A model generated the notes under the pieces. It worked only from the letters and a program-made list of their open reading frames with translations, had not been told where the DNA came from and did not search any database. Below, one piece after another: positions 1 to 64,000 of a DNA stretch of 64,000 nucleotides. The translations under genes and the position numbers were made by a program. Positions within the stretch are counted from its first letter, which is position 1. Each line of letters opens with the position of its first letter. Origin of the DNA: Paenarthrobacter sp. DKR-5. Lineage in GTDB: Bacteria > Actinomycetota > Actinomycetes > Actinomycetales > Micrococcaceae. The DNA lies in assembly GCF_018531425.1 (NCBI RefSeq), contig NZ_JAHBOI010000001.1:186001-250000 (forward strand). The letters are read 5' to 3'.

Positions 1-1399
1 CGCCGTTGGGCTGGTCCAGCACGCGCAGCTGCGGCCAGGACCGGGCGTACTCCCGCAGCACGGCCAGCGTGTTGTCGGTGGAGCCGTCATTGACGGCCAC
101 GACCTCGAAGGCCGGGTAGTCGCTGGCGCGGAGGGCGTCGAGTGTCTTGGCCACGACCAGTTCCTCGTTGTAGAGGGGCAGAACGACGCTGACGAACGGC
201 AGCTCGGCGTCGCTGAGCGCTGGCCACTGGTGCCTCCTTTGCCGGGACCAGGAGACGAGGGCGAGCACGATGTAGAGGAAGGACATGGTGGTCAGCGAGA
301 TGATGCCGAACCAGAACAACCACGTCACCACGACATCCGGCACCACCAGGGTAGCCGTCATCGCCGAGAGCGTCGCCGTGTCCGCCAGCACAGGCTTCGC
401 GGCCTTCTGCGGGACGTACTGGGGTGTGAGCAGGGGCTGCACGGTCGAGAAGGTGTAGCCCTGGGCCTTTGCCTCGGCAATGAACTTCTTCAGCATCGCG
501 ATGGAGCCCGCCCGGTCCCCGCCGCCGTCGTGCATCAGCACCACGTGGCCCTTGCCGTCGAGCTTCGGCACCGGGATGGTCTGGCCTGGCGCGTAGCTCC
601 AGTCAAGGGTGTCCAGGTCCGCGTCAAGGTGCAGATAGCCCAGCTGCTGCGCTTGGAGCAGCGCGAGGGCGTTGTTCTGCGGCCAGCCGGTGGGAATGCG
701 GAACAGGCTGGTTGCGTAGTTGTCCATCGCCCTCAGCACGCGGTCGGTGCCGATGAGCTCCTGGCGGTTGTGCAGGTCGTCGTTGGCCCAGAAGTTCGTG
801 TGGGTCATGGTGTGGTTGCCGACCATGTGCCCTTCGCGCACTATGCGCTTGAAGATGTCGGGGTTCTTGACCACCATTTCGCCGACGACGAAGAACGTAG
901 CCGGAACCTTCTCCGCCGCAAGCAGGTCCAGCAGCGCCGGAGTGTTGCGGGGGTCCGGTCCGTCGTCGAAGGTGAGCATCAGCGTCTTGTCCTTGGGCAC
1001 GCCGTAGGACTCGACGACGTACGGACGGTTGCCGATTGTCTTGACCTCGTCCGGCGTGGCCTCGCGGAAGATGGTGTCACTGAACGGATCCTTCAGGAAC
1101 ACCCTTCCATCGCGGCGATCGACCAGGTCGATACGGTCGATGTCTCCGTTTTCGGGGCCGATCTTGGGCAGGTTGCGGCGGTCCGCCGAGGCAATCAGCT
1201 GACGCGGGTAGCCGACCGCCTGGTTCTGTGCTGCGTTGTGCAGCGGAGCCGTCGCCGCCGGAAGGACCCAGACGGCGCCCAGCACGAACGCCAGGACCGC
1301 CGCGAACACCGCGATCACGATCCGGCGCCACCTCTTGCCTGTCGGATCGAAGAAAACGGGCGCGGATTCGCCAGGAAGAGCAGAGGTTAGGTGCTTCAA
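1..1399 (-). CDS. Bifunctional polysaccharide deacetylase / family 2 glycosyltransferase (3' end outside window)
   Basis: Two-domain envelope polysaccharide enzyme, cut by the left window edge. A short cytoplasmic start is followed by a membrane segment at about residues 27-46. A NodB-type deacetylase domain follows, with LTFDDGPD near residue 140 and the metal-binding HTMTH near 195. More membrane segments lie around 345-385, and a GT2 domain starts near 400 (VVLPLYNEE, DGSTDNT). The family combines de-N-acetylation with processive sugar transfer, as in chitin/PNAG-like polymer enzymes; the polymer is unknown. I chose the TTG start at 1399 because it follows a G-rich ribosome site and precedes the first membrane helix; no ATG fits better. 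The missing part should hold the rest of the GT2 catalytic core and its C-terminal membrane helices. Confidence 0.85.
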   Translation of the reverse strand, partial: MKHLTSALPGESAPVFFDPTGKRWRRIVIAVFAAVLAFVLGAVWVLPAATAPLHNAAQNQAVGYPRQLIASADRRNLPKIGPENGDIDRIDLVDRRDGRVFLKDPFSDTIFREATPDEVKTIGNRPYVVESYGVPKDKTLMLTFDDGPDPRNTPALLDLLAAEKVPATFFVVGEMVVKNPDIFKRIVREGHMVGNHTMTHTNFWANDDLHNRQELIGTDRVLRAMDNYATSLFRIPTGWPQNNALALLQAQQLGYLHLDADLDTLDWSYAPGQTIPVPKLDGKGHVVLMHDGGGDRAGSIAMLKKFIAEAKAQGYTFSTVQPLLTPQYVPQKAAKPVLADTATLSAMTATLVVPDVVVTWLFWFGIISLTTMSFLYIVLALVSWSRQRRHQWPALSDAELPFVSVVLPLYNEELVVAKTLDALRASDYPAFEVVAVNDGSTDNTLAVLREYARSWPQLRVLDQPNG

Positions 1400-1452
1400 G
1401 AAGGCCCCCAGAGCTAGCAGTAAGTACTGCCAGCAGTGGACGCCAGGAGGCG

Positions 1453-2058
1453 TTATTGCTGCGTTATCGCTGCGTTATCGCCCGGGCGGGAGGCACCTTC
1501 GACGACGGCGGCGGCGCACTCGTTCAGCTTGGTGTTCGAGGTCTGGCTCATCCGGCTGAGCAAGTCGAAGGCTTCGTCCGCCGAGATGCCGTGACGGCCC
1601 ATCAGGACGCCCTTGGCCTGTTCGATCACCGCCCGGCGGGCCGCGGACCGGGCCACGGCTTCCTGGGCCACCTCGGTGGCCTGCGCCCGGACCGACGGCG
1701 TCAATTCGACGACATAGCCCTCGACCCGGCGGCCGGCCTCACCCGGGGCGGCCCGCCCCACGGTGAGCACGTAACGGACCGAGCCCTCGGCGTCGACCAT
1801 CCGGTGGAAGAAGCTGAACGGCTCCGTTGAGCCGCGGGCCGCCCGGATGGCGTCGCTGCTGGACGCACGATCCTCGGGGTGCTTATGCGCCTGGAGGACG
1901 CCGAGTGTGGGAACGACCTCGCCCGGCTGGAAACCATGGATCCGAAACACTTCGTCGGACCAGACCAGCCTGTCCTGCTCCGGGTGGAATTCGAAAGATC
2001 CCACCGCACAGGCGTGGTAGTGGCGGTCGCCATCTGGCAGGTTTCGGGCAGGACTCAT
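1453..2058 (-). CDS. PAS-ANTAR domain RNA-binding antiterminator
   Basis: A 201-residue signalling protein. The N-terminal half is a PAS-like sensor (GSFEFHPEQDRLVWSDEVFR, then a PAS core to about residue 110). The C-terminal 60 residues are an ANTAR domain (AVIEQAKGVLMGRHGISADE) with the family's alanine/aromatic pattern. ANTAR proteins bind paired hairpins in nascent RNA and prevent termination, so this is probably a cytoplasmic stimulus-driven antiterminator; neither ligand nor target RNA is visible. The ATG at 2058 has a near-perfect AAGGAGG site, so longer upstream reading is rejected. It is divergent from the acyltransferase gene, and the 197 bp between them should hold both promoters. 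Confidence 0.88.
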   Translation of the reverse strand: MSPARNLPDGDRHYHACAVGSFEFHPEQDRLVWSDEVFRIHGFQPGEVVPTLGVLQAHKHPEDRASSSDAIRAARGSTEPFSFFHRMVDAEGSVRYVLTVGRAAPGEAGRRVEGYVVELTPSVRAQATEVAQEAVARSAARRAVIEQAKGVLMGRHGISADEAFDLLSRMSQTSNTKLNECAAAVVEGASRPGDNAAITQQ

Positions 2059-2255
2059 GCCGCCTCCTTGAACTCGAAGGCCGCTGGCCCACCTCAGGAC
2101 CGCCGGAAGGCCCAGACTAGCACTTGCACTACTGGCGACCGGGACGGGCGCGGGTGATAGCGTTCTGCCCACAGGAGGCTGGGGCCTGCACTAAACGCCC
2201 GCCAACGGCGCTGCCGCGGCGGGCTCCGATCTGCGAGCCGAGAGGGGAGCCTGCT

Positions 2256-3875
2256 GTGAATGGCCCCTTGAATCTGAAGACCTCCGCCGCGGCGGCCGTT
2301 GACCTCGTGACACCTGCGCCCCCGCGCCCCCGCCCGACCGTTGCCGGAGCCGCGCAGCTGGTGCGGGCTGCCGGCCGCGACCGTTACCTTGACCTGCTGC
2401 GGGCGATCGCCCTCGTCAGGGTGGTGGCGTACCACACCTTCGCCAGTGCCGGCTGGCTGAGCATTGCGTTCCCGTCGATGGGCGTGATGTTCGCGTTGGC
2501 GGGGTCGCTGATGGCGCGCTCACTGGAGCGGCCCACCCTGGGGGTGCTCAAGAGCCGGAGCCGTCGTCTGCTGCTGCCGCTCTGGGTATACAGCGGCACG
2601 GTCCTTTTCCTGCTGGCGTGGGAGGGATGGACGCCGAGCATGGATCCTGGCGCCACCCCGTTGAACACGCTGCTGTGGTTCCTGCCGATCGGAGACGTAC
2701 CGTTCCCGAGTCCGATGGGCTCGGATGCCGGCCTGGTGGACTCCACTTGGGCGCAGCAGGCCCAGGAAATCCTCTGGTACATCCGGGCGTACTTCTGGTT
2801 CATGCTGCTCTCGCCACTGCTGCTCAAGGCCTTCCGCCGGGCACCGTTGCCCACAATGCTGGCGCCGCTGGCCCTGCTCGGCGTCATAACCACCGGCATC
2901 CTCCCGCTGCCGGACTGGTCAGTTGACACGGTGACGGACTTTGCCACCTTCGGTGCCTGCTGGATGCTCGGTTTCGCCCATTACCTTGGACAGCTGCGCC
3001 GGCTTCCGCTTGTTGCCGTCGCCGCGGCCGGGGCCATTGCGATGGTCCTCGGGTTCGTGTGGGCCGCGAACAACCTTCCCCCCGAGGGCTGGGACTTCAA
3101 CAACATCCCCTTGGCACAGGCACTTTGGTCCCTCGGGTTCGCCGCGATCCTGATGCGCATCTCGCCGTCCTGGTCCGCCTTCCCTCAGCCGCTGCGGTTC
3201 CTCAACAAGCCCGTCACCTTGATCAACAACCGGGCGATGACGATCTACCTCTGGCACAACCTGCTGCTGGTGATCACCGTCGTGCTCATCAACAGGCTCT
3301 ACAACGACGAATTCATCGCGGCGCACTTTGCCGGGGTCCTGGACAGCGAGTGGTTCCAGTTCATTACCGTCTGGGTGATGCTGGCGCTGCTGTTCCCCAC
3401 GATCGGCTGGGTGGAGGACGTGGCAGCGAAACGTCCGGCGCAGCTCTGGCCGACCGGTTCCGGCAAGCCCCCGGCCAAGCGACCCGCAGCAGAGCCGGCA
3501 CCCGCCGCTGTGCCGGCCGCCGCCGCTGTGGCCGCCGCCGCTGCCCCGAAGCCTCGGACCGTCGCGCCGGCAGCCCCTAGGCGCCAGGCGCTGGCAGGAA
3601 ACGCCTACCACTGTGTACTCAACGACGGGGTGCCCGGTTCAGGGCTCTGGACCGACTCGCACGAGGGCCGCGAAAGCGTGCACGTCCTCAAAGGGCGCCT
3701 GCGCCTGGTCCTGGGCTCGCAGGACCGGATACTGGAGGCGGGCGAATCTGCGGAGTTCGATGCACGCGAGCTGCACTGGTTCGGGCAGGCGGACAAGGAC
3801 CCGGTGGAGTTCATCGGCCTGTTCGACGGCGAGGGCGCCGCCACGCATGCCACGCCCGCCGTGCGGCTGAAGTAG
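2256..3875 (+). CDS. Acyltransferase family 3 membrane protein fused to a C-terminal cupin domain
   Basis: 539 residues. Residues about 41-390 are a multi-pass acyltransferase-3 domain: DRYLDLLRAIALVRVV with the following H, then about ten hydrophobic helices and YLWHN near residue 330. Such proteins O-acylate cell-surface glycans or lipids. An Ala/Pro/Lys-rich linker (about 395-445) leads to a soluble 95-residue cupin-like beta-barrel (GLWTDSHEGRESVHVLKGRL, then LEAGESAEFDARELHWFG), lying on the cytoplasmic side if helix counting is right. GTG at 2256 is preferred because GGGGAG lies about 9 bp upstream and upstream codons look non-coding. The cupin extension is unusual for this family. The acyl acceptor is unknown. 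Confidence 0.8.
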   Translation: MNGPLNLKTSAAAAVDLVTPAPPRPRPTVAGAAQLVRAAGRDRYLDLLRAIALVRVVAYHTFASAGWLSIAFPSMGVMFALAGSLMARSLERPTLGVLKSRSRRLLLPLWVYSGTVLFLLAWEGWTPSMDPGATPLNTLLWFLPIGDVPFPSPMGSDAGLVDSTWAQQAQEILWYIRAYFWFMLLSPLLLKAFRRAPLPTMLAPLALLGVITTGILPLPDWSVDTVTDFATFGACWMLGFAHYLGQLRRLPLVAVAAAGAIAMVLGFVWAANNLPPEGWDFNNIPLAQALWSLGFAAILMRISPSWSAFPQPLRFLNKPVTLINNRAMTIYLWHNLLLVITVVLINRLYNDEFIAAHFAGVLDSEWFQFITVWVMLALLFPTIGWVEDVAAKRPAQLWPTGSGKPPAKRPAAEPAPAAVPAAAAVAAAAAPKPRTVAPAAPRRQALAGNAYHCVLNDGVPGSGLWTDSHEGRESVHVLKGRLRLVLGSQDRILEAGESAEFDARELHWFGQADKDPVEFIGLFDGEGAATHATPAVRLK

Positions 3876-4009
3876 GCCTCCTGGCGCCGATGCGCCCGGC
3901 GCGAACACAGGAGACAGGCCCGACCGCCTCCTGTACCGTTGAAGTATCTGCCGGACGGTTCAGCGTCCGGGTCCGCGGCTGGGAAGTCGAACCTATCCCC
4001 GAGGGCCGC

Positions 4010-5086
4010 ATGAACTCCATTGCACCTATGTCGACACGTGCCGGACGGCAGGCACAAGCGTCGAGCAGCTATTCCATTCTTCTCCGTACCGTGCGCGACG
4101 CCGGCCTGCTGCGCCGCCGGCGCGGTTTCTACATCTCGGTTTTCGCCGCCCTCGCGGCAGGTCTCGGCGGAGCCGTCACTGGCTTTGTCCTGCTCGGCGA
4201 CAGCTGGTTCCAGCTGCTGATTGCTGCCGCCCTCGGCATCATTTTCACCCAGCTGGCTTTCCTGGCCCATGAGGCTTCGCACCGCCAAGTCTTCGAATCC
4301 GGCAAGGCAAACGACCGCGCGGGGCGCCTGCTGGCGAACCTGGCCGCCGGTATCAGCTACCAGTGGTGGATGACGAAGCACAGCCGGCACCACGCCAACC
4401 CCAATACCGTCGGCAAGGACCCCGACATCGAGCAGGACACCGTTTCCTTCCTGCCGGAGCAGGCCGCGGGGCGCAGGGGCATCATGGCCTGGTTCACCCG
4501 CCGGCAGGGATATCTCTTCTTCCCCTTGCTGCTGCTCGAAGGCGTGAACCTGCACATCACTTCGCTGCGCCACCTGTTCACCAGCCCCTCGGTCAAGGGA
4601 CGCGCACTGGAAATCACCAGCGTGCTCACCCGGCTGGGGCTGTACATCGGCGCCGTGTTCTTCTTCCTGCCCCCGGGGATGGCAGCGGCGTTCCTCGGCG
4701 TTCAGCTCGCCGTGTTCGGCGTCTACATGGGCGCCTCCTTTGCGCCGAACCACAAGGGCATGCCTCTGATCCCGAAGGACAGCAAGGTCGACTTCCTGAG
4801 CCGGCAGGTGCTGACCAGCCGCAACATCACCGGCGGCAAGCTCATTGATTCGCTGATGGGCGGCCTCAACTACCAGGTGGAGCACCACCTGTTCCCGAAC
4901 ATGCCGCGGCCCAACCTGGCCAAGGCCAGCAGCATCGTGCGGGAGTACTGCGCCGCCCACCGCATCCCGTACACCGAAACCACGCTTCCGAAGTCCTACG
5001 GCATCGTGGTGCGCTACCTGAACCGTGTGGGCCTGGCCGCGCGCGACCCGTTCGACTGCCCGATGGCCGCAACCCTGGGCCGCTGA
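4010..5086 (+). CDS. Membrane fatty acid desaturase
   Basis: 358-residue integral membrane di-iron desaturase. The three histidine boxes are present at the expected spacing: HEASH at 87-91, HSRHH at 124-128 and QVEHH at 289-293. The third box starting with Q and lacking a fused cytochrome b5 is typical of the bacterial acyl-lipid/front-end-like group often annotated as linoleoyl-CoA desaturase or DesA3-like. Hydrophobic blocks flank boxes 1 and 3. It probably introduces a double bond into membrane acyl chains using ferredoxin or an NADPH reductase. The start at ATG 4010 is preceded by GAGGG; ATG 4028 is an alternative. A bidirectional terminator lies about 70 bp downstream. Confidence 0.9.
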   Translation: MNSIAPMSTRAGRQAQASSSYSILLRTVRDAGLLRRRRGFYISVFAALAAGLGGAVTGFVLLGDSWFQLLIAAALGIIFTQLAFLAHEASHRQVFESGKANDRAGRLLANLAAGISYQWWMTKHSRHHANPNTVGKDPDIEQDTVSFLPEQAAGRRGIMAWFTRRQGYLFFPLLLLEGVNLHITSLRHLFTSPSVKGRALEITSVLTRLGLYIGAVFFFLPPGMAAAFLGVQLAVFGVYMGASFAPNHKGMPLIPKDSKVDFLSRQVLTSRNITGGKLIDSLMGGLNYQVEHHLFPNMPRPNLAKASSIVREYCAAHRIPYTETTLPKSYGIVVRYLNRVGLAARDPFDCPMAATLGR

Positions 5087-5157
5087 CGCCTCTGAGCCGT
5101 ACGGCCGGCCGCCCCCCCAAAAAAACGGGCCCCAAAAAACGCCCCGCACGCGGCACG

Positions 5158-5198
5158 AAAAAGCCCCCGGAATCTCACGGATTCCGGGGGCTTTCTTT
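5158..5198. terminator. Bidirectional rho-independent terminator
   Basis: A perfect 15-bp hairpin (5160-5174 with 5180-5194, core AAAGCCCCCGGAATC). It has T-rich tails on both strands and sits between the desaturase stop and the 3' end of the oppositely oriented tRNA-Met, so it can serve both. Confidence 0.85.
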
Positions 5199-5200
5199 GG

Positions 5201-5274
5201 TAGCGGTGGGGAGGCTCGATCTCCCGACCTCACGATTATGAGTCGTGCGCTCTAACCAACTGAGCTACACCGCC
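5201..5274 (-). tRNA. tRNA-Met (anticodon CAT)
   Basis: The minus strand folds as a tRNA: acceptor GGCGGTG, D arm GCTCAGTTGGTTAGAGC, anticodon stem CACGA with loop CTCATAA and TCGTG, T arm GGGAG-ATCGAGC-CTCCC. The anticodon is CAT. An elongator Met tRNA is likeliest; a CAT-to-lysidine Ile tRNA cannot be excluded by eye. No encoded CCA is seen. Confidence 0.9.
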
Positions 5275-5278
5275 ATAA

Positions 5279-5330
5279 ATGAGGAAAACCTGCGTCAAGC
5301 CGGTCAAACCGCCTTGACGCAGGCCCTCAT
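5279..5330. repeat. Long inverted repeat between two tRNA genes
   Basis: Arms CCTGCGTCAAG (5289-5299) and CTTGACGCAGG (5313-5323) pair perfectly. An inner CGGT/ACCG and an outer ATGAGG/CCTCAT extend the hairpin to nearly the whole 60-bp spacer between tRNA-Met and tRNA-Thr. It could be a terminator or processing element; there is no strong T-run. Confidence 0.7.
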
Positions 5331-5334
5331 TCAG

Positions 5335-5406
5335 AGCCCCCCACCGGAATCGATCCGGTGACCTCGTTCTTACCAAGAACGCGCTCTACCACTGAGCTAG
5401 GGGGGC
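5335..5406 (-). tRNA. tRNA-Thr (anticodon GGT)
   Basis: The minus strand folds with acceptor GCCCCCT pairing with GGGGGGC, D arm GCTCAGTGGTAGAGC, anticodon stem CGTTC, loop TTGGTAA, stem GAACG, and T arm ACCGG-ATCGATT-CCGGT. The anticodon is GGT. It lies upstream of tRNA-Met on the same strand. Confidence 0.92.
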
Positions 5407-5503
5407 AACGGAGAAAAACTCTACCAGCACTTTGGCGAGTTGCGAAATCGGCCCGGCCACCCTCCGACCGACCCCGCGGATGGCCCCTCAGCGGGCTTAA
5501 ACA

Positions 5504-5535
5504 GCACCGGCCGGACCCGTAGGTCCGGCCGGTGC
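5504..5535 (-). terminator. Terminator of the DEAD-box helicase gene
   Basis: Perfect 14-bp hairpin, GCACCGGCCGGACC (5504-5517) paired with 5522-5535 across a 4-base loop, 44 bp after the helicase stop codon on the minus strand. The tail is only weakly T-rich. Confidence 0.75.
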
Positions 5536-5578
5536 TTGAAGCGCTTGCAGGGGGCCTGCAGCCGCTTAGGTCAGCGGT

Positions 5579-7486
5579 TTACCACTTGCCCTTGCGGTTG
5601 AAGTCGCGGTGGCCGCTGTCCTTGCCGGCGCGCGGCTTGCGGGCGCCGTCGCCGTGGCCCGCGTAGCGGGCCTCACGCTCGCCGCCGCGCGGGGCGCGGT
5701 CGCCGTCGAACTTCTTCTTGAAGCCGCCCTGGCCGCGGTCGTTGCGTCCCTTGTAGCCGCCCTCGGAGCGGGGGGCGCGGCCCTTGTCCAGCTCGAGGTG
5801 GATCAGCTCGCCGCCGATGCGGGTGCGGCTCAAAGAGCGCAGCTGGTCCTGGCTCAGGTCCGCTGGCAGCTCCACCAGGGTGTGGTCCGAGCGGATGTCG
5901 ATGCCGCCGATCTGGGCGGAGCTGAGGCCACCCTCGTTGGCGAGGGCGCCCACGATTGACCCGGGCATCACGCGCTGGCGGCGGCCGACCGCGATGCGGT
6001 AGGTGGCGTTGCCTTCGGTGAGGGGCCGGGACGGGCCGCGGGAGCCGAAGCCGTCCTTGGACCGCTCGCGCTTCTGGAACTCGGGAGCCGGCGGCAGGTC
6101 CTGGACCAGCAGCGGGCGGCCGCCCTGGGCCATGACGGCGAGCGCGGCCGCAATCTCGGCGGCGGGCACGTCGTGCTCCACCTCGTAGGAGGCGATCAGG
6201 TCGCGGAAGACCGACACGTCCTCTGAGGCGAGGGTTTCGGTGATCTTCTCCGCGAACTTGCCCATCCGCAGGTTGTTGATGGTCTCCGCAGACGGCAGGT
6301 GCATCTGCTCGACCGGCTGGCGGGTCGCCTTTTCGATAGCCCGCAGCAGGTACCGTTCCCGCGGGGTCATGAACAGGATCGCGTCCCCGGAGCGGCCCGC
6401 GCGGCCGGTGCGGCCGATGCGGTGCACGTAGGACTCGGTGTCGTGCGGGATGTCGTAGTTGATCACGTGCGAGATCCGCTCGACGTCCAGGCCGCGGGCG
6501 GCGACGTCGGTGGCCACAAGGATGTCGATCTTGCCCTCGCGCAGCGCCTCGACGGTGCGTTCGCGCTGCTGCTGCGGGATGTCGCCGTTGATGGCGGCAG
6601 CCTGGAAGCCGCGGGACTTGAGCTTGTCGGCGAGCTCCTCGGTGGCCATCTTGGTGCGCACGAAGGCGATGACGCCGTCGAACTCCTCGGCCTCGAGCAC
6701 GCGGGTCAGCGCATCGAGCTTGTGCGGGCCCATCACCTGCAGGTACCGCTGGCGGGTGTTGGCGCCGGTGGTCGTCTTGGACTTGACGGTGATTTCCGCC
6801 GGGTTGTTCAGGTACTGCTTGGAAAGCCGGCGGATCTGGCTGGGCATCGTGGCCGAGAACAGCGCCACCTGGCGCCCCTCGGGGGTCTGCTGGAAGATCT
6901 GCTCCACGTCGTCGGCGAAGCCCATGCGCAGCATTTCGTCGGCCTCGTCAAGCACCAGGTACTGCAGCTCGGACAGGTCCAGGGACCCCTTCGAGATGTG
7001 GTCGATCACGCGGCCGGGCGTTCCGACAACGATCTGGGCGCCGCGGCGAAGGCCGGACAGCTGGGGTCCGTAGGCGGAGCCGCCGTAGACCGGGAGGACC
7101 GTGAAGTCCTCCATGTGCTTGGCGTAGGAGGTGAAAGCCTCGGCCACCTGCAGCGCCAGCTCGCGGGTCGGGGCCAGTACCAGGGCCTGCGTCTTGCGGG
7201 ACGGGCCGTTGAGGTCGTGCAGCTCGGCCAGGCGGGAAAGCGCCGGGACGGCGAAGGCAGCGGTCTTGCCGGTGCCGGTCTGCGCCAGGCCGACGACGTC
7301 GCGGCCCTCGAGCAGTGCCGGGATGGTCGCAGCCTGGATCGGGGACGGCTTCTCGTAGCCGACGTCGGCCAGTGCTGCGAGCACGCGGCCGTCGATGCCG
7401 AGATCGGCGAACCGCAGCTCTTCCGTCTCCTCGACAGCGGCTTCGGTGTTCTCTGCGGTCTCGGCGGAAAGGGTGTCAAAAGACAT
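5579..7486 (-). CDS. deaD: DEAD/DEAH-box ATP-dependent RNA helicase (CsdA/DeaD type)
   Basis: 635 residues; unwinds RNA duplexes with ATP, probably in ribosome assembly or cold-adapted RNA decay. In order: Q motif (FADLGIDG to SPIQAATIP), Walker A AQTGTGKT near residue 70, PTRELA, LDEADEMLRMG near 175, SAT, and helicase C with HRIGRTGRAGR near 345. A DbpA-type RNA-binding domain lies at about 480-560, followed by a Gly/Arg/Lys-rich tail. Length and tail match the DeaD/CsdA group. ATG 7486 is preferred because GAGGAA lies upstream and the acidic leader then begins MSFDTL; an ATG 21 bp earlier lacks a ribosome site. A long spacer precedes the gene and a terminator follows. Confidence 0.93.
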   Translation of the reverse strand: MSFDTLSAETAENTEAAVEETEELRFADLGIDGRVLAALADVGYEKPSPIQAATIPALLEGRDVVGLAQTGTGKTAAFAVPALSRLAELHDLNGPSRKTQALVLAPTRELALQVAEAFTSYAKHMEDFTVLPVYGGSAYGPQLSGLRRGAQIVVGTPGRVIDHISKGSLDLSELQYLVLDEADEMLRMGFADDVEQIFQQTPEGRQVALFSATMPSQIRRLSKQYLNNPAEITVKSKTTTGANTRQRYLQVMGPHKLDALTRVLEAEEFDGVIAFVRTKMATEELADKLKSRGFQAAAINGDIPQQQRERTVEALREGKIDILVATDVAARGLDVERISHVINYDIPHDTESYVHRIGRTGRAGRSGDAILFMTPRERYLLRAIEKATRQPVEQMHLPSAETINNLRMGKFAEKITETLASEDVSVFRDLIASYEVEHDVPAAEIAAALAVMAQGGRPLLVQDLPPAPEFQKRERSKDGFGSRGPSRPLTEGNATYRIAVGRRQRVMPGSIVGALANEGGLSSAQIGGIDIRSDHTLVELPADLSQDQLRSLSRTRIGGELIHLELDKGRAPRSEGGYKGRNDRGQGGFKKKFDGDRAPRGGEREARYAGHGDGARKPRAGKDSGHRDFNRKGKW

Positions 7487-7838
7487 AAGGGGAAATTCCT
7501 CATTCATTCGGGAACGGGCGGCAGCCAGCCGCATGACGTGGAAATCCAGCGCTGTTCCAATCCCATGGCAGGACTTCTCGCCATAACTTCAGGGCCGCTC
7601 TCTCAGCGGTCACGCATGGCGTTTTCTTTTAGCCGGCGCTCCCTATGAATCTGCCCCGCGGCGTCCTGCAGGACGCATCGCGCGGGCCCCAACACACCAA
7701 TCAGGCCTGACCTTGCAGGCATGAAAAAGGGAATTCCGGAATGGGGGATGTATCCAGTCTACGGCATCGGCCCGGCTTCGGAGCGGGCGGAGGCCCGGGA
7801 CGGGCGTGAGCTTGCGCACTCGCGCCCGGAGCCGCGCC
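7487..7838. promoter_or_regulatory. 352-bp gene-free spacer: probable helicase promoter and long leader
   Basis: No coding signal is seen. The stretch separates the 5' end of the helicase gene from the 3' end of the MOSC gene and must hold the helicase promoter. It contains a perfect 16-bp palindrome GCGTCCTGCAGGACGC (7661-7676). TAGACT, read on the minus strand near 7755-7760, could be a -10. A leader of about 250 nt would fit the long 5' untranslated regions known for cold-shock helicases; this is inference. Confidence 0.4.
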
Positions 7839-8498
7839 TCAGCGGCTGCGTCCCAGGGCCTTGGCGATCGAGATGTGCATGTCGGAGGCCAGAGTGAGCT
7901 CCCCGGCCTGTTCCGCAGCGAGCAGCCGGTGTCCCCGGCCGGCGTCACCGTTGCTGAACCAGTCCCCTACCGTGACGCCGTGGCCCGGCCGGGACAGAAC
8001 CTCAATGCCGTCACCGGCCGCAATCTCACCGGTGCGCACCACCCGCAGGTAGGTTCCGATCAGGCCGGCTTCGGTAAAACGGCGCACCCACCGCTGCTCG
8101 CGCATGCGGCGCTGGAAGGTGGAACACGGCACCCGAGGCGAGGTGACCTCGACGACCACGGACGGCCCGATCCGCCAGCGTTCGCCGATGACCGCCGTCG
8201 TCGTGCCGACGCCGGCCGTGCGCAGGTTCTCGCCGAAGAGGCCCGGCGGAATCGCGCGGCCCAGCTCCAGGGCCCAGACGTCGGCGTCCTCCCGCGAGTA
8301 GGCGTACAGCGCCTGGTCCTCCCCGCCGTGGTGCTCCCGGTTCGCCTGCACGTCCGAGCGCAGGCCGAGCCTGCGGACCTTCACCTTGCCGTCCACCGGC
8401 CGCTTGTCGATCGCGGTCACACCGACGCTGCCGCTGTCCGGCAAGAGCTGGTGGACTCGGCACACGGCAAGCAGGGAACCATCAGTCATGGCACCCAT
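7839..8498 (-). CDS. MOSC domain protein (YiiM-like)
   Basis: 219 residues with a MOSC fold: LGRAIPPGLFGENLRTAGV, then the conserved PRVPCSTF cysteine region near residue 120. MOSC proteins bind sulfur or molybdenum-cofactor derivatives; YiiM-like members reduce N-hydroxylated substrates with Mo cofactor, but the substrate here is unknown. It follows kdpE by 12 bp on the same strand, so it is probably translated from the same transcript, although no functional link to potassium sensing is known. Starts at 8498 or 8489 (MTDG) are both possible and neither has a strong ribosome site, which suggests coupling to kdpE. Confidence 0.85.
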   Translation of the reverse strand: MGAMTDGSLLAVCRVHQLLPDSGSVGVTAIDKRPVDGKVKVRRLGLRSDVQANREHHGGEDQALYAYSREDADVWALELGRAIPPGLFGENLRTAGVGTTTAVIGERWRIGPSVVVEVTSPRVPCSTFQRRMREQRWVRRFTEAGLIGTYLRVVRTGEIAAGDGIEVLSRPGHGVTVGDWFSNGDAGRGHRLLAAEQAGELTLASDMHISIAKALGRSR

Positions 8499-8510
8499 GC
8501 TAGGGCCCGG

Positions 8511-9185
8511 CTACGGCTCGAACCGGTACCCCATACCGGCCTCGGTCAGCAGATGGCGGGGCGAGGCGGGGTCCGGCTCCAGTTTTCGCCGGAGCTGGGC
8601 CATGTAGACGCGCAGGTACTGGGTCTCTTTCGCGTAGGCCGGCCCCCACACCGTGAGCAGGAGCTGCTGCTGGCTCACCAGCTTGCCGGGGTTGCGCACC
8701 AGCAGCTCCAGGATGCTCCACTCCGTCGGCGTCAGGCGGACGTCACCCCCGCCGCGCCGGACCCGTTTGGCCGCCAGGTCGACGGTGAACTCGGGGGTGC
8801 TGACCGTCGGCGGCTCGGCGGCCGTGGTCGATCTCCGGGCCGCCGCCCGCAGCCGGGCGAGCAGTTCGTCGAGCCCGAATGGCTTGGTGACGTAGTCGTC
8901 AGCCCCGGCGTCGAGGGCCTGCACCTTCTCGTCGGAGGCGTGCCGGGCGGACAGCACAATGATGGGCACGCTGGTCCAGCCCCGCAGCCCCCGGATCACC
9001 TCCACGCCGTCCATGTCCGGCAGCCCCAAATCGAGGATCACGGCATCGGGCGGCTGGCTCACCGCCAGCTGCAGGGCCGCTGCACCGGTGCCCGCGGTCA
9101 GGGCGGTGTAACCGCGTGCCTGCAGGTTGATCTGCAGGGCGCGCGCGATCTGCGCTTCGTCGTCGACGATCAGCACGGTCCTCAC
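8511..9185 (-). CDS. kdpE: KdpE-like two-component response regulator
   Basis: 224 residues, OmpR/PhoB type. The receiver domain has the acidic pair VDDEAQIARAL, the phospho-acceptor aspartate in VILDLGLPDMDG near residue 52, and the conserved lysine in VTKPFG. A C-terminal winged helix (about 130-222, LTPTEWSILELLVRNPGK) binds DNA. The GTG start overlaps the kdpD stop (GTGA), so the two are translationally coupled. No kdpFABC genes are in the window, so the target may be distant or different. Confidence 0.92.
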   Translation of the reverse strand: MRTVLIVDDEAQIARALQINLQARGYTALTAGTGAAALQLAVSQPPDAVILDLGLPDMDGVEVIRGLRGWTSVPIIVLSARHASDEKVQALDAGADDYVTKPFGLDELLARLRAAARRSTTAAEPPTVSTPEFTVDLAAKRVRRGGGDVRLTPTEWSILELLVRNPGKLVSQQQLLLTVWGPAYAKETQYLRVYMAQLRRKLEPDPASPRHLLTEAGMGYRFEP

Positions 9186-11074
9186 TCGTTTTCCTTCCGC
9201 TGCGGTTCCGGCTCGGCCAGCGGCAGACGGACCACGACCGTGAGGCCGCCGCCCGGAGTGGGCCGGGCCAGCAGGGTGCCGCCCATGGCCTCGGTGAAGC
9301 CCTTCGCAACGGCGAGCCCGAGACCGGTGCCCGCCCCGGGCCGGCCGTCGGCCCTTCCATCGTCCAGCCGGTGGAAGGGCTGGACGATGGACGCCAGCTC
9401 CTCGTCCGGGACGCCCGGCCCGTGGTCGATGACGAGCAGCTCGGCCGCCGCCGGGCGCCCCGTCCCGGCGTCTGCCTCACGGGCCGATACGGTGATGCCC
9501 GCGGCCTGCCCGGCGTACTTGACCGCATTCTCCGCCACGTTCGCCACGACACGTTCGAGCATGCCCGGGTCGGCCCGCACCGGCGCGGCGCCCGCTACGT
9601 CGATGCTGATGCCGGCCGGAAGCCCCCGGAGGGCCTGCGGCAGGACCTCCGGCCAGCGGACCGGGACCAGCAGTGGGCTGACGACGTCGCTGTTGAGCCG
9701 CGACAGGTCCAGCAGGTTCGCGACCAAGGCGTCCAGACGGTCCGAGTAGTCCTCGATGGTGGCCAGCAGTTCGCGCTCCTCCTCCGGAGGGAACCTCACG
9801 CCCGGCTGGCGGAGGCTGGCCACTGCCAGCTTGATGCCCGCCAGCGGCGTCCGCAGGTCGTGCGAGACGGCGCGCAGGATGGCGGTGCGCATTTTGTTGC
9901 CTTCGCTCAGCCGGACGTTGTCCTCGCGGCTGCGGCGAAGCTGCAGGCGCTGGCGGACGGCGAGCAGGTGCGCTCCGAAGGCAGCCAGCAGCCGCCGGTC
10001 GCTCGCCGCCAGCGGCCGGCCGGAGAGTGCGAGCACCGTGGAGTCATCGATCCGTTCCGAGGTGTCCGCCTCCTGCCAGGTGCCCGGCAGATCCGCGCCG
10101 GTGCCCGCTTCCAGCCGCCAGGTCCCCGCGGACCGGTGACCGGGTGCGTGATCCTCCCCGGTTTCGTCGGCGGCATTGCCCCGCACGAACAGGGCCGCAC
10201 CGGTGACTTGGAAGTTTTCGCGCACATGGTCAAGGAAGCCTTCAACTGTGTCGTCCTGGGCGAGCGCGCCTCGGGCGAGCTCGCTCAGGGTGGCCGCTTC
10301 CGCGCCGGCCGCCGCCGCTTCCTTGGCCCGCCGCGCAGCGAACCCCACCACCAGGGCCACGGCAACCGCCACGGCGCCAAAGACTGCCAGCTCGAAGATC
10401 CGTTCCGGATCCGCGATGTTGAACGTCCCCACCGGGTCGGAAAAGTAGTAGTTCAGTAGGAGGCTGCCGAGCAGCGCAGCGAGCAGAGCGGGCCAGAACC
10501 CGCCCACGAGCGCCACCACCACCGCGGCGAGCAAATAACTGAGGATGCCCGCCGCGAAGCTGCGCTGGCCGGCGGAGAGCAGCAGGACACTCGCCAACCC
10601 GGGAAGGAGGACGGCCAGGCCCAGGCCAACGAGCACCCGGCGCGCGCCCAGGCCCCACGGGGCGGCGCGCGGGCGGCGCCGCGCAGGTCCGGCTCCAACG
10701 AGGTGGACGTCCAGGTCGCCGCCGTCACGCGCCACCTCCCAGGCCACCGGCGCCTCGGCGAGGAGGCCGCCGAACAAGCGCTTGCGCCCGGCACCCACCA
10801 CCAGGTCCGTCGCCCCCGCGCTGCGCGCGAAGTCCAGCAGGGCCTGCGCGGCCCGGTCCCCGCCCACCGCATGGTAGGAACCGCCCAGATCCACAACGAG
10901 CTGGCGCTGGGACTCCAGCTCCCGCGGCGACTCATCCGCGGGATGATCGGTGAACCGCACATGCACCGCCAGCAGGTGTCCCCCGCCGCCGCGCTCCAGG
11001 ATCCGGGCGCCGCGCCTGAGCAGCTGTTCCCCTTCCGGACCGCCGCTGAGGCCCACCACGACCTGCTCGCTCAT
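9182..11074 (-). CDS. kdpD: KdpD-like sensor histidine kinase lacking the N-terminal KdpD ATP-binding domain
   Basis: 630 residues. It starts directly with a universal-stress-protein-like domain (about 1-125, VVVGLSGGPEG). Four membrane helices of the DUF4118 type follow (about 130-240), then a GAF-like region (about 260-390), the phospho-acceptor box AVSHDLRTPLAGIK near 405, and an ATPase domain with N and G boxes (NVAENAVKYA, GTGLGLAVAKG). Classical KdpD is about 850-900 residues and has an extra N-terminal Walker-containing domain that is absent here. MSEQ at 11074 is the natural start: further upstream the frame runs antisense through the amidohydrolase gene. It probably phosphorylates KdpE in response to K+ or osmotic stress, but its input may be altered. 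Confidence 0.9.
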   Translation of the reverse strand: MSEQVVVGLSGGPEGEQLLRRGARILERGGGGHLLAVHVRFTDHPADESPRELESQRQLVVDLGGSYHAVGGDRAAQALLDFARSAGATDLVVGAGRKRLFGGLLAEAPVAWEVARDGGDLDVHLVGAGPARRRPRAAPWGLGARRVLVGLGLAVLLPGLASVLLLSAGQRSFAAGILSYLLAAVVVALVGGFWPALLAALLGSLLLNYYFSDPVGTFNIADPERIFELAVFGAVAVAVALVVGFAARRAKEAAAAGAEAATLSELARGALAQDDTVEGFLDHVRENFQVTGAALFVRGNAADETGEDHAPGHRSAGTWRLEAGTGADLPGTWQEADTSERIDDSTVLALSGRPLAASDRRLLAAFGAHLLAVRQRLQLRRSREDNVRLSEGNKMRTAILRAVSHDLRTPLAGIKLAVASLRQPGVRFPPEEERELLATIEDYSDRLDALVANLLDLSRLNSDVVSPLLVPVRWPEVLPQALRGLPAGISIDVAGAAPVRADPGMLERVVANVAENAVKYAGQAAGITVSAREADAGTGRPAAAELLVIDHGPGVPDEELASIVQPFHRLDDGRADGRPGAGTGLGLAVAKGFTEAMGGTLLARPTPGGGLTVVVRLPLAEPEPQRKENE

Positions 11075-11159
11075 GAGGCAATTGTTGCACCGCGCCTGAG
11101 CAGCGGCGGCCGGAGTAAGTTGGATCGCGCGACAACCCGACAAGCGAAAGGCACCACCC

Positions 11160-12329
11160 GTGACGCTGGCGATCACCAATGCCCACGTAGTACCCGTCGA
11201 TGGCACCCCGTTCGACGGCACAGTCCTGGTCGAAGACGGCAAAATCAGCGCCCTCGGGCCCAAGGTCCGCATCCCCCGCGGCGCCGACGTCGTCGACGCC
11301 GCCGGCCAGTGGCTGCTGCCGGGCTTCATCGACGCCCACACCCACCTGGGCGTGCATGAGGAAGCCGAGGGCTGGGCCGGGGACGACACCAACGAGATGA
11401 CCGACCCGGTGACGGCGGCGGTCCGGGCCCTCGACGGCATCAACCCGCACGAGATCGGCTTCGACGACGCGCTGGCCGGAGGTGTCACCACCGTGAACGT
11501 GAACCCCGGCTCCGGCAACCCGGTCGGCGGCCTCGCCGTCGCCCTGCACACCCACGGCCGTTACGTCGACGAAATGGTGCTGCGCTCCCCCAGCGGCCTC
11601 AAAGCCGCCCTGGGCGAGAACCCCAAGCGCGTGTACGGCGACAAGAAGGCCACGCCGTCGACGCGGCTGGGCACGGCCATGGTGATCCGGAAGGCCTTCC
11701 AGGAGGCCCGGGACTACATGGAGAAAAAGGACAAGAACGGCACAGACCTGAAGCTCGAGGCTCTGGCGATGGTGCTGCGCCGCGAGATCCCGTGGCGCCA
11801 GCACGCCCACCGGGCGGACGACATCGCCACGGCCATGCGCATCGCCGAGGAGTTCGGCTATGAACTCGTCATCGACCACGGCACCGAAGCGCACCTGCTG
11901 GCCGACGTGCTGGCGGCCAAGCAGATCCCGGTCCTGATCGGCCCGCTGTTCACCTCGCGGTCCAAGGTGGAGCTGCGGAACCGGTCGCTGGCCAACCCCG
12001 GCAAGCTCGCCGACGCCGGAGTGGAGATCTCGATCATCACCGACCACCCGGTGGTGCCGATCCACTTCCTCGTCCACCAGGCCACCCTGGCTGTCAAGGA
12101 GGGCCTGGACCGCGACACCGCGCTGCGCGCCATCACGCTGAACCCGGCGAAGGTCCTGGGCCTCTCCGACCGGGTCGGCTCGCTCGCCGCCGGGAAGGAC
12201 GCGGACCTGGTGCTCTGGTCCGGCGATCCGCTCGACGTCATGCAGCGCGCCCTGCGGGTTTGGATCGGCGGCCGGCAGGTCTTCCGCTACGACGAGGCCT
12301 CCCGCACGGCGGTCGTCGCCGAGCGCTGA
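11160..12329 (+). CDS. Amidohydrolase family metal-dependent hydrolase (imidazolonepropionase-like)
   Basis: 389 residues with the amidohydrolase TIM-barrel pattern: [14 protein letters not shown] (first metal-binding HxH near residue 60), HAHRADDI near 220, a DHGTEAHL His near 240, and the Asp of ITDHPVVP near 290. The late LWSGDPLDV motif belongs to the small beta-sandwich. These enzymes hydrolyse cyclic amides or similar C-N bonds; the substrate cannot be named. The GTG start at 11160 follows AAAGG at good spacing. It is divergent from kdpD across 85 bp, which must carry both promoters. Confidence 0.85.
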
Positions 12330-12378
12330 GCAGGATCTGAATAAGCACTGAGCAGGATCTCAATAAGCACTGAGCAGG
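12326..12378. repeat. 22-bp tandem repeat, 2.4 copies
   Basis: The unit CTGAGCAGGATCTGAATAAG + CA starts at 12326 and repeats at 12348 with one change (TGAA to TCAA); a third partial copy starts at 12370. It begins at the amidohydrolase stop codon. No promoter or terminator structure is obvious. Confidence 0.8.
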
Positions 12379-12533
12379 CACCGGGCAGTCTCCGGGCGGC
12401 GGGCGGCCCCCGCCGCCCGGAGGCAGGCAGGCTAAAATTGGACCGACACCCGCCTGCAGCGCCCCATCTGGCCGCCGTGCCGGAGCGCGCCGCCGGCGGC
12501 CCGGCAGGCCCAGTGAGAGAAGGATCTTCCGTT

Positions 12534-13871
12534 TTGAGCCAGCCTGCCCCCAGCCCGTCACGCGCCCGGCGCCCCCTGATCAGCCCGGCCATCACCGACC
12601 GGGCGTTCTCGCCAGCCGGGGTGCTCATTGCCTGCCTGGCGGTCAACCTCTTCTTCGTCGTCTACTTCCTCACCTTCGCTTTCCACGGCGAAGCGTTCAG
12701 CGACACGGGAATCTACCGCCAGTGGGCCGCGGCCGGGTTCGACGAGTCCCGGCTGCAGGGACTGCCGACCCCCTGGGTGTACCCCATTCTGGCCCTCGTG
12801 CCGATCGCCATCGCCGGCGCCTTCGGCCCCGGGCCGTTCCTGGGGATCTGGGTGCTGATGATCGCGGCGCTGAACTGCCTGGCGGTCGGTTTCCTGACCA
12901 ACTGGGGCCGCAGCCGCGATGGCGCCCGTGCCGCCTGGTGGTGGCTGCTGTTCGTGCTGATCATGGGCACGCTCGGCTTCACCCGCGTGGACGGGTTCAC
13001 GGCGCCCGTCGTGCTGATCGCCCTTGTCTTCGGCGTCGGACGGCCGGCCCTGGCTTCCGCCATCCTCAGCGTCGCCACCTGGATGAAGATCTGGCCGGCC
13101 GCCGTGCTGCTGGCCCTTTTCACCGCGGTGCGCAGCCGGGTGCGGGTGGTCCTGGCGGCCGTCGCGGTGACCGCCGGCGTCGGGATTGCCGCGCTGGCGC
13201 TCGGCGTCGCCCCGCGGCTGCTGAACTTCCTGACCGCGCAAGGCGACCGGGGCATGCAGCTCGAGGCGACGTTCACCACCCCGTGGCTGTGGCTGTCCGT
13301 GCTGCATGTCGACGGTGCGCGCATGTACATGAACACCGAGATCAACTCGATGCAGGTGGACGGTCCCGGAACCGCTGTCGCATCGTTCCTGATGCAGCCG
13401 CTGTTCGTCCTCGCCGCGCTGACAGTCGTCGGCCTGCTGTTCTGGGCCCTGCACCGCGGCAAGCAGCGCGGCGTTGACCGCAGCGAGCTGCTGCTCGTCG
13501 GGGCCCTGACCATGGTGACCGCGTTCGTCGTCTTCAACAAAGTCGGCTCGCCCCAGTTCATGGTCTGGCTGGCGCCGGCCGTCGCGGTCGGCCTGGCCCA
13601 CTCGTGGCGGCAGTGGAAGGTTCCCGCGGCGCTGCTGATCGCCATCGCGGCGGCCACTTACGTGGTCTACCCGCTCTACTACGACGCCTTGAGCCACAAC
13701 GATCCGGGCATGGCGCTGGTGCTGACCATCCGCAACGCCCTGCTGGTGGTGCTGTTCGTTTGGTCCGTGCGCCGCCTGTACCTGCTCGGCCGCGGCGCGG
13801 GAACCGCCCCGGAACCGACCGCCGGGGACACGGCTGCATCGGGAAGCTACCGGCCGGCGCCGGGCAACTGA
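12534..13871 (+). CDS. GT87-type polyprenol-phosphate-dependent mannosyltransferase (DUF2029)
   Basis: 445-residue polytopic membrane protein with about ten hydrophobic helices. The first extracytoplasmic loop carries the acidic GEAFSDTGIYRQWA region typical of GT-C catalytic loops. The family transfers mannose or arabinose from a polyprenyl-phosphate donor onto lipoglycans. TTG 12534 is chosen because AGAAGGA lies 9 bp upstream; GTG 12513 would contain that site within the gene. It converges on the MptB-like gene and the two coding regions overlap by 25 bp at their 3' ends, leaving no room for a separate terminator. Substrate is inferred from family only. Confidence 0.85.
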   Translation: MSQPAPSPSRARRPLISPAITDRAFSPAGVLIACLAVNLFFVVYFLTFAFHGEAFSDTGIYRQWAAAGFDESRLQGLPTPWVYPILALVPIAIAGAFGPGPFLGIWVLMIAALNCLAVGFLTNWGRSRDGARAAWWWLLFVLIMGTLGFTRVDGFTAPVVLIALVFGVGRPALASAILSVATWMKIWPAAVLLALFTAVRSRVRVVLAAVAVTAGVGIAALALGVAPRLLNFLTAQGDRGMQLEATFTTPWLWLSVLHVDGARMYMNTEINSMQVDGPGTAVASFLMQPLFVLAALTVVGLLFWALHRGKQRGVDRSELLLVGALTMVTAFVVFNKVGSPQFMVWLAPAVAVGLAHSWRQWKVPAALLIAIAAATYVVYPLYYDALSHNDPGMALVLTIRNALLVVLFVWSVRRLYLLGRGAGTAPEPTAGDTAASGSYRPAPGN

Positions 13872-15487
13872 CTCTTCTTCCGCCACCGGGCGGGGACCGC
13901 CCACGCCGGGGCGGCCCCGGCCCGGCTGAAGGTGGCCACGAGCCGCCGGGTCTTCGGGTCCAGGAACAGCAGGTAGAACAGGAAAGCCAGGGCCACCAGC
14001 ATCGCCACGGTGGGGGCCCCGATCTGCAGGTCCACGAAGAACAGCACCGACAGCTGGTCCTGTGCACCCATGACCACGAAGTACACGACGACGACGTAGA
14101 CCGCCTTGGTCTGCCAGTCGTCGCGGATGCCGGTCACGGCCAGCAGCGGGATCAGCCACAGCACGTACCACGGCTGGATGACCGGGGAGAGCAGCACGAC
14201 GGCGGAGAAGGCCAGGGCCATCCGGCGCACCAGCCGCGCGTCGTCGCCCTTGAACATCAGCCAGATCACCAGGCCGATCGCCACGAGCCGCCCGAAGCTG
14301 CGCAGCAGCTTGGCTGCCGCCCACCCGTCGAGGCCCACTGCGTCCACCAGGGACTGCACCACCATGCCGAGGAAGCCGGTGGGCGCGTAGGTCATCCAGC
14401 CTTCGCCGGTGTTGCTGATCACGCCGATCCAGTCGAAGCCGAAGCCGTTGACCAGGCCGGTCACCCACAGCAGGCCGCCGGCCAGCAGCAGCGTCTTGGC
14501 CCAGGCCAGGAACTTCCGCGGCCAGGAGGCGTTGATGCCGGCCCAGAGCAGGCCGATGAAGGGCAGCAGCACGACCGTGATGGGCTTGATGCCGATGGAG
14601 GCGGTCACCAGGACCACACCCAGGACGGGCCGTTTGGTCGCGGCATAGTAGGTGCCGGCCAGCGCGAGCCCGACCATCAGCGCGTCATTGTGGGCGCTGG
14701 CCACGAAGCTGATCAGGAACAGCGGATTGGCCACCGAAAGCCACAGCGCCCGCGCGGGGTCGATGCCGTGCAGGGCCGCCAGCTTCGGCACGTAGTAGGC
14801 ACACAGGGCCACCCCGGCGACAGCGAGCAAGCGGAACAGGAACACGGAGGTTTCCGGCGAAGCACCGGTGACTGACACGACCAGCTGCTCCAGCCAGAGG
14901 AAATAGGGCCCGTACGGGGTCGCGTTCTGCGCCCACGCCTGGTCGGCGCCGAGCGAGTACCAGTTGGACAGCGACGAGATCCCGGTGGTGTAGGGATTCA
15001 TCCCCTCCACCATGAGCCTGCCCTGGCCGATGTAGGCGTAGACGTCCCGGCTGAAGATCGGGACGGCGGCCAGCAACGGAGCCGTCCAGGCGGCCACCGC
15101 CCACAGCACCGGCCGCCGCGCGGGCGCGCCCCAGCCCGCCAGCCGCTGGCCCAGCCGCAGCCAGGAGCGGATCAGCAGCATCGCCCCCAGCGTGAGCAGC
15201 GCGGTGCTGGCGATCACGCCGTTGGCGTCGGTGCGCATCATGATCATCAGCGGGTTGCGCAGCAGCGCCGAGCCGTTGGCGAGCCAGCCCACCCCGAGGG
15301 AGCCGATGAAGATCATCAGCGAACCCACCAGGCCCTGCACGACGGCGACACCCGGCCGGTCGGGACCGGGCCGGGAAGGCTTCACCGGGCGGTCGCCCGC
15401 GGCCGGGGAGCCCGGTTCACGAACCGCTTCATCGACGTTGCCGGCAGGGGCCGCCGAAACCGGCAGACCAGTATCGCCAACGGTCAT
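13847..15487 (-). CDS. mptB: MptB-like alpha-(1->6)-mannopyranosyltransferase
   Basis: 546-residue GT-C membrane enzyme. A 50-residue cytoplasmic lead is followed by about 13 helices. The signature FSRDVYAYIGQGRLMVEGMN is in the first large loop near residue 145, and SVANPLFLISFVASAHNDAL lies near 260; both are characteristic of MptA/MptB, which extend the lipomannan mannan core from polyprenyl-phosphomannose. ATG 15487 has AGAGGAA upstream. Its partner at 12534 is a second GT-C enzyme, so the locus probably serves lipoglycan synthesis. Whether it is MptA or MptB by role is not settled by sequence. Confidence 0.88.
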   Translation of the reverse strand: MTVGDTGLPVSAAPAGNVDEAVREPGSPAAGDRPVKPSRPGPDRPGVAVVQGLVGSLMIFIGSLGVGWLANGSALLRNPLMIMMRTDANGVIASTALLTLGAMLLIRSWLRLGQRLAGWGAPARRPVLWAVAAWTAPLLAAVPIFSRDVYAYIGQGRLMVEGMNPYTTGISSLSNWYSLGADQAWAQNATPYGPYFLWLEQLVVSVTGASPETSVFLFRLLAVAGVALCAYYVPKLAALHGIDPARALWLSVANPLFLISFVASAHNDALMVGLALAGTYYAATKRPVLGVVLVTASIGIKPITVVLLPFIGLLWAGINASWPRKFLAWAKTLLLAGGLLWVTGLVNGFGFDWIGVISNTGEGWMTYAPTGFLGMVVQSLVDAVGLDGWAAAKLLRSFGRLVAIGLVIWLMFKGDDARLVRRMALAFSAVVLLSPVIQPWYVLWLIPLLAVTGIRDDWQTKAVYVVVVYFVVMGAQDQLSVLFFVDLQIGAPTVAMLVALAFLFYLLFLDPKTRRLVATFSRAGAAPAWAVPARWRKKSQLPGAGR

Positions 15488-15578
15488 CGATGTTCCTCTT
15501 ACGCTCTTTGGGGGACCCTCGATTGCCGGGCGTCATTGACTCGAAGCAAAGCCGGCATCCGGGTTGTCTCGTCCGTGA

Positions 15579-15584
15579 ATTCTA
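15579..15584 (-). promoter_or_regulatory. Candidate -10 box for mptB
   Basis: TAGAAT on the minus strand, about 90 bp before the mptB start, inside the only non-coding gap (15488-15635) upstream of it. The matching -35 is poor (TGAAGG), so this is tentative. Confidence 0.35.
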
Positions 15585-15635
15585 GCACCGGCCCTTCACC
15601 GCCCGGCTTCCGGGTGCCGCCCCGGCTGGCGCCGT

Positions 15636-16946
15636 TCACGGCTCGCTGAGTGCCGCCTCCGGCACGCCACGGGGCGTCCCGCGGCGGATCAGCGCGCTGA
15701 TCACGGCCGCCACGGTGCACAGCGCGGCGGCGCCGAACCAGGCGAGGGTGTACTGGCCGGTGGCGTCCCGCACGTAGCCCGCTGCGAAGGCTGCTGCGGC
15801 CGCCCCGAGCTGGTGGGCCGCGAAAACCCAGCCGAAAACGACGCTGCCGTCCGCCCCGAAAGCCTCCCGGCAGATCGCCGCCGTCGGCGGGACCGTGGCG
15901 ACCCAATCCAGGCCGTAGATGACCACGAACACCAGCATGCTCGGCTGGACGCTTGAGGACAGCAGCACAGGCAGCACCAGCAGGCCAAGCCCGCGGAACT
16001 GGTAGTACACGGCCAGCAGGATCCTGGGGTTGTACCGGTCCGTCAGCCAGCCGGAGGCGATGGTGCCGGCGATGTCGAAGATCCCGACGACGGCGAGCAG
16101 CCCGGCGGCCGTCGTCTCCGGCATCCCGTGGTCGTGCGCCGAGGGGATGAAGTGGGTGCCAATCAGCCCGTTCGTGGTGGCCCCGCAGATGGCGAAGCCT
16201 GCGACGAGGGCCCAGAACGTCCGCACCCGGCTCGCCCGGCGCAGGGCCCCGAGCGCGCGTCGGGCAGCGTTGGCCCCGCGCTGCGGCACGGGGGCCGGCT
16301 CACCAGCCCCGGCCGCTTCGGGACCGGCACCGTACGGCAGCACCCCCGCCTCCGCCGGCGAATTCTTCAGCCAGCGCAGCACCAGCGGGACGACGGCGAC
16401 AGCCGCACCCGCGACCAGCCAGGACGCGGACCGCCAGCCGGAATTCTGCACCAGCTGGGCCAGGATCGGCAGGAACACGAGCTGGCCGGCGGCACTGCCG
16501 GAGGTGAGGATGCCGACGACGAGCCCGCGCCGGCGGTGGAACCACGTATTGGCGATGGTCGCGGCGAAAACCAGTGCCATCGACCCGGTGCCGAGGCCGA
16601 TCAGCACACCCCAGGTGAGCACGATCTGCCAGGGCTCAACGACGAACACGCTCAGCGCACTGCCGGCCCCGATGACCACCAGAGCCGTGGCGGTGACCGC
16701 CCGGATACCGAAACGCTCCATCAGGGCAGCGGCGAAGGGTGCCGTCAGCCCGAACAGGACCAGGTTGATGCTGACCGCCAGCGAGAGCACGCTCCGGGAC
16801 CAGCCGAATTCGTCCTGCAGAGGGATCATGAACACGCTCGGGCCGGCGCGGAACCCGGCGGCGCCGACCAGGGCCAGGAAGGCCACTGCGGCGACCACCC
16901 AGGCGGGGTGCAGGCGCCGGGTGGTTGCAGGCGGGCGTGAAGGCAT
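15636..16946 (-). CDS. MFS transporter (monocarboxylate/OFA-like)
   Basis: 436 residues, 12 predicted membrane helices with a cytoplasmic loop of about 45 residues in the middle (the GAGPEAAGAGEPAPVPQ region). The first helix ends RAGPSVFMIPLQDEFGWSRS, and motif-A-like segments ERFGIRAV and TDRYNPR follow helices 2 and 8. This matches the oxalate:formate/monocarboxylate branch of the major facilitator superfamily. It probably imports a small organic acid by proton symport; the substrate is not identifiable. It stands alone between mptB and the transsulfuration operon. Confidence 0.82.
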   Translation of the reverse strand: MPSRPPATTRRLHPAWVVAAVAFLALVGAAGFRAGPSVFMIPLQDEFGWSRSVLSLAVSINLVLFGLTAPFAAALMERFGIRAVTATALVVIGAGSALSVFVVEPWQIVLTWGVLIGLGTGSMALVFAATIANTWFHRRRGLVVGILTSGSAAGQLVFLPILAQLVQNSGWRSASWLVAGAAVAVVPLVLRWLKNSPAEAGVLPYGAGPEAAGAGEPAPVPQRGANAARRALGALRRASRVRTFWALVAGFAICGATTNGLIGTHFIPSAHDHGMPETTAAGLLAVVGIFDIAGTIASGWLTDRYNPRILLAVYYQFRGLGLLVLPVLLSSSVQPSMLVFVVIYGLDWVATVPPTAAICREAFGADGSVVFGWVFAAHQLGAAAAAFAAGYVRDATGQYTLAWFGAAALCTVAAVISALIRRGTPRGVPEAALSEP

Positions 16947-16999
16947 GCGGAAAGCCTAATCGACGCGGTTCAGGAAGGGCAGCGGACGTTCAGGGGACG

Positions 17000-18154
17000 T
17001 CAGAGGCCCTGCAGGGCCTGATCCAGGTCCTCGAGCAGATCAGCTTCGTCCTCGATGCCGACCGAGAGCCGGACCAGGTTTTCCGGCACCGCGAGCTCCG
17101 TGCCCTTGACCGACGCGTGGGTCATCTCGGACGGATAGTTCATCAGGGACTCAATGCCGCCCAGCGACTCGGCCAGCGTGAACACCCGCGTGGACTCAGC
17201 CAGTTTCCTGGCTGCCGCCTCGCCGCCCTTGAGCTGGACCGAGACCATGCCGCCGAAGTCCTTCATCTGCCGGGCCGCCAGTTCGTGGCCGGGGTGGTCC
17301 GCCAGGCCGGGGTAGAGCACGCGCTCGACCGCGGCCTGTTCCGACAGCCAGGCCGCGACGGCCTTCGCATTCGAGCTGTGGCGGTCCATCCGCACGCCGA
17401 GGGTCTTCAAACCGCGCGTCGTCAGCCAGGCGTCGAGCGGCCCGGACACGGCTCCGACGGCGAACTGGACGAAGCCGATCTTCTCGGCCAGGCCGGCGTC
17501 CTTGACGACGACGGCGCCGCCGATCACATCGGAGTGGCCGCCGATGTACTTGGTGGTCGAGTGCACCACGATGTCCGCGCCCAGATCCAACGGGTTCTGC
17601 AGGTAGGGGGTCGCGAACGTGTTGTCCACGACCAGCAGGGCGCCGGCGGCACGGGCAGTGTCCGCGAGCGCGGCGATGTCGGTGATCTTCATCATCGGGT
17701 TCGACGGCGTTTCCACCCAGACGAAGCGCGTGCGCCCGTTGCCGGCGGCCACGGCCGCTTCAACCGATGCGGCGTCCGCCATGTCCGCGGTCGCATGGCT
17801 GATGCCCCAGGGCCCGAGCACGCGGTTGATCAGCCGGTAGGTGCCGCCGTACACGTCGTTGCCGAGCACGATGTGGTCCCCGGGCTGCAGCAGGGCACGG
17901 ATGAGCGAGTCCTCGGCAGCCAGGCCGGAGGAGAACGAGAACGCGGCTGTGCCGTTCTCCAGGGCGGCAAGCTGCTCCTGCAGGGCGTCCCGGGTCGGGT
18001 TGCCGCCGCGGCCGTACTCGTAGCCGCCGCGCAGGCCCCCGATGCCGTCCTGGGCGAAGGTCGAGGTCAGGTACACCGGCGGGACGACGGCCCCGGTCGT
18101 CGGGTCGAATGCCTGCCCGGCGTGAATGGCACGGGTGTTGAAGCCTTCAGTCAT
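17000..18154 (-). CDS. metB: Cystathionine gamma-synthase/gamma-lyase (Cys/Met metabolism PLP enzyme)
   Basis: 384 residues of the Cys/Met PLP family: YEYGRGGNPTRDALQ near residue 45, SSGLAAEDSL near 75, the PLP lysine in HSTTKYIGGHSD near residue 200, and SLGGIESLMNYPSEMTHAS near 330. It makes cystathionine from O-succinyl/acetyl-homoserine and cysteine, or cleaves it to cysteine, 2-oxobutyrate and ammonia. It lies 28 bp after a cystathionine beta-synthase gene, which favours the reverse-transsulfuration (gamma-lyase) direction despite the usual metB label. The start has AAGGAGTT upstream. Confidence 0.88.
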   Translation of the reverse strand: MTEGFNTRAIHAGQAFDPTTGAVVPPVYLTSTFAQDGIGGLRGGYEYGRGGNPTRDALQEQLAALENGTAAFSFSSGLAAEDSLIRALLQPGDHIVLGNDVYGGTYRLINRVLGPWGISHATADMADAASVEAAVAAGNGRTRFVWVETPSNPMMKITDIAALADTARAAGALLVVDNTFATPYLQNPLDLGADIVVHSTTKYIGGHSDVIGGAVVVKDAGLAEKIGFVQFAVGAVSGPLDAWLTTRGLKTLGVRMDRHSSNAKAVAAWLSEQAAVERVLYPGLADHPGHELAARQMKDFGGMVSVQLKGGEAAARKLAESTRVFTLAESLGGIESLMNYPSEMTHASVKGTELAVPENLVRLSVGIEDEADLLEDLDQALQGL

Positions 18155-18182
18155 GGGAACTCCTTGGTGCGTCGCGGCGTCT

Positions 18183-19568
18183 TTAGTTGCTCAGGTAGAG
18201 CAACAGGTCATGGCGGGTGAGCATTCCGACGGGCGCTCCCACGAAGGTGACCATGAGCGCGTCGACGTCCTGCAGCTTCTTCCGGGCCGCCGAGATGGGC
18301 TCGAGGGAGCCGATGATCGGCAGCGGCGGCTGCATGTGGTCGGTGATTTTGTCGGTGAGCTTCGCTTCGCCGCGGAACAGCTTGGCCGTGAGCGAGCGCT
18401 CGTCCACCGATCCGAGCACCTCCCCCATCACCACAGGCGGTTCGTTGGAGAGCACGGGGATCTGCGAGACGCCGTATTCGTCCATCAGGGCGATCACATC
18501 CCGCACCGTTTCGTTGGGGTGGATGTGGACCAGCGCGGGCAGTTCGCCGGTCTTGGCGCGCAGCAGCTCACCGACGGCCGGCTCGTCCCCGCTCTGCAGG
18601 AAGCCGTAGGACTGCATCCACTGGTCGTTGAAGATTTTGGCCATGTAGCCGCGGCCGGAGTCCGGCAGGAGGACGACGACGACGGCGTCCGCCGGCAGGT
18701 CCTTGGCGGCACGCAGGGCGGCGACGACGGCCATCCCGGAGGAGCCGCCGACCAGCAGGCCCTCCTCGCGGGCGAGCCGGCGGGTCATTGCGAAGCTGTC
18801 GGCGTCGGAGACCGCAAGGATTTCATGCGGGACTGCGGGGTCGTAGGAGCCGGGCCAGATGTCCTCGCCGACTCCCTCCACGAGATAGGGCCGTCCCGTT
18901 CCGCCGGAATACACCGAGCCTTCGGGGTCGGCTCCGATGACGCGAACCTCGCCGCCCTCGTCCGCAGGGCGGTCCCTGGAGACCTCGCGCAGGTAGCGGC
19001 CGGTGCCGCTGATCGTCCCGCCGGTGCCGACGCCGGCCACGAAATGGGTGACCTTGCCCTCGGTGTCGCGCCAGATTTCCGGGCCCGTGGTCTCGTAGTG
19101 GCTCAGCGGCCCGTTCGGGTTGGAAAACTGGTCCGGCTTGTACGCCCCGGGGATTTCCTTCACCAGCCGGTCGGACACCCCGTAGTAGGACTGCGGACTG
19201 TCGGCCTCGACCGCCGTCGGCGTGACCACGACCTCGGCGCCGTAGGCGCGCAGCACCGCACGTTTGTCTTCGCCCACCTTGTCCGGGACCGCGAAGACGC
19301 ACTTGTAGCCGCGCTGCTGCGCCACGAGCGCAAGCCCCACCCCGGTGTTGCCGGAGGTGGGTTCGACCACCGTTCCGCCGGGCTTGAGCTTGCCCTCCCG
19401 TTCAGCGGCGTCGATCATCTTGACGGCGATGCGGTCCTTGGCGGAACCGCCGGGGTTGAAGTATTCGACTTTGGCCAGGACCGTGGCGGCGATGCCCTCG
19501 GTCACCTGGTTGAGCTTGACCAGGGGCGTGTTGCCGATCAGGTCCAGGACGGAATTCGCATACTTCAT
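18183..19568 (-). CDS. cbs: Cystathionine beta-synthase
   Basis: 461 residues. The N-terminal fold-type II PLP domain has LIGNTPLVKL, the Schiff-base lysine K44 in NPGGSAKDRIA, PTSGNTGVGLA, and GVGTGGTISGTGRYL. Two regulatory CBS domains lie in the last 130 residues (LVHIHPNETVRDVIALMDEY; MQPPLPIIGSLEPISAARK). It condenses serine and homocysteine to cystathionine; the paired downstream lyase would complete cysteine synthesis from methionine. MKYANS at 19568 matches family starts; GTG 19577, with AGGA six bases upstream, has the better ribosome site and would add three residues. Confidence 0.93.
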   Translation of the reverse strand: MKYANSVLDLIGNTPLVKLNQVTEGIAATVLAKVEYFNPGGSAKDRIAVKMIDAAEREGKLKPGGTVVEPTSGNTGVGLALVAQQRGYKCVFAVPDKVGEDKRAVLRAYGAEVVVTPTAVEADSPQSYYGVSDRLVKEIPGAYKPDQFSNPNGPLSHYETTGPEIWRDTEGKVTHFVAGVGTGGTISGTGRYLREVSRDRPADEGGEVRVIGADPEGSVYSGGTGRPYLVEGVGEDIWPGSYDPAVPHEILAVSDADSFAMTRRLAREEGLLVGGSSGMAVVAALRAAKDLPADAVVVVLLPDSGRGYMAKIFNDQWMQSYGFLQSGDEPAVGELLRAKTGELPALVHIHPNETVRDVIALMDEYGVSQIPVLSNEPPVVMGEVLGSVDERSLTAKLFRGEAKLTDKITDHMQPPLPIIGSLEPISAARKKLQDVDALMVTFVGAPVGMLTRHDLLLYLSN

Positions 19569-19667
19569 GGGTACCACGGTAGTTCCTGCCCGCACGCGGG
19601 ACCAACGGCCTGCGCGCTACGGGACGGTCCCCGGGGCGGCTGCGCATGACGCCTCCGGCTTCCTGCC

Positions 19668-20867
19668 ATGATGGGAGGCGTGAGCCCAGCGGATGCCGTG
19701 AAGAACCTGCGCGGCGCCGCGCTGCCCCTGCTCCTGCTGCTGGCGGGCATTGTGTCCCTGCTGGCGGGCTGGCTGCCGTGGGGGGATTTCCTGGAACTGG
19801 CGGACCGGACGGTGCCGATCCTGGCCTTCGTGGTCGCGATGACGATCGTGACCGAACTGGCCGACGACGCCGGGCTGTTCCGGGCCGTCACCGACCGGCT
19901 GGCCCGTTTCGGCCGGGGCAAGGTCTGGCTGCTCTGGCTGCTGGTGGTGGCGCTCTCGGCGGTGGCCACCATCTTCCTGTCCCTGGACACCACGGCCGTG
20001 CTGGTGACGCCGGTCGTCGTCCTGCTGGCCCTGCACGCGAAGATTCCGCCGCTCCCGTTCGCGTTGACCACTGTCTGGCTCGCGAACACGGCTTCCATGC
20101 TGCTGCCGGTCTCCAACCTGACGAACCTGCTGGCCCAGCACGCCCTGAACCTGAGCCCGGCACGCTTCGCCGGGCTGGTGTGGGCGGCCGCGGCCGTGGG
20201 CGTGCTGGTTCCGGCGGCGGTCCTGTGGCTCGCGTTCCGCCGGCAGCTGCGCGGGACCTTCACGCCCCGCCCGGCACGGCCGGCAAAGGACAAGGTGCTG
20301 CTCGGCGTCGCCTCCGCAACGGTGCTGCTGCTGCTGCCTGCCCTCGTCTCCGGTGTCCCGGTGGCGATCCCTTCCGGCATCGCCGCCGCCCTGCTGGTGC
20401 TCGTCTACCTGTTCCGCAGCCCGCGCACGCTGCGCTGGTCGATGGCCCCGTGGCGCCCGCTCATTCTGACCATCGGCTTGTTCATGGTCGTGCAGACCCT
20501 GCACGCGCACGGCTTGGCCCGGCTCCTCGGCCGCGTCGCCGGCAGCGGTGAGGGGTACCTGAACCTGCTGCAGCTTGGCGGTCTGGGCGCGTTGGCTGCC
20601 AACGGCGCCAACAACCTCCCCGCCTACCTGGCACTCGAGCCGGTGGCCCACTCCCCCGTCCGGCTGGCGGCCCTGCTGATCGGCGTCAACCTCGGTCCGC
20701 TTGTCACGCCGTGGGCCTCGCTCGCCACGCTGCTTTGGCACGAGCGCCTGCAGGCGCTGGGCGTGCGCGTGTCGTGGTGGGGGTACGCGGCGGCCGGTCT
20801 AGTCGCCGTCGTCCTCGTGCTGCCGCTGGCTACGCTGGCACTTTGGCTCACCGCCGGCGCGCGCTGA
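19668..20867 (+). CDS. SLC13/ArsB-like inner-membrane permease
   Basis: 399 residues, almost entirely hydrophobic with about eleven helices. The conserved features of the ion transporter superfamily are present: SLDTTAVLVTPVVV near residue 105, a TASMLLPVSNLTNLLAQ re-entrant-loop motif near 145, and a repeat-related NGANNLPAYLALEP near 310. Members export arsenite or move dicarboxylates or citrate; no arsenic genes are adjacent, so the substrate is open. The start at ATG 19668 is uncertain; GTG 19680 and GTG 19698 are in frame. It stands divergent from the CBS operon across about 100 bp. Confidence 0.8.
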   Translation: MMGGVSPADAVKNLRGAALPLLLLLAGIVSLLAGWLPWGDFLELADRTVPILAFVVAMTIVTELADDAGLFRAVTDRLARFGRGKVWLLWLLVVALSAVATIFLSLDTTAVLVTPVVVLLALHAKIPPLPFALTTVWLANTASMLLPVSNLTNLLAQHALNLSPARFAGLVWAAAAVGVLVPAAVLWLAFRRQLRGTFTPRPARPAKDKVLLGVASATVLLLLPALVSGVPVAIPSGIAAALLVLVYLFRSPRTLRWSMAPWRPLILTIGLFMVVQTLHAHGLARLLGRVAGSGEGYLNLLQLGGLGALAANGANNLPAYLALEPVAHSPVRLAALLIGVNLGPLVTPWASLATLLWHERLQALGVRVSWWGYAAAGLVAVVLVLPLATLALWLTAGAR

Positions 20868-20904
20868 GTCCGCCGCCGTCGGCGGCCCGTGAAAAGATGG
20901 GAAC

Positions 20905-21849
20905 ATGACCGCCACCGCTTTCCCCGAGGCCGATTCCGCCCTCACCGGAGAGTTCGAAGGCGACTACGACCTGCACGGCACTGTGGGCGTCCTGCGCCGC
21001 GGCTCCGCGGATCCCGCCGTCCGGGTAACACCGGAAGGCTGCTGGTTCGCGTTCACGACCGCCGCGGGGACAGCCACCCTGCTGCTGAGCGAAAACGGCA
21101 GCATCATCCGGGCGCGGGCCTGGGGCCCCGGCGCGGCCGCAGCCCTGGACACTGTGCCGGGCCTCATCGGCCAGGACGACGACTGGTCCGGGTTCGACGA
21201 TGCCGGGTTCCATGCCACCCTCCCCCGCATGGTCACCGAGGCACGGCGCCGCCACCGGTCGGTCCGGCTGCCCGCCACCGGACGGATGTTCGACGCCGTC
21301 GTGCCGGCCGTGCTGGAACAAAAGGTGACCAACATCGAGGCGCGCCGCGGCTGGCGCTACCTCGTGGCCAAGTACGGCAGTCCCGCCCCGGGACCGGCCC
21401 CCGCCGGCCTCCGCGCCATTCCCACCCCCGCGCAGTGGCTGCGCATCCCCTCCTGGGAGTGGCACCGGGCCGGAGTCGGCCCGCAGCGCTCCGACACCGT
21501 GATGCGCGCGGCGCGGCTGGCGTCCGGGCTGGAACGGCTGGCGCAGGCGCCGTGCGCGGAAGCAGCGGCGAAGCTGCAGACGGTTCCGGGCATCGGCATC
21601 TGGACGGCGGCCGAAGTCACCCAGCGCACCCATGCGGACCCGGATTCGGTCTCGGTCGGGGACTACCACCTGGCCGCCTACGTGGGCTGGGCCCTGATCG
21701 GCAAGCCGGTGGACGACGACGGGATGCTCGAACTGCTGGAGCCCTGGCGCGGGCACCGGCAACGGGTGGTGCGGATGATCATGCTCAGCGGCTTCCGCAA
21801 GCCCTCCTTCGGGCCGCGGATGACGATCCAGGACCACCGCCGGCACTGA
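20905..21849 (+). CDS. DNA-3-methyladenine glycosylase II-like (AlkA/HhH-GPD superfamily)
   Basis: 314 residues. The C-terminal half has the helix-hairpin-helix LQTVPGIGIWTAAEVTQRT followed by the catalytic-aspartate region SVGDYHLAAYVGWALIG. An upstream VLEQKVTNIEARRGWRYLV helix is also typical. The enzyme excises alkylated bases for base-excision repair. The N-terminal 100 residues are a divergent AlkA-type beta domain. The start is at ATG 20905, about 20 bp past the end of a run of inverted GC bases after the permease. No methyltransferase domain is fused. Confidence 0.87.
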   Translation: MTATAFPEADSALTGEFEGDYDLHGTVGVLRRGSADPAVRVTPEGCWFAFTTAAGTATLLLSENGSIIRARAWGPGAAAALDTVPGLIGQDDDWSGFDDAGFHATLPRMVTEARRRHRSVRLPATGRMFDAVVPAVLEQKVTNIEARRGWRYLVAKYGSPAPGPAPAGLRAIPTPAQWLRIPSWEWHRAGVGPQRSDTVMRAARLASGLERLAQAPCAEAAAKLQTVPGIGIWTAAEVTQRTHADPDSVSVGDYHLAAYVGWALIGKPVDDDGMLELLEPWRGHRQRVVRMIMLSGFRKPSFGPRMTIQDHRRH

Positions 21850-21899
21850 CGCCGCGTCACGGAACCGTGCGGCTTCCTTCGGGCGATAGTCTAGGGTGC

Positions 21900-22178
21900 A
21901 TGAGCGAACCTATCGACCTTATTGCCACCTTCACGCCCAACGAGGGCGAGTTCTCCCGCGTCAAGCTTGCCCTGGACATCGCCGTCGAGCAGGTGGTCCA
22001 GGAACCCGGCTGCATCCGCTATGAAATCACCGAAGCTGCGGAGGACAAGATCGTCCTCACCGAGCGCTGGGCTTCGCAGGAGGACCTGGACAAGCACAGC
22101 AAGGGCTCTGCCGTGCAGGACCTCAATGAGTCCTTGAGCGCGCTGCTGGCCCGGCCGGTTCAGCTGGACTACGTCTAG
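21900..22178 (+). CDS. Antibiotic biosynthesis monooxygenase (ABM) domain protein
   Basis: 92 residues forming one ferredoxin-like ABM domain: IDLIATFTPNEGEF, QEPGCIRYEI, and VLTERWASQEDLDKHS. Such small dimers act as quinol monooxygenases or heme-degrading relatives; the active residues are not diagnostic, so the reaction is left open. ATG 21900 lies 51 bp after the glycosylase stop, and the pair probably shares a transcript. A strong bidirectional hairpin follows. Confidence 0.82.
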   Translation: MSEPIDLIATFTPNEGEFSRVKLALDIAVEQVVQEPGCIRYEITEAAEDKIVLTERWASQEDLDKHSKGSAVQDLNESLSALLARPVQLDYV

Positions 22179-22207
22179 CCCGGTTCCGCTTCCCGCTGCT
22201 GATACGC

Positions 22208-22239
22208 CGAAAGGCCCGGACATCTGTCCGGGCCTTTCG
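22208..22239. terminator. Bidirectional terminator between ABM gene and thioredoxin gene
   Basis: Perfect hairpin CGAAAGGCCCGGACA (22208-22222) / TGTCCGGGCCTTTCG (22225-22239) placed between two convergent genes; it ends in short T/A runs within the stem on both strands. Confidence 0.85.
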
Positions 22240-22264
22240 CAATGGGCTTGGCGGGAGTGAACCG

Positions 22265-22657
22265 TTACTGGGCTCCGCTGTCCTGCTGCGAGGCTTCGGT
22301 CCGGGCCTTTGCCACGGCCTCGTGGACCTCGTTCATGTCAAGGCCCTTGACGGCCTCGATGACCTGCTCCAGCTGGGAGCCGTTCAGCGCACCCGGCTGG
22401 GAGAAGACCAGCACCTTTTCCCGGAACGCCATCAGCGTCGGGATGGAGGTGATGTTGGCCTCCGCGGCCAGCTGCTGCTCCGCCTCCGTATCGACCTTGG
22501 CGAAGGTGACATCGGGGTGCTTCTCGGATGCCGCCGAGAAGGTCGGGGCGAACATCTTGCAGGGGCCGCACCAGTCGGCCCAGAAGTCAACGAGCACGAT
22601 GTCGTTGCCCTCGATGGTGGATGCAAAGGACTCGGCAGTGATATCTACGGTAGCCAT
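22265..22657 (-). CDS. trxA: Thioredoxin
   Basis: 130 residues. The active-site motif WCGPC is at residues 29-33 in VLVDFWADWCGPCKMFAP, the cis-proline region is TSIPTLMAF, and the C-terminus carries about 20 extra polar residues. It reduces protein disulfides using thioredoxin reductase. The ATG at 22657 has a GGTGGAAG ribosome site. The reading frame stays open far upstream through the neighbouring MFS gene, but only from this ATG does it look like protein. Confidence 0.93.
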   Translation of the reverse strand: MATVDITAESFASTIEGNDIVLVDFWADWCGPCKMFAPTFSAASEKHPDVTFAKVDTEAEQQLAAEANITSIPTLMAFREKVLVFSQPGALNGSQLEQVIEAVKGLDMNEVHEAVAKARTEASQQDSGAQ

Positions 22658-22737
22658 GCTTCCACCGTACGCGAGTCTTCCCGGCCGCGTCAGCCTGTTC
22701 GCTGACCGCGTGGAGGGGAATACCCGCGGACGGGCCC

Positions 22738-23961
22738 CTAGACGACGTGCGGCTCGTGCGCGGAGAGGTACTTCCGGCCGCCGATCACGACGGCGATGCC
22801 GAACACGATTGCCACGGCTGCCGCGAAGAACGGGACCTGCGGCCCGAAGTGCTCGCCGAGCTGGGCGGCGAGGAACGGTGCCAGCGCCCCGCCCATCCAG
22901 CGCACGAAGTTGTAGCCGGCCGAGGCGACGGGCCGGGGCGAATCCGACACGCCCATGGCCAGCTCGGTGTAGAGCGTGTTGTTGATGCCGAGCATCGCTC
23001 CCGCAGCAATCACCAGCACGACGACGGACGGCACCGAGTGCCCGGCCGCGAGGCCCAGCCCGACCAGGTCGAGGAAGAGCGCGGCGAGGGTGCCGACGAG
23101 GACCTTGGTGGCCCCGAAGCGCCGCTGCAGGACGGGCGCCACGAACACCGAGAACACCGCAACGGCCACGCCCCAGCCGAAGAAGACCGCGCCGATGCCG
23201 TAGGCGTTCATGCCCAGGATGAACGGGGTGAAGGCCAGGATGGTGAAGAAGCCGTAGTTGTAGAACAAGGCACTGGCCGCCGTCGTCCGCAGCCCTGCAT
23301 GGCCCAGGGCCAGCAACGGATCGCGCAGGCGGGCCTTCCTGGCCGGGGCCGGCGTCCTGGGCAGCATGAAGGTCAGGGCGATGAAGGCAGCGGCCATCAG
23401 GGTCGCGGTACCGAAGAACGGCGCGCGCCACTGCCAGCCGCCGAGCAGGGCACCCAGCAGCGGGCCGAGCGAGATGCCCAGGCCGAGGGCAGCTTCGTAG
23501 AGGATGATGGCGGTCCCGGTGCCGCCGCTGGCGACCCCGACGATGACGGCGAGCGCTGTCGCGACGAACAGTGCGTTGCCCAGGCCCCAGCCGGCACGGA
23601 AGCCCACCAGCGTGGACACCGAATCCGAGGTGCCGGCGAGGGAGGCGAACAACACGATCAGGGCGAGCCCGATCAACAGGGTCTTCTTGCCGCCGATGCG
23701 GGAGGAGACGAAGCCCGTAACGAGCATCGCGACAGCGGTCACGAGGAAATAGCTGGTGAACAGCAGGGAGACCTCGCTGGGCGTGGCCTGCAGGTTCAAC
23801 GCGATGGCCGGCAGGATCGGGTCCACGAGGCCGATGCCCATGAACGCGAACACGGCGGCGAGTGCCGTCGCCCACACGGCCTTGGGCTGCTTCAGGAATG
23901 AGGCCTTCTCGGCCTCGTAGGTGCTTTCGTCTGCGGCTTCAGCCGCGAGTTTGGACGCCAC
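22738..23961 (-). CDS. MFS transporter, DHA1-type drug efflux
   Basis: 407 residues with 12 predicted helices. The N-terminal cytoplasmic tail is acidic, helix 1 runs FMGIGLVDPILPAIA, and the motif-A stretch SSRIGGKKTLL is near residue 90. A motif-C-like GLGISLGPLLGALLGG in helix 5 is the mark of antiporters, so drug/H+ efflux is likely. It starts 26 bp after the marR stop on the same strand, forming a regulator-pump operon; the pump's inducer is probably also the regulator's ligand. Confidence 0.86.
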   Translation of the reverse strand: MASKLAAEAADESTYEAEKASFLKQPKAVWATALAAVFAFMGIGLVDPILPAIALNLQATPSEVSLLFTSYFLVTAVAMLVTGFVSSRIGGKKTLLIGLALIVLFASLAGTSDSVSTLVGFRAGWGLGNALFVATALAVIVGVASGGTGTAIILYEAALGLGISLGPLLGALLGGWQWRAPFFGTATLMAAAFIALTFMLPRTPAPARKARLRDPLLALGHAGLRTTAASALFYNYGFFTILAFTPFILGMNAYGIGAVFFGWGVAVAVFSVFVAPVLQRRFGATKVLVGTLAALFLDLVGLGLAAGHSVPSVVVLVIAAGAMLGINNTLYTELAMGVSDSPRPVASAGYNFVRWMGGALAPFLAAQLGEHFGPQVPFFAAAVAIVFGIAVVIGGRKYLSAHEPHVV

Positions 23962-23987
23962 GGGCGCTCCTTCTACTTCTTTTCCGG

Positions 23988-24461
23988 CTACTTCTTCTCT
24001 GGTTTCGTCATTTCGGGGATCAGCGAGTTCAGCCGGTCAATGACCGGGACCGCTGCCTCCAGCACGGTGCGGTCGTCCGGGCTCAGCGCCGCCAGCCGCT
24101 CCGCCAGGATCGCGTTGCGCCGCTGGTTGGCCGCCGCCAGCTCCTGGGCACCGCGTTCGGTCAACTGCACGAGCACGCCGCGGGCGTCGTCGGGATCAGG
24201 CCGGCGCAGGACCAGCCCCGCGGCCTCGAGCCTGATGACCTGTTCGGTGGCGCTGGGCACCTTGATGCCGCTCCGCCGGGCAATCCCGCCGATCCGCAGC
24301 GGCGCCTCCGCCAGCATGTTCAGCGTGCTCACCTGCGCTGTGGTCAGGTCGCCTTCGGCGTCAAGCGAGCGCGTGAGGTAGACGGCGTGGCGCAGGCTCT
24401 CGCGGTACTTGGCGGCGAGAGCGACCAGTTCCTTCTGGCTGGCGCCCTGTACAGGTTCCAT
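23988..24461 (-). CDS. MarR family transcriptional regulator
   Basis: 157 residues. A winged helix occupies about residues 40-105 (LTTAQVSTLNMLAE; the recognition region GIKVPSATEQVIRLEAAGLV; wing RRPDPDDARGVLVQLTERG), flanked by dimerisation helices. It most likely represses itself and the downstream efflux pump. The start codon is unusual in having no leader: a perfect palindrome starts at the ATG and a -10 box ends 8 bases before it, so the mRNA is probably leaderless. Confidence 0.9.
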   Translation of the reverse strand: MEPVQGASQKELVALAAKYRESLRHAVYLTRSLDAEGDLTTAQVSTLNMLAEAPLRIGGIARRSGIKVPSATEQVIRLEAAGLVLRRPDPDDARGVLVQLTERGAQELAAANQRRNAILAERLAALSPDDRTVLEAAVPVIDRLNSLIPEMTKPEKK

Positions 24462-24499
24462 AGTTAGGTAGCCTAACTATCACCCTGTCCGGCCGTCAA
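24461..24499 (-). promoter_or_regulatory. marR promoter with overlapping palindromic operator
   Basis: On the minus strand: -35 TTGACG (24499-24494), an 18-bp spacer, -10 TAGGCT (24475-24470), then 8 bases to the marR ATG. A perfect inverted repeat TAGTTAGG-TAG-CCTAACTA (24461-24479) covers the -10 and reaches the start codon. This is the layout expected for MarR autorepression. Confidence 0.8.
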
Positions 24500-24618
24500 G
24501 GCAGTGCTGCGTGACTTTCGGCACTGTCCGGGCCGCGGTCACCCGCGGACGCTGGGACCATCGCGGGCGGCGCCCCACCGGCCCGCCACAAGAGGGAAAC
24601 GACCCCAGGAGACGCCGT

Positions 24619-24777
24619 ATGGGCCCACATCTAATGGCGGCCGCCGGACCCGGTGTGTATATCGGAGTCGGCAGCTTCACCATCCAGTTCGGCAATCTCA
24701 TTGTCATCGTGGTGATGATCCTCCTGTTTGCCGCCGCGTTGCTCCTGCCGTTCCCGCCGGGCCGGAAACGGCAGTGA
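24619..24777 (+). CDS. 52-residue single-pass membrane protein of the cytochrome b cluster
   Basis: A small protein with one membrane helix at about residues 20-43 (GNLIVIVVMILLFAAALLLP) and a basic C-terminus (PGRKRQ). ATG 24619 is preceded by AGGAG at good spacing. Its stop overlaps the GTG start of the cytochrome b gene (GTGA), so it is co-translated. It resembles tiny accessory subunits of cytochrome complexes in size and position only; no homology is claimed. Confidence 0.75.
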   Translation: MGPHLMAAAGPGVYIGVGSFTIQFGNLIVIVVMILLFAAALLLPFPPGRKRQ

Positions 24778-25436
24778 GCACAGACCAGGCGTCCGGCCCC
24801 GGACCGCAGGACCGGTACAGCACCTGGACAGGGAAGGCACGCGGGTGGCTCCTGCGCCGCCTCCCGCCGGAGAAGCTGTTGCCGGAGGACCAGCCCAGCT
24901 ACGTGGCCTCGTGGATCTATGTGTTCGGCATGGGTGCCATCGCCGCCCTGGTCTGGGTGGTCGCGTCGGGCATCATCCTTGGCCTGAACGGCCCGCTCTG
25001 GTACCACACCTCCGGGCTGGGCCATTTCGTCAACAGCACCCATTTGTGGGGGGTGGAGCTTTTCTTCATGTTCATGGTGATCCACCTCTGGGGGAAGTTC
25101 TGGATGGCGGCTTGGCGAGGGGGCCGCGCGTTGACCTGGATCACCGGGATGATCGCCTTCGTGGCTTCCATCGTGACGGCGTTCACCGGCTACCTGCTGC
25201 AGACCAACTTCGACTCCCAGTGGATCGCTTTCCAGGCCAAGGACGCGCTCAACGCGGTCGGCGTCGGCGCCTGGTTCAAGGTTTCCGACATCGGCCAGGT
25301 CTTCACCTGGCATGTCACCTTGATGCCGCTCGCTCTCGGTGCTGTCATTGCGCTGCACGTGGTCCTGGTCCGTGTGCACGGCGTCGTGCCACCCCTTGAG
25401 GCGGCCGAGTCCGATGCCCAACTGGAGCGGCCATGA
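24774..25436 (+). CDS. Cytochrome b N-terminal-domain protein (b6-type, di-heme)
   Basis: 220 residues, four predicted membrane helices. Helix 2 carries STHLWGVELFF and, 14 positions after the first His, the second His of VIHLWGKFW. Helix 4 has TWHVTLMPLALG and a His 15 positions on. The 13- and 14-residue gaps are the b6-type pattern for two bis-His hemes. The protein is only the N-terminal half of a bc1 cytochrome b and lacks the PEWY Qo half. It should carry electrons across the membrane, probably from menaquinol, but no Rieske or c-type cytochrome gene is adjacent. GTG start overlaps the small gene's stop. Confidence 0.85.
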   Translation: MSTDQASGPGPQDRYSTWTGKARGWLLRRLPPEKLLPEDQPSYVASWIYVFGMGAIAALVWVVASGIILGLNGPLWYHTSGLGHFVNSTHLWGVELFFMFMVIHLWGKFWMAAWRGGRALTWITGMIAFVASIVTAFTGYLLQTNFDSQWIAFQAKDALNAVGVGAWFKVSDIGQVFTWHVTLMPLALGAVIALHVVLVRVHGVVPPLEAAESDAQLERP

Positions 25437-26380
25437 GCACAGCACAAGCGCGACGCCGGCCGCGGACGGATCTCGCGGCACGGGCATGGACGGGCACGGT
25501 CCGCGAATACGACCTGTTCAAGGAGCTTGTGGTGGGCCTCGTCGTCGTGGGCCTGCTGGTCCTGGGCATTTCGGCGGCCTTCGGCTCCCCTGACGAAGCC
25601 AGCGTGACACTGAAGACCTGGGCGGCTGAGGCCCCCGCCGATTTCGTCGCCACTGCCACGGCGGAACTCGGCGGGACCAGTGACACCGCCGGCTACGGGC
25701 CGCCGTACAACTCGACTTCCGACGCCTCGCAGAAACTCGGACCGCTCGACCTGCAAAGCTTCTCGGGCGTGCGGCTGCCGGTCGACACCGCGAACGACTT
25801 CGTGATCGGGCCGCTCAAGACCCTTCCGAGTCCCCCGGCGGCCCTCTCCGCCTGGACCGGCGCGGACGACAAACAACGCACGGACTGGGCCGCGGCCTAC
25901 GCCGATGCCCTGTCGAAGGCGCCCGACAACGACCCGGCGAAGGTCGCTCCGGGAAACTACGGGCCGGTCCCGGCACTCACAGCCGCCCTGCTGGGCATGG
26001 CCAAGGACGGCACGCTCGACGGCGTCCTGCAGTCGGGCGGCTCGTTCTACAACCTCGACTACACGCGCAGCATCCTCTTCATGGGCGACGGCGGCTACTT
26101 CCCCGGGCTGGCGGACGGCCAGCACCTGACCGGCGACCAGTGGGGCATGATGAACGAAACCGGCAACTACCCCGGCCAGTCCTGGCTGTGGCTGTTCTCC
26201 TTCTGGTACCAGGTGGAGCCGATCAAGTCAGCCTCGAACGCGGATCTGCTCGCCGTCCTGCTGATGGTGGTGCTCACCCTGCTCCTCACCTTCCTCCCCT
26301 TCATCCCCGGGCTCAGGTCCATCCCCCGCTGGATCCCGGTGCACCGGCTGATCTGGAAGGACTATTACCGCCGGCGCTGA
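25433..26380 (+). CDS. Two-TM protein with large extracytoplasmic domain, cytochrome b partner (unrecognised)
   Basis: 315 residues. One helix at about 32-52 (VVGLVVVGLLVLGISAAFG), about 205 residues outside rich in Gly, Asp, Tyr and Trp, a second helix at about 265-290, and a basic cytoplasmic tail ending KDYYRRR. Its ATG overlaps the cytochrome b stop (ATGA), so it is made with it. It sits where subunit IV (PetD) would lie but shows no PEWY motif, no CxxCH and no Rieske cysteines. I do not recognise the family; a role in quinol binding or electron exit is only a guess. Confidence 0.75.
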   Translation: MSTAQARRRPRTDLAARAWTGTVREYDLFKELVVGLVVVGLLVLGISAAFGSPDEASVTLKTWAAEAPADFVATATAELGGTSDTAGYGPPYNSTSDASQKLGPLDLQSFSGVRLPVDTANDFVIGPLKTLPSPPAALSAWTGADDKQRTDWAAAYADALSKAPDNDPAKVAPGNYGPVPALTAALLGMAKDGTLDGVLQSGGSFYNLDYTRSILFMGDGGYFPGLADGQHLTGDQWGMMNETGNYPGQSWLWLFSFWYQVEPIKSASNADLLAVLLMVVLTLLLTFLPFIPGLRSIPRWIPVHRLIWKDYYRRR

Positions 26381-26516
26381 GGGCTCGGGGCGCGGGCCCG
26401 GGCTTTCCGGCGTTCCGCCGCCGCCCAGGGAGGTGGAAAGGCCGTTCCCCGCGCGAAGGGGCAGGATCCGAAGGTTTTTCCTCCCGGGCCGGAGAAGCCG
26501 GGCGTCTGCCGGATGC

Positions 26517-26565
26517 AAAAAAGGTCCCTGGCCCGCGTTTCCGCAGGTCAGGGACCTTTTTCTTT
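26517..26565. terminator. Bidirectional terminator
   Basis: AAAAAGGTCCCTG (26518-26530) pairs with CAGGGACCTTTTT (26549-26561), with poly-T tails in both directions. It ends the cytochrome cluster and, on the other strand, tRNA-Tyr. Confidence 0.85.
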
Positions 26566-26569
26566 ACCG

Positions 26570-26651
26570 TGGCAGATGAGGGATTCGAACCCCCGTAGGC
26601 AGTGCCAGCTGATTTACAGTCAGCCCCCTTTGGCCGCTCGGGTAATCTGCC
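26570..26651 (-). tRNA. tRNA-Tyr (anticodon GTA)
   Basis: The minus strand gives acceptor GGCAGAT paired with ATCTGCC, a class II long variable arm, anticodon stem GCTGA, loop CTGTAAA, stem TCAGC, and T loop GTTCGAATC. The anticodon is GTA; the 82-nt length fits Tyr. Confidence 0.93.
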
Positions 26652-26737
26652 CGACTCCTGAGAAATCCCAGGACCTCCCCGGTAAGTGGGAGCAGTAAAA
26701 CGATACTAGTTATTCGGCGCAGAATCGAATCGGCCGC

Positions 26738-26986
26738 TTACGCCCCTGCGGACCCGGCCTGGAGGTGCCCCGCCAGGCGCGCTTCGAACCGGGCGGCCTG
26801 CTCGGGCGTGATCTGCTGAAGGGCGACGGCGCGGGCCAGGTCCTCATGCACCCCCTGGAGCCGGGTGCTGGCGTCCGACGCCGGGGCGAAGGCGGCAGCC
26901 GCGGCAACCGTCGCCGCTGCCACCACGGAACCGGCCGCCAGCTGGGCCGAGCGGAGAACGTAGCGGCGGGTGCGGTGCTGCGGCAT
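26738..26986 (-). CDS. Small exported protein with Tat-like signal
   Basis: 82 residues. [10 protein letters not shown] at about residues 6-15 is followed by an alanine-rich hydrophobic stretch and an ASDAST cleavage-like region near residue 37, suggesting twin-arginine export. The mature part of about 45 residues is an amphipathic helix ([20 protein letters not shown]). ATG 26986 follows AAGGGG. No family recognised. It is divergent from yajQ. Confidence 0.6.
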
Positions 26987-27152
26987 GAGGGGAACCCCTT
27001 CCTCGGTCTTGCTCCTGGGACACGTCTCCACTCTGTCGCTCCGGCGTGGGCACACGCTCAACATTTACTTTGAGCAGCCTGTGAGGCGCGGCCTTCTTCC
27101 GGACCGACTAGGCTGGGCGGAGAGAAAATCCCGACTATTTGCGGAGGTAACC

Positions 27153-27644
27153 ATGGCCAGCGAATCTTCGTTCGACATCGTCAGCAAGGTGGACAAGCAG
27201 GAAGTCGCCAACGCGCTGAACCAGGCCCAGAAGGAACTGGCCCAGCGCTACGACTTCAAGGGCGTCGGCGCCGAGGCAGATTTCAGCGGCGAAAAGATCC
27301 TCATGAAGGCCAACTCGGAGGAACGGGTCAAGGCCGTCCTGGACGTGCTGCAGTCCAAGTTCGTCAAGCGCGGCATTTCGCTCAAGTCCCTCGACGCCGG
27401 GGAGCCGTTCGCCTCCGGCAAGGAGTACCGCATCGAGGCCTCCATCAAGGAAGGCATTGCGCAGGACTCCGCCAAGAAGATCAACAAGATCATCCGCGAC
27501 GAGGGCCCCAAGGGCGTTAAGTCGCAGATCCAGGGCGATGAGCTGCGCGTGAGCTCGAAGTCCCGCGACGACCTGCAGGCCGTGATGGCGCTGCTCAAGT
27601 CCAGCGACCTCGACGTCGACCTGCAGTTCATCAACTACCGCTAA
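27153..27644 (+). CDS. yajQ: YajQ family nucleotide-binding protein
   Basis: 163 residues: [20 protein letters not shown] at the N-terminus, QRYDFKG, and the closing VDLQFINYR. YajQ proteins bind cyclic di-GMP, tRNA or nucleotides; in some species they act as transcription co-regulators. GGAGG precedes ATG 27153 at normal spacing. The last 20 bp of the gene, including its stop, are repeated 8.1 kb to the right, showing that a mobile element has inserted exactly at the 3' end while keeping the protein sequence intact. Its original terminator is now at 35771-35807. Confidence 0.93.
27625..27644 (+). other. attL core, in the 3' end of yajQ
   Basis: Twenty bases identical to 35746-35765, ending with the yajQ stop codon TAA. 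Flanking bases differ immediately outside the match. This is the integrase-proximal attachment site. Confidence 0.9.
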
Positions 27645-27674
27645 TACAGAACGAAGCGCCTAGTCAGACGCGGG

Positions 27675-28796
27675 TCACTGCACACTAGTCCGCCCAGAGT
27701 CCGCAGGATTACCGAGGACCGCAGCCATCAGTCCCGCGGCTGCGGTCCTCGTTTTGTCTTCAGCCGAGGGCCAGAGGTGGGCGTAGACGCCGAGCGTGAT
27801 CGTCGGGGACGAGTGCCCGAGTGCCCTCTGCACAGTCACTACGTCGCAGCCATCCGCGATAAGGGCACTAGCGAAGAAGTGCCGCAGGTCGTGAAGGGTG
27901 TACTCCCCTAGCCCCGCCGCGAGCCGCGTTTGCCGCCAGTGATGGCCCGCCATGTTCCGGTTCAGCAGCGCCCCGCCGGATGAAAACAACCACTGCTCAT
28001 CGCCTCGGACGCCAACCTCCTGAACATGCCGGGCAACCATTTGGACCAGAGCCTCAGGCACATAGATGACGCGCTCCGAACCATACTTAGGCGCAACGAC
28101 TTCCGCATTCTTCCGGTTCGAGCCTTGCACCTGCCGCCGGATGGAGATTGTCCTCCGCAGGAAGTCCACGTCGCCGAGCTGCAAGCCGGCCGCTTCGCCC
28201 AGCCGCAGGCCGGCGAAGGCGCAAACGCCAATGAAGGGACGGAACCAATCCTGCGCGACCTCCAATGCTTTGGCGACTTCATCCACGGCCGGGATAGTCA
28301 TTGCCGCTTCGGCCCGTCTCGCCTTGGGAAGCACGGCGTTGGACGTCGGATCTAGGGGGATCACCCGGTCAAGGACAGCAGCCCTGAAGGCCATGTGCAC
28401 GTAGTTGAAGCGGGTCTTGATCGTACTGGGCGCCAAGCCACCTAGCCGGGAGTCCGCAGGCTTGGACATGGATTTGATCCACTCCTGGACGTGGGATGGC
28501 CGGATCGTCTTTATCGGCACATCCTTGAAGGTGGTTGAATCCGCCGCCTGCTGGGCTGCCAGGACGGTTCCCTGTGCCCATACCTGCCGGTCAGACCATT
28601 CATCGAACCAGCGCTGGAAGGTGATCTTGCCAGCCTTCGGATCGACGTAGGTTCCGGTCACCACCGACGCAGTGACTTCATCAACCCACTTCTGAGCGTC
28701 TATCTTCCTTGCAAAGTGCTTGGAGTGCTCTTTGCCGGCAGCGTCACGATAACGGGCGCGCCACGCCCCGTCAGGCCTCTTCTTTATGCTCGCCAC
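27675..28796 (-). CDS. int: Tyrosine recombinase integrase
   Basis: 373 residues. The N-terminal ASIKKRPDGAWRARYRD arm-binding domain is followed by a core-binding SAM-like domain (about 65-150) and a catalytic domain with Arg in GLRLGEAAG near 197, HDLRH near 301-305, GHSSP near 327, and the nucleophile Tyr in LGVYAHLWP near 337. It integrates and excises the element at the yajQ site. GTG 28796 is chosen over an ATG 78 bp upstream because GGAG lies 7 bases before it and family proteins begin at ASIKKR. It overlaps the repressor gene's 3' end by 26 bp, so int is probably expressed with it. Confidence 0.92.
   Translation of the reverse strand: MASIKKRPDGAWRARYRDAAGKEHSKHFARKIDAQKWVDEVTASVVTGTYVDPKAGKITFQRWFDEWSDRQVWAQGTVLAAQQAADSTTFKDVPIKTIRPSHVQEWIKSMSKPADSRLGGLAPSTIKTRFNYVHMAFRAAVLDRVIPLDPTSNAVLPKARRAEAAMTIPAVDEVAKALEVAQDWFRPFIGVCAFAGLRLGEAAGLQLGDVDFLRRTISIRRQVQGSNRKNAEVVAPKYGSERVIYVPEALVQMVARHVQEVGVRGDEQWLFSSGGALLNRNMAGHHWRQTRLAAGLGEYTLHDLRHFFASALIADGCDVVTVQRALGHSSPTITLGVYAHLWPSAEDKTRTAAAGLMAAVLGNPADSGRTSVQ
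27687..27705 (+). other. Left-end integrase arm-type repeats (2 copies)
   Basis: AGTCCGCC (27687) and AGTCCGCA (27698), 11 bp apart in the same orientation, match the three copies at the right end. They lie inside the int 3' end next to the attachment core, the usual place for arm sites of a lambda-like integrase. Confidence 0.65.
27714..27760 (+). terminator. Terminator inside int that can end yajQ transcripts
   Basis: GAGGACCGCAGCC (27714-27726) pairs with GGCTGCGGTCCTC (27738-27750), followed on the plus strand by GTTTTGTCTT. It is oriented to stop transcription arriving from yajQ and lies within the antisense of the int coding region. Confidence 0.7.
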
Positions 28797-29262
28797 TGGA
28801 ACGCTCCGCTTCGAATAGCTCCTTACCCGCTCGGACAGCATCCTCCACTGTTCCCGGCTCAGTGATGGCGACACTCACCCAGGCTTCGGCGGTGTCTATG
28901 TCCTGCTCTTCAGCCTCTTGCAGCAAGTTCCGAACCCGCTGTTCACTCCGCAGGAACCGCACTACTCCTGACGTTATGTCCCGTGCGGCACGGACCTGAG
29001 CCTCGTGGGCATCAGATAGCTCTTTGCTGTAGCTCGCCAGCACTGGGTCAACCAGGAAATCCTCGATACTGACTCCAAGAATGGCGGCCAGATCTATACC
29101 TTCAGAGATCCGAAGGGGCCTTTCGCCCTTTTCGACGCTCCAAACGGTGGCCTGTGACCACTTCCAGCCGCGGGCTCGCATCGCCTCCGCTAAGGCCTGT
29201 TGGCTCATCTCTCCGCGTTTAAGCGCAAGAACCTGGCCGAGAAATTCGTCGTGACTGGACAT
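28771..29262 (-). CDS. XRE-type HTH repressor of the element
   Basis: 163 residues. The N-terminal helix-turn-helix (LALKRGEMSQQALAEAMRAR, WSQATVWSVEKGERPLRI) is followed by a long helical C-terminal part rich in Glu/Arg. It is placed like a phage immunity repressor: divergent from the early genes, with int immediately downstream. Operator repeats containing TACTAGAAATG lie between it and the early genes and reach close to its start. No lexA-like peptidase motif is seen, so induction is probably not by simple RecA cleavage. Confidence 0.87.
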   Translation of the reverse strand: MSSHDEFLGQVLALKRGEMSQQALAEAMRARGWKWSQATVWSVEKGERPLRISEGIDLAAILGVSIEDFLVDPVLASYSKELSDAHEAQVRAARDITSGVVRFLRSEQRVRNLLQEAEEQDIDTAEAWVSVAITEPGTVEDAVRAGKELFEAERSSGEHKEEA

Positions 29263-29272
29263 GCCAACACTG

Positions 29273-29344
29273 TACTAGAAATGCCAGTTGACAGCTACTA
29301 GTAACGCAAGTAATCTCATTTCTAGTAGCACGCTACTAGAAATG
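29273..29344 (+). promoter_or_regulatory. Early promoter with repressor operators (genetic switch)
   Basis: Plus strand: -35 TTGACA (29288-29293), 17-bp spacer, -10 TAATCT (29311-29316), close to consensus. A perfect palindrome with 13-bp arms (CATTTCTAGTAGC at 29317-29329; GCTACTAGAAATG at 29332-29344) covers the transcription start. Related half-sites lie in the spacer (GCTACTAGTAACG, 29294-29306) and upstream (TACTAGAAATG, 29273-29283). Bound repressor should block the early genes. Confidence 0.88.
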
Positions 29345-29365
29345 CGTGTAACCGAAGGAGGAACG

Positions 29366-29566
29366 ATGGAAACGGTAAAGGCCATGAAGCTGCTGACGCT
29401 TGAAGAAGTCGCCCAGATGCTTCGGAAGTCGCCCGCACAGCTTCGCTGGATGAAGCACGCGGGGACTGGCCCGAAGTGCGCCAAGCTCGGCGGCCGCGTC
29501 ATGTACCGCGAGCAGGACGTAATCGACTGGGTAAACGCCGCGTTTGAGTCAGAGGAAACCGCGTGA
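29366..29566 (+). CDS. Excisionase/AlpA-like helix-turn-helix protein
   Basis: 66 residues with a MerR/Xis-type winged helix: LLTLEEVAQMLRKSPAQLRW then LGGRVMYREQDVIDWV. Such proteins direct excision by bending att DNA or activate integrase and late genes. AAGGAGG lies just before ATG 29366. It is the first gene from the repressed early promoter, consistent with a role in induction. Confidence 0.85.
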   Translation: METVKAMKLLTLEEVAQMLRKSPAQLRWMKHAGTGPKCAKLGGRVMYREQDVIDWVNAAFESEETA

Positions 29567-29751
29567 GCGCACCCGTACCCGTGAACGCAGAGCTCAGGCT
29601 CGTAGCCCGCTGCCGGGTGTGCGGAGCGCCAATGGTGAGCAAGGAGTCCCTCGCAACGGGCATCGGTCCGAAGTGCAGGGGGCAATCGAAAAGAAACGGC
29701 CCCGGTGCTGCGAACACCGAGACCGTCAGTACAGAACCAACCAACCACTAA
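29563..29751 (+). CDS. DUF6011-like cysteine protein
   Basis: 62 residues: a CRVCGAPMVSKES region and GIGPKCRGQS near the middle supply three or more cysteines in a zinc-ribbon-like arrangement typical of a small actinophage family of unknown function. GTG 29563 overlaps the preceding stop (GTGA). Function unknown; nucleic-acid binding is plausible. Confidence 0.7.
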   Translation: MSAPVPVNAELRLVARCRVCGAPMVSKESLATGIGPKCRGQSKRNGPGAANTETVSTEPTNH

Positions 29752-29764
29752 GAAGGAAGTCCCG

Positions 29765-30124
29765 ATGACTCAGATTACCCCGTGGCCCGCCACACTGCTA
29801 GAACTCGCCAAGATCGCCAAGCAGAGGGAGGAAAGGCCGACCGCGACGCTCGCCGCCCTGGAGACCGAACTTGGCCCCTGCCCGATGCCTCCTGAGGGCT
29901 ACACGCTTGCCCCTGGGAGCTCGACTCGCTGGGTCGGACCGGAAACGACTAACCGCGGCTGGATCATCACGCCGGTATGGGACTTCACGACGAACAGCCA
30001 CAGCATCGAAGTGTGGATGGCGGGACACCAACCCCCGAGTTACGCCAGCCTCTCGCCGGCCGACGCCCTAGAGCTCGTCGCTGATCTCGCAGCAGCCGCC
30101 CGAGTCATCGCCGCCCTGGCCTGA
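29765..30124 (+). CDS. Hypothetical phage-type protein
   Basis: 119 residues, no recognised domain. It ends in an alanine-rich helix (ALELVADLAAAARVIAALA); the middle has a beta-rich stretch (RGWIITPVWDFTTNSHSIEV). AAGGAAG precedes ATG 29765. It lies between the cysteine protein and the replication-like gene in one transcript. Confidence 0.65.
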   Translation: MTQITPWPATLLELAKIAKQREERPTATLAALETELGPCPMPPEGYTLAPGSSTRWVGPETTNRGWIITPVWDFTTNSHSIEVWMAGHQPPSYASLSPADALELVADLAAAARVIAALA

Positions 30125-30141
30125 GCGAACGGGAGCCTGGC

Positions 30142-30891
30142 GTGGTCGTATCGCATCCGTGGGGAAACCTCCTGGAAGCCGGAAGGTTCGAGTGGGAGAA
30201 GGTCGTGCGCCAGTGCCGGTTCCCCAAGCAGAACACGAAGCTCGTAGCGCTCACGATTGCAACTTACGCCGATACCAAGACCGGACAGAACATCTACCCC
30301 GGGCAGAAGCGTCTCGCCGCCCACACTGGCATCTCAGACCGTGCGGTCCGTGACCATCTCAAAGACCTGGAGCGCTTCGGCCTTCTTTACCTCCAAGTCA
30401 AGGGCAGCAGCTTCGGGCGCGGAGGCAAGGGAATGGCAAGCCGTTACCAGCTGTCCGTACCTCAGGCGCTCTTCGATTGGTTCCACCAAGAGGCACAAAA
30501 CGACCTCGACGTGTGGGACCTCGACGGCCTCGACTACGACGTCGCAACGGGAGAACAGCGGAAGTCACCTTCCGGTGATAAGCGGGCCGAAATGACACAA
30601 ACACCGGAAGTTCATACCGGAACACCGGAAGTTCGCAGCACATCACCGGAAGTCCTCGACACAAACACCGGAAGCCAGCTTCCGCCTACCTCCTCATTAC
30701 CTCTTCATGAAGTAAATCCTCATCAGTCAAATCTTCATGCGGCGAGCATCACCTCAGGTGACGCCCGCGAGGGAAATGAGCAGACGGGCGAAATTGACCG
30801 AGACAACCACGGCCTGACATTCGAACAGGAACGCCAAAGACAAATGACTGAACTGCAAAAACGGATGGCCGCCGAAAGGAAAGCTTCATGA
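30142..30891 (+). CDS. Winged-helix replication-initiation-like protein
   Basis: 249 residues. The first 115 form a helix-turn-helix domain of the HTH_36 kind (YADTKTGQNIYPGQKRLAA, then GISDRAVRDHLKDLERFGLL) seen in phage and plasmid replisome organisers. The middle (about 145-185) holds TPEV/SPEV repeats encoded by CCGGAAG DNA repeats, and the C-terminal part is charged and helical. It might start replication of the excised element. GTG 30142 follows GGGAG. No helicase-loader or primase motif is visible. Confidence 0.7.
   Translation: MVVSHPWGNLLEAGRFEWEKVVRQCRFPKQNTKLVALTIATYADTKTGQNIYPGQKRLAAHTGISDRAVRDHLKDLERFGLLYLQVKGSSFGRGGKGMASRYQLSVPQALFDWFHQEAQNDLDVWDLDGLDYDVATGEQRKSPSGDKRAEMTQTPEVHTGTPEVRSTSPEVLDTNTGSQLPPTSSLPLHEVNPHQSNLHAASITSGDAREGNEQTGEIDRDNHGLTFEQERQRQMTELQKRMAAERKAS
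30601..30675 (+). repeat. Iteron-like CCGGAAG repeats spaced 21-22 bp
   Basis: CCGGAAG occurs at 30604, 30625, 30646 and 30668 on the same face of the helix, with an inverted CTTCCGG just upstream near 30569. They lie in the coding region of the replication-like gene and also encode a 7-residue peptide repeat. They could be an origin iteron array. Confidence 0.55.
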
Positions 30892-31088
30892 CCGGCGATT
30901 CGCCCTCAGTAGCCAGCATGCGCCTCTCAAAAGCCCAATACATCGCCCTCGCTGACCAGTACCGCCAGACCGCCCAGGAAGCCCACGACCGGGCCCGGAC
31001 GTGGCGGAACCGGGCCCTGCTCTCAGAAGCCCGACTCTCCACGCTACGGGCCGCCTACGAGCCGGAAGGAACGGAGCCCTGCTCATGA
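30888..31088 (+). CDS. Small hypothetical protein
   Basis: 66 residues, mainly one long charged helix (SKAQYIALADQYRQTAQEAH, then RARTWRNRALLSEARL). ATG 30888 overlaps the stop of the replication-like gene and its own stop overlaps the next start, so it is part of a coupled chain. Function not recognised. Confidence 0.65.
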   Translation: MTGDSPSVASMRLSKAQYIALADQYRQTAQEAHDRARTWRNRALLSEARLSTLRAAYEPEGTEPCS

Positions 31089-31375
31089 CGCTATTGGAAG
31101 TGAAACGCGATACGGAGTGGTGCTCCATGTTTGTCGACGGACTGCCACCCGCCGACTTAACGCGGCAACAATGGCAGGCGCTAATGGAGCTGGCCAGCAT
31201 TCACGACAAACGCCGGCCAGATGACCAGACACAAACAGGACGCAACGGCCGGGCAGGCGGCTGGAACCTCTTCGCCCGAAACGGCGAATTCGAACGGCTC
31301 CTAGGCATAGCAGGCGCCATCCTGACAAATGACTTCGGTCCCCTGGCCGAATACCGATATGAGGCGCAACCATGA
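31085..31375 (+). CDS. Small hypothetical protein
   Basis: 96 residues, no known domain; begins MTLLEVKRDTEWCSMFVDGL and contains a helical ASIHDKRR region. ATG 31085 overlaps the previous stop by 4 bp and the stop overlaps the next ATG. The chain of ATGA overlaps supports real translation. Confidence 0.65.
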   Translation: MTLLEVKRDTEWCSMFVDGLPPADLTRQQWQALMELASIHDKRRPDDQTQTGRNGRAGGWNLFARNGEFERLLGIAGAILTNDFGPLAEYRYEAQP

Positions 31376-31557
31376 CCGCCCAGCGCCCCACCGTGAAGCC
31401 CCGCCTGTGGATCTGGAAAGACGGCCCTTGGCGCGAAACCCGCGGCATCGGCCTCTTCCGCGGCCAGGATCTCGCAGCACACCTCAAGCCCGACGAAGCA
31501 CGAGTCCTCGCGGACGCCCTCCACGACCTCGCAGACCACATCGAGGCGACACGATGA
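31372..31557 (+). CDS. Small hypothetical protein
   Basis: 61 residues: PRLWIWKDGPWRETRGIGLF, then a helical end DEARVLADALHDLADHIE. Linked to its neighbours by ATGA overlaps on both sides. Function unknown. Confidence 0.65.
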   Translation: MTAQRPTVKPRLWIWKDGPWRETRGIGLFRGQDLAAHLKPDEARVLADALHDLADHIEATR

Positions 31558-31724
31558 GCAGCAGCAAAGCCAAAGTCCGCCCGTACGCCCGGCAAATCCA
31601 AGTCCGGTTCATCGCCCGCCGTGCAGAGGAACAGAAACGAGCCATGAACGGGCCGACGTTCCCGCCGGCCAAGCAACTCCCGCCCCTGCCAAAGAGCGCC
31701 CGAAAGGAAACCGGCAATGAGTGA
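31554..31724 (+). CDS. Small basic hypothetical protein
   Basis: 56 residues, strongly basic (KAKVRPYARQIQVRFIARRA), which suggests nucleic-acid binding. ATG 31554 overlaps the preceding stop; its own 3' end overlaps the zinc-ribbon gene by 8 bp. Confidence 0.6.
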   Translation: MSSSKAKVRPYARQIQVRFIARRAEEQKRAMNGPTFPPAKQLPPLPKSARKETGNE

Positions 31725-31866
31725 ATTTTTGGAACAGCTACTTGCCCCCACGCCCCCGCCCTGCCCGCGGTGCTCCAAACCCGCACCGGGCGCCCGATGC
31801 CCCAACTGCAACGCCGACACCACCCGCACCTTCATCAAGAACTCAGGAGGAACCCGTGTCCGATGA
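31717..31866 (+). CDS. Tiny zinc-ribbon protein
   Basis: 49 residues with CPRC and CPNC pairs separated by eight residues (PCPRCSKPAPGARCPNCNAD), a compact zinc ribbon. ATG 31717 lies in GAAAGGAAACCGGCA, which gives it a ribosome site. It overlaps both neighbours. Confidence 0.65.
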   Translation: MSEFLEQLLAPTPPPCPRCSKPAPGARCPNCNADTTRTFIKNSGGTRVR

Positions 31867-32077
31867 TCTGCCCGACTGGAACGACGCATTCATGCGCGCC
31901 GCCTTCGACCCACAGTTCAAGTTCGCACCCATCGTCAAGCCGCCCGAGCACGAGCTTCACGCGATTGAGGCGACAGCCGCGTTGCTCGATATTCGATGCA
32001 ATTGCGGGGCAGGATGCAAACCGAAATATCACGGGCGGGCAGTGACATTCCCCGACTGCCCGAGCTGCATGAGGTAA
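31856..32077 (+). CDS. Small Cys-rich hypothetical protein
   Basis: 73 residues. The N-terminal half is acidic (SDDLPDWNDAFMRAAFD); the end has CNCGAGC and CPSC, suggesting metal binding. CAGGAGG precedes GTG 31856 at good spacing, so the in-frame ATG 135 bp upstream is not needed. Last gene of the coupled chain before a hairpin. Confidence 0.68.
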   Translation: MSDDLPDWNDAFMRAAFDPQFKFAPIVKPPEHELHAIEATAALLDIRCNCGAGCKPKYHGRAVTFPDCPSCMR

Positions 32078-32085
32078 GCGTGACG

Positions 32086-32118
32086 GTGGCAACTGGCGAG
32101 AAGAGCGCCAGTTGCCAC
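32086..32118 (+). terminator. Hairpin ending the early gene chain
   Basis: GTGGCAACTGGCG (32086-32098) pairs perfectly with CGCCAGTTGCCAC (32106-32118). There is no T-run after it, so it may be a weak or factor-assisted terminator, or an RNA stabiliser between early and capsid genes. Confidence 0.55.
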
Positions 32119-32402
32119 CCGACCACCGTCTTGGAACACAATCTCCATTTCAATAGCCATCACCGGAACATATTGCCGATATACTAGGAACCGGAAGTTA
32201 GGCACGGATGATTGACGGCCCCCTTTCCCGGAGCGAAAGCCCCCGGAGACGGAACCGACAAGGACACCCCTGCAAACTCGGAGTAAGTGCTTTACCGCGC
32301 ACCACGGCGACGGCCAGAGGAGCGCAAAGCCGCCGCAATGACGCATCGCGTCCGCCGGCACACCTACATTCACTCAGGGTCCGCAGAATCCCGAGAAATC
32401 CC

Positions 32403-33593
32403 TTGTCGAACACCATCGAAGCGCGCCGCGCCATCGCCGAGCTGGCAACCAAATCCCAGGCCATCCTCAAGAACAACCGCCTCAGCAACGTTGAAAAGAA
32501 GACCGCCCTCGACGGCCTGACCATTGAACTCAAGCAGCACCAGGAAACGCTGAAGCTCCACGACGAGGCCAAGCGCCTCATGGTCGGCGGCTCCGCTCCT
32601 GGCTACGGCGAATCGCCCATTGCTAAGAACATCGCTGCCGGCATCGCGACGAAGGGCGCAAGCGTCCCCACCCTGAGCGTCCCCGATGATGCGCTGGAGC
32701 AGGCTTTCTCGTCACTCAAGGGCGGCGGCAACTTCCGCGCCGAACTGGGCATGAAGGACGCCGCATCCTCCATCACCACGGACGGGCAGCTTCCGCCACA
32801 GTTCATCGGGCTCGTTGACAAGCCCTTCGAACCGGTTCGGATCCTCGACCACCTGCCGACCACGCCAACTCAGGCGCCGTCTGTCGAATTCATTGTTCAC
32901 GCCTCCAGCTCCGCCTCGGCTGCCGCCGTGGCAGCCGGCAGCGCCTACCCGGAAACCTCGCTGGCCACCACCCAGACCATCATCAAGCTGGAGAAGCTCG
33001 GCATCCTCACCACGCTGACCGATGAGCTGATGGCCGACTTCGCCACCTTCCGCAGCTACGTATCCGTTGAACTCCAGCGCCAGATCATCGACGCCGAGAA
33101 CAACGCTCTGCTCAACGGAAGTGGCACGTCCCCGGAGATCCGCGGCCTCCTCAATACCTCCGGAGTCATCACGCGAGCGAAAGGCACAGAGAGTGCCCTC
33201 GACACTATCGCTGAGGGAATCGACGATCTGCGCACCGGTTCAAGCTTCTGCGAGCCCGACGCTTTGGTAATTCATCCCACCACGTGGGGCGCGATCCGCC
33301 GGGAAAAGGATTCCTACGGCCGCTACCTCCTCGGAGACCCGGGGCAGACCGCCGTCTCTGATGTGTGGGGAATCCCGATTGTCCTCACAACCCAGATCGC
33401 CGCGGGCACCGCAGTCCTGGCTAACCTCCAGATCGCCGCCACGGCATTCATCCGGCAGGGCATCACCCTTGAGATGAGTAACAGCAGCGGCAACGACTTC
33501 AGCAACGGCTTGGTGAAGGTCCGGGCGAGCGAGCGTCTTGCGCTCGGAGTGCAGCGCCCCTCCGCCGTCAACATCCTCACGGCACTGGCCTAA
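32403..33593 (+). CDS. HK97-fold phage major capsid protein
   Basis: 396 residues. The first 70 are a charged helical delta-like region (ARRAIAELATKSQAILKNN). The rest has capsid features: LPPQFIGLVDKPFEPVRI, a beta-rich P domain, ITDELMADFATFRSYV-like helix (written TLTDELMADF), LLNGSGTSPEIRGLLNTSGV near residue 235, and LVKVRASERLALGVQRPSA near the end. It forms the icosahedral shell. The TTG start is uncertain: the frame is open upstream to 32208. No protease or portal gene is adjacent, so shell maturation and DNA entry would need helper functions. Confidence 0.85.
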   Translation: MSNTIEARRAIAELATKSQAILKNNRLSNVEKKTALDGLTIELKQHQETLKLHDEAKRLMVGGSAPGYGESPIAKNIAAGIATKGASVPTLSVPDDALEQAFSSLKGGGNFRAELGMKDAASSITTDGQLPPQFIGLVDKPFEPVRILDHLPTTPTQAPSVEFIVHASSSASAAAVAAGSAYPETSLATTQTIIKLEKLGILTTLTDELMADFATFRSYVSVELQRQIIDAENNALLNGSGTSPEIRGLLNTSGVITRAKGTESALDTIAEGIDDLRTGSSFCEPDALVIHPTTWGAIRREKDSYGRYLLGDPGQTAVSDVWGIPIVLTTQIAAGTAVLANLQIAATAFIRQGITLEMSNSSGNDFSNGLVKVRASERLALGVQRPSAVNILTALA

Positions 33594-33596
33594 GCC

Positions 33597-33761
33597 ATGG
33601 CAAAGGTAGAAATCCTCCCGCCGTTCCGAGTCGTTGAAGAGGGAACCATCTACACTGCCGGCGACACAGCCGACGTGCCCGACGCTGTAGCCAAGCACTG
33701 GGAAGCGTCAGGGTGGGTCAAACCGGCCAAGACCACAAAGCCCGCAGCAACAAAGAAATAG
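33597..33761 (+). CDS. Small phage head-associated protein
   Basis: 54 residues: EILPPFRVVEEGTIYTAGDT, then ADVPDAVAKHWEASGWV and a lysine-rich tail. This pattern of Gly-Asp followed by VPD and a Trp-x-x-x-Gly-Trp is common in tiny actinophage proteins next to the capsid gene; role unknown, possibly a capsid or neck accessory. ATG 33597 follows the capsid stop by 3 bp. Confidence 0.75.
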   Translation: MAKVEILPPFRVVEEGTIYTAGDTADVPDAVAKHWEASGWVKPAKTTKPAATKK

Positions 33762-33767
33762 CCAACC

Positions 33768-33800
33768 TGATGGCCCGGACAATCAACGTCCGGGCCATCA
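33768..33800 (+). terminator. Terminator of the capsid operon
   Basis: TGATGGCCCGGAC (33768-33780) pairs with GTCCGGGCCATCA (33788-33800), 7-base loop, directly after the small head gene. No clear T-run follows. Confidence 0.7.
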
Positions 33801-34319
33801 GCACCCCCTGAGCTCTGTGTGTGTTAGCGACTACCCGGCGGAGTCGCCGGCCGGGTAAGTCGGCTAGAGATATTTTTGGCCCACCCCCATCGCGCACGCG
33901 CGTGCTACCACACGACGCCGAATACGCGCTTGAAGGCGCCCTTCCGGAATGGCTGTGACCGACGACCGACGGGGAGGTACGAATCTCTGTCGCCGCTACG
34001 AGACGGAGACTCATCGGGTAAGTGGCCTCTCCCTCCCCGGAGGTAGGGGGGCGGTGGAAGCACTGAGGGCGCGCTCAAGGGCCAAACGTGTGGAAAAAAA
34101 TTGCCATGAATAGAAAAGACTCACCGTGGCAGTCAGCGGCCCGACGATAGGTGGCAGGATTCCAACCTCCCACCCCCATGTGAGGAAATACGCGGGGAGG
34201 GATCTGACTCACCGGGCAGTCAGTCGCCGTGGAAATCGGTGGAGATGGTCAAACCCCACTCGGTCATTCAAGTTGGGGAGCTGCACGTTTCGCAATCAAT
34301 TGCCGGTAGGCTGCGCCGC
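33801..34319. other. About 520-bp gene-free segment of the element with direct repeats
   Basis: No convincing gene. It contains GACTCACCGTGGCAGTCAG (34118-34136) and GACTCACCGGGCAGTCAG (34206-34223), an alternating CGCGCACGCGCG stretch near 33890, an A-run (34094-34100) and several GC-rich hairpins. A satellite needs a packaging site, and this is the largest non-coding space in the element. A weak -10-like TAGGCT lies just before the next gene. Confidence 0.5.
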
Positions 34320-34784
34320 ATGACATATAACTCACACCCCGATGACCAGCCTTCTGAGAGATGGCGCCGCGCTACCGACGATGCTGAAGTCGCTAGTGTT
34401 CTCCCACAGTTCTCGTTTCAAGATCCGGTTGCGGTTGGAATGCTGTTCTGTAATGCCCTTGGTGATCCAGATTCGAACTTTAACGCGCTCTCCCGGTTGG
34501 CTACGCCCGAATCCTTGCCGGCCTTTGGCGACTTCAAGGACGCCGCCGCTTTTCTGGCATCAGTCAAGGACGCAGGTTACGGCTCGAACGCGGAGCGAGC
34601 CGTCGGAGATGATGGGGTCGCCTATTTCAAAATCCTGTCGGGCATTACCGAGAACTTTCAGCTACTAGAAGAGCAGATCATGGCTGGAGCGGGTGTCGTT
34701 ACTCTGGTCTGGCGCGAAGAGTTCGATGAGTGGCGTGTGCACAGCATCGGGGTACCGCTGAGGCCTGAAGACGTTCCGCACTGA
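34320..34784 (+). CDS. Hypothetical cargo protein of the element
   Basis: 154 residues, not recognised. A globular mix of helices and strands (VAVGMLFCNALGDPDSNF; GVVTLVWREEFDEWRVHSIG) near the right end of the element. ATG 34320 is chosen because TAGGCT lies 7 bases upstream, implying a leaderless start; GTG 34239 is possible. Lower G+C than the host genes. Cargo or regulatory role unknown. Confidence 0.55.
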   Translation: MTYNSHPDDQPSERWRRATDDAEVASVLPQFSFQDPVAVGMLFCNALGDPDSNFNALSRLATPESLPAFGDFKDAAAFLASVKDAGYGSNAERAVGDDGVAYFKILSGITENFQLLEEQIMAGAGVVTLVWREEFDEWRVHSIGVPLRPEDVPH

Positions 34785-34786
34785 TC

Positions 34787-35368
34787 GTGTTGCTCACTGA
34801 AGAATCGCGGCTCATACCTGTGAAGCCAAAGCTAGCCTTCACGCTGGATGAGGCGGCCGAGGCGTGCGGCTATAGCGTGGCCACGCTTCGCCGTGCCCTG
34901 CGCAACCATGACCTGATCGCCCGCTATGCCAACTCCAAGCCAGTGATCTTGGTTTCTGAACTAGAGGAGTGGCTATGCTCGCTGCCGATGGAGCCGAAGG
35001 GCGGATATCCGCCAGTCAGCCGGTTCGCTGAGGATGAGCAGTCAGACCTGCCCGGACCTGAACTAGACGTGTCGGGACAAGGGCAGCCGCTTCAAGCCCT
35101 GGCCGATCCCGAAGCGGCCTCGGGTCAACCACGCACCCAGCGTTCGTCCTCGCCGGTCTTTAGAACCCCGGAGGAGGTTGCTCCTGAGCTTGGTATTAGC
35201 AAGTCTTCCGTACGGACCTTCTGTCGCATATCCGGCGCCTACACCCGCGTAGGCAATCGGATGATGATGCACGCCGACGATGTAGAAGAGTTGGTCGAAT
35301 GGCTACGGCAGCGGCAAGCAAATAAGGATGGGCGATGGGTCGAGCCCGAGCGAGACCCGTTCGCTTAG
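34787..35368 (+). CDS. Protein with two excisionase-type HTH domains
   Basis: 193 residues. The N-terminal domain (FTLDEAAEACGYSVATLRRA, then KPVILVSELEEWL) and the C-terminal domain (FRTPEEVAPELGISKSSVRT, then RMMMHADDVEELVEWL) are both MerR/Xis-like winged helices, joined by a Pro/Gln-rich linker (about 70-120). A bivalent DNA-binding protein near attR fits bridging of two sites, such as attachment arms. GTG 34787 is 2 bp after the upstream stop, so it is coupled; GTG 34820 is an alternative. Confidence 0.7.
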   Translation: MLLTEESRLIPVKPKLAFTLDEAAEACGYSVATLRRALRNHDLIARYANSKPVILVSELEEWLCSLPMEPKGGYPPVSRFAEDEQSDLPGPELDVSGQGQPLQALADPEAASGQPRTQRSSSPVFRTPEEVAPELGISKSSVRTFCRISGAYTRVGNRMMMHADDVEELVEWLRQRQANKDGRWVEPERDPFA

Positions 35369-35384
35369 CGGGTAGCCTGTCCGC

Positions 35385-35624
35385 ATGCAGACTTTCGAGC
35401 TCACGTTTCTCTTCCCGCCGGACAGTAACGGCGGTCCGAGTCAATCACCTCCGCTCCAGTTTGATGCGGAGTCGGTCGATCACGCTAAGCGCTTGGCGGA
35501 CGGGATGATCGAGCAGGAAAGCCTCACGCACCGCACTGTAAGCATCGCTGTTCTAACGAAGGCGGACGACGAGCTTATGGAGATCAAGAGATGGGTCCGG
35601 GAAGGCGGGTGGAAGGACGCCTAG
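35385..35624 (+). CDS. Small hypothetical protein at the right end of the element
   Basis: 79 residues: a beta hairpin with FELTFLFPPDSNGG, then a helix-strand-helix (AESVDHAKRLADGMIEQ; TVSIAVLTKADDE). No family recognised. TAGCCT six bases before ATG 35385 could be a -10 for a leaderless message. It ends just before the arm repeats. Confidence 0.6.
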   Translation: MQTFELTFLFPPDSNGGPSQSPPLQFDAESVDHAKRLADGMIEQESLTHRTVSIAVLTKADDELMEIKRWVREGGWKDA

Positions 35625-35652
35625 TCCGCAAAAAGTCCGCAGCAGGTCCGCA
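35623..35652 (+). other. Right-end integrase arm-type repeats (3 copies)
   Basis: AGTCCGCA at 35623 and 35634 and GGTCCGCA at 35645, exactly 11 bp apart, same orientation as the left copies. They lie about 95 bp inside attR and look like binding sites for the integrase N-terminal domain. Confidence 0.68.
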
Positions 35653-35745
35653 AAAGGGCAATTTCCACCATCGGACACCAGCAGCCCAAACCCCGGCATC
35701 ACGCGGAACTTGGACGCGCACAACGCCGCTCAAGCGCGGGTCAGA

Positions 35746-35765
35746 AGTTCATCAACTACCGCTAA
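35746..35765 (+). other. attR core
   Basis: Exact 20-bp copy of the yajQ 3' end (27625-27644). It is not preceded by any yajQ coding sequence, so it marks the right boundary of the insertion. Confidence 0.9.
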
Positions 35766-35770
35766 GCAAC

Positions 35771-35807
35771 GCAAAGGCGCCGGTCCGCAGCGGACCGGCG
35801 CCTTTGC
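35771..35807. terminator. Displaced yajQ terminator
   Basis: Palindrome with arms GCAAAGGCGCCGGTCCGC and GCGGACCGGCGCCTTTGC, 5 bp after attR. Before insertion it would have followed yajQ directly. It now serves the kinase-like gene on the minus strand. Confidence 0.85.
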
Positions 35808-35831
35808 GCGTTAACAGGGCATCAGGGCTGC

Positions 35832-36731
35832 CTAGCCGACGACGGGCAGTGCGCCTTCGGCGATCTCGACCCGCACCCGGGTTTCCGCCGGCACATCCTT
35901 GACCTCGCCGTCGATCTGGTACGGCAGCGGCTTGAGGGTGGAGAACTCGTAGCTGCTGTGACTCGGCTGGTGGCCCAGTCCGATCGTCGCGGACCGCAGG
36001 GCCAGCAGCAGCACGCGCCACTTGGGCATGTGCGGGAAGGTCACCACCTCGAACCTGCCGTCATCCGGCTCCTCGTCCGCCTCGCTGAGCTTGGCGTACT
36101 TGGCCATCTGCGGGATGTTCGCGAACAAGAGGCTGTCGATCCGCCGGACCTTGCCGTTGGTGTGGCGGATTTCGAACGGCTGGAACTTCGCGAACGAGCG
36201 CACCACGGACACCATTTCCTTCAGCGATCCCTTGCCGCCCTTTTCGATGTCGATGGCCACGATCGGGGTCAGCCCGAACCCGATGTAGGAGTGGGCGTAG
36301 TGGGTTTCGGCGTCGGGACCGTCGCCGGTGACCAGGCGCAGCAGGTCGATGCGGCGCACGTTGGCCTCGACGATCGCGTCCGCGAGCGGCTGGCGCTTGG
36401 TGGTCCGGCGGTGGTCGTTGGCGTTGCCCGCGGCCATCACGGCGCATACAGCGTCGGGGTTGTCCGCGACCATCACGCCGTTCACGACCTCGTTGTAGCC
36501 GCCGTCGCCGCTGACCGAGACGACCAGGGCGTGCCCCTTGGCTGCGGCCTCCCTCGCCAGCTCGACGGCGTGCCCGGCGTGCTCCGTGGGCTTGAGTTCG
36601 ACGACGGCGTCGGCAGGAAGGCGCTCGCGCAGCTCGTCGTGCAGCTCCTTGGCCATCCCCGGTGCGTCCCCGGTGCTGTTGGGGTTGAAAATGATCGAGA
36701 TGGAATCGAAGGGGTGGGCATGATCGGGCAT
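35832..36731 (-). CDS. Diacylglycerol/lipid kinase family protein
   Basis: 299 residues with the catalytic domain of the DagK/YegS/sphingosine kinase family: IIFNPNSTGDAPG at the N-terminus, the glycine-rich SVSGDGGYNEVVNGVMV near residue 100, and a late beta domain (LKPLPYQIDGEV). It probably phosphorylates diacylglycerol or a related lipid with ATP at the membrane. TGGAGG precedes ATG 36731; the open frame upstream looks non-coding. The classical GGDGT reads GDGGY here, a variant of the nucleotide loop. Confidence 0.85.
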   Translation of the reverse strand: MPDHAHPFDSISIIFNPNSTGDAPGMAKELHDELRERLPADAVVELKPTEHAGHAVELAREAAAKGHALVVSVSGDGGYNEVVNGVMVADNPDAVCAVMAAGNANDHRRTTKRQPLADAIVEANVRRIDLLRLVTGDGPDAETHYAHSYIGFGLTPIVAIDIEKGGKGSLKEMVSVVRSFAKFQPFEIRHTNGKVRRIDSLLFANIPQMAKYAKLSEADEEPDDGRFEVVTFPHMPKWRVLLLALRSATIGLGHQPSHSSYEFSTLKPLPYQIDGEVKDVPAETRVRVEIAEGALPVVG

Positions 36732-36816
36732 GTAAAGCCTCCATTGCGGGCGGATACGTCTGACCCCGGCGAGCGCAGTCTGCTTCGCACGGTTCATGCC
36801 GGGTCTGTACTGAAGT

Positions 36817-37470
36817 CTAGAACGGATCTCCCGCCGGGCCGTCCGCTCCGCTGCCGGCCAGCTCGGGGCTGACGACCGGCTCCCCCATCCAGGTGAGCAC
36901 CTCGTAGCGCCGGTCCGTGGCGTCAAGGACGACAACGCCGGTGTTGCCCAGCTGGGACCGGACAAGGAAGTCCGGCCCGAGGTTTACTGCCCGCGCGGCC
37001 GTCCAGGCACGGATCATTGCACCGTGGCTGACCATCGCCACGGTATCGTGACCGGAGCCGAGAGCCTCGGCGACGACGGCGTCGAATCGGGAGAAGGTCT
37101 CGTGTCCCGCCGGGCCGCCCGGCATCGCCCGCTCCAGCTCCCCGCTGGTCCAGGCGTGGACGGTACTCATGTAGCTGCGGACGGCCTCTTCGTCGCTGCG
37201 CAGTTCCAGGTGGCCCGCGGCGATTTCACGCAGTCCCGCGCGCACCAGGACGTCCAGGCCCAGGGCGTCCGCCAGCGGGGCGGCGGTCAGCTGGGCGCGC
37301 AGCTGGTTCGAGGCGAACAGGGCCCCGATGCCCTCGTTGCCGAGGAGCTCAGGAAGCGCGGCTGCCTGCCGGCGGCCGAGCTCGGTCAGTTCGGGCCCGG
37401 GCACGCCGGTGTCCAGCAGCTGGGCCACGTTCGAGGGCGTTTGGCCGTGGCGGATCAGGATCAGTCTCAC
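36817..37470 (-). CDS. Histidine phosphatase (phosphoglycerate mutase-like)
   Basis: 217 residues. The N-terminal RHGQTPSN carries the phospho-accepting His near residue 8, and MVSHGAMIRAW near 150 supplies the second His. The family includes sugar-phosphate phosphatases and mutases; the broad-specificity phosphatase branch is likelier than glycolytic mutase, given the divergent middle. The GTG start at 37470 lies 4 bp after the htpX stop, so it is probably in the same operon. Confidence 0.87.
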   Translation of the reverse strand: MRLILIRHGQTPSNVAQLLDTGVPGPELTELGRRQAAALPELLGNEGIGALFASNQLRAQLTAAPLADALGLDVLVRAGLREIAAGHLELRSDEEAVRSYMSTVHAWTSGELERAMPGGPAGHETFSRFDAVVAEALGSGHDTVAMVSHGAMIRAWTAARAVNLGPDFLVRSQLGNTGVVVLDATDRRYEVLTWMGEPVVSPELAGSGADGPAGDPF

Positions 37471-37473
37471 GGC

Positions 37474-38361
37474 TCACCACCCCAAGGGGCGGCCGGCCAT
37501 CTTCTCAAGCCTGTCGATCCGGTCCGCCATCGGCGGATGGGTGGAGAACATCCGGCTCAGGCCTGCGCCGCGGAAGGGGTTGGCGATCATCAGATGCGAG
37601 GTGTTCACCAGCCGCTGGTCCTGCGGCAGCGGCGCCCGCTGGATCCCCATTTCGAGCTTGCGCAGTGCCGCCGCGAGGGCGAGCGGGTCGTCGGTGAGGC
37701 GCGAGCCGTCCTCGTCGGCGTCGTACTCGCGGGTGCGGCTGATGGCCATCTGGATGACCATCGCAGCGACCGGGGCCAGCAGCGAGGTGACCAGCAGCGC
37801 AAGCGGGTTGGCACGGTCCCTGTCATTGCCGCCGCCGCCGAAGAACAGCATGAACTGGGCGGCGGACGTGATCACGCCGGCCACGGCCGCGGCGACGGAC
37901 GAGGTCAGGATGTCCCGGTTGTAGACGTGCATAAGTTCATGGCCGAGCACCCCGCGCAGTTCGCGTTCGTCGAGGATCCGCATGATGCCCTCGGTGCAGC
38001 AGACGGCCGCGTTCTGCGGGTTGCGGCCGGTCGCGAAGGCGTTCGGGGACTGCGTGGGCGAGACGAACAGCCGCGGCATGGGCTGGTTGGCGCGCATGGA
38101 GAGTTCGCGCACGATCCGGTAGAGGCCGGGAGCTTCCGCTTCGGACACGGGGTAGGCCTGCATGGAGCGGATGGCGATCTTGTCGCTGTTCCAGTAGCCG
38201 TACGCCGTCGTGGCCAGCCCGATCAGCATGAACACCCAGATGATGCTGGGGCTGCGCAGGCTGTTCGCGAGCAGCGCGCCGATGAGCAACAGCACCACCC
38301 ACAGCACGCCGAACAGGGCCGCGGTCTTCAGGCCGTTGTGATGTTGGTGCACCGTTCTCAT
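37474..38361 (-). CDS. htpX: HtpX-like zinc metalloprotease
   Basis: 295-residue membrane protease (M48). Two N-terminal helices (residues 15-60), the zinc motif HELMH near 140, two more helices, then the third zinc ligand in SRTREYDADEDGSR near 215. It degrades misfolded membrane proteins under envelope stress. ATG 38361 has AAGGGGA before it. Followed closely by the histidine phosphatase. Confidence 0.92.
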   Translation of the reverse strand: MRTVHQHHNGLKTAALFGVLWVVLLLIGALLANSLRSPSIIWVFMLIGLATTAYGYWNSDKIAIRSMQAYPVSEAEAPGLYRIVRELSMRANQPMPRLFVSPTQSPNAFATGRNPQNAAVCCTEGIMRILDERELRGVLGHELMHVYNRDILTSSVAAAVAGVITSAAQFMLFFGGGGNDRDRANPLALLVTSLLAPVAAMVIQMAISRTREYDADEDGSRLTDDPLALAAALRKLEMGIQRAPLPQDQRLVNTSHLMIANPFRGAGLSRMFSTHPPMADRIDRLEKMAGRPLGW

Positions 38362-38451
38362 TCCCCTTCGTCGATCCCGCGATGCTTCCGGTGCGGGGTC
38401 ATTGGATACAACGCCGCCGCCGGGAAATCCGTTCCCGGTTCCGGCCCCATG

Positions 38452-39723
38452 CTACGGCTGCGGGCGGCGCGCGTCGTAACGGGCAAAGCCAGGTTGCCAG
38501 CGGGAGAGCAGCCACACCCCCAGCACACAGAGCAGTCCTCCGGCGACGGCGGCCCAGCCCTCCCCCAACAGCTGGCCGTTGCCGCCGGCGACCAGGTCGC
38601 CCAGCCTCGGGCCGCCGGCGACGACGACGATGAAGACGCCCTGCAGCCGCCCCCGCATCGAGTCAGGGGTCGCTGCCTGCAGGATGGTGTTGCGGAACAC
38701 CGAGCTGACGGAGTCAGCGGCGCCGGCGAGCACCAGGAACGTAGCCGCCGGCACGATCCACACCGACGGCACCGGCCCCTCGTGCCGGCCGGCGAGCAGC
38801 ACGACCGCGCCGAACGCCGCGATCGACAGGCCCCACGCCGCGACACACCACAGCACCATCAGGCCTTGGCGGCGGACCGCCCCGAGCGGGCCGGAGAAGA
38901 TGGCGGCGAGCGCGGAGCCGGCGGCGATGGCGGCCAGCAGGATGCCCACGGTGGCGGGGCCGCCGCCGAGCATCAGCGCCCCGATGGCCGGCAGCAGGCT
39001 CCGGGGCATCGCGAAGACCATGGCCGCAAGGTCCACCAGGAAGGTCATCCGGACGTTGGGCCTGGTGCCGAGGAAATGCAGCCCCTGGACCACCGAACGC
39101 AGCCCCGGCCGGTGCACCTCGCCCTCCGGCGGCATCGACGGCAGTTTCACGAGGGCCCAGAGCGCGGCAGTGAACGTCACGACGTCGACCGTGTACGTCC
39201 ACGCGAACCCCGCCTGGCTGACCAGCACGCCGGCGAGCAGCGGCCCCACCGACATGCCGACGCTGAAGATGATCAGGCCCAGCGCGTTGGCCGCGGGCAG
39301 CAGCTCGGGCCGGACCAGGCGCGGAATGATGGCACTGCGGGCGGGCTGGTTGATCCCGGCCGCGGCGCTCTGCACGGCAACCAGCAGGTAGAGCAGCCAG
39401 ACGTTCTCCAGCTGCAGCCACGCCTGCAGCGCGATGCCGGTGGTCACCAGCCACAGCACGAGGCCCGAGAGCAGGGCCACGGTGCGCCGGTCGTGCGCGT
39501 CGATCACCGAACCGCCGTAAAGGCCGGCGACGACCAGCGGCAGCAGCGAGAACACGCCGAGGAGCCCGACAGCGAAGGTGGAGCCCGTGAGCTGGTAGAT
39601 CTGCAGGCTGACGGCCACCACCGTCAGCTGGGTGCCCACCGAGGACAGTGCCAGGCCGCCCCAGAGCCGGCGGTAGGCGGGGCTTTCCTTCAGCGGGGTG
39701 ATGTCGGCGAGCAGGCTCCTCAT
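38452..39723 (-). CDS. MFS transporter (EntS-like)
   Basis: 423 residues, 12 helices: WGGLALSSVGTQLTVVAVSLQ in helix 1, DAHDRRTVALLSG after helix 2, ADSVSSVFRNTILQAATPD in helix 10. This is the enterobactin-exporter/DHA3 branch, which exports small molecules or lipophilic compounds. Its ATG overlaps the stop of the phosphatidyltransferase gene (ATGA); it is the last gene of a four-gene lipid-type operon. Confidence 0.83.
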   Translation of the reverse strand: MRSLLADITPLKESPAYRRLWGGLALSSVGTQLTVVAVSLQIYQLTGSTFAVGLLGVFSLLPLVVAGLYGGSVIDAHDRRTVALLSGLVLWLVTTGIALQAWLQLENVWLLYLLVAVQSAAAGINQPARSAIIPRLVRPELLPAANALGLIIFSVGMSVGPLLAGVLVSQAGFAWTYTVDVVTFTAALWALVKLPSMPPEGEVHRPGLRSVVQGLHFLGTRPNVRMTFLVDLAAMVFAMPRSLLPAIGALMLGGGPATVGILLAAIAAGSALAAIFSGPLGAVRRQGLMVLWCVAAWGLSIAAFGAVVLLAGRHEGPVPSVWIVPAATFLVLAGAADSVSSVFRNTILQAATPDSMRGRLQGVFIVVVAGGPRLGDLVAGGNGQLLGEGWAAVAGGLLCVLGVWLLSRWQPGFARYDARRPQP

Positions 39724-40316
39724 CGCGGCCCCTCAGCCTGTCCCGTGGCGCGGCGGAGCCTGACCATCCGGGCGGTGTACTGCGCGGCGGCCAGCAGATG
39801 GCCGGCAATCCCTGCCAGCACCAGCAGCAGGCCCGCGCCGCTGACCGGGGTGTCCAGCAGGGGTGCCGTGTTCCCGAGCAGCACGGTGGGCAGGCCGGCC
39901 AGCAGGAAGGCGGTGCGCCATTTGCCCAGCCTGCTGACCTCCAGCGCGGGCGGCCCGCGAAAAAGCAGCGCCGCGGTCAGGGCCAGGACAACGTCCGGAA
40001 CCAGGACCAGGAGCAGGACCCACCAGAAGAGGTATCCCGCGGCGCCGAGGCCGCCCAGCACGACGAGCACCGTCAGCCGGTCCGCCAGCGGGTCCACGGT
40101 GGCGCCGAACCGGGAAACGACGTGCCAGCGCCGGGCCAGGAAGCCGTCGGCCCAGTCGGACAGCCCGATGATTACCAGCGCGGCAAGCGCCCGCTCCGGG
40201 CTCCGCGCGCCAAGCAGCAGCCAGAGGAAGACCGGCAGCAGGATGATCCGCAGGACGGTCAGGGCATTGGGCAGCGCGCGCCGGAGCCGGGCGCCCGCCG
40301 GAACCGGGGCAGGCAC
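39720..40316 (-). CDS. CDP-alcohol phosphatidyltransferase
   Basis: 198 residues, about six membrane helices. The signature runs DWADGFLARRW, then GATVDPLADR, that is D-G-x2-A-R-x8-G-x3-D-x3-D. It transfers a phosphatidyl group from CDP-diacylglycerol to an alcohol at the cytoplasmic membrane; the acceptor (glycerol phosphate, inositol phosphate or another) is not settled. GTG 40316 is one base past the preceding gene's stop. Upstream frame in the lipase region is antisense noise. Confidence 0.88.
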   Translation of the reverse strand: MPAPVPAGARLRRALPNALTVLRIILLPVFLWLLLGARSPERALAALVIIGLSDWADGFLARRWHVVSRFGATVDPLADRLTVLVVLGGLGAAGYLFWWVLLLVLVPDVVLALTAALLFRGPPALEVSRLGKWRTAFLLAGLPTVLLGNTAPLLDTPVSGAGLLLVLAGIAGHLLAAAQYTARMVRLRRATGQAEGPR

Positions 40317-40317
40317 G

Positions 40318-41064
40318 TCAGGACACCTTGGCGTGCGCGGTTCCACCCGGATCCTCGCCGGGTCCGCGGGCCTCGCCGCCCGCCGCGAGGAAGCCGTCCA
40401 GCTCGTCGCGCAGTGCGACGGTGCCGAGGATGCGGAAGTGGCCGACGACGTCGAGCTCCACGTTGCGCGCGCCCTCCAGCCTGCTGCCCCCGAGCACCTG
40501 GGGATCGAAGCGGCTGAAGACCGAGGTGATGTGCGCGTTGGCCTCGAGGTTCTCCTGCAGCGCGATGATCGTCGCGTGCCGGGGCGAGAAGGCGCGCAGC
40601 GTGGACACCGGAGCAAAGCGGGCGTAGCGGTTGCCGGCGAACGGCGTATTGATGGCCATCATGGCCGAGATCCGGCCGTCGTCGAAGGCCGTCATCAGGT
40701 ACTTGCCGATCAGGCCGCCCTTGCTGTGGGCGACCACCAGCGCCTCGTGCACCTGCAGCCGCCGCAGCTCCTCCTGCACCAGGAGGGCGGAGTCCGCCAC
40801 GGGCCGGTGGTTGCGGCCCAGCGCCGGGAAAACGAGCACGCGGAAGCCCCGGTGTTCCAGCCACGGAATGAGCGGCGCCATGAAGTGCCAGCGCTCGTAG
40901 ACGCCGGGCAGCAGCACGACGGCGGGCCTGGCGGAGGCCTCCTGCTCCGCGAGCGGGAGGCGGCTGCGCAGCCCCAGCGCCTGGTACCGGGTCACGTAGG
41001 CCCAGTCGCGGGCCAGGTCCACCATCAGCGCGCGGCGGGCTGCCAGCGGGCCGGCAGCCTTCAC
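40318..41064 (-). CDS. Alpha/beta hydrolase, triacylglycerol-lipase-like
   Basis: 248 residues. The nucleophile elbow is VVAHSKGG (A-H-S-K-G) near residue 115, preceded by the oxyanion region LLPGVYERW near 50. A late His lies in LDVVGHFRILGT. Lipase/esterase acting on lipids or acyl glycerols; not secreted (no signal). The start overlaps the upstream hydrolase stop by 4 bp. Confidence 0.82.
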   Translation of the reverse strand: MKAAGPLAARRALMVDLARDWAYVTRYQALGLRSRLPLAEQEASARPAVVLLPGVYERWHFMAPLIPWLEHRGFRVLVFPALGRNHRPVADSALLVQEELRRLQVHEALVVAHSKGGLIGKYLMTAFDDGRISAMMAINTPFAGNRYARFAPVSTLRAFSPRHATIIALQENLEANAHITSVFSRFDPQVLGGSRLEGARNVELDVVGHFRILGTVALRDELDGFLAAGGEARGPGEDPGGTAHAKVS

Positions 41065-41810
41065 GGCGCCACCGTCCGGAGCATGCCGGCCACCGCTTCC
41101 GGGTCGCGGTACATGAGCACGTGCGCTGCGCCGTCGACCTGCCGGACCTCCGCTTCCCGGGCAAGCGCGGCCAGCCGCTCCAGCCAGGGACGCGGCGCTA
41201 TCGGATCGGCCGTGCCGGCGGCGATCAGTACCGGTGCCTCCACCAGGCCGATCCGCTCCTCCAGCCGGTGCTCCATCATCTTTCGCAGCGTCTTCACGTA
41301 CCAGCGCGGGCCGCAGCGCAGGTAGTCGGAGAGCACCACCCGGTTCACGCCGGCAGGCTCTCGCAGCGTGTCCAGCAGCAGCCGACCGGCCTGGGCTCGG
41401 ACGGTGCGCCGGGCATCGTCGACGGTGGGCCCGAGCAGCACGAGCCGTCGGGTGGCCGCAGGCCGCTGCAGTGCCATCTCGGTGACCACCTGGCTGCCCA
41501 TCGAATGGCCCACCAGCACGGCTTGGTCCAGCCCCGCCGCGTCGAGGGCGGCCCAGAGCACCCGGGCGAAGTCCGCCATCGCCAGCGGCCGGTGGGGTTC
41601 GTCGGTCCGGCCGAAGCCAGGCATCTCGACCACATAGACGGTGTTTTTGAGGGCCAGTTCACGGGCCAGCGGCAGGAAATAGCGGGAGGAAACACCGATG
41701 CCGTGCACCAGCACGTAGACCTCGCCGCCGTCGCCCGCCTTCGTCACGAACACGTCGCGCTTGGCCAGGCCGGGCAGGTCGACGGGAAAATTTGAGAAAC
41801 CCGATGCCAT
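41061..41810 (-). CDS. Alpha/beta hydrolase
   Basis: 249 residues with the canonical fold: VLVHGIGVSSRYFLPLA (oxyanion), VLVGHSMGSQVVTEMA with the Ser nucleophile near residue 103, Asp in AGTADPIAP near 195, His in DGAAHVLMYRDPE near 225. Esterase or related; substrate unknown. CAGGAGG precedes ATG 41810. First gene of the four-gene overlapping operon with a lipase, phosphatidyltransferase and exporter. Confidence 0.85.
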   Translation of the reverse strand: MASGFSNFPVDLPGLAKRDVFVTKAGDGGEVYVLVHGIGVSSRYFLPLARELALKNTVYVVEMPGFGRTDEPHRPLAMADFARVLWAALDAAGLDQAVLVGHSMGSQVVTEMALQRPAATRRLVLLGPTVDDARRTVRAQAGRLLLDTLREPAGVNRVVLSDYLRCGPRWYVKTLRKMMEHRLEERIGLVEAPVLIAAGTADPIAPRPWLERLAALAREAEVRQVDGAAHVLMYRDPEAVAGMLRTVAP

Positions 41811-41902
41811 TGAACCTCCTGGCGATCACTGTAATACGCCGCCGCGCAAGCGCCGGCCAGGGCTTGTTTTGAATTACTCACAATAAGTGTTTGACTGGCG
41901 TC

Positions 41903-42379
41903 ATGGAGACGGCACCCGCGGCGCACCAGCCACACTGGGACGCTGCCCTGCGCGCCGCCGGACGCCGCGTCACCCGGCAACGGCTGGCGGTCCTCGGCGT
42001 GCTCGAACGCACCCCGCACCTGGAAGCCGAGGCAGTGCTGCGCGAGGCCCGGCACGCGCTGCCGGACCTGACGCTGCAGTCGGTGTACGTGATCCTGACG
42101 GACCTGACCAACAGCGGCCTGCTGCGCCGGATTGAGCCCCCGCACTCGCCCGCCCGGTACGAGACGCGGGTGGGCGACAACCACCACCACGCGATCTGCA
42201 CGTCCTGCGGCCGCGTCGAGGACGTCGACTGCGCGGTCGGCCACGCCCCCTGCCTGACACCGAGCTGGACCCCCGGTTCCCGGCCCATGACGATCCACGT
42301 GGCGGAGGTCCTCTACCAGGGCGTCTGCTCGGACTGCCTCGGCCTCGCCGAAGCGGCCGCCCCTGAACTTTCCTCCTGA
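41903..42379 (+). CDS. Fur-family peroxide/metal regulator next to catalase
   Basis: 158 residues. A winged helix (RRVTRQRLAVLGVLERTPHL, LTLQSVYVILTDLTNSGLL) is followed by the metal-binding dimer domain HHHAICTSCGRVEDVDC and a second CSDC pair near the end. This is the FurA/CatR type that represses a catalase gene until peroxide or metal changes release it. The catalase start is 27 bp downstream. ATG 41903 is used; 41891 is possible. Confidence 0.88.
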   Translation: METAPAAHQPHWDAALRAAGRRVTRQRLAVLGVLERTPHLEAEAVLREARHALPDLTLQSVYVILTDLTNSGLLRRIEPPHSPARYETRVGDNHHHAICTSCGRVEDVDCAVGHAPCLTPSWTPGSRPMTIHVAEVLYQGVCSDCLGLAEAAAPELSS

Positions 42380-42406
42380 AAAGTCAACAACCAACCAAGG
42401 AGCACG

Positions 42407-43888
42407 ATGACTCAGCACATCTCCACCACCCAGTCCGGTGCGCCGGTCGCCTCGGACGCGCACTCGCAGAGCACCGGCGCCGACGGCGCGATCGCGCTGA
42501 CCGACCACTACCTGGTCGAGAAGCTCGCCCAGTTCAACCGCGAGCGGGTTCCGGAGCGTGTGGTGCACGCCAAGGGCGGCGGCGCCTTCGGCACCTTCAC
42601 GACCACCGGGGACGTCTCGGCCTACACCAAGGCGGCGCTCTTCCAGCCCGGCGTCGAGACCGAGATGCTGATCCGCTTCTCGTCCGTGGCCGGCGAGCAG
42701 GGCTCCCCGGACACCTGGCGCGACCCGCGCGGCTTCGCGGTGAAGTTCTACACCACCGAGGGCAACTACGATCTGGTCGGCAACAACACTCCGGTGTTCT
42801 TCATCCGCGACGGGATCAAGTTCCCCGACTTCATCCACTCGCAGAAGCGCCTGCCCGGATCGAACCTGCGCGACGCGGACATGCAGTGGGACTTCTGGAC
42901 CCTCTCCCCCGAGTCCGCACACCAGGTCACCTGGCTGATGGGCGACCGCGGCCTGCCCGCGTCGTGGCGGGAAATGCAGGGCTACGGCTCGCACACTTAC
43001 CAGTGGATCAACGCCGCCGGTGAGCGTTTCTGGGTCAAGTACCACTTCAAGTCCCACCAGGGTGTGAATGCCATGACTGCCGATGAGGCCGAGCAGCTCG
43101 CCGGCTCGGACGCGGACTACTACATCCGCGACCTCTACGAGAACATCGAGGCCGGCAACTTCCCGTCCTGGGACCTGCACGTGCAGGTCATGCCGTACGA
43201 GGACGCCAAGAACTACCGGTTCAACCCGTTCGACCTGACCAAGATCTGGCCCCACGCGGACTACCCGCTGGTGAAGGTCGGCACCATGACGCTGAACCGG
43301 AACCCGGAGAACTACTTCGCGCAGATCGAGCAGGCCGCTTTCTCGCCGTCGAACTTCGTGCCGGGCATCGCCGCCTCCCCGGACAAGATGCTGCAGGCAC
43401 GCATCTTCTCCTACGCGGACGCGCACCGCTACCGGGTGGGCACCAACCACGCCCAGCTGCCGGTGAACGCGCCCAAGAACGAGGTGCACAACTACTCGCA
43501 GAACGGCGCCGCCCGCTACACCTTCAACTCCGCCTCCACCCCGGTCTACGCCCCGAATTCAAAGGGCGGCCCCGCCGCCGCGGAGCCGGCACAGGTCGGC
43601 GGCGGCTGGGAGAACGACGGCGAGCTGACGCTGTCCGCGCACTCGCTGCACGCGGCCGACGATGACTTCGGCCAGGCCGGCACACTGTACCGCGAGGTCT
43701 TCGACGACGCCGAGCGCGCCCGCTTCCTCGACACCATCACCGGAGGGGTCGCCGGTGTGCAGGACCCGGGCATCAAGGAACGCGCCATCGGCTACTGGAC
43801 CAAGGTGGACGCCGACCTCGGCGCCAAGCTGCGCGCCAACCTTGGTACGGCCGCGGTGAGCGACGCCGAAGCCGCCAACAAGCTGTAG
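42407..43888 (+). CDS. katA: Monofunctional heme catalase
   Basis: 493 residues. Catalytic His in [14 protein letters not shown] near residue 55, Asn in [12 protein letters not shown] near 125, and the heme-ligand Tyr in [14 protein letters not shown] near 335. Short (about 490) clade-3-like catalase that converts H2O2 to water and O2 in the cytoplasm. CAAGGAG precedes the ATG. Probably cotranscribed with the Fur-family gene. Confidence 0.95.
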
Positions 43889-43918
43889 CCAACAAGCTCC
43901 AGCCACCCGGGCCAAGCC

Positions 43919-43980
43919 CGCGACTTTGCAGAAAAGGACCCCTCGCCATCGCGCGAGGGGTCCTTTTCTGCAAAGTCGCG
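43919..43980. terminator. Very long perfect hairpin / intergenic repeat after katA
   Basis: 28-bp arms (43919-43946 and 43953-43980) pair without mismatch around a 6-base loop; the core reads TTTGCAGAAAAGGACCCCTC. T-rich on both strands. Related to the hairpin at 46722-46770. Confidence 0.8.
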
Positions 43981-44069
43981 ATCCGCTGGGAGGGGGTAGT
44001 CGCGGCGGGAGCGTTTCCTATAGGATCTTTGAACCTGAGAATCCCCTTCACGGAAGAAGACCGATACCG

Positions 44070-45530
44070 ATGAACACCACCGTCGAGGAACTCCGGGCAG
44101 CTGTCGAAGCAGCACACGCGGCGTTTGGGAAAGCCCGCGCAGCGGACCCCGAAACGCGCGCCGGCTGGCTTGAGGCGGTCGCCGCAGCACTGGAGCAGGA
44201 CGCCGGGACACTGGTGCAGATCGCCGGCCGGGAAACACACTTGGGATCACCCCGGCTCGACGGTGAGCTGAAGCGGAGCGTTTTCCAGTTGCGGCTCTTC
44301 GCGGAGGAACTCCGCCGCGGCGAGCACCTCGATGCCACCATCGACCATGCGGACGCGGAGTGGGGCATGGGCCCGCGCCCCGACCTGCGCCGGTTCAACG
44401 TGCCGCTCGGCGTCGTCGGCGTCTTCGGCGCGTCAAACTTCCCCTTCGCCTTCAGCGTGATGGGCGGGGACAGCGCCTCGGCGCTGGCCGCGGGCTGCGC
44501 CGTCGTGCACAAGGCCCACGAAGGCCATCCCGACCTCGCGGAGCGCACCGCCGGGACCGTCATTGACGCCCTGGACGCTGCCGGGGCCCCGGCCGGCCTG
44601 TTCTCACTGGTCACTGGGCGCCCCGCCGCCGAAGCCCTCGTAGACCATCCGCTCGTCAAGGCCGTCGGCTTCACCGGGTCGACGGCGGTCGGCCGCGCAC
44701 TGTTTGACCGCGCCGCCGCACGGCCGGAACCGATCCCGTTCTACGGCGAACTCGGCGGCATCAACGCCGTGTTCGTCACCGAGCACGCCTGGTCCGTGCG
44801 CCGGGACGAGATCCTCAGGGGGTACGCCGGCTCCTTCACGATGGGGATGGGGCAGTTCTGCACCAAGCCCGGCCTGCTGTTCGTGCCCGCCGGGCAGACC
44901 GAGGAGCTGCGCAAGGTGCTGTCCGAGGCACTGGCGGGCTTCGCGCCGTCGCGGCTGCTCACCGAGCGCCTGCACGAGGGGTTCCGAGACGCCGTCGGGC
45001 AGGTGGAAGAGCACACCGGAGTGGACGTGCTGCTCGAGGGCGACTTCGCGCCGATGCCCCGGCCGACCCTGCTGCGCACCACCGCCGACGCCGTCCGCAA
45101 GGATCCGGCGCTGCTCCGGCAGGAGATGTTCGGGCCGGCGAGCCTCGTCGTCGAATACGGCGACCAGTCGGAACTGGCCGGGCTGGCGGGCCTGCTCGAA
45201 GGGCAGCTGACGACGACGCTGCAGGCCGACCCGGAGGACGACGTCGCCGAACTCACTGCCCGGCTGGCCGACATCAGCGGCCGGGTGCTCTGGAACGGCT
45301 GGCCCACCGGTGTGACCGTCAGCTACGCGCAGCACCACGGCGGCCCCTACCCGGCGACGACGTCGAACACCACCTCGGTAGGCACCGCAGCCATCCGCCG
45401 GTTCCTCCGGCCGGTGGCGTACCAGTCCTTCCCGGCCGACCGGCTGCCCGAACCCGTCCAGGACGCCAACCCGTGGCGGATCCCGCAGCGGGTGGACGGC
45501 ACATGGCGCCGCCCGGAGCAGGCATCGTGA
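44070..45530 (+). CDS. Aldehyde dehydrogenase, alpha-ketoglutaric semialdehyde type
   Basis: 486 residues, NAD(P)+-dependent. FGASNFPFAFSVMGGDSASA near residue 130, cofactor loop FTGSTAVGRALFD near 200, general base in YGELGGINAV near 230, nucleophile Cys in MGQFCTKPGLLF near 270. The sequence resembles the 2,5-dioxovalerate dehydrogenase subgroup that makes 2-oxoglutarate. It overlaps the next gene, an FAH-family enzyme; together they fit pentose-acid oxidation. ATG 44070 follows GGAAGAAG. Exact substrate inferred from context. Confidence 0.85.
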   Translation: MNTTVEELRAAVEAAHAAFGKARAADPETRAGWLEAVAAALEQDAGTLVQIAGRETHLGSPRLDGELKRSVFQLRLFAEELRRGEHLDATIDHADAEWGMGPRPDLRRFNVPLGVVGVFGASNFPFAFSVMGGDSASALAAGCAVVHKAHEGHPDLAERTAGTVIDALDAAGAPAGLFSLVTGRPAAEALVDHPLVKAVGFTGSTAVGRALFDRAAARPEPIPFYGELGGINAVFVTEHAWSVRRDEILRGYAGSFTMGMGQFCTKPGLLFVPAGQTEELRKVLSEALAGFAPSRLLTERLHEGFRDAVGQVEEHTGVDVLLEGDFAPMPRPTLLRTTADAVRKDPALLRQEMFGPASLVVEYGDQSELAGLAGLLEGQLTTTLQADPEDDVAELTARLADISGRVLWNGWPTGVTVSYAQHHGGPYPATTSNTTSVGTAAIRRFLRPVAYQSFPADRLPEPVQDANPWRIPQRVDGTWRRPEQAS

Positions 45531-46702
45531 CAGCGGCCGACGCCCCCCGGCTGGAGGACATCCTGCCCGAGGACGCGGAGGACGCCCTGCTCATCGGCAG
45601 GCTCTGGGACCCGGAAACCTCCGGCCCGCGGGTCGTCGCCGTCCAGGGCGAGGACGTGTTCGACCTCCGGCACCTCGCCGGCACGGTCTCGGAACTCTTC
45701 GAGCACGCCGGCCTTCCCGACCGGGTTCAGGGAGCCCTCACGGCGCCGCGCTGGCGCACCGCCGACGTCGTCGAAGCTTCCCTCGACCGCGACACGGGGC
45801 GCCCGCACCTGCTGGCCCCGGTGGACCTGCAGGTCGTCAAGGCCTGCGGCGTGACATTCGTGGACAGCATGATCGAACGCGTCATCGAGGAACGCACCGG
45901 CGGCGACGCCGCACGGGCAGCCGGGGTGCGCGAGCTTGTCGGACGGGCCCTGGGCGGCAGCATTGCCTCCGTGCGACCCGGTTCGCCCGAGGCCGCCGAG
46001 GCGAAGCGCGTGCTGAGCGCCGAGGGGCTCTGGTCGCAGTACCTGGAGGTCGGCATCGGCCCGGACCCCGAGGTCTTCACAAAGGCTCCCGTCCTCTCCT
46101 CGGTGGGCAACGGCGCCCGGATCGGCATCCCGGGCTTCTCGTCCTGGAACAACCCGGAGCCGGAGCTGGTCCTCGTCGCCACGTCGCAAGGGCGCGTCGT
46201 CGGCGCCACGCTCGGCAACGACGTCAACCTCCGCGACGTCGAAGGCCGCAGCGCGTTGCTGCTGGGCAAAGCGAAGGACAACAACGCCTCCAGCGCCCTG
46301 GGACCCTTCATCCGGCTCTTCGACGAATCCTTCACCCTGGAGACGCTGCGGACGGAAGAGATCCTGCTGCGGGTCGACGGCGCTGACGGGTTCGTCCTGG
46401 AGGGGCGCAACACGTTGGCGAGGATCAGCCGGCCCTTCGAGGAGCTCGTGGCAGCCACCGCGGGCCGGCACCACCAGTACCCGGACGGCTTTGCCCTCTA
46501 CACCGGCACCCTCTTTGCCCCCACGCAGGACCGCGACGAAGCCGGGCAGGGCTTCACCCACAAGGACGGCGACATCGTGGCGATCCGCAGCCGGCACCTC
46601 GGCACGCTGATCAACGAGGTCGGCGTCGCAGAGGAGCTGCCCGAGTGGTCCTTCGGGCTGCGCCAGCTCTTCACCTACCTGCAGCGCACCGCCGTCGCCT
46701 AA
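45527..46702 (+). CDS. Fumarylacetoacetate hydrolase family protein (2-keto-3-deoxypentonate dehydratase-like)
   Basis: 391 residues. FAH-fold motifs lie in the second half: SMIERVIEERTGG near residue 120, then the metal-binding GNDVNLRDVEGRSALLLGKA near 235-255 and FALYTGTLFAPTQDRDEAG near 325. This long FAH subgroup includes XylX-type 2-keto-3-deoxy-xylonate/arabonate dehydratases. Its product, 2-oxoglutarate semialdehyde, is the expected substrate of the dehydrogenase whose stop its GTG overlaps (GTGA). Sugar specificity unknown. Confidence 0.82.
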   Translation: MTAADAPRLEDILPEDAEDALLIGRLWDPETSGPRVVAVQGEDVFDLRHLAGTVSELFEHAGLPDRVQGALTAPRWRTADVVEASLDRDTGRPHLLAPVDLQVVKACGVTFVDSMIERVIEERTGGDAARAAGVRELVGRALGGSIASVRPGSPEAAEAKRVLSAEGLWSQYLEVGIGPDPEVFTKAPVLSSVGNGARIGIPGFSSWNNPEPELVLVATSQGRVVGATLGNDVNLRDVEGRSALLLGKAKDNNASSALGPFIRLFDESFTLETLRTEEILLRVDGADGFVLEGRNTLARISRPFEELVAATAGRHHQYPDGFALYTGTLFAPTQDRDEAGQGFTHKDGDIVAIRSRHLGTLINEVGVAEELPEWSFGLRQLFTYLQRTAVA

Positions 46703-46721
46703 GCCGGCAAACTCCGCCAGT

Positions 46722-46770
46722 TTGCAAAAAATGACCCCTCACCGCGTGGTGAGGGGTCATTTTCTGTAGA
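46722..46770. terminator. Bidirectional hairpin terminator
   Basis: AAAATGACCCCTCACC (46728-46743) pairs with 46748-46763 around GCGT, between two convergent genes. Its flank TTTGCA and core GACCCCTC resemble the hairpin after katA. Confidence 0.82.
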
Positions 46771-46812
46771 TTCGCGCGCAGGCGCTGGGCGCCAAACGGT
46801 CGCCGGGCGGGC

Positions 46813-48339
46813 CTAGACCGTGGCGTCCTCGGTGCTTTCCGAAGGGGACACCGCGGCGCGCGCCTCGGCGAACTTCTCGTTCAGCCGCGAGTGCCGCTGG
46901 CCGTAGGCGAAGTAGATGATGAAGCCGACCACGAGCCAGCCGACGAAGTAGATCCAGGTCTCAACGGCCAGGTTCGTCATCAGGTACAGGCACAGGACGG
47001 CCGAAACGATCGGCAGCACCTTCCCGAAGGGAACCCGGAACGAGGGCTTCAGGTCCGGGCGCTTGCGGCGCAGCACGATGATGCCGAGGCTGACGACGAC
47101 GAACGCGGACAGCGTTCCGATGTTGATCATTTCCTCGAGGACGTCCACCTTCGTCAGGCCGGCCACCAGCGCCACCAGGGCGCCGCACAGAATCTGCAGC
47201 CGCACCGGCGTCGAGCGCTTGTCACTCGTCACGGAGAGCTTCCGCGGCAGCAGCCCGTCGCGGCTCATGGCCAGCACCACGCGGGCCAGGCCCATCAGCA
47301 GCACCATGATGACAGTTGTCAGGCCGATCAGCGACCCGAAGGCGATGACCTTGGCGGCGTCGGTGTTGCCCACCGCTTCGAAGGCCGTGGTCAGCGTCGG
47401 CGCCTTGGCCTCGGCCAGCTTCGTGTAGCTGACCATGCCGGTCAGCGCCAGCGACACCAGGATGTAGAGGACGGTGACGATGGCCAGGCCGCCGAAGATC
47501 CCGCGAGGCAGGGTCTTCTGCGGGTTCTTGACCTCCTCGGCCGAGGTGGCGACGACGTCGAACCCGATGAACGCGAAGAAGACCAGCGCGGCACCGGCGA
47601 AGATGCCGAGCGTGCCGTAGTGGGCCGGAGCGGCGCCGGTCAGGAAGGCGAAGAAGGACTGCTGCAGCACGCCGCCGGCGCCCTGGTCCGCCGCCGGCAC
47701 GGACTGCGGGACGAACGGGGCGAAGTTCTCCGCCTTGATGTACGTGAACCCGACCACAATGACGAACAGCACGACGGCGATCTTGATAATCGTGAAGATG
47801 TTGCCCACCCGGGCCGACAGCTTGGTGCCGAGGGCGAGCAGGACGGTGAACACCGCCACGATCAGGAACGCCCCCCAGGTGACCTCCACCGGACCGACCT
47901 GGAAGCTGGGCGGAAGGTTGATGCCCGCCAGTTCGAAGACCTTGCTCAGGTAGATGCCCCAGTACTTGGCGATCACCGCACCGGCGGTGAACAGTTCCAG
48001 AATGAGGTTCCAGCCGATGATCCAGGCGACGACCTCGCCCATGGTGGCGTAGGTGAAGACGTAGGCGCTGCCGGCCACGGGGATCGCGGTCGCGAACTCG
48101 GCGTAGCACATGATCGCCAAGGCGCAGGTGATGGCGGCGATGACGAAAGAGATCGTGACGGCGGGGCCCGCGAAGTTGGCGGCAGCCTTGGCGCCAACCG
48201 AAAAGATCCCGGCGCCGACTGCGACGGCGACGCCGAGGACCATCAGGTCCCAGGTGCTCAGGGATCGCCTGAGCTTGCGGCCCGGTTCATTGGAGTCAGC
48301 GATGGACTGCTCAATGGCTTTTGTCCGGAAGAGATTCAT
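46813..48339 (-). CDS. APC-family amino acid permease (cationic amino acid transporter-like)
   Basis: 508 residues, 12-14 helices. The motif VLGVAVAVGAGIFSVGAKAA near residue 45 is the G-A-G-I-F substrate loop of APC transporters, and AFIGFDVVATSAEEVKNPQK near 245 is typical of CAT-type importers. Amino acid uptake by proton symport is likely. Start at ATG 48339 gives the family-like MNLFRTKAIEQSI; no strong ribosome site is seen. Confidence 0.88.
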   Translation of the reverse strand: MNLFRTKAIEQSIADSNEPGRKLRRSLSTWDLMVLGVAVAVGAGIFSVGAKAAANFAGPAVTISFVIAAITCALAIMCYAEFATAIPVAGSAYVFTYATMGEVVAWIIGWNLILELFTAGAVIAKYWGIYLSKVFELAGINLPPSFQVGPVEVTWGAFLIVAVFTVLLALGTKLSARVGNIFTIIKIAVVLFVIVVGFTYIKAENFAPFVPQSVPAADQGAGGVLQQSFFAFLTGAAPAHYGTLGIFAGAALVFFAFIGFDVVATSAEEVKNPQKTLPRGIFGGLAIVTVLYILVSLALTGMVSYTKLAEAKAPTLTTAFEAVGNTDAAKVIAFGSLIGLTTVIMVLLMGLARVVLAMSRDGLLPRKLSVTSDKRSTPVRLQILCGALVALVAGLTKVDVLEEMINIGTLSAFVVVSLGIIVLRRKRPDLKPSFRVPFGKVLPIVSAVLCLYLMTNLAVETWIYFVGWLVVGFIIYFAYGQRHSRLNEKFAEARAAVSPSESTEDATV

Positions 48340-48449
48340 GGATTGTTCGCTTACGTTTCGGGAAAACTGACCCAATAAGCGTATTGACCACCCTGTGGAC
48401 ATCCCCAGTCGTCTCGGATGTTGAGACGGGGGTCCGCAGGCGGGCCTGT

Positions 48450-50282
48450 TCAGTAGTAGGCTGCGGCCGCCGCGGGGGCCGCACCCTCCGCCGCCACGGT
48501 GGCGGTCAGGATCTGCGGCACGCGGGGCAGCGGCACCACGCGCACGATGAACGTGCGCGCTGCGTCCGCCGCATCCGCGGATGAACAGACCGTCGCGCCG
48601 GGCACATTGCCGCAGTTCCAGCCCGGCGGCGTCTCGACGGCGAGCACCTCGGAGACGGCGGGCACTCCCGGCGTCCCCTCGGCCACCCTCGTGCGGTCCA
48701 CCCGCGCCGTGAAGCGGATGCTGGCGCTGCGCACCGCCGCCGGGACGGTGACGTCCACGCGCAGCCGGGCCGGGCCTTGGGGAGCGCTGATCCGGATACC
48801 CGTCCGTCTTACGTCCCCGGCGCGGTCGTCCCCTCCTTCGCCGGTCCCGGGCAGCGCCGGAGCAGTGGGCTGGACGGACGGAACCTCCAGCCCGGGGACG
48901 GGAACCGCTGCGTCAACGGGTGGCACCTGTCCCGGCAGGGTGATGGCCCCGGGCAGCGTCGGCAGCAACGGGCCCACGCCCGGAGTACCCGCCAGCCCCG
49001 AGGCCGGTGATGCGGTCGGAGCGGCCCCGGCGGGCACCTTAGCGGCGGGCACCTTAGCGGGTGCCTTCGCGGACGGGTCGGCAGCGGGCGCGGACGGCGT
49101 CGGACGCAGAGCCGCCGTGCCGCTGTGCGCGGAGGATTCCTGCCCGCCCCCGGAGAGGGCAGTTGCGGCAGGGGCCCCGGGCGGCCTTTCGGCCGCCGAG
49201 CTGGCCGGGGGCAGCAGCGCTCCGCCGACGAGGGCCCCGCCCACGACTGCCGCCGCCGCGGCTCCCGCAGCAGCCAACCCGGCCCCCGCCGGGTGGACGG
49301 CCGACCACTTCCAGGTTGATGCCGCCGCCGTCTTCAACCAGCCGCCGAAACCGCCGGCCGCACCAACGCCCGCACCCGCAGTCGTTCCGGCCGCCGCACC
49401 AACGCCCGCACCCGCAGTCGTCCCGGCCCCCGCACCAACGCCGGCACCGGCCACGGCGGCGGAGCCGGCGGCGGAGCCGGCGAAACCTGCGCCGGCGACC
49501 AGCGGGAAGATGACTGCGCGCATGCCGGCGCCGACGTCGCGCAGCTGCACAAGCATCGCCGTGCAGGCGCCGCACTCCTCGAGATGGCTTTGGACCTTGG
49601 CCCGGCTGCGCGCGCTGAGCCCGTTCCGCGCGTAGGCACCGAGTTTTCCGGCGTACGAGGCGCACTCCTTCCCCTGGCTGCGCGCCAGGTGCTCCTGCAA
49701 GTAGGCCTGCCGGAGACCCTCGCGGGCACGGAGGGCGAGCGCCGACACGCCGTTGGCGGACAGACCAAGGATCGGCGCCACGGCCGCGGGCTGCATGCCG
49801 TCGACCTCGGTGTACCACAGCACGGCCTGCCACCGCTCCGGAAGGCTGCGGTAGGCCTGAGCGACAGTGCGGGACTCGAATGACTCCAGCACCGGGTCAA
49901 CGTACGCCGCCGGCACCTCGAAGGCGGCGATATCCTCGACGGGACGCTGCCGGATATCCCTGCTGTTTCGCCGCGCGGCCAGCCGGGCAAGCGCCGTGAA
50001 GAGGTACGCACGGAAGAAGCTCTCCGGTCCCGATCCGGCCTTGAGCGCGGTGAGGACGTTGGCGAAAGCCTCGGCGGCGAGGTCCTCCGCGTCCGAGGCG
50101 TTCCGGGCAAACCGCCGCGCCAGGCCGACGGCGGCCGCGTAATGGCGCTCGTACAGCTCGCCGTAGGCCCCGTCGTCGCCGCCCCGGACACGCGTCAGCA
50201 GCTCGGCGTCGCTGGGGGCGTCGCCGGCAGCATCGGTGCCGCGCAGGCCCGAGCCGGCATCCTGGACTGGGTGGCTGCTCAC
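48450..50282 (-). CDS. Membrane-tethered ECF sigma factor with zinc finger and extracytoplasmic C-terminal domain
   Basis: 610 residues. Sigma-2 (about 25-95, RRFARNASDAEDLAAEAFAN) and sigma-4 (about 140-195, LPERWQAVLWYTEVDG) make an ECF factor. A zinc-finger HLEECGAC near 233 resembles anti-sigma factors. Then Gly/Ala-rich repeats (about 260-310), a membrane helix (about 335-358), a Pro/Ala-rich stalk and a C-terminal beta-type domain of about 120 residues with two Cys. The sigma domain would be held at the membrane until released. GTG 50282 has GGGAGGGAG upstream. Confidence 0.85.
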   Translation of the reverse strand: MSSHPVQDAGSGLRGTDAAGDAPSDAELLTRVRGGDDGAYGELYERHYAAAVGLARRFARNASDAEDLAAEAFANVLTALKAGSGPESFFRAYLFTALARLAARRNSRDIRQRPVEDIAAFEVPAAYVDPVLESFESRTVAQAYRSLPERWQAVLWYTEVDGMQPAAVAPILGLSANGVSALALRAREGLRQAYLQEHLARSQGKECASYAGKLGAYARNGLSARSRAKVQSHLEECGACTAMLVQLRDVGAGMRAVIFPLVAGAGFAGSAAGSAAVAGAGVGAGAGTTAGAGVGAAAGTTAGAGVGAAGGFGGWLKTAAASTWKWSAVHPAGAGLAAAGAAAAAVVGGALVGGALLPPASSAAERPPGAPAATALSGGGQESSAHSGTAALRPTPSAPAADPSAKAPAKVPAAKVPAGAAPTASPASGLAGTPGVGPLLPTLPGAITLPGQVPPVDAAVPVPGLEVPSVQPTAPALPGTGEGGDDRAGDVRRTGIRISAPQGPARLRVDVTVPAAVRSASIRFTARVDRTRVAEGTPGVPAVSEVLAVETPPGWNCGNVPGATVCSSADAADAARTFIVRVVPLPRVPQILTATVAAEGAAPAAAAAYY

Positions 50283-50422
50283 AAATCTCCCTCCCGGGCG
50301 TCGTTACCGGAGTGCTGAGCGGATTCGCGTCGAGGGTCCCCCCAGTCTAGGACCGGCCGCAGGCACCGGTCTTTAAAGTTGAGGGAATTTATCTGCCGCT
50401 CGTCGCGTCATGACCTGGGCAA

Positions 50423-51175
50423 GTGGCGCTCTCAACCTGTATGACCGTCGTCCGGCACAGGCCCGCGCCCGAGCGCCTGCCCTCCTCGCTGCTCGCTTCG
50501 TGGCGCGCACATACCGCCGCCAAAGGGTGGCGCGGAGGCTCCGACTGGCTATGCGCGGAAGTTCTGCAGCTGGCCGCGGCGTTTGCGGCCCGGGCCGACG
50601 TCGAGGCTGCTGCCCGGGCTCTGGGCCGCGTGCGGGCACATCAGGGGGTGGGCATCGCCGAGGCGCTGACGGATCTGCAGTGCCTCTACCTATGCCAGCG
50701 GTGCAGTCCCGACGAGGCGGTTGTGTCAGCCTTTGCGGAAGCGTGGGTTGAAGCGACCGAGCGCGCGCTGCCGTCCGTGTCCTGCCTCGATCCGGGAACG
50801 GGCCTTCCCACCGTCGAGCATTTCCGGTCCAGGGTGGCGGAGCTGTATGAGGGCGGCGCGGACCGTGACCGGGTGGCCGGGGTATTGAGGTTTCCCGGAT
50901 CCGGCCTGAGCGGCGAGCCGGGATTCCGGCGCCGGGCGCTGCTGGGCGCCGCCGCCGGAGAGACCTTCGCGGGCACCGGGGCGCTCCTGACCCTCGGTCG
51001 GGCCACCCTGGCGGTGGTCGCCGAGGACGAGCCGGCTGCGGCGGACCGCCTCGAAGGCTGCGCAGTAGCTTTCCGTGCCGTACTGGGCAGGTCTCCGGAC
51101 GACCCTGAGGTCGGCTACCGGCTGCTGCCGTTGCCGGACACCCTCGGCCGCTTTGAACGGTTCATGCGCGCCTGA
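50423..51175 (+). CDS. Hypothetical protein with degenerate GGDEF-like region
   Basis: 250 residues. CLDPGTGLPTVEHFRSRVAEL near residue 120 resembles the D-x-L-T-G-L-P-N start of a diguanylate cyclase, but no GGDEF active-site motif follows, so it is probably catalytically dead if related. Divergent from the tethered sigma gene; they may share control. GTG 50423 and ATG 50441 are both possible starts; neither has a good ribosome site. Confidence 0.6.
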   Translation: MALSTCMTVVRHRPAPERLPSSLLASWRAHTAAKGWRGGSDWLCAEVLQLAAAFAARADVEAAARALGRVRAHQGVGIAEALTDLQCLYLCQRCSPDEAVVSAFAEAWVEATERALPSVSCLDPGTGLPTVEHFRSRVAELYEGGADRDRVAGVLRFPGSGLSGEPGFRRRALLGAAAGETFAGTGALLTLGRATLAVVAEDEPAAADRLEGCAVAFRAVLGRSPDDPEVGYRLLPLPDTLGRFERFMRA

Positions 51176-51181
51176 GGCTCA

Positions 51182-52555
51182 TCAGCCGCGCGAGATCTGC
51201 ACCATTTCCTCGCGCGGGACCACCTTGATGCGCTCCCGCTGCACGGCTCCTTCGGCGGCACTGTAGGCCTCGCCGAGTTCCCTTTCATGGGCGTCGAGCT
51301 TCAGCCAGCCCTGCCAGGTCGTGTACTCGATGCCGCGGGACTCCAGCAGTTCGATCACGGCTTTCTCGTCCGGATTTTCCGCCGGCGGCAGTTCGGGCTG
51401 GTCTTCGAGCAGGCAGCCGATCGTCTCCAAGGCGTCGCCCTTAGTGTGCCCGATCAGGCCCACGGGCCCCCGCTTGATCCAGCCCGTGGCGTAGATCCCG
51501 GGAACCGGCTCGCCATGGGCGTCCAGCACCCGGCCGGCCTCGTTCGGGACGACGCCGCGGCGGGAGTCGAACTCCAGTTCGTCGAGCTCGGAACCGAAGT
51601 AGCCGACGGCGCGGTAAACGGCCTGGACCGGGTAGTCCAGGATCTCGCCGGTGCCAACCACCTGGCCGTCGCCGTCGAGCTTGGTGCGCTCGAACTTGAT
51701 CCCCTCGACCTTGCCGTCCCCGTAAATCTCCACCGGGTTGTGCAGGAAGTGCAGGTGCAGCCGGCGCGAAGCCCCGGACGGCTCGTCATCCACCAGCCAG
51801 TTGGTCAGCGTCTTGACCATGGTCTTGGTCTGGTTGTTCGACTGGATCTGCCGGTCCGACTCCTCATCGAACTCGAAATCCTCCGGATACAGCACAATGT
51901 CCACATCCTTCGAATGCGACAACTCCCGCAGCTCCAGCGGCGTGAACTTCACCTGCGCCGGACCCCGCCGCCCAAACACATGCACATCCGTCACGGGAGA
52001 GCTCTTCAACCCCTGATACACGTTCTCCGGGATCTCCGTCACCAGCAGGTCATCGGCATGCTTCGACAACACCCGGGCAACATCCAGCGCCACGTTGCCG
52101 TTGCCGATCACCGCCACCTCCTTCGCCTCCAGCGGCCACTCCCGCGGCACATCCGGATGCCCGTCATACCAGGACACAAAATCAGCCGCGCCAAAGGAAC
52201 CCTCCAGCTCGATCCCGGGGATGTTCAGGTCCGCGTCCTTGATCGCCCCTGTCGCGAAGATCACGGCGTCGTAGAACTTGCGGATATCGTGCAGCGTGAT
52301 GTCCCGGCCGTAGGTGACATTGCCCAGGAAGCGGATGTCGCCGCGGTCCAGCACCTTGTGCAGCGCGTTCACGATCCCCTTGATCCGCGGGTGGTCCGGC
52401 GCCACCCCGTAGCGGATCAGCCCGTACGGCGCGGGGTACGCCTCGAACAGGTCGATGCTGACTTCGAAATCGCGCTCGGCTTTGGTGAGGATGTCGGCAG
52501 CGTAGACGCCTGCCGGGCCGGCACCGATGATGGCTACCCGGAGGGGACGGGGCAT
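51182..52555 (-). CDS. fprA: Ferredoxin/adrenodoxin-NADP+ reductase
   Basis: 457 residues. FAD loop VAIIGAGPAGVYAADIL at the N-terminus, NADP loop VAVIGNGNVALDVARVL near 155, VTDVHVFGRRGPAQVKFT near 190, and the late GWIKRGPVGLIGHTKGDA. This is the FprA/adrenodoxin-reductase type that passes electrons from NADPH to ferredoxins. ATG 52555 follows GGAAGGA. It abuts the 50423 gene tail to tail with 6 bp between. Confidence 0.93.
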   Translation of the reverse strand: MPRPLRVAIIGAGPAGVYAADILTKAERDFEVSIDLFEAYPAPYGLIRYGVAPDHPRIKGIVNALHKVLDRGDIRFLGNVTYGRDITLHDIRKFYDAVIFATGAIKDADLNIPGIELEGSFGAADFVSWYDGHPDVPREWPLEAKEVAVIGNGNVALDVARVLSKHADDLLVTEIPENVYQGLKSSPVTDVHVFGRRGPAQVKFTPLELRELSHSKDVDIVLYPEDFEFDEESDRQIQSNNQTKTMVKTLTNWLVDDEPSGASRRLHLHFLHNPVEIYGDGKVEGIKFERTKLDGDGQVVGTGEILDYPVQAVYRAVGYFGSELDELEFDSRRGVVPNEAGRVLDAHGEPVPGIYATGWIKRGPVGLIGHTKGDALETIGCLLEDQPELPPAENPDEKAVIELLESRGIEYTTWQGWLKLDAHERELGEAYSAAEGAVQRERIKVVPREEMVQISRG

Positions 52556-52640
52556 TGTTGGTCCTTCCAAGAACTCGCCGGGGACGGTTCCACTGGTGCG
52601 GGTCGCCGTCCGGGCGGCGCCGGGTCCGGCGCACAAGCAC

Positions 52641-53954
52641 CTATTCTAGGTCACTGCCGTTTTCCGCTGCCTCGGTCGTGAGCGCGGTCACCACCGCGGC
52701 ACCGGCCAGGCCGAGCGCGGCCACCGTCGCGGTCTCCGGCGTCACCCCTGCCTGCGCCAGCAGGACCGGCTGCCCGATGACGACGGCGAGCGCTCCGGCG
52801 ATGACGGGCCACGGCTGGCGCTGCCGGCCCTGTTCCAAAGCCACCGGATGCAGCTCCAGCTTCCCGGCCAGCCACACGACGGGGATCAGCACCGGCAGCA
52901 CCGCCAGTGCCAGCAGCGGCCGGGTCCACCACCACTGGGCACTGCCCAGCACCGGCGTCGGCACATGCAGCAGCAGCGAGACCACAATGATCAGGGCGAA
53001 CAGCGGAAGGTGCCACAGGTACAGGGTCATGGCCCGGCGTCCGACCGCGCCGACCAGGAACTGCAGCCAGCGCCAGCTCATCGCGTGCTCGAGGGCCGGA
53101 AGGATCAGCTGCAGGGTGCAGATCTGCGCGATGCCCAGCAGGATCAGGCAGATGGTGGGCGGGTTGAGGTTGACCAGCATGTCCTTCGCGTACGGTCCGT
53201 CATAGGTGATCCACCAGAGCAGTCCGTAGCAGGCGAGCACCGCCCCGAGCAGTTCCCACCAGCGCCGCCGCTTGAACCAGCCGTCCGCATAGAAGAAGCC
53301 GAGCTGCTGGATGAACAGCCAGACGAAGAGCATGTTCCAGACCCCCACCCCGCTGAGCACGGTGGTGAAGCTGAGCATGTCGAGCACGAGGGCGAAGGTG
53401 AAGATGACGGCGATGCTCGAGAGCGGCCGTGCGGCGTGCAGCTTCGCCATGAAGGGGACCAGGCTCTGGCAGATGAGGTAGGCGGCCAGGAACCAGACCG
53501 GCATGGCCACGCCCCTGCTGCTGAGGTCCAGCAGGGCCGGCGGGGCGCCCAGCATTGCGGCGATCCAGAGGGCCGCCGCGATGAAGCCGAACGCGGCGGC
53601 CGCCGGCCTGACCATCCGCAGCATCCGTGCGCGCAGGAAGTCCCAGCCGTCGCCGCCCCGGGCTGAGAGGGACCGCCAGGCGGTCAGTCCGGTGAAGCCT
53701 CCCATGACGAAGAACAGCGGCATGATCTGCCCGAACCAGCTCCCCTGCGCGAACCAGGTCTGGTGCGAAAGGGTGTTCTCCACAACGACGCCGCCCGGCC
53801 CGGCGTAGACCCCGATCATGAGCAGGTGCACGGCGGGGACCATCAGCAGGCAGCCGGCGCGGACGAGGTCGACCACCAGGTCCCGCGGGCGGGCGGCTGA
53901 ACCGTCCAGCGGGTGCGGCGTGGAGGTTCCGCGCTCCCCGGCTGTGCGCCTCAT
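52641..53954 (-). CDS. Acyltransferase family 3 membrane protein
   Basis: 437 residues with about twelve helices: VVDLVRAGCLLMVPAVHLLM near residue 30 (the R-x10-H acyltransferase signature variant), VMGGFTGLTAW near 85, and YLWHLPLFALI near 325. O-acetylates or acylates surface glycans or lipids. No fused domain, unlike the paralogue at 2256. GGGAGGGG precedes ATG 53954. Acceptor unknown. Confidence 0.82.
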   Translation of the reverse strand: MRRTAGERGTSTPHPLDGSAARPRDLVVDLVRAGCLLMVPAVHLLMIGVYAGPGGVVVENTLSHQTWFAQGSWFGQIMPLFFVMGGFTGLTAWRSLSARGGDGWDFLRARMLRMVRPAAAAFGFIAAALWIAAMLGAPPALLDLSSRGVAMPVWFLAAYLICQSLVPFMAKLHAARPLSSIAVIFTFALVLDMLSFTTVLSGVGVWNMLFVWLFIQQLGFFYADGWFKRRRWWELLGAVLACYGLLWWITYDGPYAKDMLVNLNPPTICLILLGIAQICTLQLILPALEHAMSWRWLQFLVGAVGRRAMTLYLWHLPLFALIIVVSLLLHVPTPVLGSAQWWWTRPLLALAVLPVLIPVVWLAGKLELHPVALEQGRQRQPWPVIAGALAVVIGQPVLLAQAGVTPETATVAALGLAGAAVVTALTTEAAENGSDLE

Positions 53955-54068
53955 CCGCCCCTCCCGCCGTCGACCTTCGGCACTGCCACTGCATGGCGCC
54001 ACTGCAAGGATTGTAGATCCGGGCCGGGGGAAGGAAAGAGGAATACGTCCCGGGCGTACGGTGTTGCT

Positions 54069-55070
54069 GTGAGAGTGCCTCAACCTGATGCTTCGGCCAC
54101 CGATTCCCTGTCAGTTTCCCCGTCGACGACGGCGGAGCGCCCGACCGCCGCACCCGCCCGCAGCGAGTCCGCCACGGGCATCATCTTCGGCATTGGCGCG
54201 TACGGGTTGTGGGGCCTGCTCCCGCTGTACTTCCTGGTGCTCAAACCGGCCGGCGCCGTCGAAATCGTCGCCAACCGTGTGGTGTGGTCGCTGATCTTCT
54301 GCGCCCTGCTGATCACCGTCACCCGCGCCTGGTCGCCGCTGCTGAGCGTGCTGCGGGACCGCCGGATTTTCGCCACGCTGGCCGTCGCGGCCGCACTGAT
54401 CGCCGTCAACTGGCTGACCTACACCTGGGGCGTGACGAACGGGCACGCCATCGAAACCTCCCTGGGCTACTTCATCAATCCCCTGGTCTCGGTCCTGCTC
54501 GGCGTCCTCGTCCTGAAGGAGCGGCTTCGCCCGCTGCAGTGGGCCGCCGTCGGCATCGGCTTCGTCGCGGTCATTGTCCTGACGGTCGCCTACGGCCAGC
54601 TGCCTTGGATCGCCCTGACCCTGGCGTTCAGTTTCGGTCTGTACGGGTTCGTCAAGAAGCGCGTGGGGCCGCGGGTGGATGCCGCCTCGAGCCTGACTGT
54701 CGAAACGATCGTGCTCACCCCGGCCGCCGTCGTCGTGATGGGAGTCCTGATGGCGCAGGGGCAGGCCACTGTGACGACCGCGGGCGCCGGCCACTTCTGG
54801 CTGATGGCCGCGTCCGGCGTCGTCACCGCCGTTCCCCTGCTCTTCTTCGGTGCCTCCGCGCGGCGGCTGCCGATGACCACCATCGGGCTGCTGCAGTATG
54901 TGGCCCCCCTGCTTCAGTTCACAATCGCCACCGTCATCCTGCACGAGCAGATGGGCCCCGAGCGCTGGGTAGGCTTCGGCATCGTCTGGCTGGCGCTGAT
55001 CGTGCTCACCGCGGACATGCTCCTCGTCAGCCGCGACAGCGCGCGCCTGAGGCGTGCCGCCGCCCGCTAG
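54069..55070 (+). CDS. rarD: RarD/EamA-family transporter
   Basis: 333 residues, ten helices in two EamA repeats: GIIFGIGAYGLWGLLPLYFL near residue 36, NWLTYTWGVTNGHAIETSLG near 115, GLLQYVAPLLQFTIATVILH near 275. This is the chloramphenicol-sensitive RarD subgroup; substrate unknown. GTG 54069 starts it; TACGGT six bases upstream may be a -10 for a leaderless message. A strong terminator follows. Confidence 0.88.
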   Translation: MRVPQPDASATDSLSVSPSTTAERPTAAPARSESATGIIFGIGAYGLWGLLPLYFLVLKPAGAVEIVANRVVWSLIFCALLITVTRAWSPLLSVLRDRRIFATLAVAAALIAVNWLTYTWGVTNGHAIETSLGYFINPLVSVLLGVLVLKERLRPLQWAAVGIGFVAVIVLTVAYGQLPWIALTLAFSFGLYGFVKKRVGPRVDAASSLTVETIVLTPAAVVVMGVLMAQGQATVTTAGAGHFWLMAASGVVTAVPLLFFGASARRLPMTTIGLLQYVAPLLQFTIATVILHEQMGPERWVGFGIVWLALIVLTADMLLVSRDSARLRRAAAR

Positions 55071-55091
55071 CTGTACTTTCCGCGGGCCAAG

Positions 55092-55136
55092 GGCCCGGCT
55101 GCAGGTTCCCCCAGGGGACTGCAGCCGGGCCTTTTT
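55092..55136 (+). terminator. Terminator of rarD
   Basis: GGCCCGGCTGCAG (55092-55104) pairs with CTGCAGCCGGGCC (55119-55131), followed by TTTTT. Confidence 0.9.
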
Positions 55137-55178
55137 GTCGTGCGGTCCGTAACTTCCCAACAAACTTTCGCCAAGCTC

Positions 55179-55227
55179 TTGCCAGCGCTGCACCCGGCAC
55201 CCATACTAAATGAACGCCATTCATTTA
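55179..55227 (+). promoter_or_regulatory. aguB promoter with TetR-type operator
   Basis: -35 TTGCCA (55179-55184), 17-bp spacer, -10 CATACT (55202-55207), then a perfect palindrome TAAATGAA-CGCCA-TTCATTTA (55207-55227) over the expected start. The same AAATGAA-N5-TTCATTT lies beside tetR at 61078-61096. Confidence 0.82.
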
Positions 55228-55254
55228 TGTGACTCATATCTCACCGGAGCAGCA

Positions 55255-56268
55255 ATGATTGAACTGACCAACCTCGAGCCGCCGGCCTCCCCCGCCCGGG
55301 TCCGCGACGCCGGCCGCACTCCCCTGCGCGTCGGACTGGTCCAGCACCGCTGGACGCCGGACGCGGACACCCTCCGGGCCGAGCTGAACGACGGCATCGC
55401 CCGCGCGGCGCAACTGGGGGCCGCCGTCGTCTTCCTCCCCGAGCTCACACTCTCCCGTTATCCCGCTGACACCCTTCCGGAAGCCGCCCCGCCGGAACAG
55501 GCCGAGGACCTGCTCGCCGGCCCCACGTTTGCCTTCGCCGCCCGCGCGGCCCGCGACAACGGCGTCTGCGTGCATGCCTCGCTCTACCAGCGCGCCGACG
55601 GCGGGGACGGGCTCGGCCTCAACACGGCCATCCTCGTCTCGCCGGCGGGCGAACTGATCGCCCGCACCCACAAGCTGCACATCCCGGTCACGGCCGGATA
55701 CTTCGAAGACAAGTACTTCCGCCAGGGACCCGCCACCGGGGACGCCTACCAAGTGCACGCCCCGGGCGAGCTCGGCGGCGCCCGGTTGGGCCTGCCGACC
55801 TGCTGGGACGAGTGGTTCCCCGAACTCGCGCGGCTCTACTCGCTCGGCGGCGCCGAGGTGCTGGTCTACCCCACCGCCATCGGCTCCGAGCCGTCCTTCC
55901 CCGACTTCGACACCCAGCCGCTGTGGCAGCAGGTGATCGTCGGCAACGGGATCGCCAACGGCCTCTTCATGGTGGTCCCGAACCGCTGGGGCGACGAAGG
56001 GAACGTGTCCTTCTACGGCTCATCCTTCATCTCCGACCCCTACGGGCGCATCCTCGTGCAGGCCCCGCGCCATGAGTCCGCGGTGCTTGTGGCGGATCTG
56101 GACCTGCAGCAGCGCACCGACTGGCTTGAGCTCTTTCCCTTCCTCACCACACGCCGGCCGGACACCTACGGCGCACTCACGGAACCGGTGCGCCGCGACG
56201 CACCCTTTGGCGCGCCGGCCGGCGCACCTGAGGCCCCCGCCCCGGCGATCCTGGACATGGCGCGCTGA
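55255..56268 (+). CDS. aguB: N-carbamoylputrescine amidase
   Basis: 337 residues, nitrilase superfamily. The catalytic triad is visible: E63 in FLPELTLSRYP, K140 in RTHKLHIPV, C183 in GLPTCWDEWFPELAR. It hydrolyses N-carbamoylputrescine to putrescine, CO2 and ammonia. It lies directly upstream of agmatine deiminase, with a one-base overlap, so the two complete agmatine to putrescine. GGAGCAGC precedes ATG 55255. The operator before it suggests TetR control. Confidence 0.93.
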   Translation: MIELTNLEPPASPARVRDAGRTPLRVGLVQHRWTPDADTLRAELNDGIARAAQLGAAVVFLPELTLSRYPADTLPEAAPPEQAEDLLAGPTFAFAARAARDNGVCVHASLYQRADGGDGLGLNTAILVSPAGELIARTHKLHIPVTAGYFEDKYFRQGPATGDAYQVHAPGELGGARLGLPTCWDEWFPELARLYSLGGAEVLVYPTAIGSEPSFPDFDTQPLWQQVIVGNGIANGLFMVVPNRWGDEGNVSFYGSSFISDPYGRILVQAPRHESAVLVADLDLQQRTDWLELFPFLTTRRPDTYGALTEPVRRDAPFGAPAGAPEAPAPAILDMAR

Positions 56269-57311
56269 TGGGCTGGCGCATGCCGGCCGAGACCGCGCCG
56301 CAGGCCCGCGTGTGGATGGCCTTCCCGCCGGGCGGCTACACCCTCGGCGACACCGAGGAACAGGCGCACGCCGCCCGCATCACCTGGGCCGCCGTCGCCA
56401 ACGCCGCCGTCGACTTCGAACCGGTGACCATGGTCCTCTCACCCGACGACGTCGAGCGGGCCCGAGCCTATCTGCGCCCGGAAGTGGACCTGCTCGTGGC
56501 ACCGCTGGATGACGCGTGGATGCGCGACATCGGCCCGTCCTTCGTCCTCAGCGACGACGGGCCGCCGCGGCTGGGTGCCGTCGACTGGGTGTTCAACGGC
56601 TGGGGCCGGCAGGACTGGGCCCGCTGGGACAAGGATTCGAAGATCGGCGCCCGGGTCACCGCGTGGGCCGGGGCGAACCTCATCGGCTCCGGCATGGTCA
56701 ACGAAGGCGGCGGCATCCAGGTCGACGGCGAAGGCACCGTGCTGGTGACGGAAACCGTGCAGCTGGATCCGCAGCGCAACCCGGGCCTGAGCCGGGACGA
56801 CGTCGAGGCCGAACTGCGGCGGACCATTGGCGCAGCGAAGGTGATCTGGCTGCCGCGCGGCCTGACCCGCGATTCCGGGCGGTACGGCACCCGCGGGCAC
56901 GTGGATATCGTCGCCGCCATTCCCAGCCCCGGGACCCTGCTGGTCCACCGCCAGACCAATCCGGCGCACCCGGACTACGCCGTGTGCGCCGACATCATCG
57001 ATTTCCTGGCGGGGACCAGGGACGCCGCCGGCCGGACCTGGAACATCCTCGAGGTCCCGGCGCCGGAAACCATCACCGACGACGAGGGGTTCGTGGACTA
57101 CAGCTACATCAACCACCTTGTCGTCAACGGGGGAGTCATCGCCTGCAGTTTCGCGGATCCGATGGATGACAAAGCACTCGCTATTCTCGCCGAAGCCTAC
57201 CCGGGCCGCCGCGTCGTCAGCATTGACGCGCGCGAGCTTTTCGCCCGCGGCGGAGGCATCCACTGCATCACCCAGCAGGAACCCCTGCTCGCCCAGAAAG
57301 GCCTAGTATGA
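56268..57311 (+). CDS. aguA: Agmatine deiminase
   Basis: 347 residues, guanidine-modifying fold: DDAWMRDIGPSFV near residue 85, GTRGHVDIVAAIP near 210, and the catalytic Cys near 333 in GGGIHCITQQEP. Converts agmatine to N-carbamoylputrescine and ammonia. It overlaps aguB at its start and the permease at its end, forming a three-gene operon. Confidence 0.94.
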   Translation: MGWRMPAETAPQARVWMAFPPGGYTLGDTEEQAHAARITWAAVANAAVDFEPVTMVLSPDDVERARAYLRPEVDLLVAPLDDAWMRDIGPSFVLSDDGPPRLGAVDWVFNGWGRQDWARWDKDSKIGARVTAWAGANLIGSGMVNEGGGIQVDGEGTVLVTETVQLDPQRNPGLSRDDVEAELRRTIGAAKVIWLPRGLTRDSGRYGTRGHVDIVAAIPSPGTLLVHRQTNPAHPDYAVCADIIDFLAGTRDAAGRTWNILEVPAPETITDDEGFVDYSYINHLVVNGGVIACSFADPMDDKALAILAEAYPGRRVVSIDARELFARGGGIHCITQQEPLLAQKGLV

Positions 57312-58921
57312 GCCAAGTGACCAGCCAGGATTCGGCGTCGGGGACGCCGGTCACAAACAGCCCCCTCCCCGCGGGAGACAGTCACCACCCTGACGAGTTC
57401 CATGATGCGCCGGGCACACGGCACGGCATCACCGGCAAGGGCCTCAAGGGCGGCCAACTCGGCCTGCTCGCCGTCGTTGTGCTGGGCATCTCCTCCGTGG
57501 CCCCCGCCTACAGCCTGACGAGTTCGCTGGGGCCGACCGTCAACGCCGTGGGGCTCCAGCTTCCGGCCATCTTCATCATCGCGTTCATCCCGATGATCCT
57601 CGTCGCGTTCGCCTACCGCGAGCTGAACGCGGACTCCCCCGACAGCGGCACCACCTTCACCTGGGCCACCAAGGCCTTCGGCCCGTTCGTGGGCTGGATG
57701 GGCGGCTGGGGGCTGCTCGCCGCGAACATCATCGTGCTCTCCAACCTTGCAGGCGTCGCGGTGGACTTCTTCTACCTCTTCCTTGCGCAGCTCTTCGGGG
57801 ATCCATCGCTGGCAGACCTGACGGGCAACAAGCCACTGAACATCGCGACGTGCCTGGCGTTCGTCGCCCTGGCCGTCTGGGTGAGCTACCGGGGCCTGCA
57901 CACCACCAAGCTCGTCCAGTACAGCATGGTGGGCTTCCAGGTCCTCGTGCTGGGCATCTTCATTGTCATGGCTCTCACGCACGCCGCATCCGGGGACACC
58001 CCGACGGCCATCGGGTTCAGCTGGGACTGGTTCAACCCCGCCAAGATCCAAAGCTTCGACCAGTTCGCGGCCGGCATGTCCCTCGCAGTGTTCGTGTACT
58101 GGGGCTGGGATGTCTGCCTGACCGTGAACGAGGAGACCAAGGGCGGCAAAGGCACCGCGGGCAAGGCGGGGACGACGACGGCGGTTGCCGTCCTGGGCCT
58201 GTACATCGCGGTGATCGTGGCCACGATGATGGTCGCAGGCATCGGCAGCGACGGGATCGGCCTGAGCAATGCCGACAACCAGTCCAACATCTTCGCCGCC
58301 CTGGCTTCCCCCGTGATGGGCCCGCTGGCCATCCTGATGTCGCTGGCCGTGCTTTCCGGCACTGCCTCCTCGCTGCAGTCCACCATGGCCTCCCCGGCGC
58401 GCAGCCTGCTCGCGATGAGCCACTACGGCGCGCTGCCGCCCAAGTTCTCGAGTGTGAGCAAGCGCTTCGGCTCCCCCGGCTACGCCACCATCGTGGCCGG
58501 GCTCATCTCCGGCGGGTTCTACGCGGTCATGAAGGTCGTGAGCGAGAACGTCCTCAACGACACCATCCTCGCCCTGGGCCTGATGATCTGCTTCTACTAC
58601 GGCCTGACTGCGTTCGCCTGCACCTGGTACTTCCGGCACAGCCTCTTCACGAGCGTGCGCAACTTCTTCATGCGCCTGCTCTTCCCGGTGATCGGCGGCG
58701 TGGTGCTGGCCGTGGTCTTCGCCCAGACGGCCGTCGACAGCTGGAGCCCCGGCTTCGGCAGCGGGTCCGAGCTGTTCGGCGTGGGCCTGGTGTTCCTCAT
58801 CGGCGTTGGGCTGCTGGCCCTGGGCTTTGTGGTCATGGCCATCACGTTCTGGCGCCGGCCCGGCTTCTTCCGGGGTGAGACCCTGCGCAAGGACACACCG
58901 GCCCTGGTGATCCCCGAGTAG
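57308..58921 (+). CDS. APC-family polyamine/amino acid permease
   Basis: 537 residues, 12 helices: VVLGISSVAPAYSLTSSLGP near residue 60, PDSGTTFTWATKAFGPFVGW near 115, FVYWGWDVCLTVNEETKGG near 260. Overlap with aguA (ATGA) argues that it imports agmatine or putrescine; this is from position, not family. A 14-bp hairpin follows. Confidence 0.87.
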   Translation: MSQVTSQDSASGTPVTNSPLPAGDSHHPDEFHDAPGTRHGITGKGLKGGQLGLLAVVVLGISSVAPAYSLTSSLGPTVNAVGLQLPAIFIIAFIPMILVAFAYRELNADSPDSGTTFTWATKAFGPFVGWMGGWGLLAANIIVLSNLAGVAVDFFYLFLAQLFGDPSLADLTGNKPLNIATCLAFVALAVWVSYRGLHTTKLVQYSMVGFQVLVLGIFIVMALTHAASGDTPTAIGFSWDWFNPAKIQSFDQFAAGMSLAVFVYWGWDVCLTVNEETKGGKGTAGKAGTTTAVAVLGLYIAVIVATMMVAGIGSDGIGLSNADNQSNIFAALASPVMGPLAILMSLAVLSGTASSLQSTMASPARSLLAMSHYGALPPKFSSVSKRFGSPGYATIVAGLISGGFYAVMKVVSENVLNDTILALGLMICFYYGLTAFACTWYFRHSLFTSVRNFFMRLLFPVIGGVVLAVVFAQTAVDSWSPGFGSGSELFGVGLVFLIGVGLLALGFVVMAITFWRRPGFFRGETLRKDTPALVIPE

Positions 58922-58963
58922 GCCGGTCCGGCTCTCAAGGCCGGGCTCTCAAAGCCGGTTCGA

Positions 58964-59007
58964 AACGCCTCCGGTGCTGCGGCTCATGCCGCGGCACCGG
59001 AGGCGTT
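58964..59007. terminator. Terminator of the aguBA-permease operon
   Basis: AACGCCTCCGGTGC (58964-58977) pairs with GCACCGGAGGCGTT (58994-59007). Confidence 0.78.
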
Positions 59008-59032
59008 CGCGTGCCCGGAGGCGGGGCGCGGT

Positions 59033-59410
59033 TCAGGCGGCGCCGGCAGTCCGGCGGCCCGTTCCGCGGTTGAAGGCCAGATGGCCGCCCAGAAGTCCGG
59101 CTCCTGCGGCAACCGTGTTGCCGGCGAGGCCGAGCCGCACACCAACCCGGTGGCTGCCGCGAATCCGTGCGACCAGGGAACCGAGAAGCAGGAACACGGA
59201 AATGTCGGTCCCCAAGGCGTGCACGGCGCCGATCCGGCGCTCAGGATGCACCGAGTGGCCCAGGACTGCTTTATGGAGAGGGCTGCGCCGGGCCCAGGCG
59301 ATGACCGGGCCGTGGACGAATTCCTGGGCTGCGGCCACCCGCTCCGAGAGGGCGCTCATGCCCACAGCCCGGAAGGCCCGTTGCGGCAGCGGCGCTTCGC
59401 TCATGCTCAT
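59033..59410 (-). CDS. Short DUF2231-like membrane protein, probably internally deleted
   Basis: 125 residues. RSPLHKAVLGHSVHPERRIG resembles the start of DUF2231 proteins and AGLLGGHLAFNRGTGRR their end; the usual middle helices are missing, as if two parts were joined. Two hydrophobic segments remain. It lies inside the polyamine locus on the opposite strand from the permease. Function unknown. ATG 59410 and 59404 both possible. Confidence 0.55.
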   Translation of the reverse strand: MSMSEAPLPQRAFRAVGMSALSERVAAAQEFVHGPVIAWARRSPLHKAVLGHSVHPERRIGAVHALGTDISVFLLLGSLVARIRGSHRVGVRLGLAGNTVAAGAGLLGGHLAFNRGTGRRTAGAA

Positions 59411-59514
59411 TCACGGTACGCACCCGACTCGGCCGCATAGGGACCACCTGTCCCTCTGCATTGCGATAGCAACCCGGACCGCGGATAGGGAAATTTCCCT
59501 CACCTGGGTCCAAA

Positions 59515-59576
59515 TTGCCCACGCCGGCGTCCAGGTTGCTCACGCCGGCGTCCCGGTTGCTACCGCCGGTGGCCTG
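59515..59576. repeat. 21-bp direct repeats
   Basis: TTGC(C/T)CACGCCGGCGTCC + (A/C)GG repeats at 59515 and 59536, with a diverged third copy at 59557. They lie in the gap (59411-59594) before the DUF2231-like gene; reverse reading gives an NLDAGV-type peptide repeat, but no gene is supported. Confidence 0.6.
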
Positions 59577-59594
59577 CGGACGCCGTTAACGCCG

Positions 59595-59637
59595 CCGGCC
59601 CCGGTTCCCGACCATCACGATCGGGAACCGGGGCCGG
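59595..59637. terminator. Terminator downstream of putrescine oxidase
   Basis: 17-bp perfect arms CCGGCCCCGGTTCCCGA (59595-59611) and 59621-59637, 9-base loop, just after the oxidase stop on the minus strand. Confidence 0.8.
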
Positions 59638-59658
59638 CCCGGAAGGCTGTGTCCGCCG

Positions 59659-61041
59659 TTAGCGGATGACCGCCGCGGACTTCAGGATGGCCGCGGCGGT
59701 GCGCTGCCCCATTCGGACGGCGCCGTCCACGTGCTGGTATCCCTCGGCCGCCAGATCCGACGAAGACCAGTGGATCGGACCCACGGGCTGGTGCTGGTGG
59801 GGTCCGTAGCGATGCAGGCCGCCGAGGTCGTAGCTGGCCGCATAGGCTCCGCGGGTCCATTCCTCCGTTCCCCAGTCGGACTCGTAGTAGACAGCCGGTT
59901 CGAGGGCCTTCTCCCCCAGGAAGTCCGCAATCGAGCGCAGGATCGCGGCGCGGCGTTCCTCGGGGCTGAGGTCGAACATCGCATCGGCCTTCTCATCGGA
60001 CACGAACCCGACAAGAGTCCCCCGGCTGTCGCCGTGGTTGGTGTTGTCGTACACCTCCTGGACGATCGCCCCGGAACTGAAGCCGGTGCCGGAAAGACCG
60101 TCCTCGCGCCAGAACGGGGTGTCGTAGACCGCGTGCACCTTGATCACGAGCCCGAGCGACTGATGCTGGTGCATCTGGTGCTGCCGGCGCGGCAGCGGCG
60201 GCTCGTAGGAGACGCGGGAGTAAAGGTTCGGCGGAACAGCCATGACGGCGAAGCGGGCATTGACACTCACGCCTTCGGCGACGGCGGTCACGGCGCCGGG
60301 CTCACCGTCTGCCGGGCCCTCCCAACGAAGCGTCCGCACCGGGCTTTGCAGGAAGACGTCCCCTTCAAGCCGTGCCGCCAGCCGCTCCGAAACCTGTTGC
60401 ATGCCCCCGACGACGCGCTTGTCCAGGATGAAGTCCTCATCGACGAGGTTGCTGAACGAGCCGGCCGACGCCGCCATCAGCACTGCCTGCAGCGCCGAAA
60501 AGGCGTGGGCGGGCTTGGTGAGCATGCCGCCGGCAATGAAGAGGCCGATGTTGTTGCAGGCTTCCTCGTCCCGGGACTGCTGGCGCAGCCAGTGGTGGAA
60601 GGAGACGGTATCCAGTTCGCGGGCCCGCGGATGCTTCCAGGGCTCCTCCGGACCGGCCTCGGCGGCCAGGATGTCCAGCAGGCCGATCAGCCTCTCCATC
60701 TCCGCCTTCGTCGCGTCGCTGACCGGGAACATGTCGCCGGTGTAGAGGTGCCGGCCGCCCTGCGGGTCCAGGTACACGGACCGGCCCTCGCGGTAGCGTG
60801 AATAGGTCTGCAGCCCCAGCTCCTCCAGCACTCCGATGAGGGCCGTCTGGTCCGGGGAGACCCACTGGCCGCCGATCTCAAGAGTTGCGCCGTCGACGAC
60901 GTCGGTCCAGGTCCGGCCACCCACCCGGTCCCGCGCTTCCAGCACGGCGACGCTCAGGCCGGCGCGGCGCAGCTCCCACGCGGCAGTCAGACCCGAGGGG
61001 CCGGCACCAATGACGACAACATCGCGTTCCAAGGTTTGCAC
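59659..61041 (-). CDS. puo: Putrescine oxidase (flavin monoamine oxidase)
   Basis: 460 residues. FAD loop VVIGAGPSGLTAAWELRRAG at the N-terminus, GGRTWTDVVDGATLEIGGQW near 45-65, SLGLVIKVHAVYDTPFWRE near 300, and the C-terminal FAD part EGYQHVDGAVRMGQRTAA. Long stretches match remembered actinobacterial putrescine oxidase, which oxidises putrescine to 4-aminobutanal, ammonia and H2O2. GTG 61041 is preferred: GGAGG lies 7 bases upstream and would fall inside the gene from ATG 61062. It likely continues the agu pathway. Confidence 0.92.
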   Translation of the reverse strand: MQTLERDVVVIGAGPSGLTAAWELRRAGLSVAVLEARDRVGGRTWTDVVDGATLEIGGQWVSPDQTALIGVLEELGLQTYSRYREGRSVYLDPQGGRHLYTGDMFPVSDATKAEMERLIGLLDILAAEAGPEEPWKHPRARELDTVSFHHWLRQQSRDEEACNNIGLFIAGGMLTKPAHAFSALQAVLMAASAGSFSNLVDEDFILDKRVVGGMQQVSERLAARLEGDVFLQSPVRTLRWEGPADGEPGAVTAVAEGVSVNARFAVMAVPPNLYSRVSYEPPLPRRQHQMHQHQSLGLVIKVHAVYDTPFWREDGLSGTGFSSGAIVQEVYDNTNHGDSRGTLVGFVSDEKADAMFDLSPEERRAAILRSIADFLGEKALEPAVYYESDWGTEEWTRGAYAASYDLGGLHRYGPHQHQPVGPIHWSSSDLAAEGYQHVDGAVRMGQRTAAAILKSAAVIR

Positions 61042-61077
61042 TGTAGTTCCTCCACCAAGCATGTGAGCGAATCCATA

Positions 61078-61096
61078 AAATGAATGGGATTCATTT
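61078..61096. promoter_or_regulatory. Second TetR-type operator between puo and tetR
   Basis: AAATGAA-TGGGA-TTCATTT (61078-61096), the same palindrome as before aguB. Located 37 bp from the puo start and 98 bp from the tetR start. Confidence 0.8.
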
Positions 61097-61193
61097 ATTG
61101 CTCCACAGTAACATTGGCGAGGGAGCCTGCCTACGGGTCGGCCTGGATTTTTTCAATCGATGACGCCGACGGCGCCGCGCCCGAAGGGAACAG

Positions 61194-61859
61194 ATGGCAA
61201 CGAATGCAGCGCCGGCGGCACGGCGGTCCGCGGGCCGGCCGCCGCGGAAGGTGCTCTCCCAGTCGCTGATCACGAGCGCCGCCGTGAAGCTCATCAACGC
61301 CGAAGGCTATCCGGGGCTGACGATGGCCGCACTTGCCCGGAGCCTGAATGTGGCACCCTCGGCCCTCTACAACCACGTGGAGTCCAAACAGGACGTGCTC
61401 CAGTGGGTCGAGGACCACGTGATGACGATGGTGGACGTGAGCGGCTTCGCGGCGGAGCCCTGGGCAGAGGCGGTCCGGCGGTGGGCCTGGTCCTACCGGG
61501 ACGTGTTTGCCCGGCATGCCCCGCTGATCCCGGTGATCGCTGTGCTCCCGGTTACCGGCGCTCCAGAGACCCTGAAGATGTACGAAGTGGTGACCGCCGG
61601 GTTCCGCGAATCCGGCTGGCCGGAGCCGCTGATCGTGCCGGCCATCATCGCCCTGGAATCCTTCATTTACGGCTCGGCTTTCGACGCCACCGCCCCCGCG
61701 GACATCTTCGACACCGGAGACCTGGCCGAGTCGACGCCTCTGTTCACCTCCGCCGTGCGCAACCAGCAGCTGGGGGACGGAGCGACGCCTGCCGACGTCG
61801 CCTTCGGCCTCGGCCTGGACGCGATGATCGCCGGGCTGGACCGGCTGCGGGAAGCCTGA
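61194..61859 (+). CDS. TetR family regulator, probable polyamine repressor
   Basis: 221 residues. N-terminal HTH (SLITSAAVKLINAEGYPGLT, ARSLNVAPSALYNHVESKQD), then a TetR_C ligand domain ending LGLDAMIAGLDRL. A palindrome in its upstream region recurs before aguB, so it probably represses puo, aguBA-permease and perhaps itself, responding to agmatine or putrescine; ligand is inference. AAGGGAA precedes the ATG. Confidence 0.88.
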   Translation: MATNAAPAARRSAGRPPRKVLSQSLITSAAVKLINAEGYPGLTMAALARSLNVAPSALYNHVESKQDVLQWVEDHVMTMVDVSGFAAEPWAEAVRRWAWSYRDVFARHAPLIPVIAVLPVTGAPETLKMYEVVTAGFRESGWPEPLIVPAIIALESFIYGSAFDATAPADIFDTGDLAESTPLFTSAVRNQQLGDGATPADVAFGLGLDAMIAGLDRLREA

Positions 61860-61967
61860 GCGTCCCGCACGACGCCGCCTCCTCCCGGGCCTTTGGCCCC
61901 TGTCCGGCGTGCGGCCCCCTGCGTAGCCTGAGATGAAGCTGGGGCAGGTGAGGACCGAGAGGCTCAG

Positions 61968-62801
61968 GTGATCAAGATGGGCAGCCGTCGAGACGGAAGC
62001 GGACGGAAGCTGAGGCTGGCTGCGGCGGTGGTTCTCGCCGCCGCCCTGCCTGCCTGCACACCGCCGGCGTCGCCGCCAAGCGCCTCGCCGTCGGCGGGCT
62101 CGCCGACGGCATCGGCCACCGGCACCTCTTCCATGTCCTCGGAGCCGGGCGCCACCGCGACGGTGACGGCCACGGTAACCGCCACCGTCACCGCACCTCC
62201 GCCGGACTCGGACGAGACCGCTCCCCCGCACACCGGGGACAGGGTGATCTCCTCCCGGATCAGCCACGACTGGGGCTGGCCCGGCCCAGGGGCGGCGTTC
62301 CGCATCACGCATCAGTACAAGGTGCCCATCGCGCAGCCGCCGGAGCCGCCGCTGCCCTACCTGCGAACGATCGGCGTCGGAAGGCATCCGTCGGACTCGC
62401 CGCCGTACGACCAGATCAGCTTCCGGTTCAAGGGGGCCTTCCCCAGCTACGACGTCGAATATGTGCCGCAGCTGATCAGCGACGGCAGCGGGCTGCCCGT
62501 CCCCATGCCCGGCGCCGGCAGCATCCTGCGGATCGTTTTCCATAACGCCCAGGCCCATACCCTCGACGGCAAATCCAGCACCATCGTCTCGGCGCCGCCG
62601 CAGGCTGTTGGCTTCAAAGGCATCACCCGGTACGCGCCGGCCGGCGACTTCGAGGGCGTGGTCACCTACGGCGTTGGAGTCGGCAGGCCCGTGAGCAAGT
62701 TGCCGCACACCCCGGTGCGGATCTACGAAGTGGAGAAGATCGAGCAGGGCCAGCACTTGTACGTCGTCGCGGTCCAGGTGGACACCACCGCCTGGCGCTG
62801 A
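61968..62801 (+). CDS. AMIN-like domain lipoprotein
   Basis: 277 residues. Signal peptide LAAAVVLAAALPAC with the lipobox Cys near residue 30, then a Ser/Thr/Pro-rich linker with a TVTATVTATVTA repeat, and an AMIN-like beta domain (YDQISFRFKGAFPSYDVEYV, VVAVQVDTTAWR). Anchored outside the membrane, possibly glycan-binding. GTG 61968 follows GAGAGG; ATG 61977 possible. Confidence 0.8.
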   Translation: MIKMGSRRDGSGRKLRLAAAVVLAAALPACTPPASPPSASPSAGSPTASATGTSSMSSEPGATATVTATVTATVTAPPPDSDETAPPHTGDRVISSRISHDWGWPGPGAAFRITHQYKVPIAQPPEPPLPYLRTIGVGRHPSDSPPYDQISFRFKGAFPSYDVEYVPQLISDGSGLPVPMPGAGSILRIVFHNAQAHTLDGKSSTIVSAPPQAVGFKGITRYAPAGDFEGVVTYGVGVGRPVSKLPHTPVRIYEVEKIEQGQHLYVVAVQVDTTAWR

Positions 62802-62911
62802 CCCGGTCCGCCCGGGAACGGACAACGCCCAGGGACCGCACCGCCCGCCGGGACCAAAGGCACTGGCTCGGTCCGCCGCGCGGCGCCATGATCGACCCGT
62901 GGGTGAGGACA

Positions 62912-64000
62912 ATGGCCGTATTCGCTGACCGCATCGACGCGGGCCGGCGTCTGGCCGCGCGGCTGGAGCCCCTGCGCAGTCGGAACGTGGTCGTCCTGGG
63001 CCTGCCGCGCGGCGGCGTGCCGGTGGCGTTCGAGGTCGCCGAGGCTCTCGACGCGCCGCTGGACGTCGTCGTCGTCCGCAAACTCGGCGTGCCCTTCCAG
63101 CCCGAACTGGCCATGGGAGCCATCGGCGAGGGCGGCGCCAGGGTCCTCAACACGGAGGTTCTCGCCCAGACCCGGGTGACCGCCTCGGAGGTGGCGGCCG
63201 TCGAGGCGCGGGAACGGGCAGAACTCGAGGCGCGGGTGGCACGGTTCCGCAAGGGCAGGGAGCGGGTGGACCTCAAAGGCCGCACCGTGGTGATTGTCGA
63301 CGACGGCATCGCGACCGGGTCCACCGCCCGCGTCGCCTGCGAGGTGGTGCGCCATCTTGGCGCGGCCACCGTGATCCTGGCCGTCCCGGTGGCGCCGCCG
63401 GAAACCCTCGGAGACTTCCCGGAGGCTGACGAGGTCGTCTGCCTGGCCACGCCGGCGCAGTTCATGGCGGTCGGCTACCACTACCGCGACTTCACCCCCA
63501 CCAGCGACGACGAGGTCACGGCGCTGCTGGACGCCGCCGCACGGCGGATGCGCCACGGCGGCGCCGTTCCGGCGGGCGCGGATGCCGACGTCGACGTCAC
63601 CATTCCGGCCGGCCGCGTGCTGCTGGCCGGCCACCTGCATCTGCCCGCCGGCGCACCCGGCGTCGTGCTGTTCGCACACGGCAGCGGCAGCAGCCGGCAC
63701 AGCCCCCGGAACCGGTTCGTCGCGTCCGTGCTCTACGAAGCGGGCCTCGGCACGCTGCTGCTGGACCTGCTCACCCCGGACGAGGAACTGGACCGGGTCA
63801 ACGTCTTCGACATCGAACTGCTCGCGGCCCGGCTGGACGCCGCCACCCGCTGGCTGGGGACCCGGGCGGACACGGCACAGAGCGCGATCGGCTACTTCGG
63901 GGCGAGCACCGGAGCCGGCGCTGCACTGTGGGCCGCCGGGGATCCGGAGTCGCCGGTGGCGGCGGTGGTCTCCCGGGGCGGAAGGCCGGACCTGGCCGGC
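62912..64000 (+). CDS. Phosphoribosyltransferase fused to dienelactone-hydrolase-like domain (3' end outside window)
   Basis: At least 363 residues, cut by the right edge. The first 220 are a PRTase with GLPRGGVPVAFEV, VVVVRKLGVP and the PRPP loop VVIVDDGIATGSTAR near residue 130. A linker leads to an alpha/beta hydrolase: LFAHGSGSSRHSPRN near 255 and the elbow GYFGASTGAGAALWAAG near 330 (Ser in A-S-T-G-A). The combination is found in some bacteria; substrate unknown. Starts at 62888, 62903 or 62912 are in frame. Confidence 0.83.
   Translation, partial: MAVFADRIDAGRRLAARLEPLRSRNVVVLGLPRGGVPVAFEVAEALDAPLDVVVVRKLGVPFQPELAMGAIGEGGARVLNTEVLAQTRVTASEVAAVEARERAELEARVARFRKGRERVDLKGRTVVIVDDGIATGSTARVACEVVRHLGAATVILAVPVAPPETLGDFPEADEVVCLATPAQFMAVGYHYRDFTPTSDDEVTALLDAAARRMRHGGAVPAGADADVDVTIPAGRVLLAGHLHLPAGAPGVVLFAHGSGSSRHSPRNRFVASVLYEAGLGTLLLDLLTPDEELDRVNVFDIELLAARLDAATRWLGTRADTAQSAIGYFGASTGAGAALWAAGDPESPVAAVVSRGGRPDLAG

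Follow-up and report, generated by a model that had tools for sequence, protein, structure and literature searches.

To our knowledge, every well-studied cytochrome b of the bc or b6f type relies on a Rieske partner and on an outer quinol site of the PEWY type. The described systems closest to the locus analyzed here are the b6f complex (cytochrome b6 and subunit IV), the actinobacterial bcc complex (QcrB/QcrA/QcrC), ExtP, the b-type cytochrome of a selenite/tellurite reduction operon, and CybB, a di-heme superoxide oxidase. Three genes (P1, P2 and P3) in the window, that is, the whole 64-kb stretch of DNA that was analyzed, encode a cytochrome b-type complex that lacks the tested defining features of the bc1/bcc and b6f complexes (Rieske protein, PEWY-bearing C-half, CxxCH subunit and Cys35), as the preliminary description of the locus had suspected. 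The trio very likely constitutes a separate, uncharacterized machine; no description of it was found in the literature searched, which is not proof that none exists. The reading that we prefer, with a probability of roughly 55%, is a Rieske-free, non-bifurcating, quinone-linked transmembrane electron carrier that is used under low oxygen. The features of the locus are as follows.

24511..24524, + strand: best DosR-box-like 14-mer upstream of P1, GTGACTTTCGGCAC, 10/14, not significant alone
24608..24612, + strand: ribosome-binding-site-like AGGAG ahead of P1, read directly in the sequence
24619..24777, + strand: P1, 52 aa, single helix with a positively charged C-terminus predicted to lie inside
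24774..25436, + strand: P2, 220 aa, GTG start, four helices, di-heme cytochrome b N-half
25433..26380, + strand: P3, 315 aa, two helices, probable remodelled cytochrome b C-half

The three genes lie head to tail and overlap by 4 nt at each junction (GTGA and ATGA), and the reading frames bear out the earlier account of a one-helix protein, a di-heme N-half and a two-helix protein encoded by overlapping genes. The same account stated that no Rieske, c1 or PEWY-bearing subunit is adjacent, and this stands: none of the three proteins of the window contains Cys, there is no CxxCH subunit in the trio and no further gene in the operon, P3 carries PGQxW, and no Rieske match of the host genome falls inside the window. 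The host genome (3.78 Mb, 100% complete) encodes its ordinary QcrB and the accompanying Rieske protein on a separate contig, C8, far from the trio. The flanks consist of a divergent MarR/MFS/thioredoxin cluster upstream and a tRNA-Tyr gene with an integrated element downstream; a dedicated redox partner among these genes was considered and rejected because neither the upstream nor the downstream neighbors are conserved with the trio.

Several features of these flanks are recorded here in their own right. The divergent MarR-type gene (23988-24461) is followed by an MFS transporter gene and a thioredoxin-like gene, and its start is overlapped by a perfect 9+9 palindrome, ATAGTTAGG-TAG-CCTAACTAT (24460-24480), which looks like an autoregulatory MarR operator. 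The small integrated element (27675-35368), located near the tRNA-Tyr gene (26569-26651, minus strand), carries genes for an integrase, a regulator, an excisionase and a replication initiation protein. Its HK97-type major head protein (32208-33593) stands alone, as genes for a terminase, a portal or a tail were not seen nearby. The element may be a phage satellite that carries a capsid gene, or else a prophage in decay.

A search for the three-gene order across genomes, as the preliminary description had proposed, showed that the order is highly conserved. Scanning one genome per species yielded 339 relatives of P2, of which the best 80 were kept as loci; among these, P3 directly follows P2 in 79 (in the 80th, L067, the contig ends after P2) and P1 was detected by tblastn in 76, with one of the loci scored as lacking it (L075) containing a 58-aa one-helix open reading frame at the expected place. 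Given this recurrence, the trio is not a chance arrangement. The loci come mostly from Arthrobacter, Cryobacterium, Sinomonas and other Micrococcales, along with actinobacterial metagenome-assembled genomes (MAGs) from freshwater and soil. The occurrence of the trio is patchy (11 of 396 sampled genomes of the phylum and 4 of 297 of the order), with P2 adjoining P3 in every locus fetched for the phylum hits; P3 had no match on plasmids. No neighbors beyond P1-P3 are conserved across all loci, a DosR-type cluster being found in a subset only. Two diverged copies of the trio (L098 and L099) occur in a single genome, G094, with 37-39% identity to the P3 of the window. In three other loci (L026, L047 and L050), the match extends beyond the open frame of P2 or P3, which suggests frameshifts caused by sequencing error or by decay.

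Every junction within the trio is fused in some relative. P1, P2 and P3 form a single 589-aa chain in L077 and L081 (coordinates 1350-3119 and 5812-7581, respectively), L085 (5004-6491) is a triple fusion as far as the contig reaches, P1 and P2 are fused in L086 and L096, and P2 and P3 in L092. Judging from hydrophobic segments and charge, the fusions would share a single topology, with P1 ending inside and both P2 and P3 beginning and ending inside.

The P2 protein belongs to the cytochrome b family, as indicated by its score above the curated cut-off of Pfam Cytochrom_B_N_2 (PF13631; E 3e-14, 53.7 bits vs a cut-off of 27) together with the two His pairs in helices B and D; its profile matches cytochrome b6 (probability 98), and its PDB matches are the cytochromes b of many bc1 and b6f complexes. 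The heme-ligand pairs, H90-X13-H104 and H180-X14-H195, are invariant across 48 diverse relatives. The b6-like spacing of these ligands had been put forward as distinguishing, but spacings of 13 and 14 are also present in the ordinary QcrB of the host, X14 in helix D included, so that the spacing was abandoned as a b6-type marker. In a profile alignment, V50 occupies the position of the b6 heme c-i ligand Cys35, and the invariant R200 matches R207 of b6. Relative to QcrB, the cd region lacks about a dozen residues; it contains the invariant residues K156, D157 and N160. Cys is absent from 67 of the 74 rows in the P2 alignment and from 65 of the 71 rows in that of P3, and therefore most of these proteins cannot house a c-type heme or a Rieske-type cluster. 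The best NCBIfam match of P2 is ExtP (NF040969), with 52.6 bits against an equivalog cut-off of 290, which is not reached. In P1, alignment of the relatives reveals conservation of N26, I30, M33, F37, A40 and P44-F45-P46.

The P3 protein consists of a helix (28-50), a helical extracytoplasmic domain (approximately 55-235), a conserved loop (236-250, NETGxYPGQ) and a second helix (270-290). An AlphaFold2 model of P3 alone contains both helices and an all-helical ectodomain that is predicted very confidently at 120-200, with low confidence for the conserved loop (236-248). Conserved positions include R24, Y26, D27, K30, E31, S52-P53-D54, YGPPY and GPVP, as well as QWGMMNETGxYPGQxWLW, D271 and PGLRxIPR. 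The sequence has no match worth the name in Pfam, NCBIfam or the PDB, and the model of P3 alone matches no PDB fold. Pfam Cytochrom_B_C matched none of 52 family members. Neither the PEWY/PDWY motif nor the full set of helices E to H that mark a bc1/bcc C-half is present, P3 having PGQxW and two helices only.

Nevertheless, we consider it fairly probable that P3 is a strongly remodelled cytochrome b C-half that has lost PEWY. Helix E of bc1 carries KD at its inner end and PD at its outer end, and K30-E31 and S52-P53-D54 of P3 are placed as at these two ends; further on, PGQxW-(WYQ)-NAD-helix-PFIPG resembles PEWY-ef-helix F. Direct comparison of P3 with C-half profiles gave hhalign probabilities of 6-17, collinear over both helices and not significant, with 2-5% of block-shuffled controls equalling the score. 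Because this comparison alone is weak, the natural fusion of L077 was folded, using an alignment (A5) in place of two others (A3 and A4) in which segments of P3 or P2 were misplaced. In the resulting model (mean pLDDT 72, with low confidence for helix D), residues 83-321 align with residues 3-249 of cytochrome b in several structures, through the helix E contributed by P3, and residues 83-521 align with residues 3-269 of ovine cytochrome b (Z 10.9, rmsd 4.4, 150 aligned). The ovine PEWY starts at 270, and the alignment puts PGQPW at this position. Actinobacterial QcrBs ranked at the top of a Foldseek search with the model (E about 5e-3); the TM-scores were poor, an effect of the ectodomain and of those parts of P2 that the model misplaces or leaves uncertain. 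Thus, P3 probably contains helix E, as supported by the predicted structure, the signal from sequence alone being not significant. On this assumption, P3 would comprise helices E and F; between them would lie an inserted helical ectodomain and then a rebuilt ef loop with PGQxW in the place of PEWY, and helices G and H would be gone.

Alternatively, P3 might not derive from cytochrome b at all: a two-helix protein of unrelated origin, bearing a large ectodomain, might have been joined to the N-half, in which case the helix-E-like placement would be expected of any helix located beside helix D. The lack of a significant profile match, the lack of a fold match for P3 alone and the missing helices G/H and PEWY all accord with such an origin. 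However, P3 comes after the N-half both in the gene order and in the fusions, the KE...SPD pattern occurs at helix-E spacing, and the fusion model superposes helix E and matches the PEWY position, so that we regard an unrelated origin as unlikely, albeit one to be taken seriously. Hence, the earlier description of the partner as unrecognized is valid insofar as database matches are concerned, whereas P3 is probably a remodelled C-half and not an unrelated protein.

The fused loci L077, L081 and L085 are low in GC (40-45%) and come from genomes of 0.7-0.9 Mb; the record of L081 is named Ca. Saccharibacteria. In each of these three genomes, the single Cytochrom_B_N_2 match is the fusion itself, and neither a Rieske protein nor any other cytochrome b was found, an absence that is provisional given that these are MAGs of unknown completeness, although all three agree. 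COX1 is present in each; in the two genomes whose subunit I sequence was read, it matches CyoB (1016 and 1026 bits vs a cut-off of 1020), and the genes for oxidase subunits II and III adjoin it. These genomes suggest that the complex does not need bc1. By contrast, a separate canonical QcrB is encoded in 11 of the 11 actinobacterial genomes tested, and a Rieske protein is present in those searched for one. The characterization of the cluster as stand-alone is supported in that no qcr operon was seen beside the trio in the loci examined and in that no Rieske protein or other cytochrome b was found in the three small genomes; the actinobacterial genomes tested have the separate QcrB in addition. 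As a separate observation, many actinobacterial cytochrome b C-halves (Pfam Cytochrom_B_C; L102-L124) have KAPWYF, not PEWYF, at the outer quinol site.

The trio appears to be linked, in many actinobacteria, to the hypoxia/dormancy response that DosR governs. The operon of Curtobacterium (L058) continues from P3 into a Usp gene; after this come PNPOx-like genes, the gene for a response regulator with DevR/DosR of M. tuberculosis (3c3w, E 9e-65) as its best PDB match, and that for a GAF kinase of the DevS/DosS type whose best matches are DevS/DosT domains. At least two kinds of DosR-type neighbors (Usp, PNPOx-like, phosphoketolase, P-type ATPase, ADH, nitroreductase or DosR/DosS) are encoded in the flanks of 16 of the 80 loci, many of which are close relatives. 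The regions upstream of P1 were also scanned for the best 14-mer against GGGACTWWAGTCCC, with other upstream regions of the same loci as the control: with a threshold of at least 12 of 14 matching positions, 7 of the 77 regions ahead of P1 contained a box, compared with 0 of 499 controls, and with at least 11 of 14 the counts were 17 of 77 and 17 of 499, the positions falling mostly between -61 and -85; the samples are not independent in either comparison. These scored scans supersede a looser one (up to 2 mismatches), which was near background. For the promoter in the window, the degenerate pattern GGGNC(4)GNCCC was tried and dropped, being common in the host genome and below the reversed control. 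There are no DosR genes in the flanks of the trio in the window; the host genome encodes a DosR ortholog (54%) about 445 kb away.

Taken together, P1, P2 and P3 would form one seven-helix membrane complex in which two b hemes are the only obvious cofactors. Because there is no Rieske protein, c1 or PEWY, a bifurcating Q cycle is impossible, and as to the mode of work, the complex can be described at most as a di-heme transmembrane electron carrier. Electrons would most likely be exchanged with menaquinone at a putative retained Qi-like site on the cytoplasmic side, which is assigned by residue correspondence only (R200 of P2 and K30-E31 of P3); in the small genomes, the partner would be whichever quinone feeds their oxidase. 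The quinol linkage proposed in the preliminary description accordingly stays a prediction from sequence. Given the two b hemes, the signature of an inner quinone site and the lack of anything that would take a second electron outside, electrons are expected to be transferred one at a time, crossing the membrane via b-high and b-low. A small outside substrate would most likely give or take them in a pocket that would be capped by the P3 ectodomain and built from the cd segment of P2 (K156, D157 and N160), this ectodomain and the NETGxYPGQ loop. In view of the DosR link, the service of the complex is probably quinone redox balance at low oxygen.

Among the other functions that could be envisaged, a superoxide- or radical-scavenging quinone reductase, in which electrons would pass from superoxide outside through b-low and b-high to the quinone inside, as in CybB, comes closest to this carrier. 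It would fit a membrane entity with two b hemes and no other cofactor, and likewise the co-occurrence of the trio with a CyoB-type quinol oxidase in the small genomes, in which no bc1 complex was found; CybB shows such minimal chemistry to be workable (PMC11869295). However, CybB represents a different family, P2 being a cytochrome b by Pfam, and the DosR linkage suggests a setting of low oxygen and not of oxidative stress, which makes this function improbable, albeit a serious alternative; superoxide is one candidate among possible outside substrates. Still less probable is that P2 and P3 serve as an alternative cytochrome b for an ordinary bcc complex, recruiting Rieske and c-type subunits encoded elsewhere: the presence of QcrB in all 11 actinobacterial genomes tested, and of a Rieske protein in those searched for one, would allow this, but against it stand the missing PEWY/PDWY, a cd region that is shorter than in QcrB, and the three small genomes that encode the fusion, none of which yielded a Rieske protein or a second cytochrome b. 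The least probable of the functions considered is that of a heme-based membrane sensor or a transport partner, which the strongly conserved ectodomain of unrecognized type and the regulatory neighbors in some loci might bring to mind; both heme sites are invariant in a normal cytochrome b arrangement, and there is no signaling domain.

Returning to the quinone-linked carrier, its evolutionary counterpart would be a branch of its own within the cytochrome b superfamily, one that dropped Rieske, c1 and PEWY, rebuilt the outer site with an inserted ectodomain and became a lone quinone-linked transmembrane enzyme, including the only cytochrome b beside a CyoB-type oxidase in ultra-small Patescibacteria; we give this scenario an even chance. 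A conserved complex that retains the di-heme half without a Rieske protein or a PEWY-type site, and that is present in small genomes in which no second cytochrome b was found, would reveal the role left to cytochrome b when there is no bifurcation and bears on the origin or dismantling of bc complexes. The energy metabolism of Saccharibacteria is poorly understood, and the trio is a testable candidate for an unknown redox step in these organisms and in hypoxic actinobacteria.

In comparison with the known systems, the trio is like b6f in the split of cytochrome b into an N-half and a separate C-half-like protein, in the heme ligands of the N-half, in the Arg after helix D and in the presence of a small one-helix subunit, but differs from it in lacking Cys35/heme c-i, PEWY, Rieske and cytochrome f, and in that the C-half-like P3 has an inserted ectodomain and only two helices; P3 resembles subunit IV in helix E and the PEWY position by structure, not significantly by sequence. 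With the actinobacterial bcc complex, the trio shares the fold of the N-half, the His spacings and the top Foldseek matches, whereas Rieske, the diheme cytochrome c, PDWY and the long cd loop are missing and the genes are located separately. ExtP is likewise an N-half-only cytochrome b, but the trio has no adjacent multiheme cytochromes or other Ext genes, and P2 scores far below the ExtP cut-off. Finally, the trio resembles CybB as a stand-alone membrane system with two b hemes and a quinone site, which is putative in the trio, but CybB belongs to another family and is a minimal four-helix bundle without an ectodomain.
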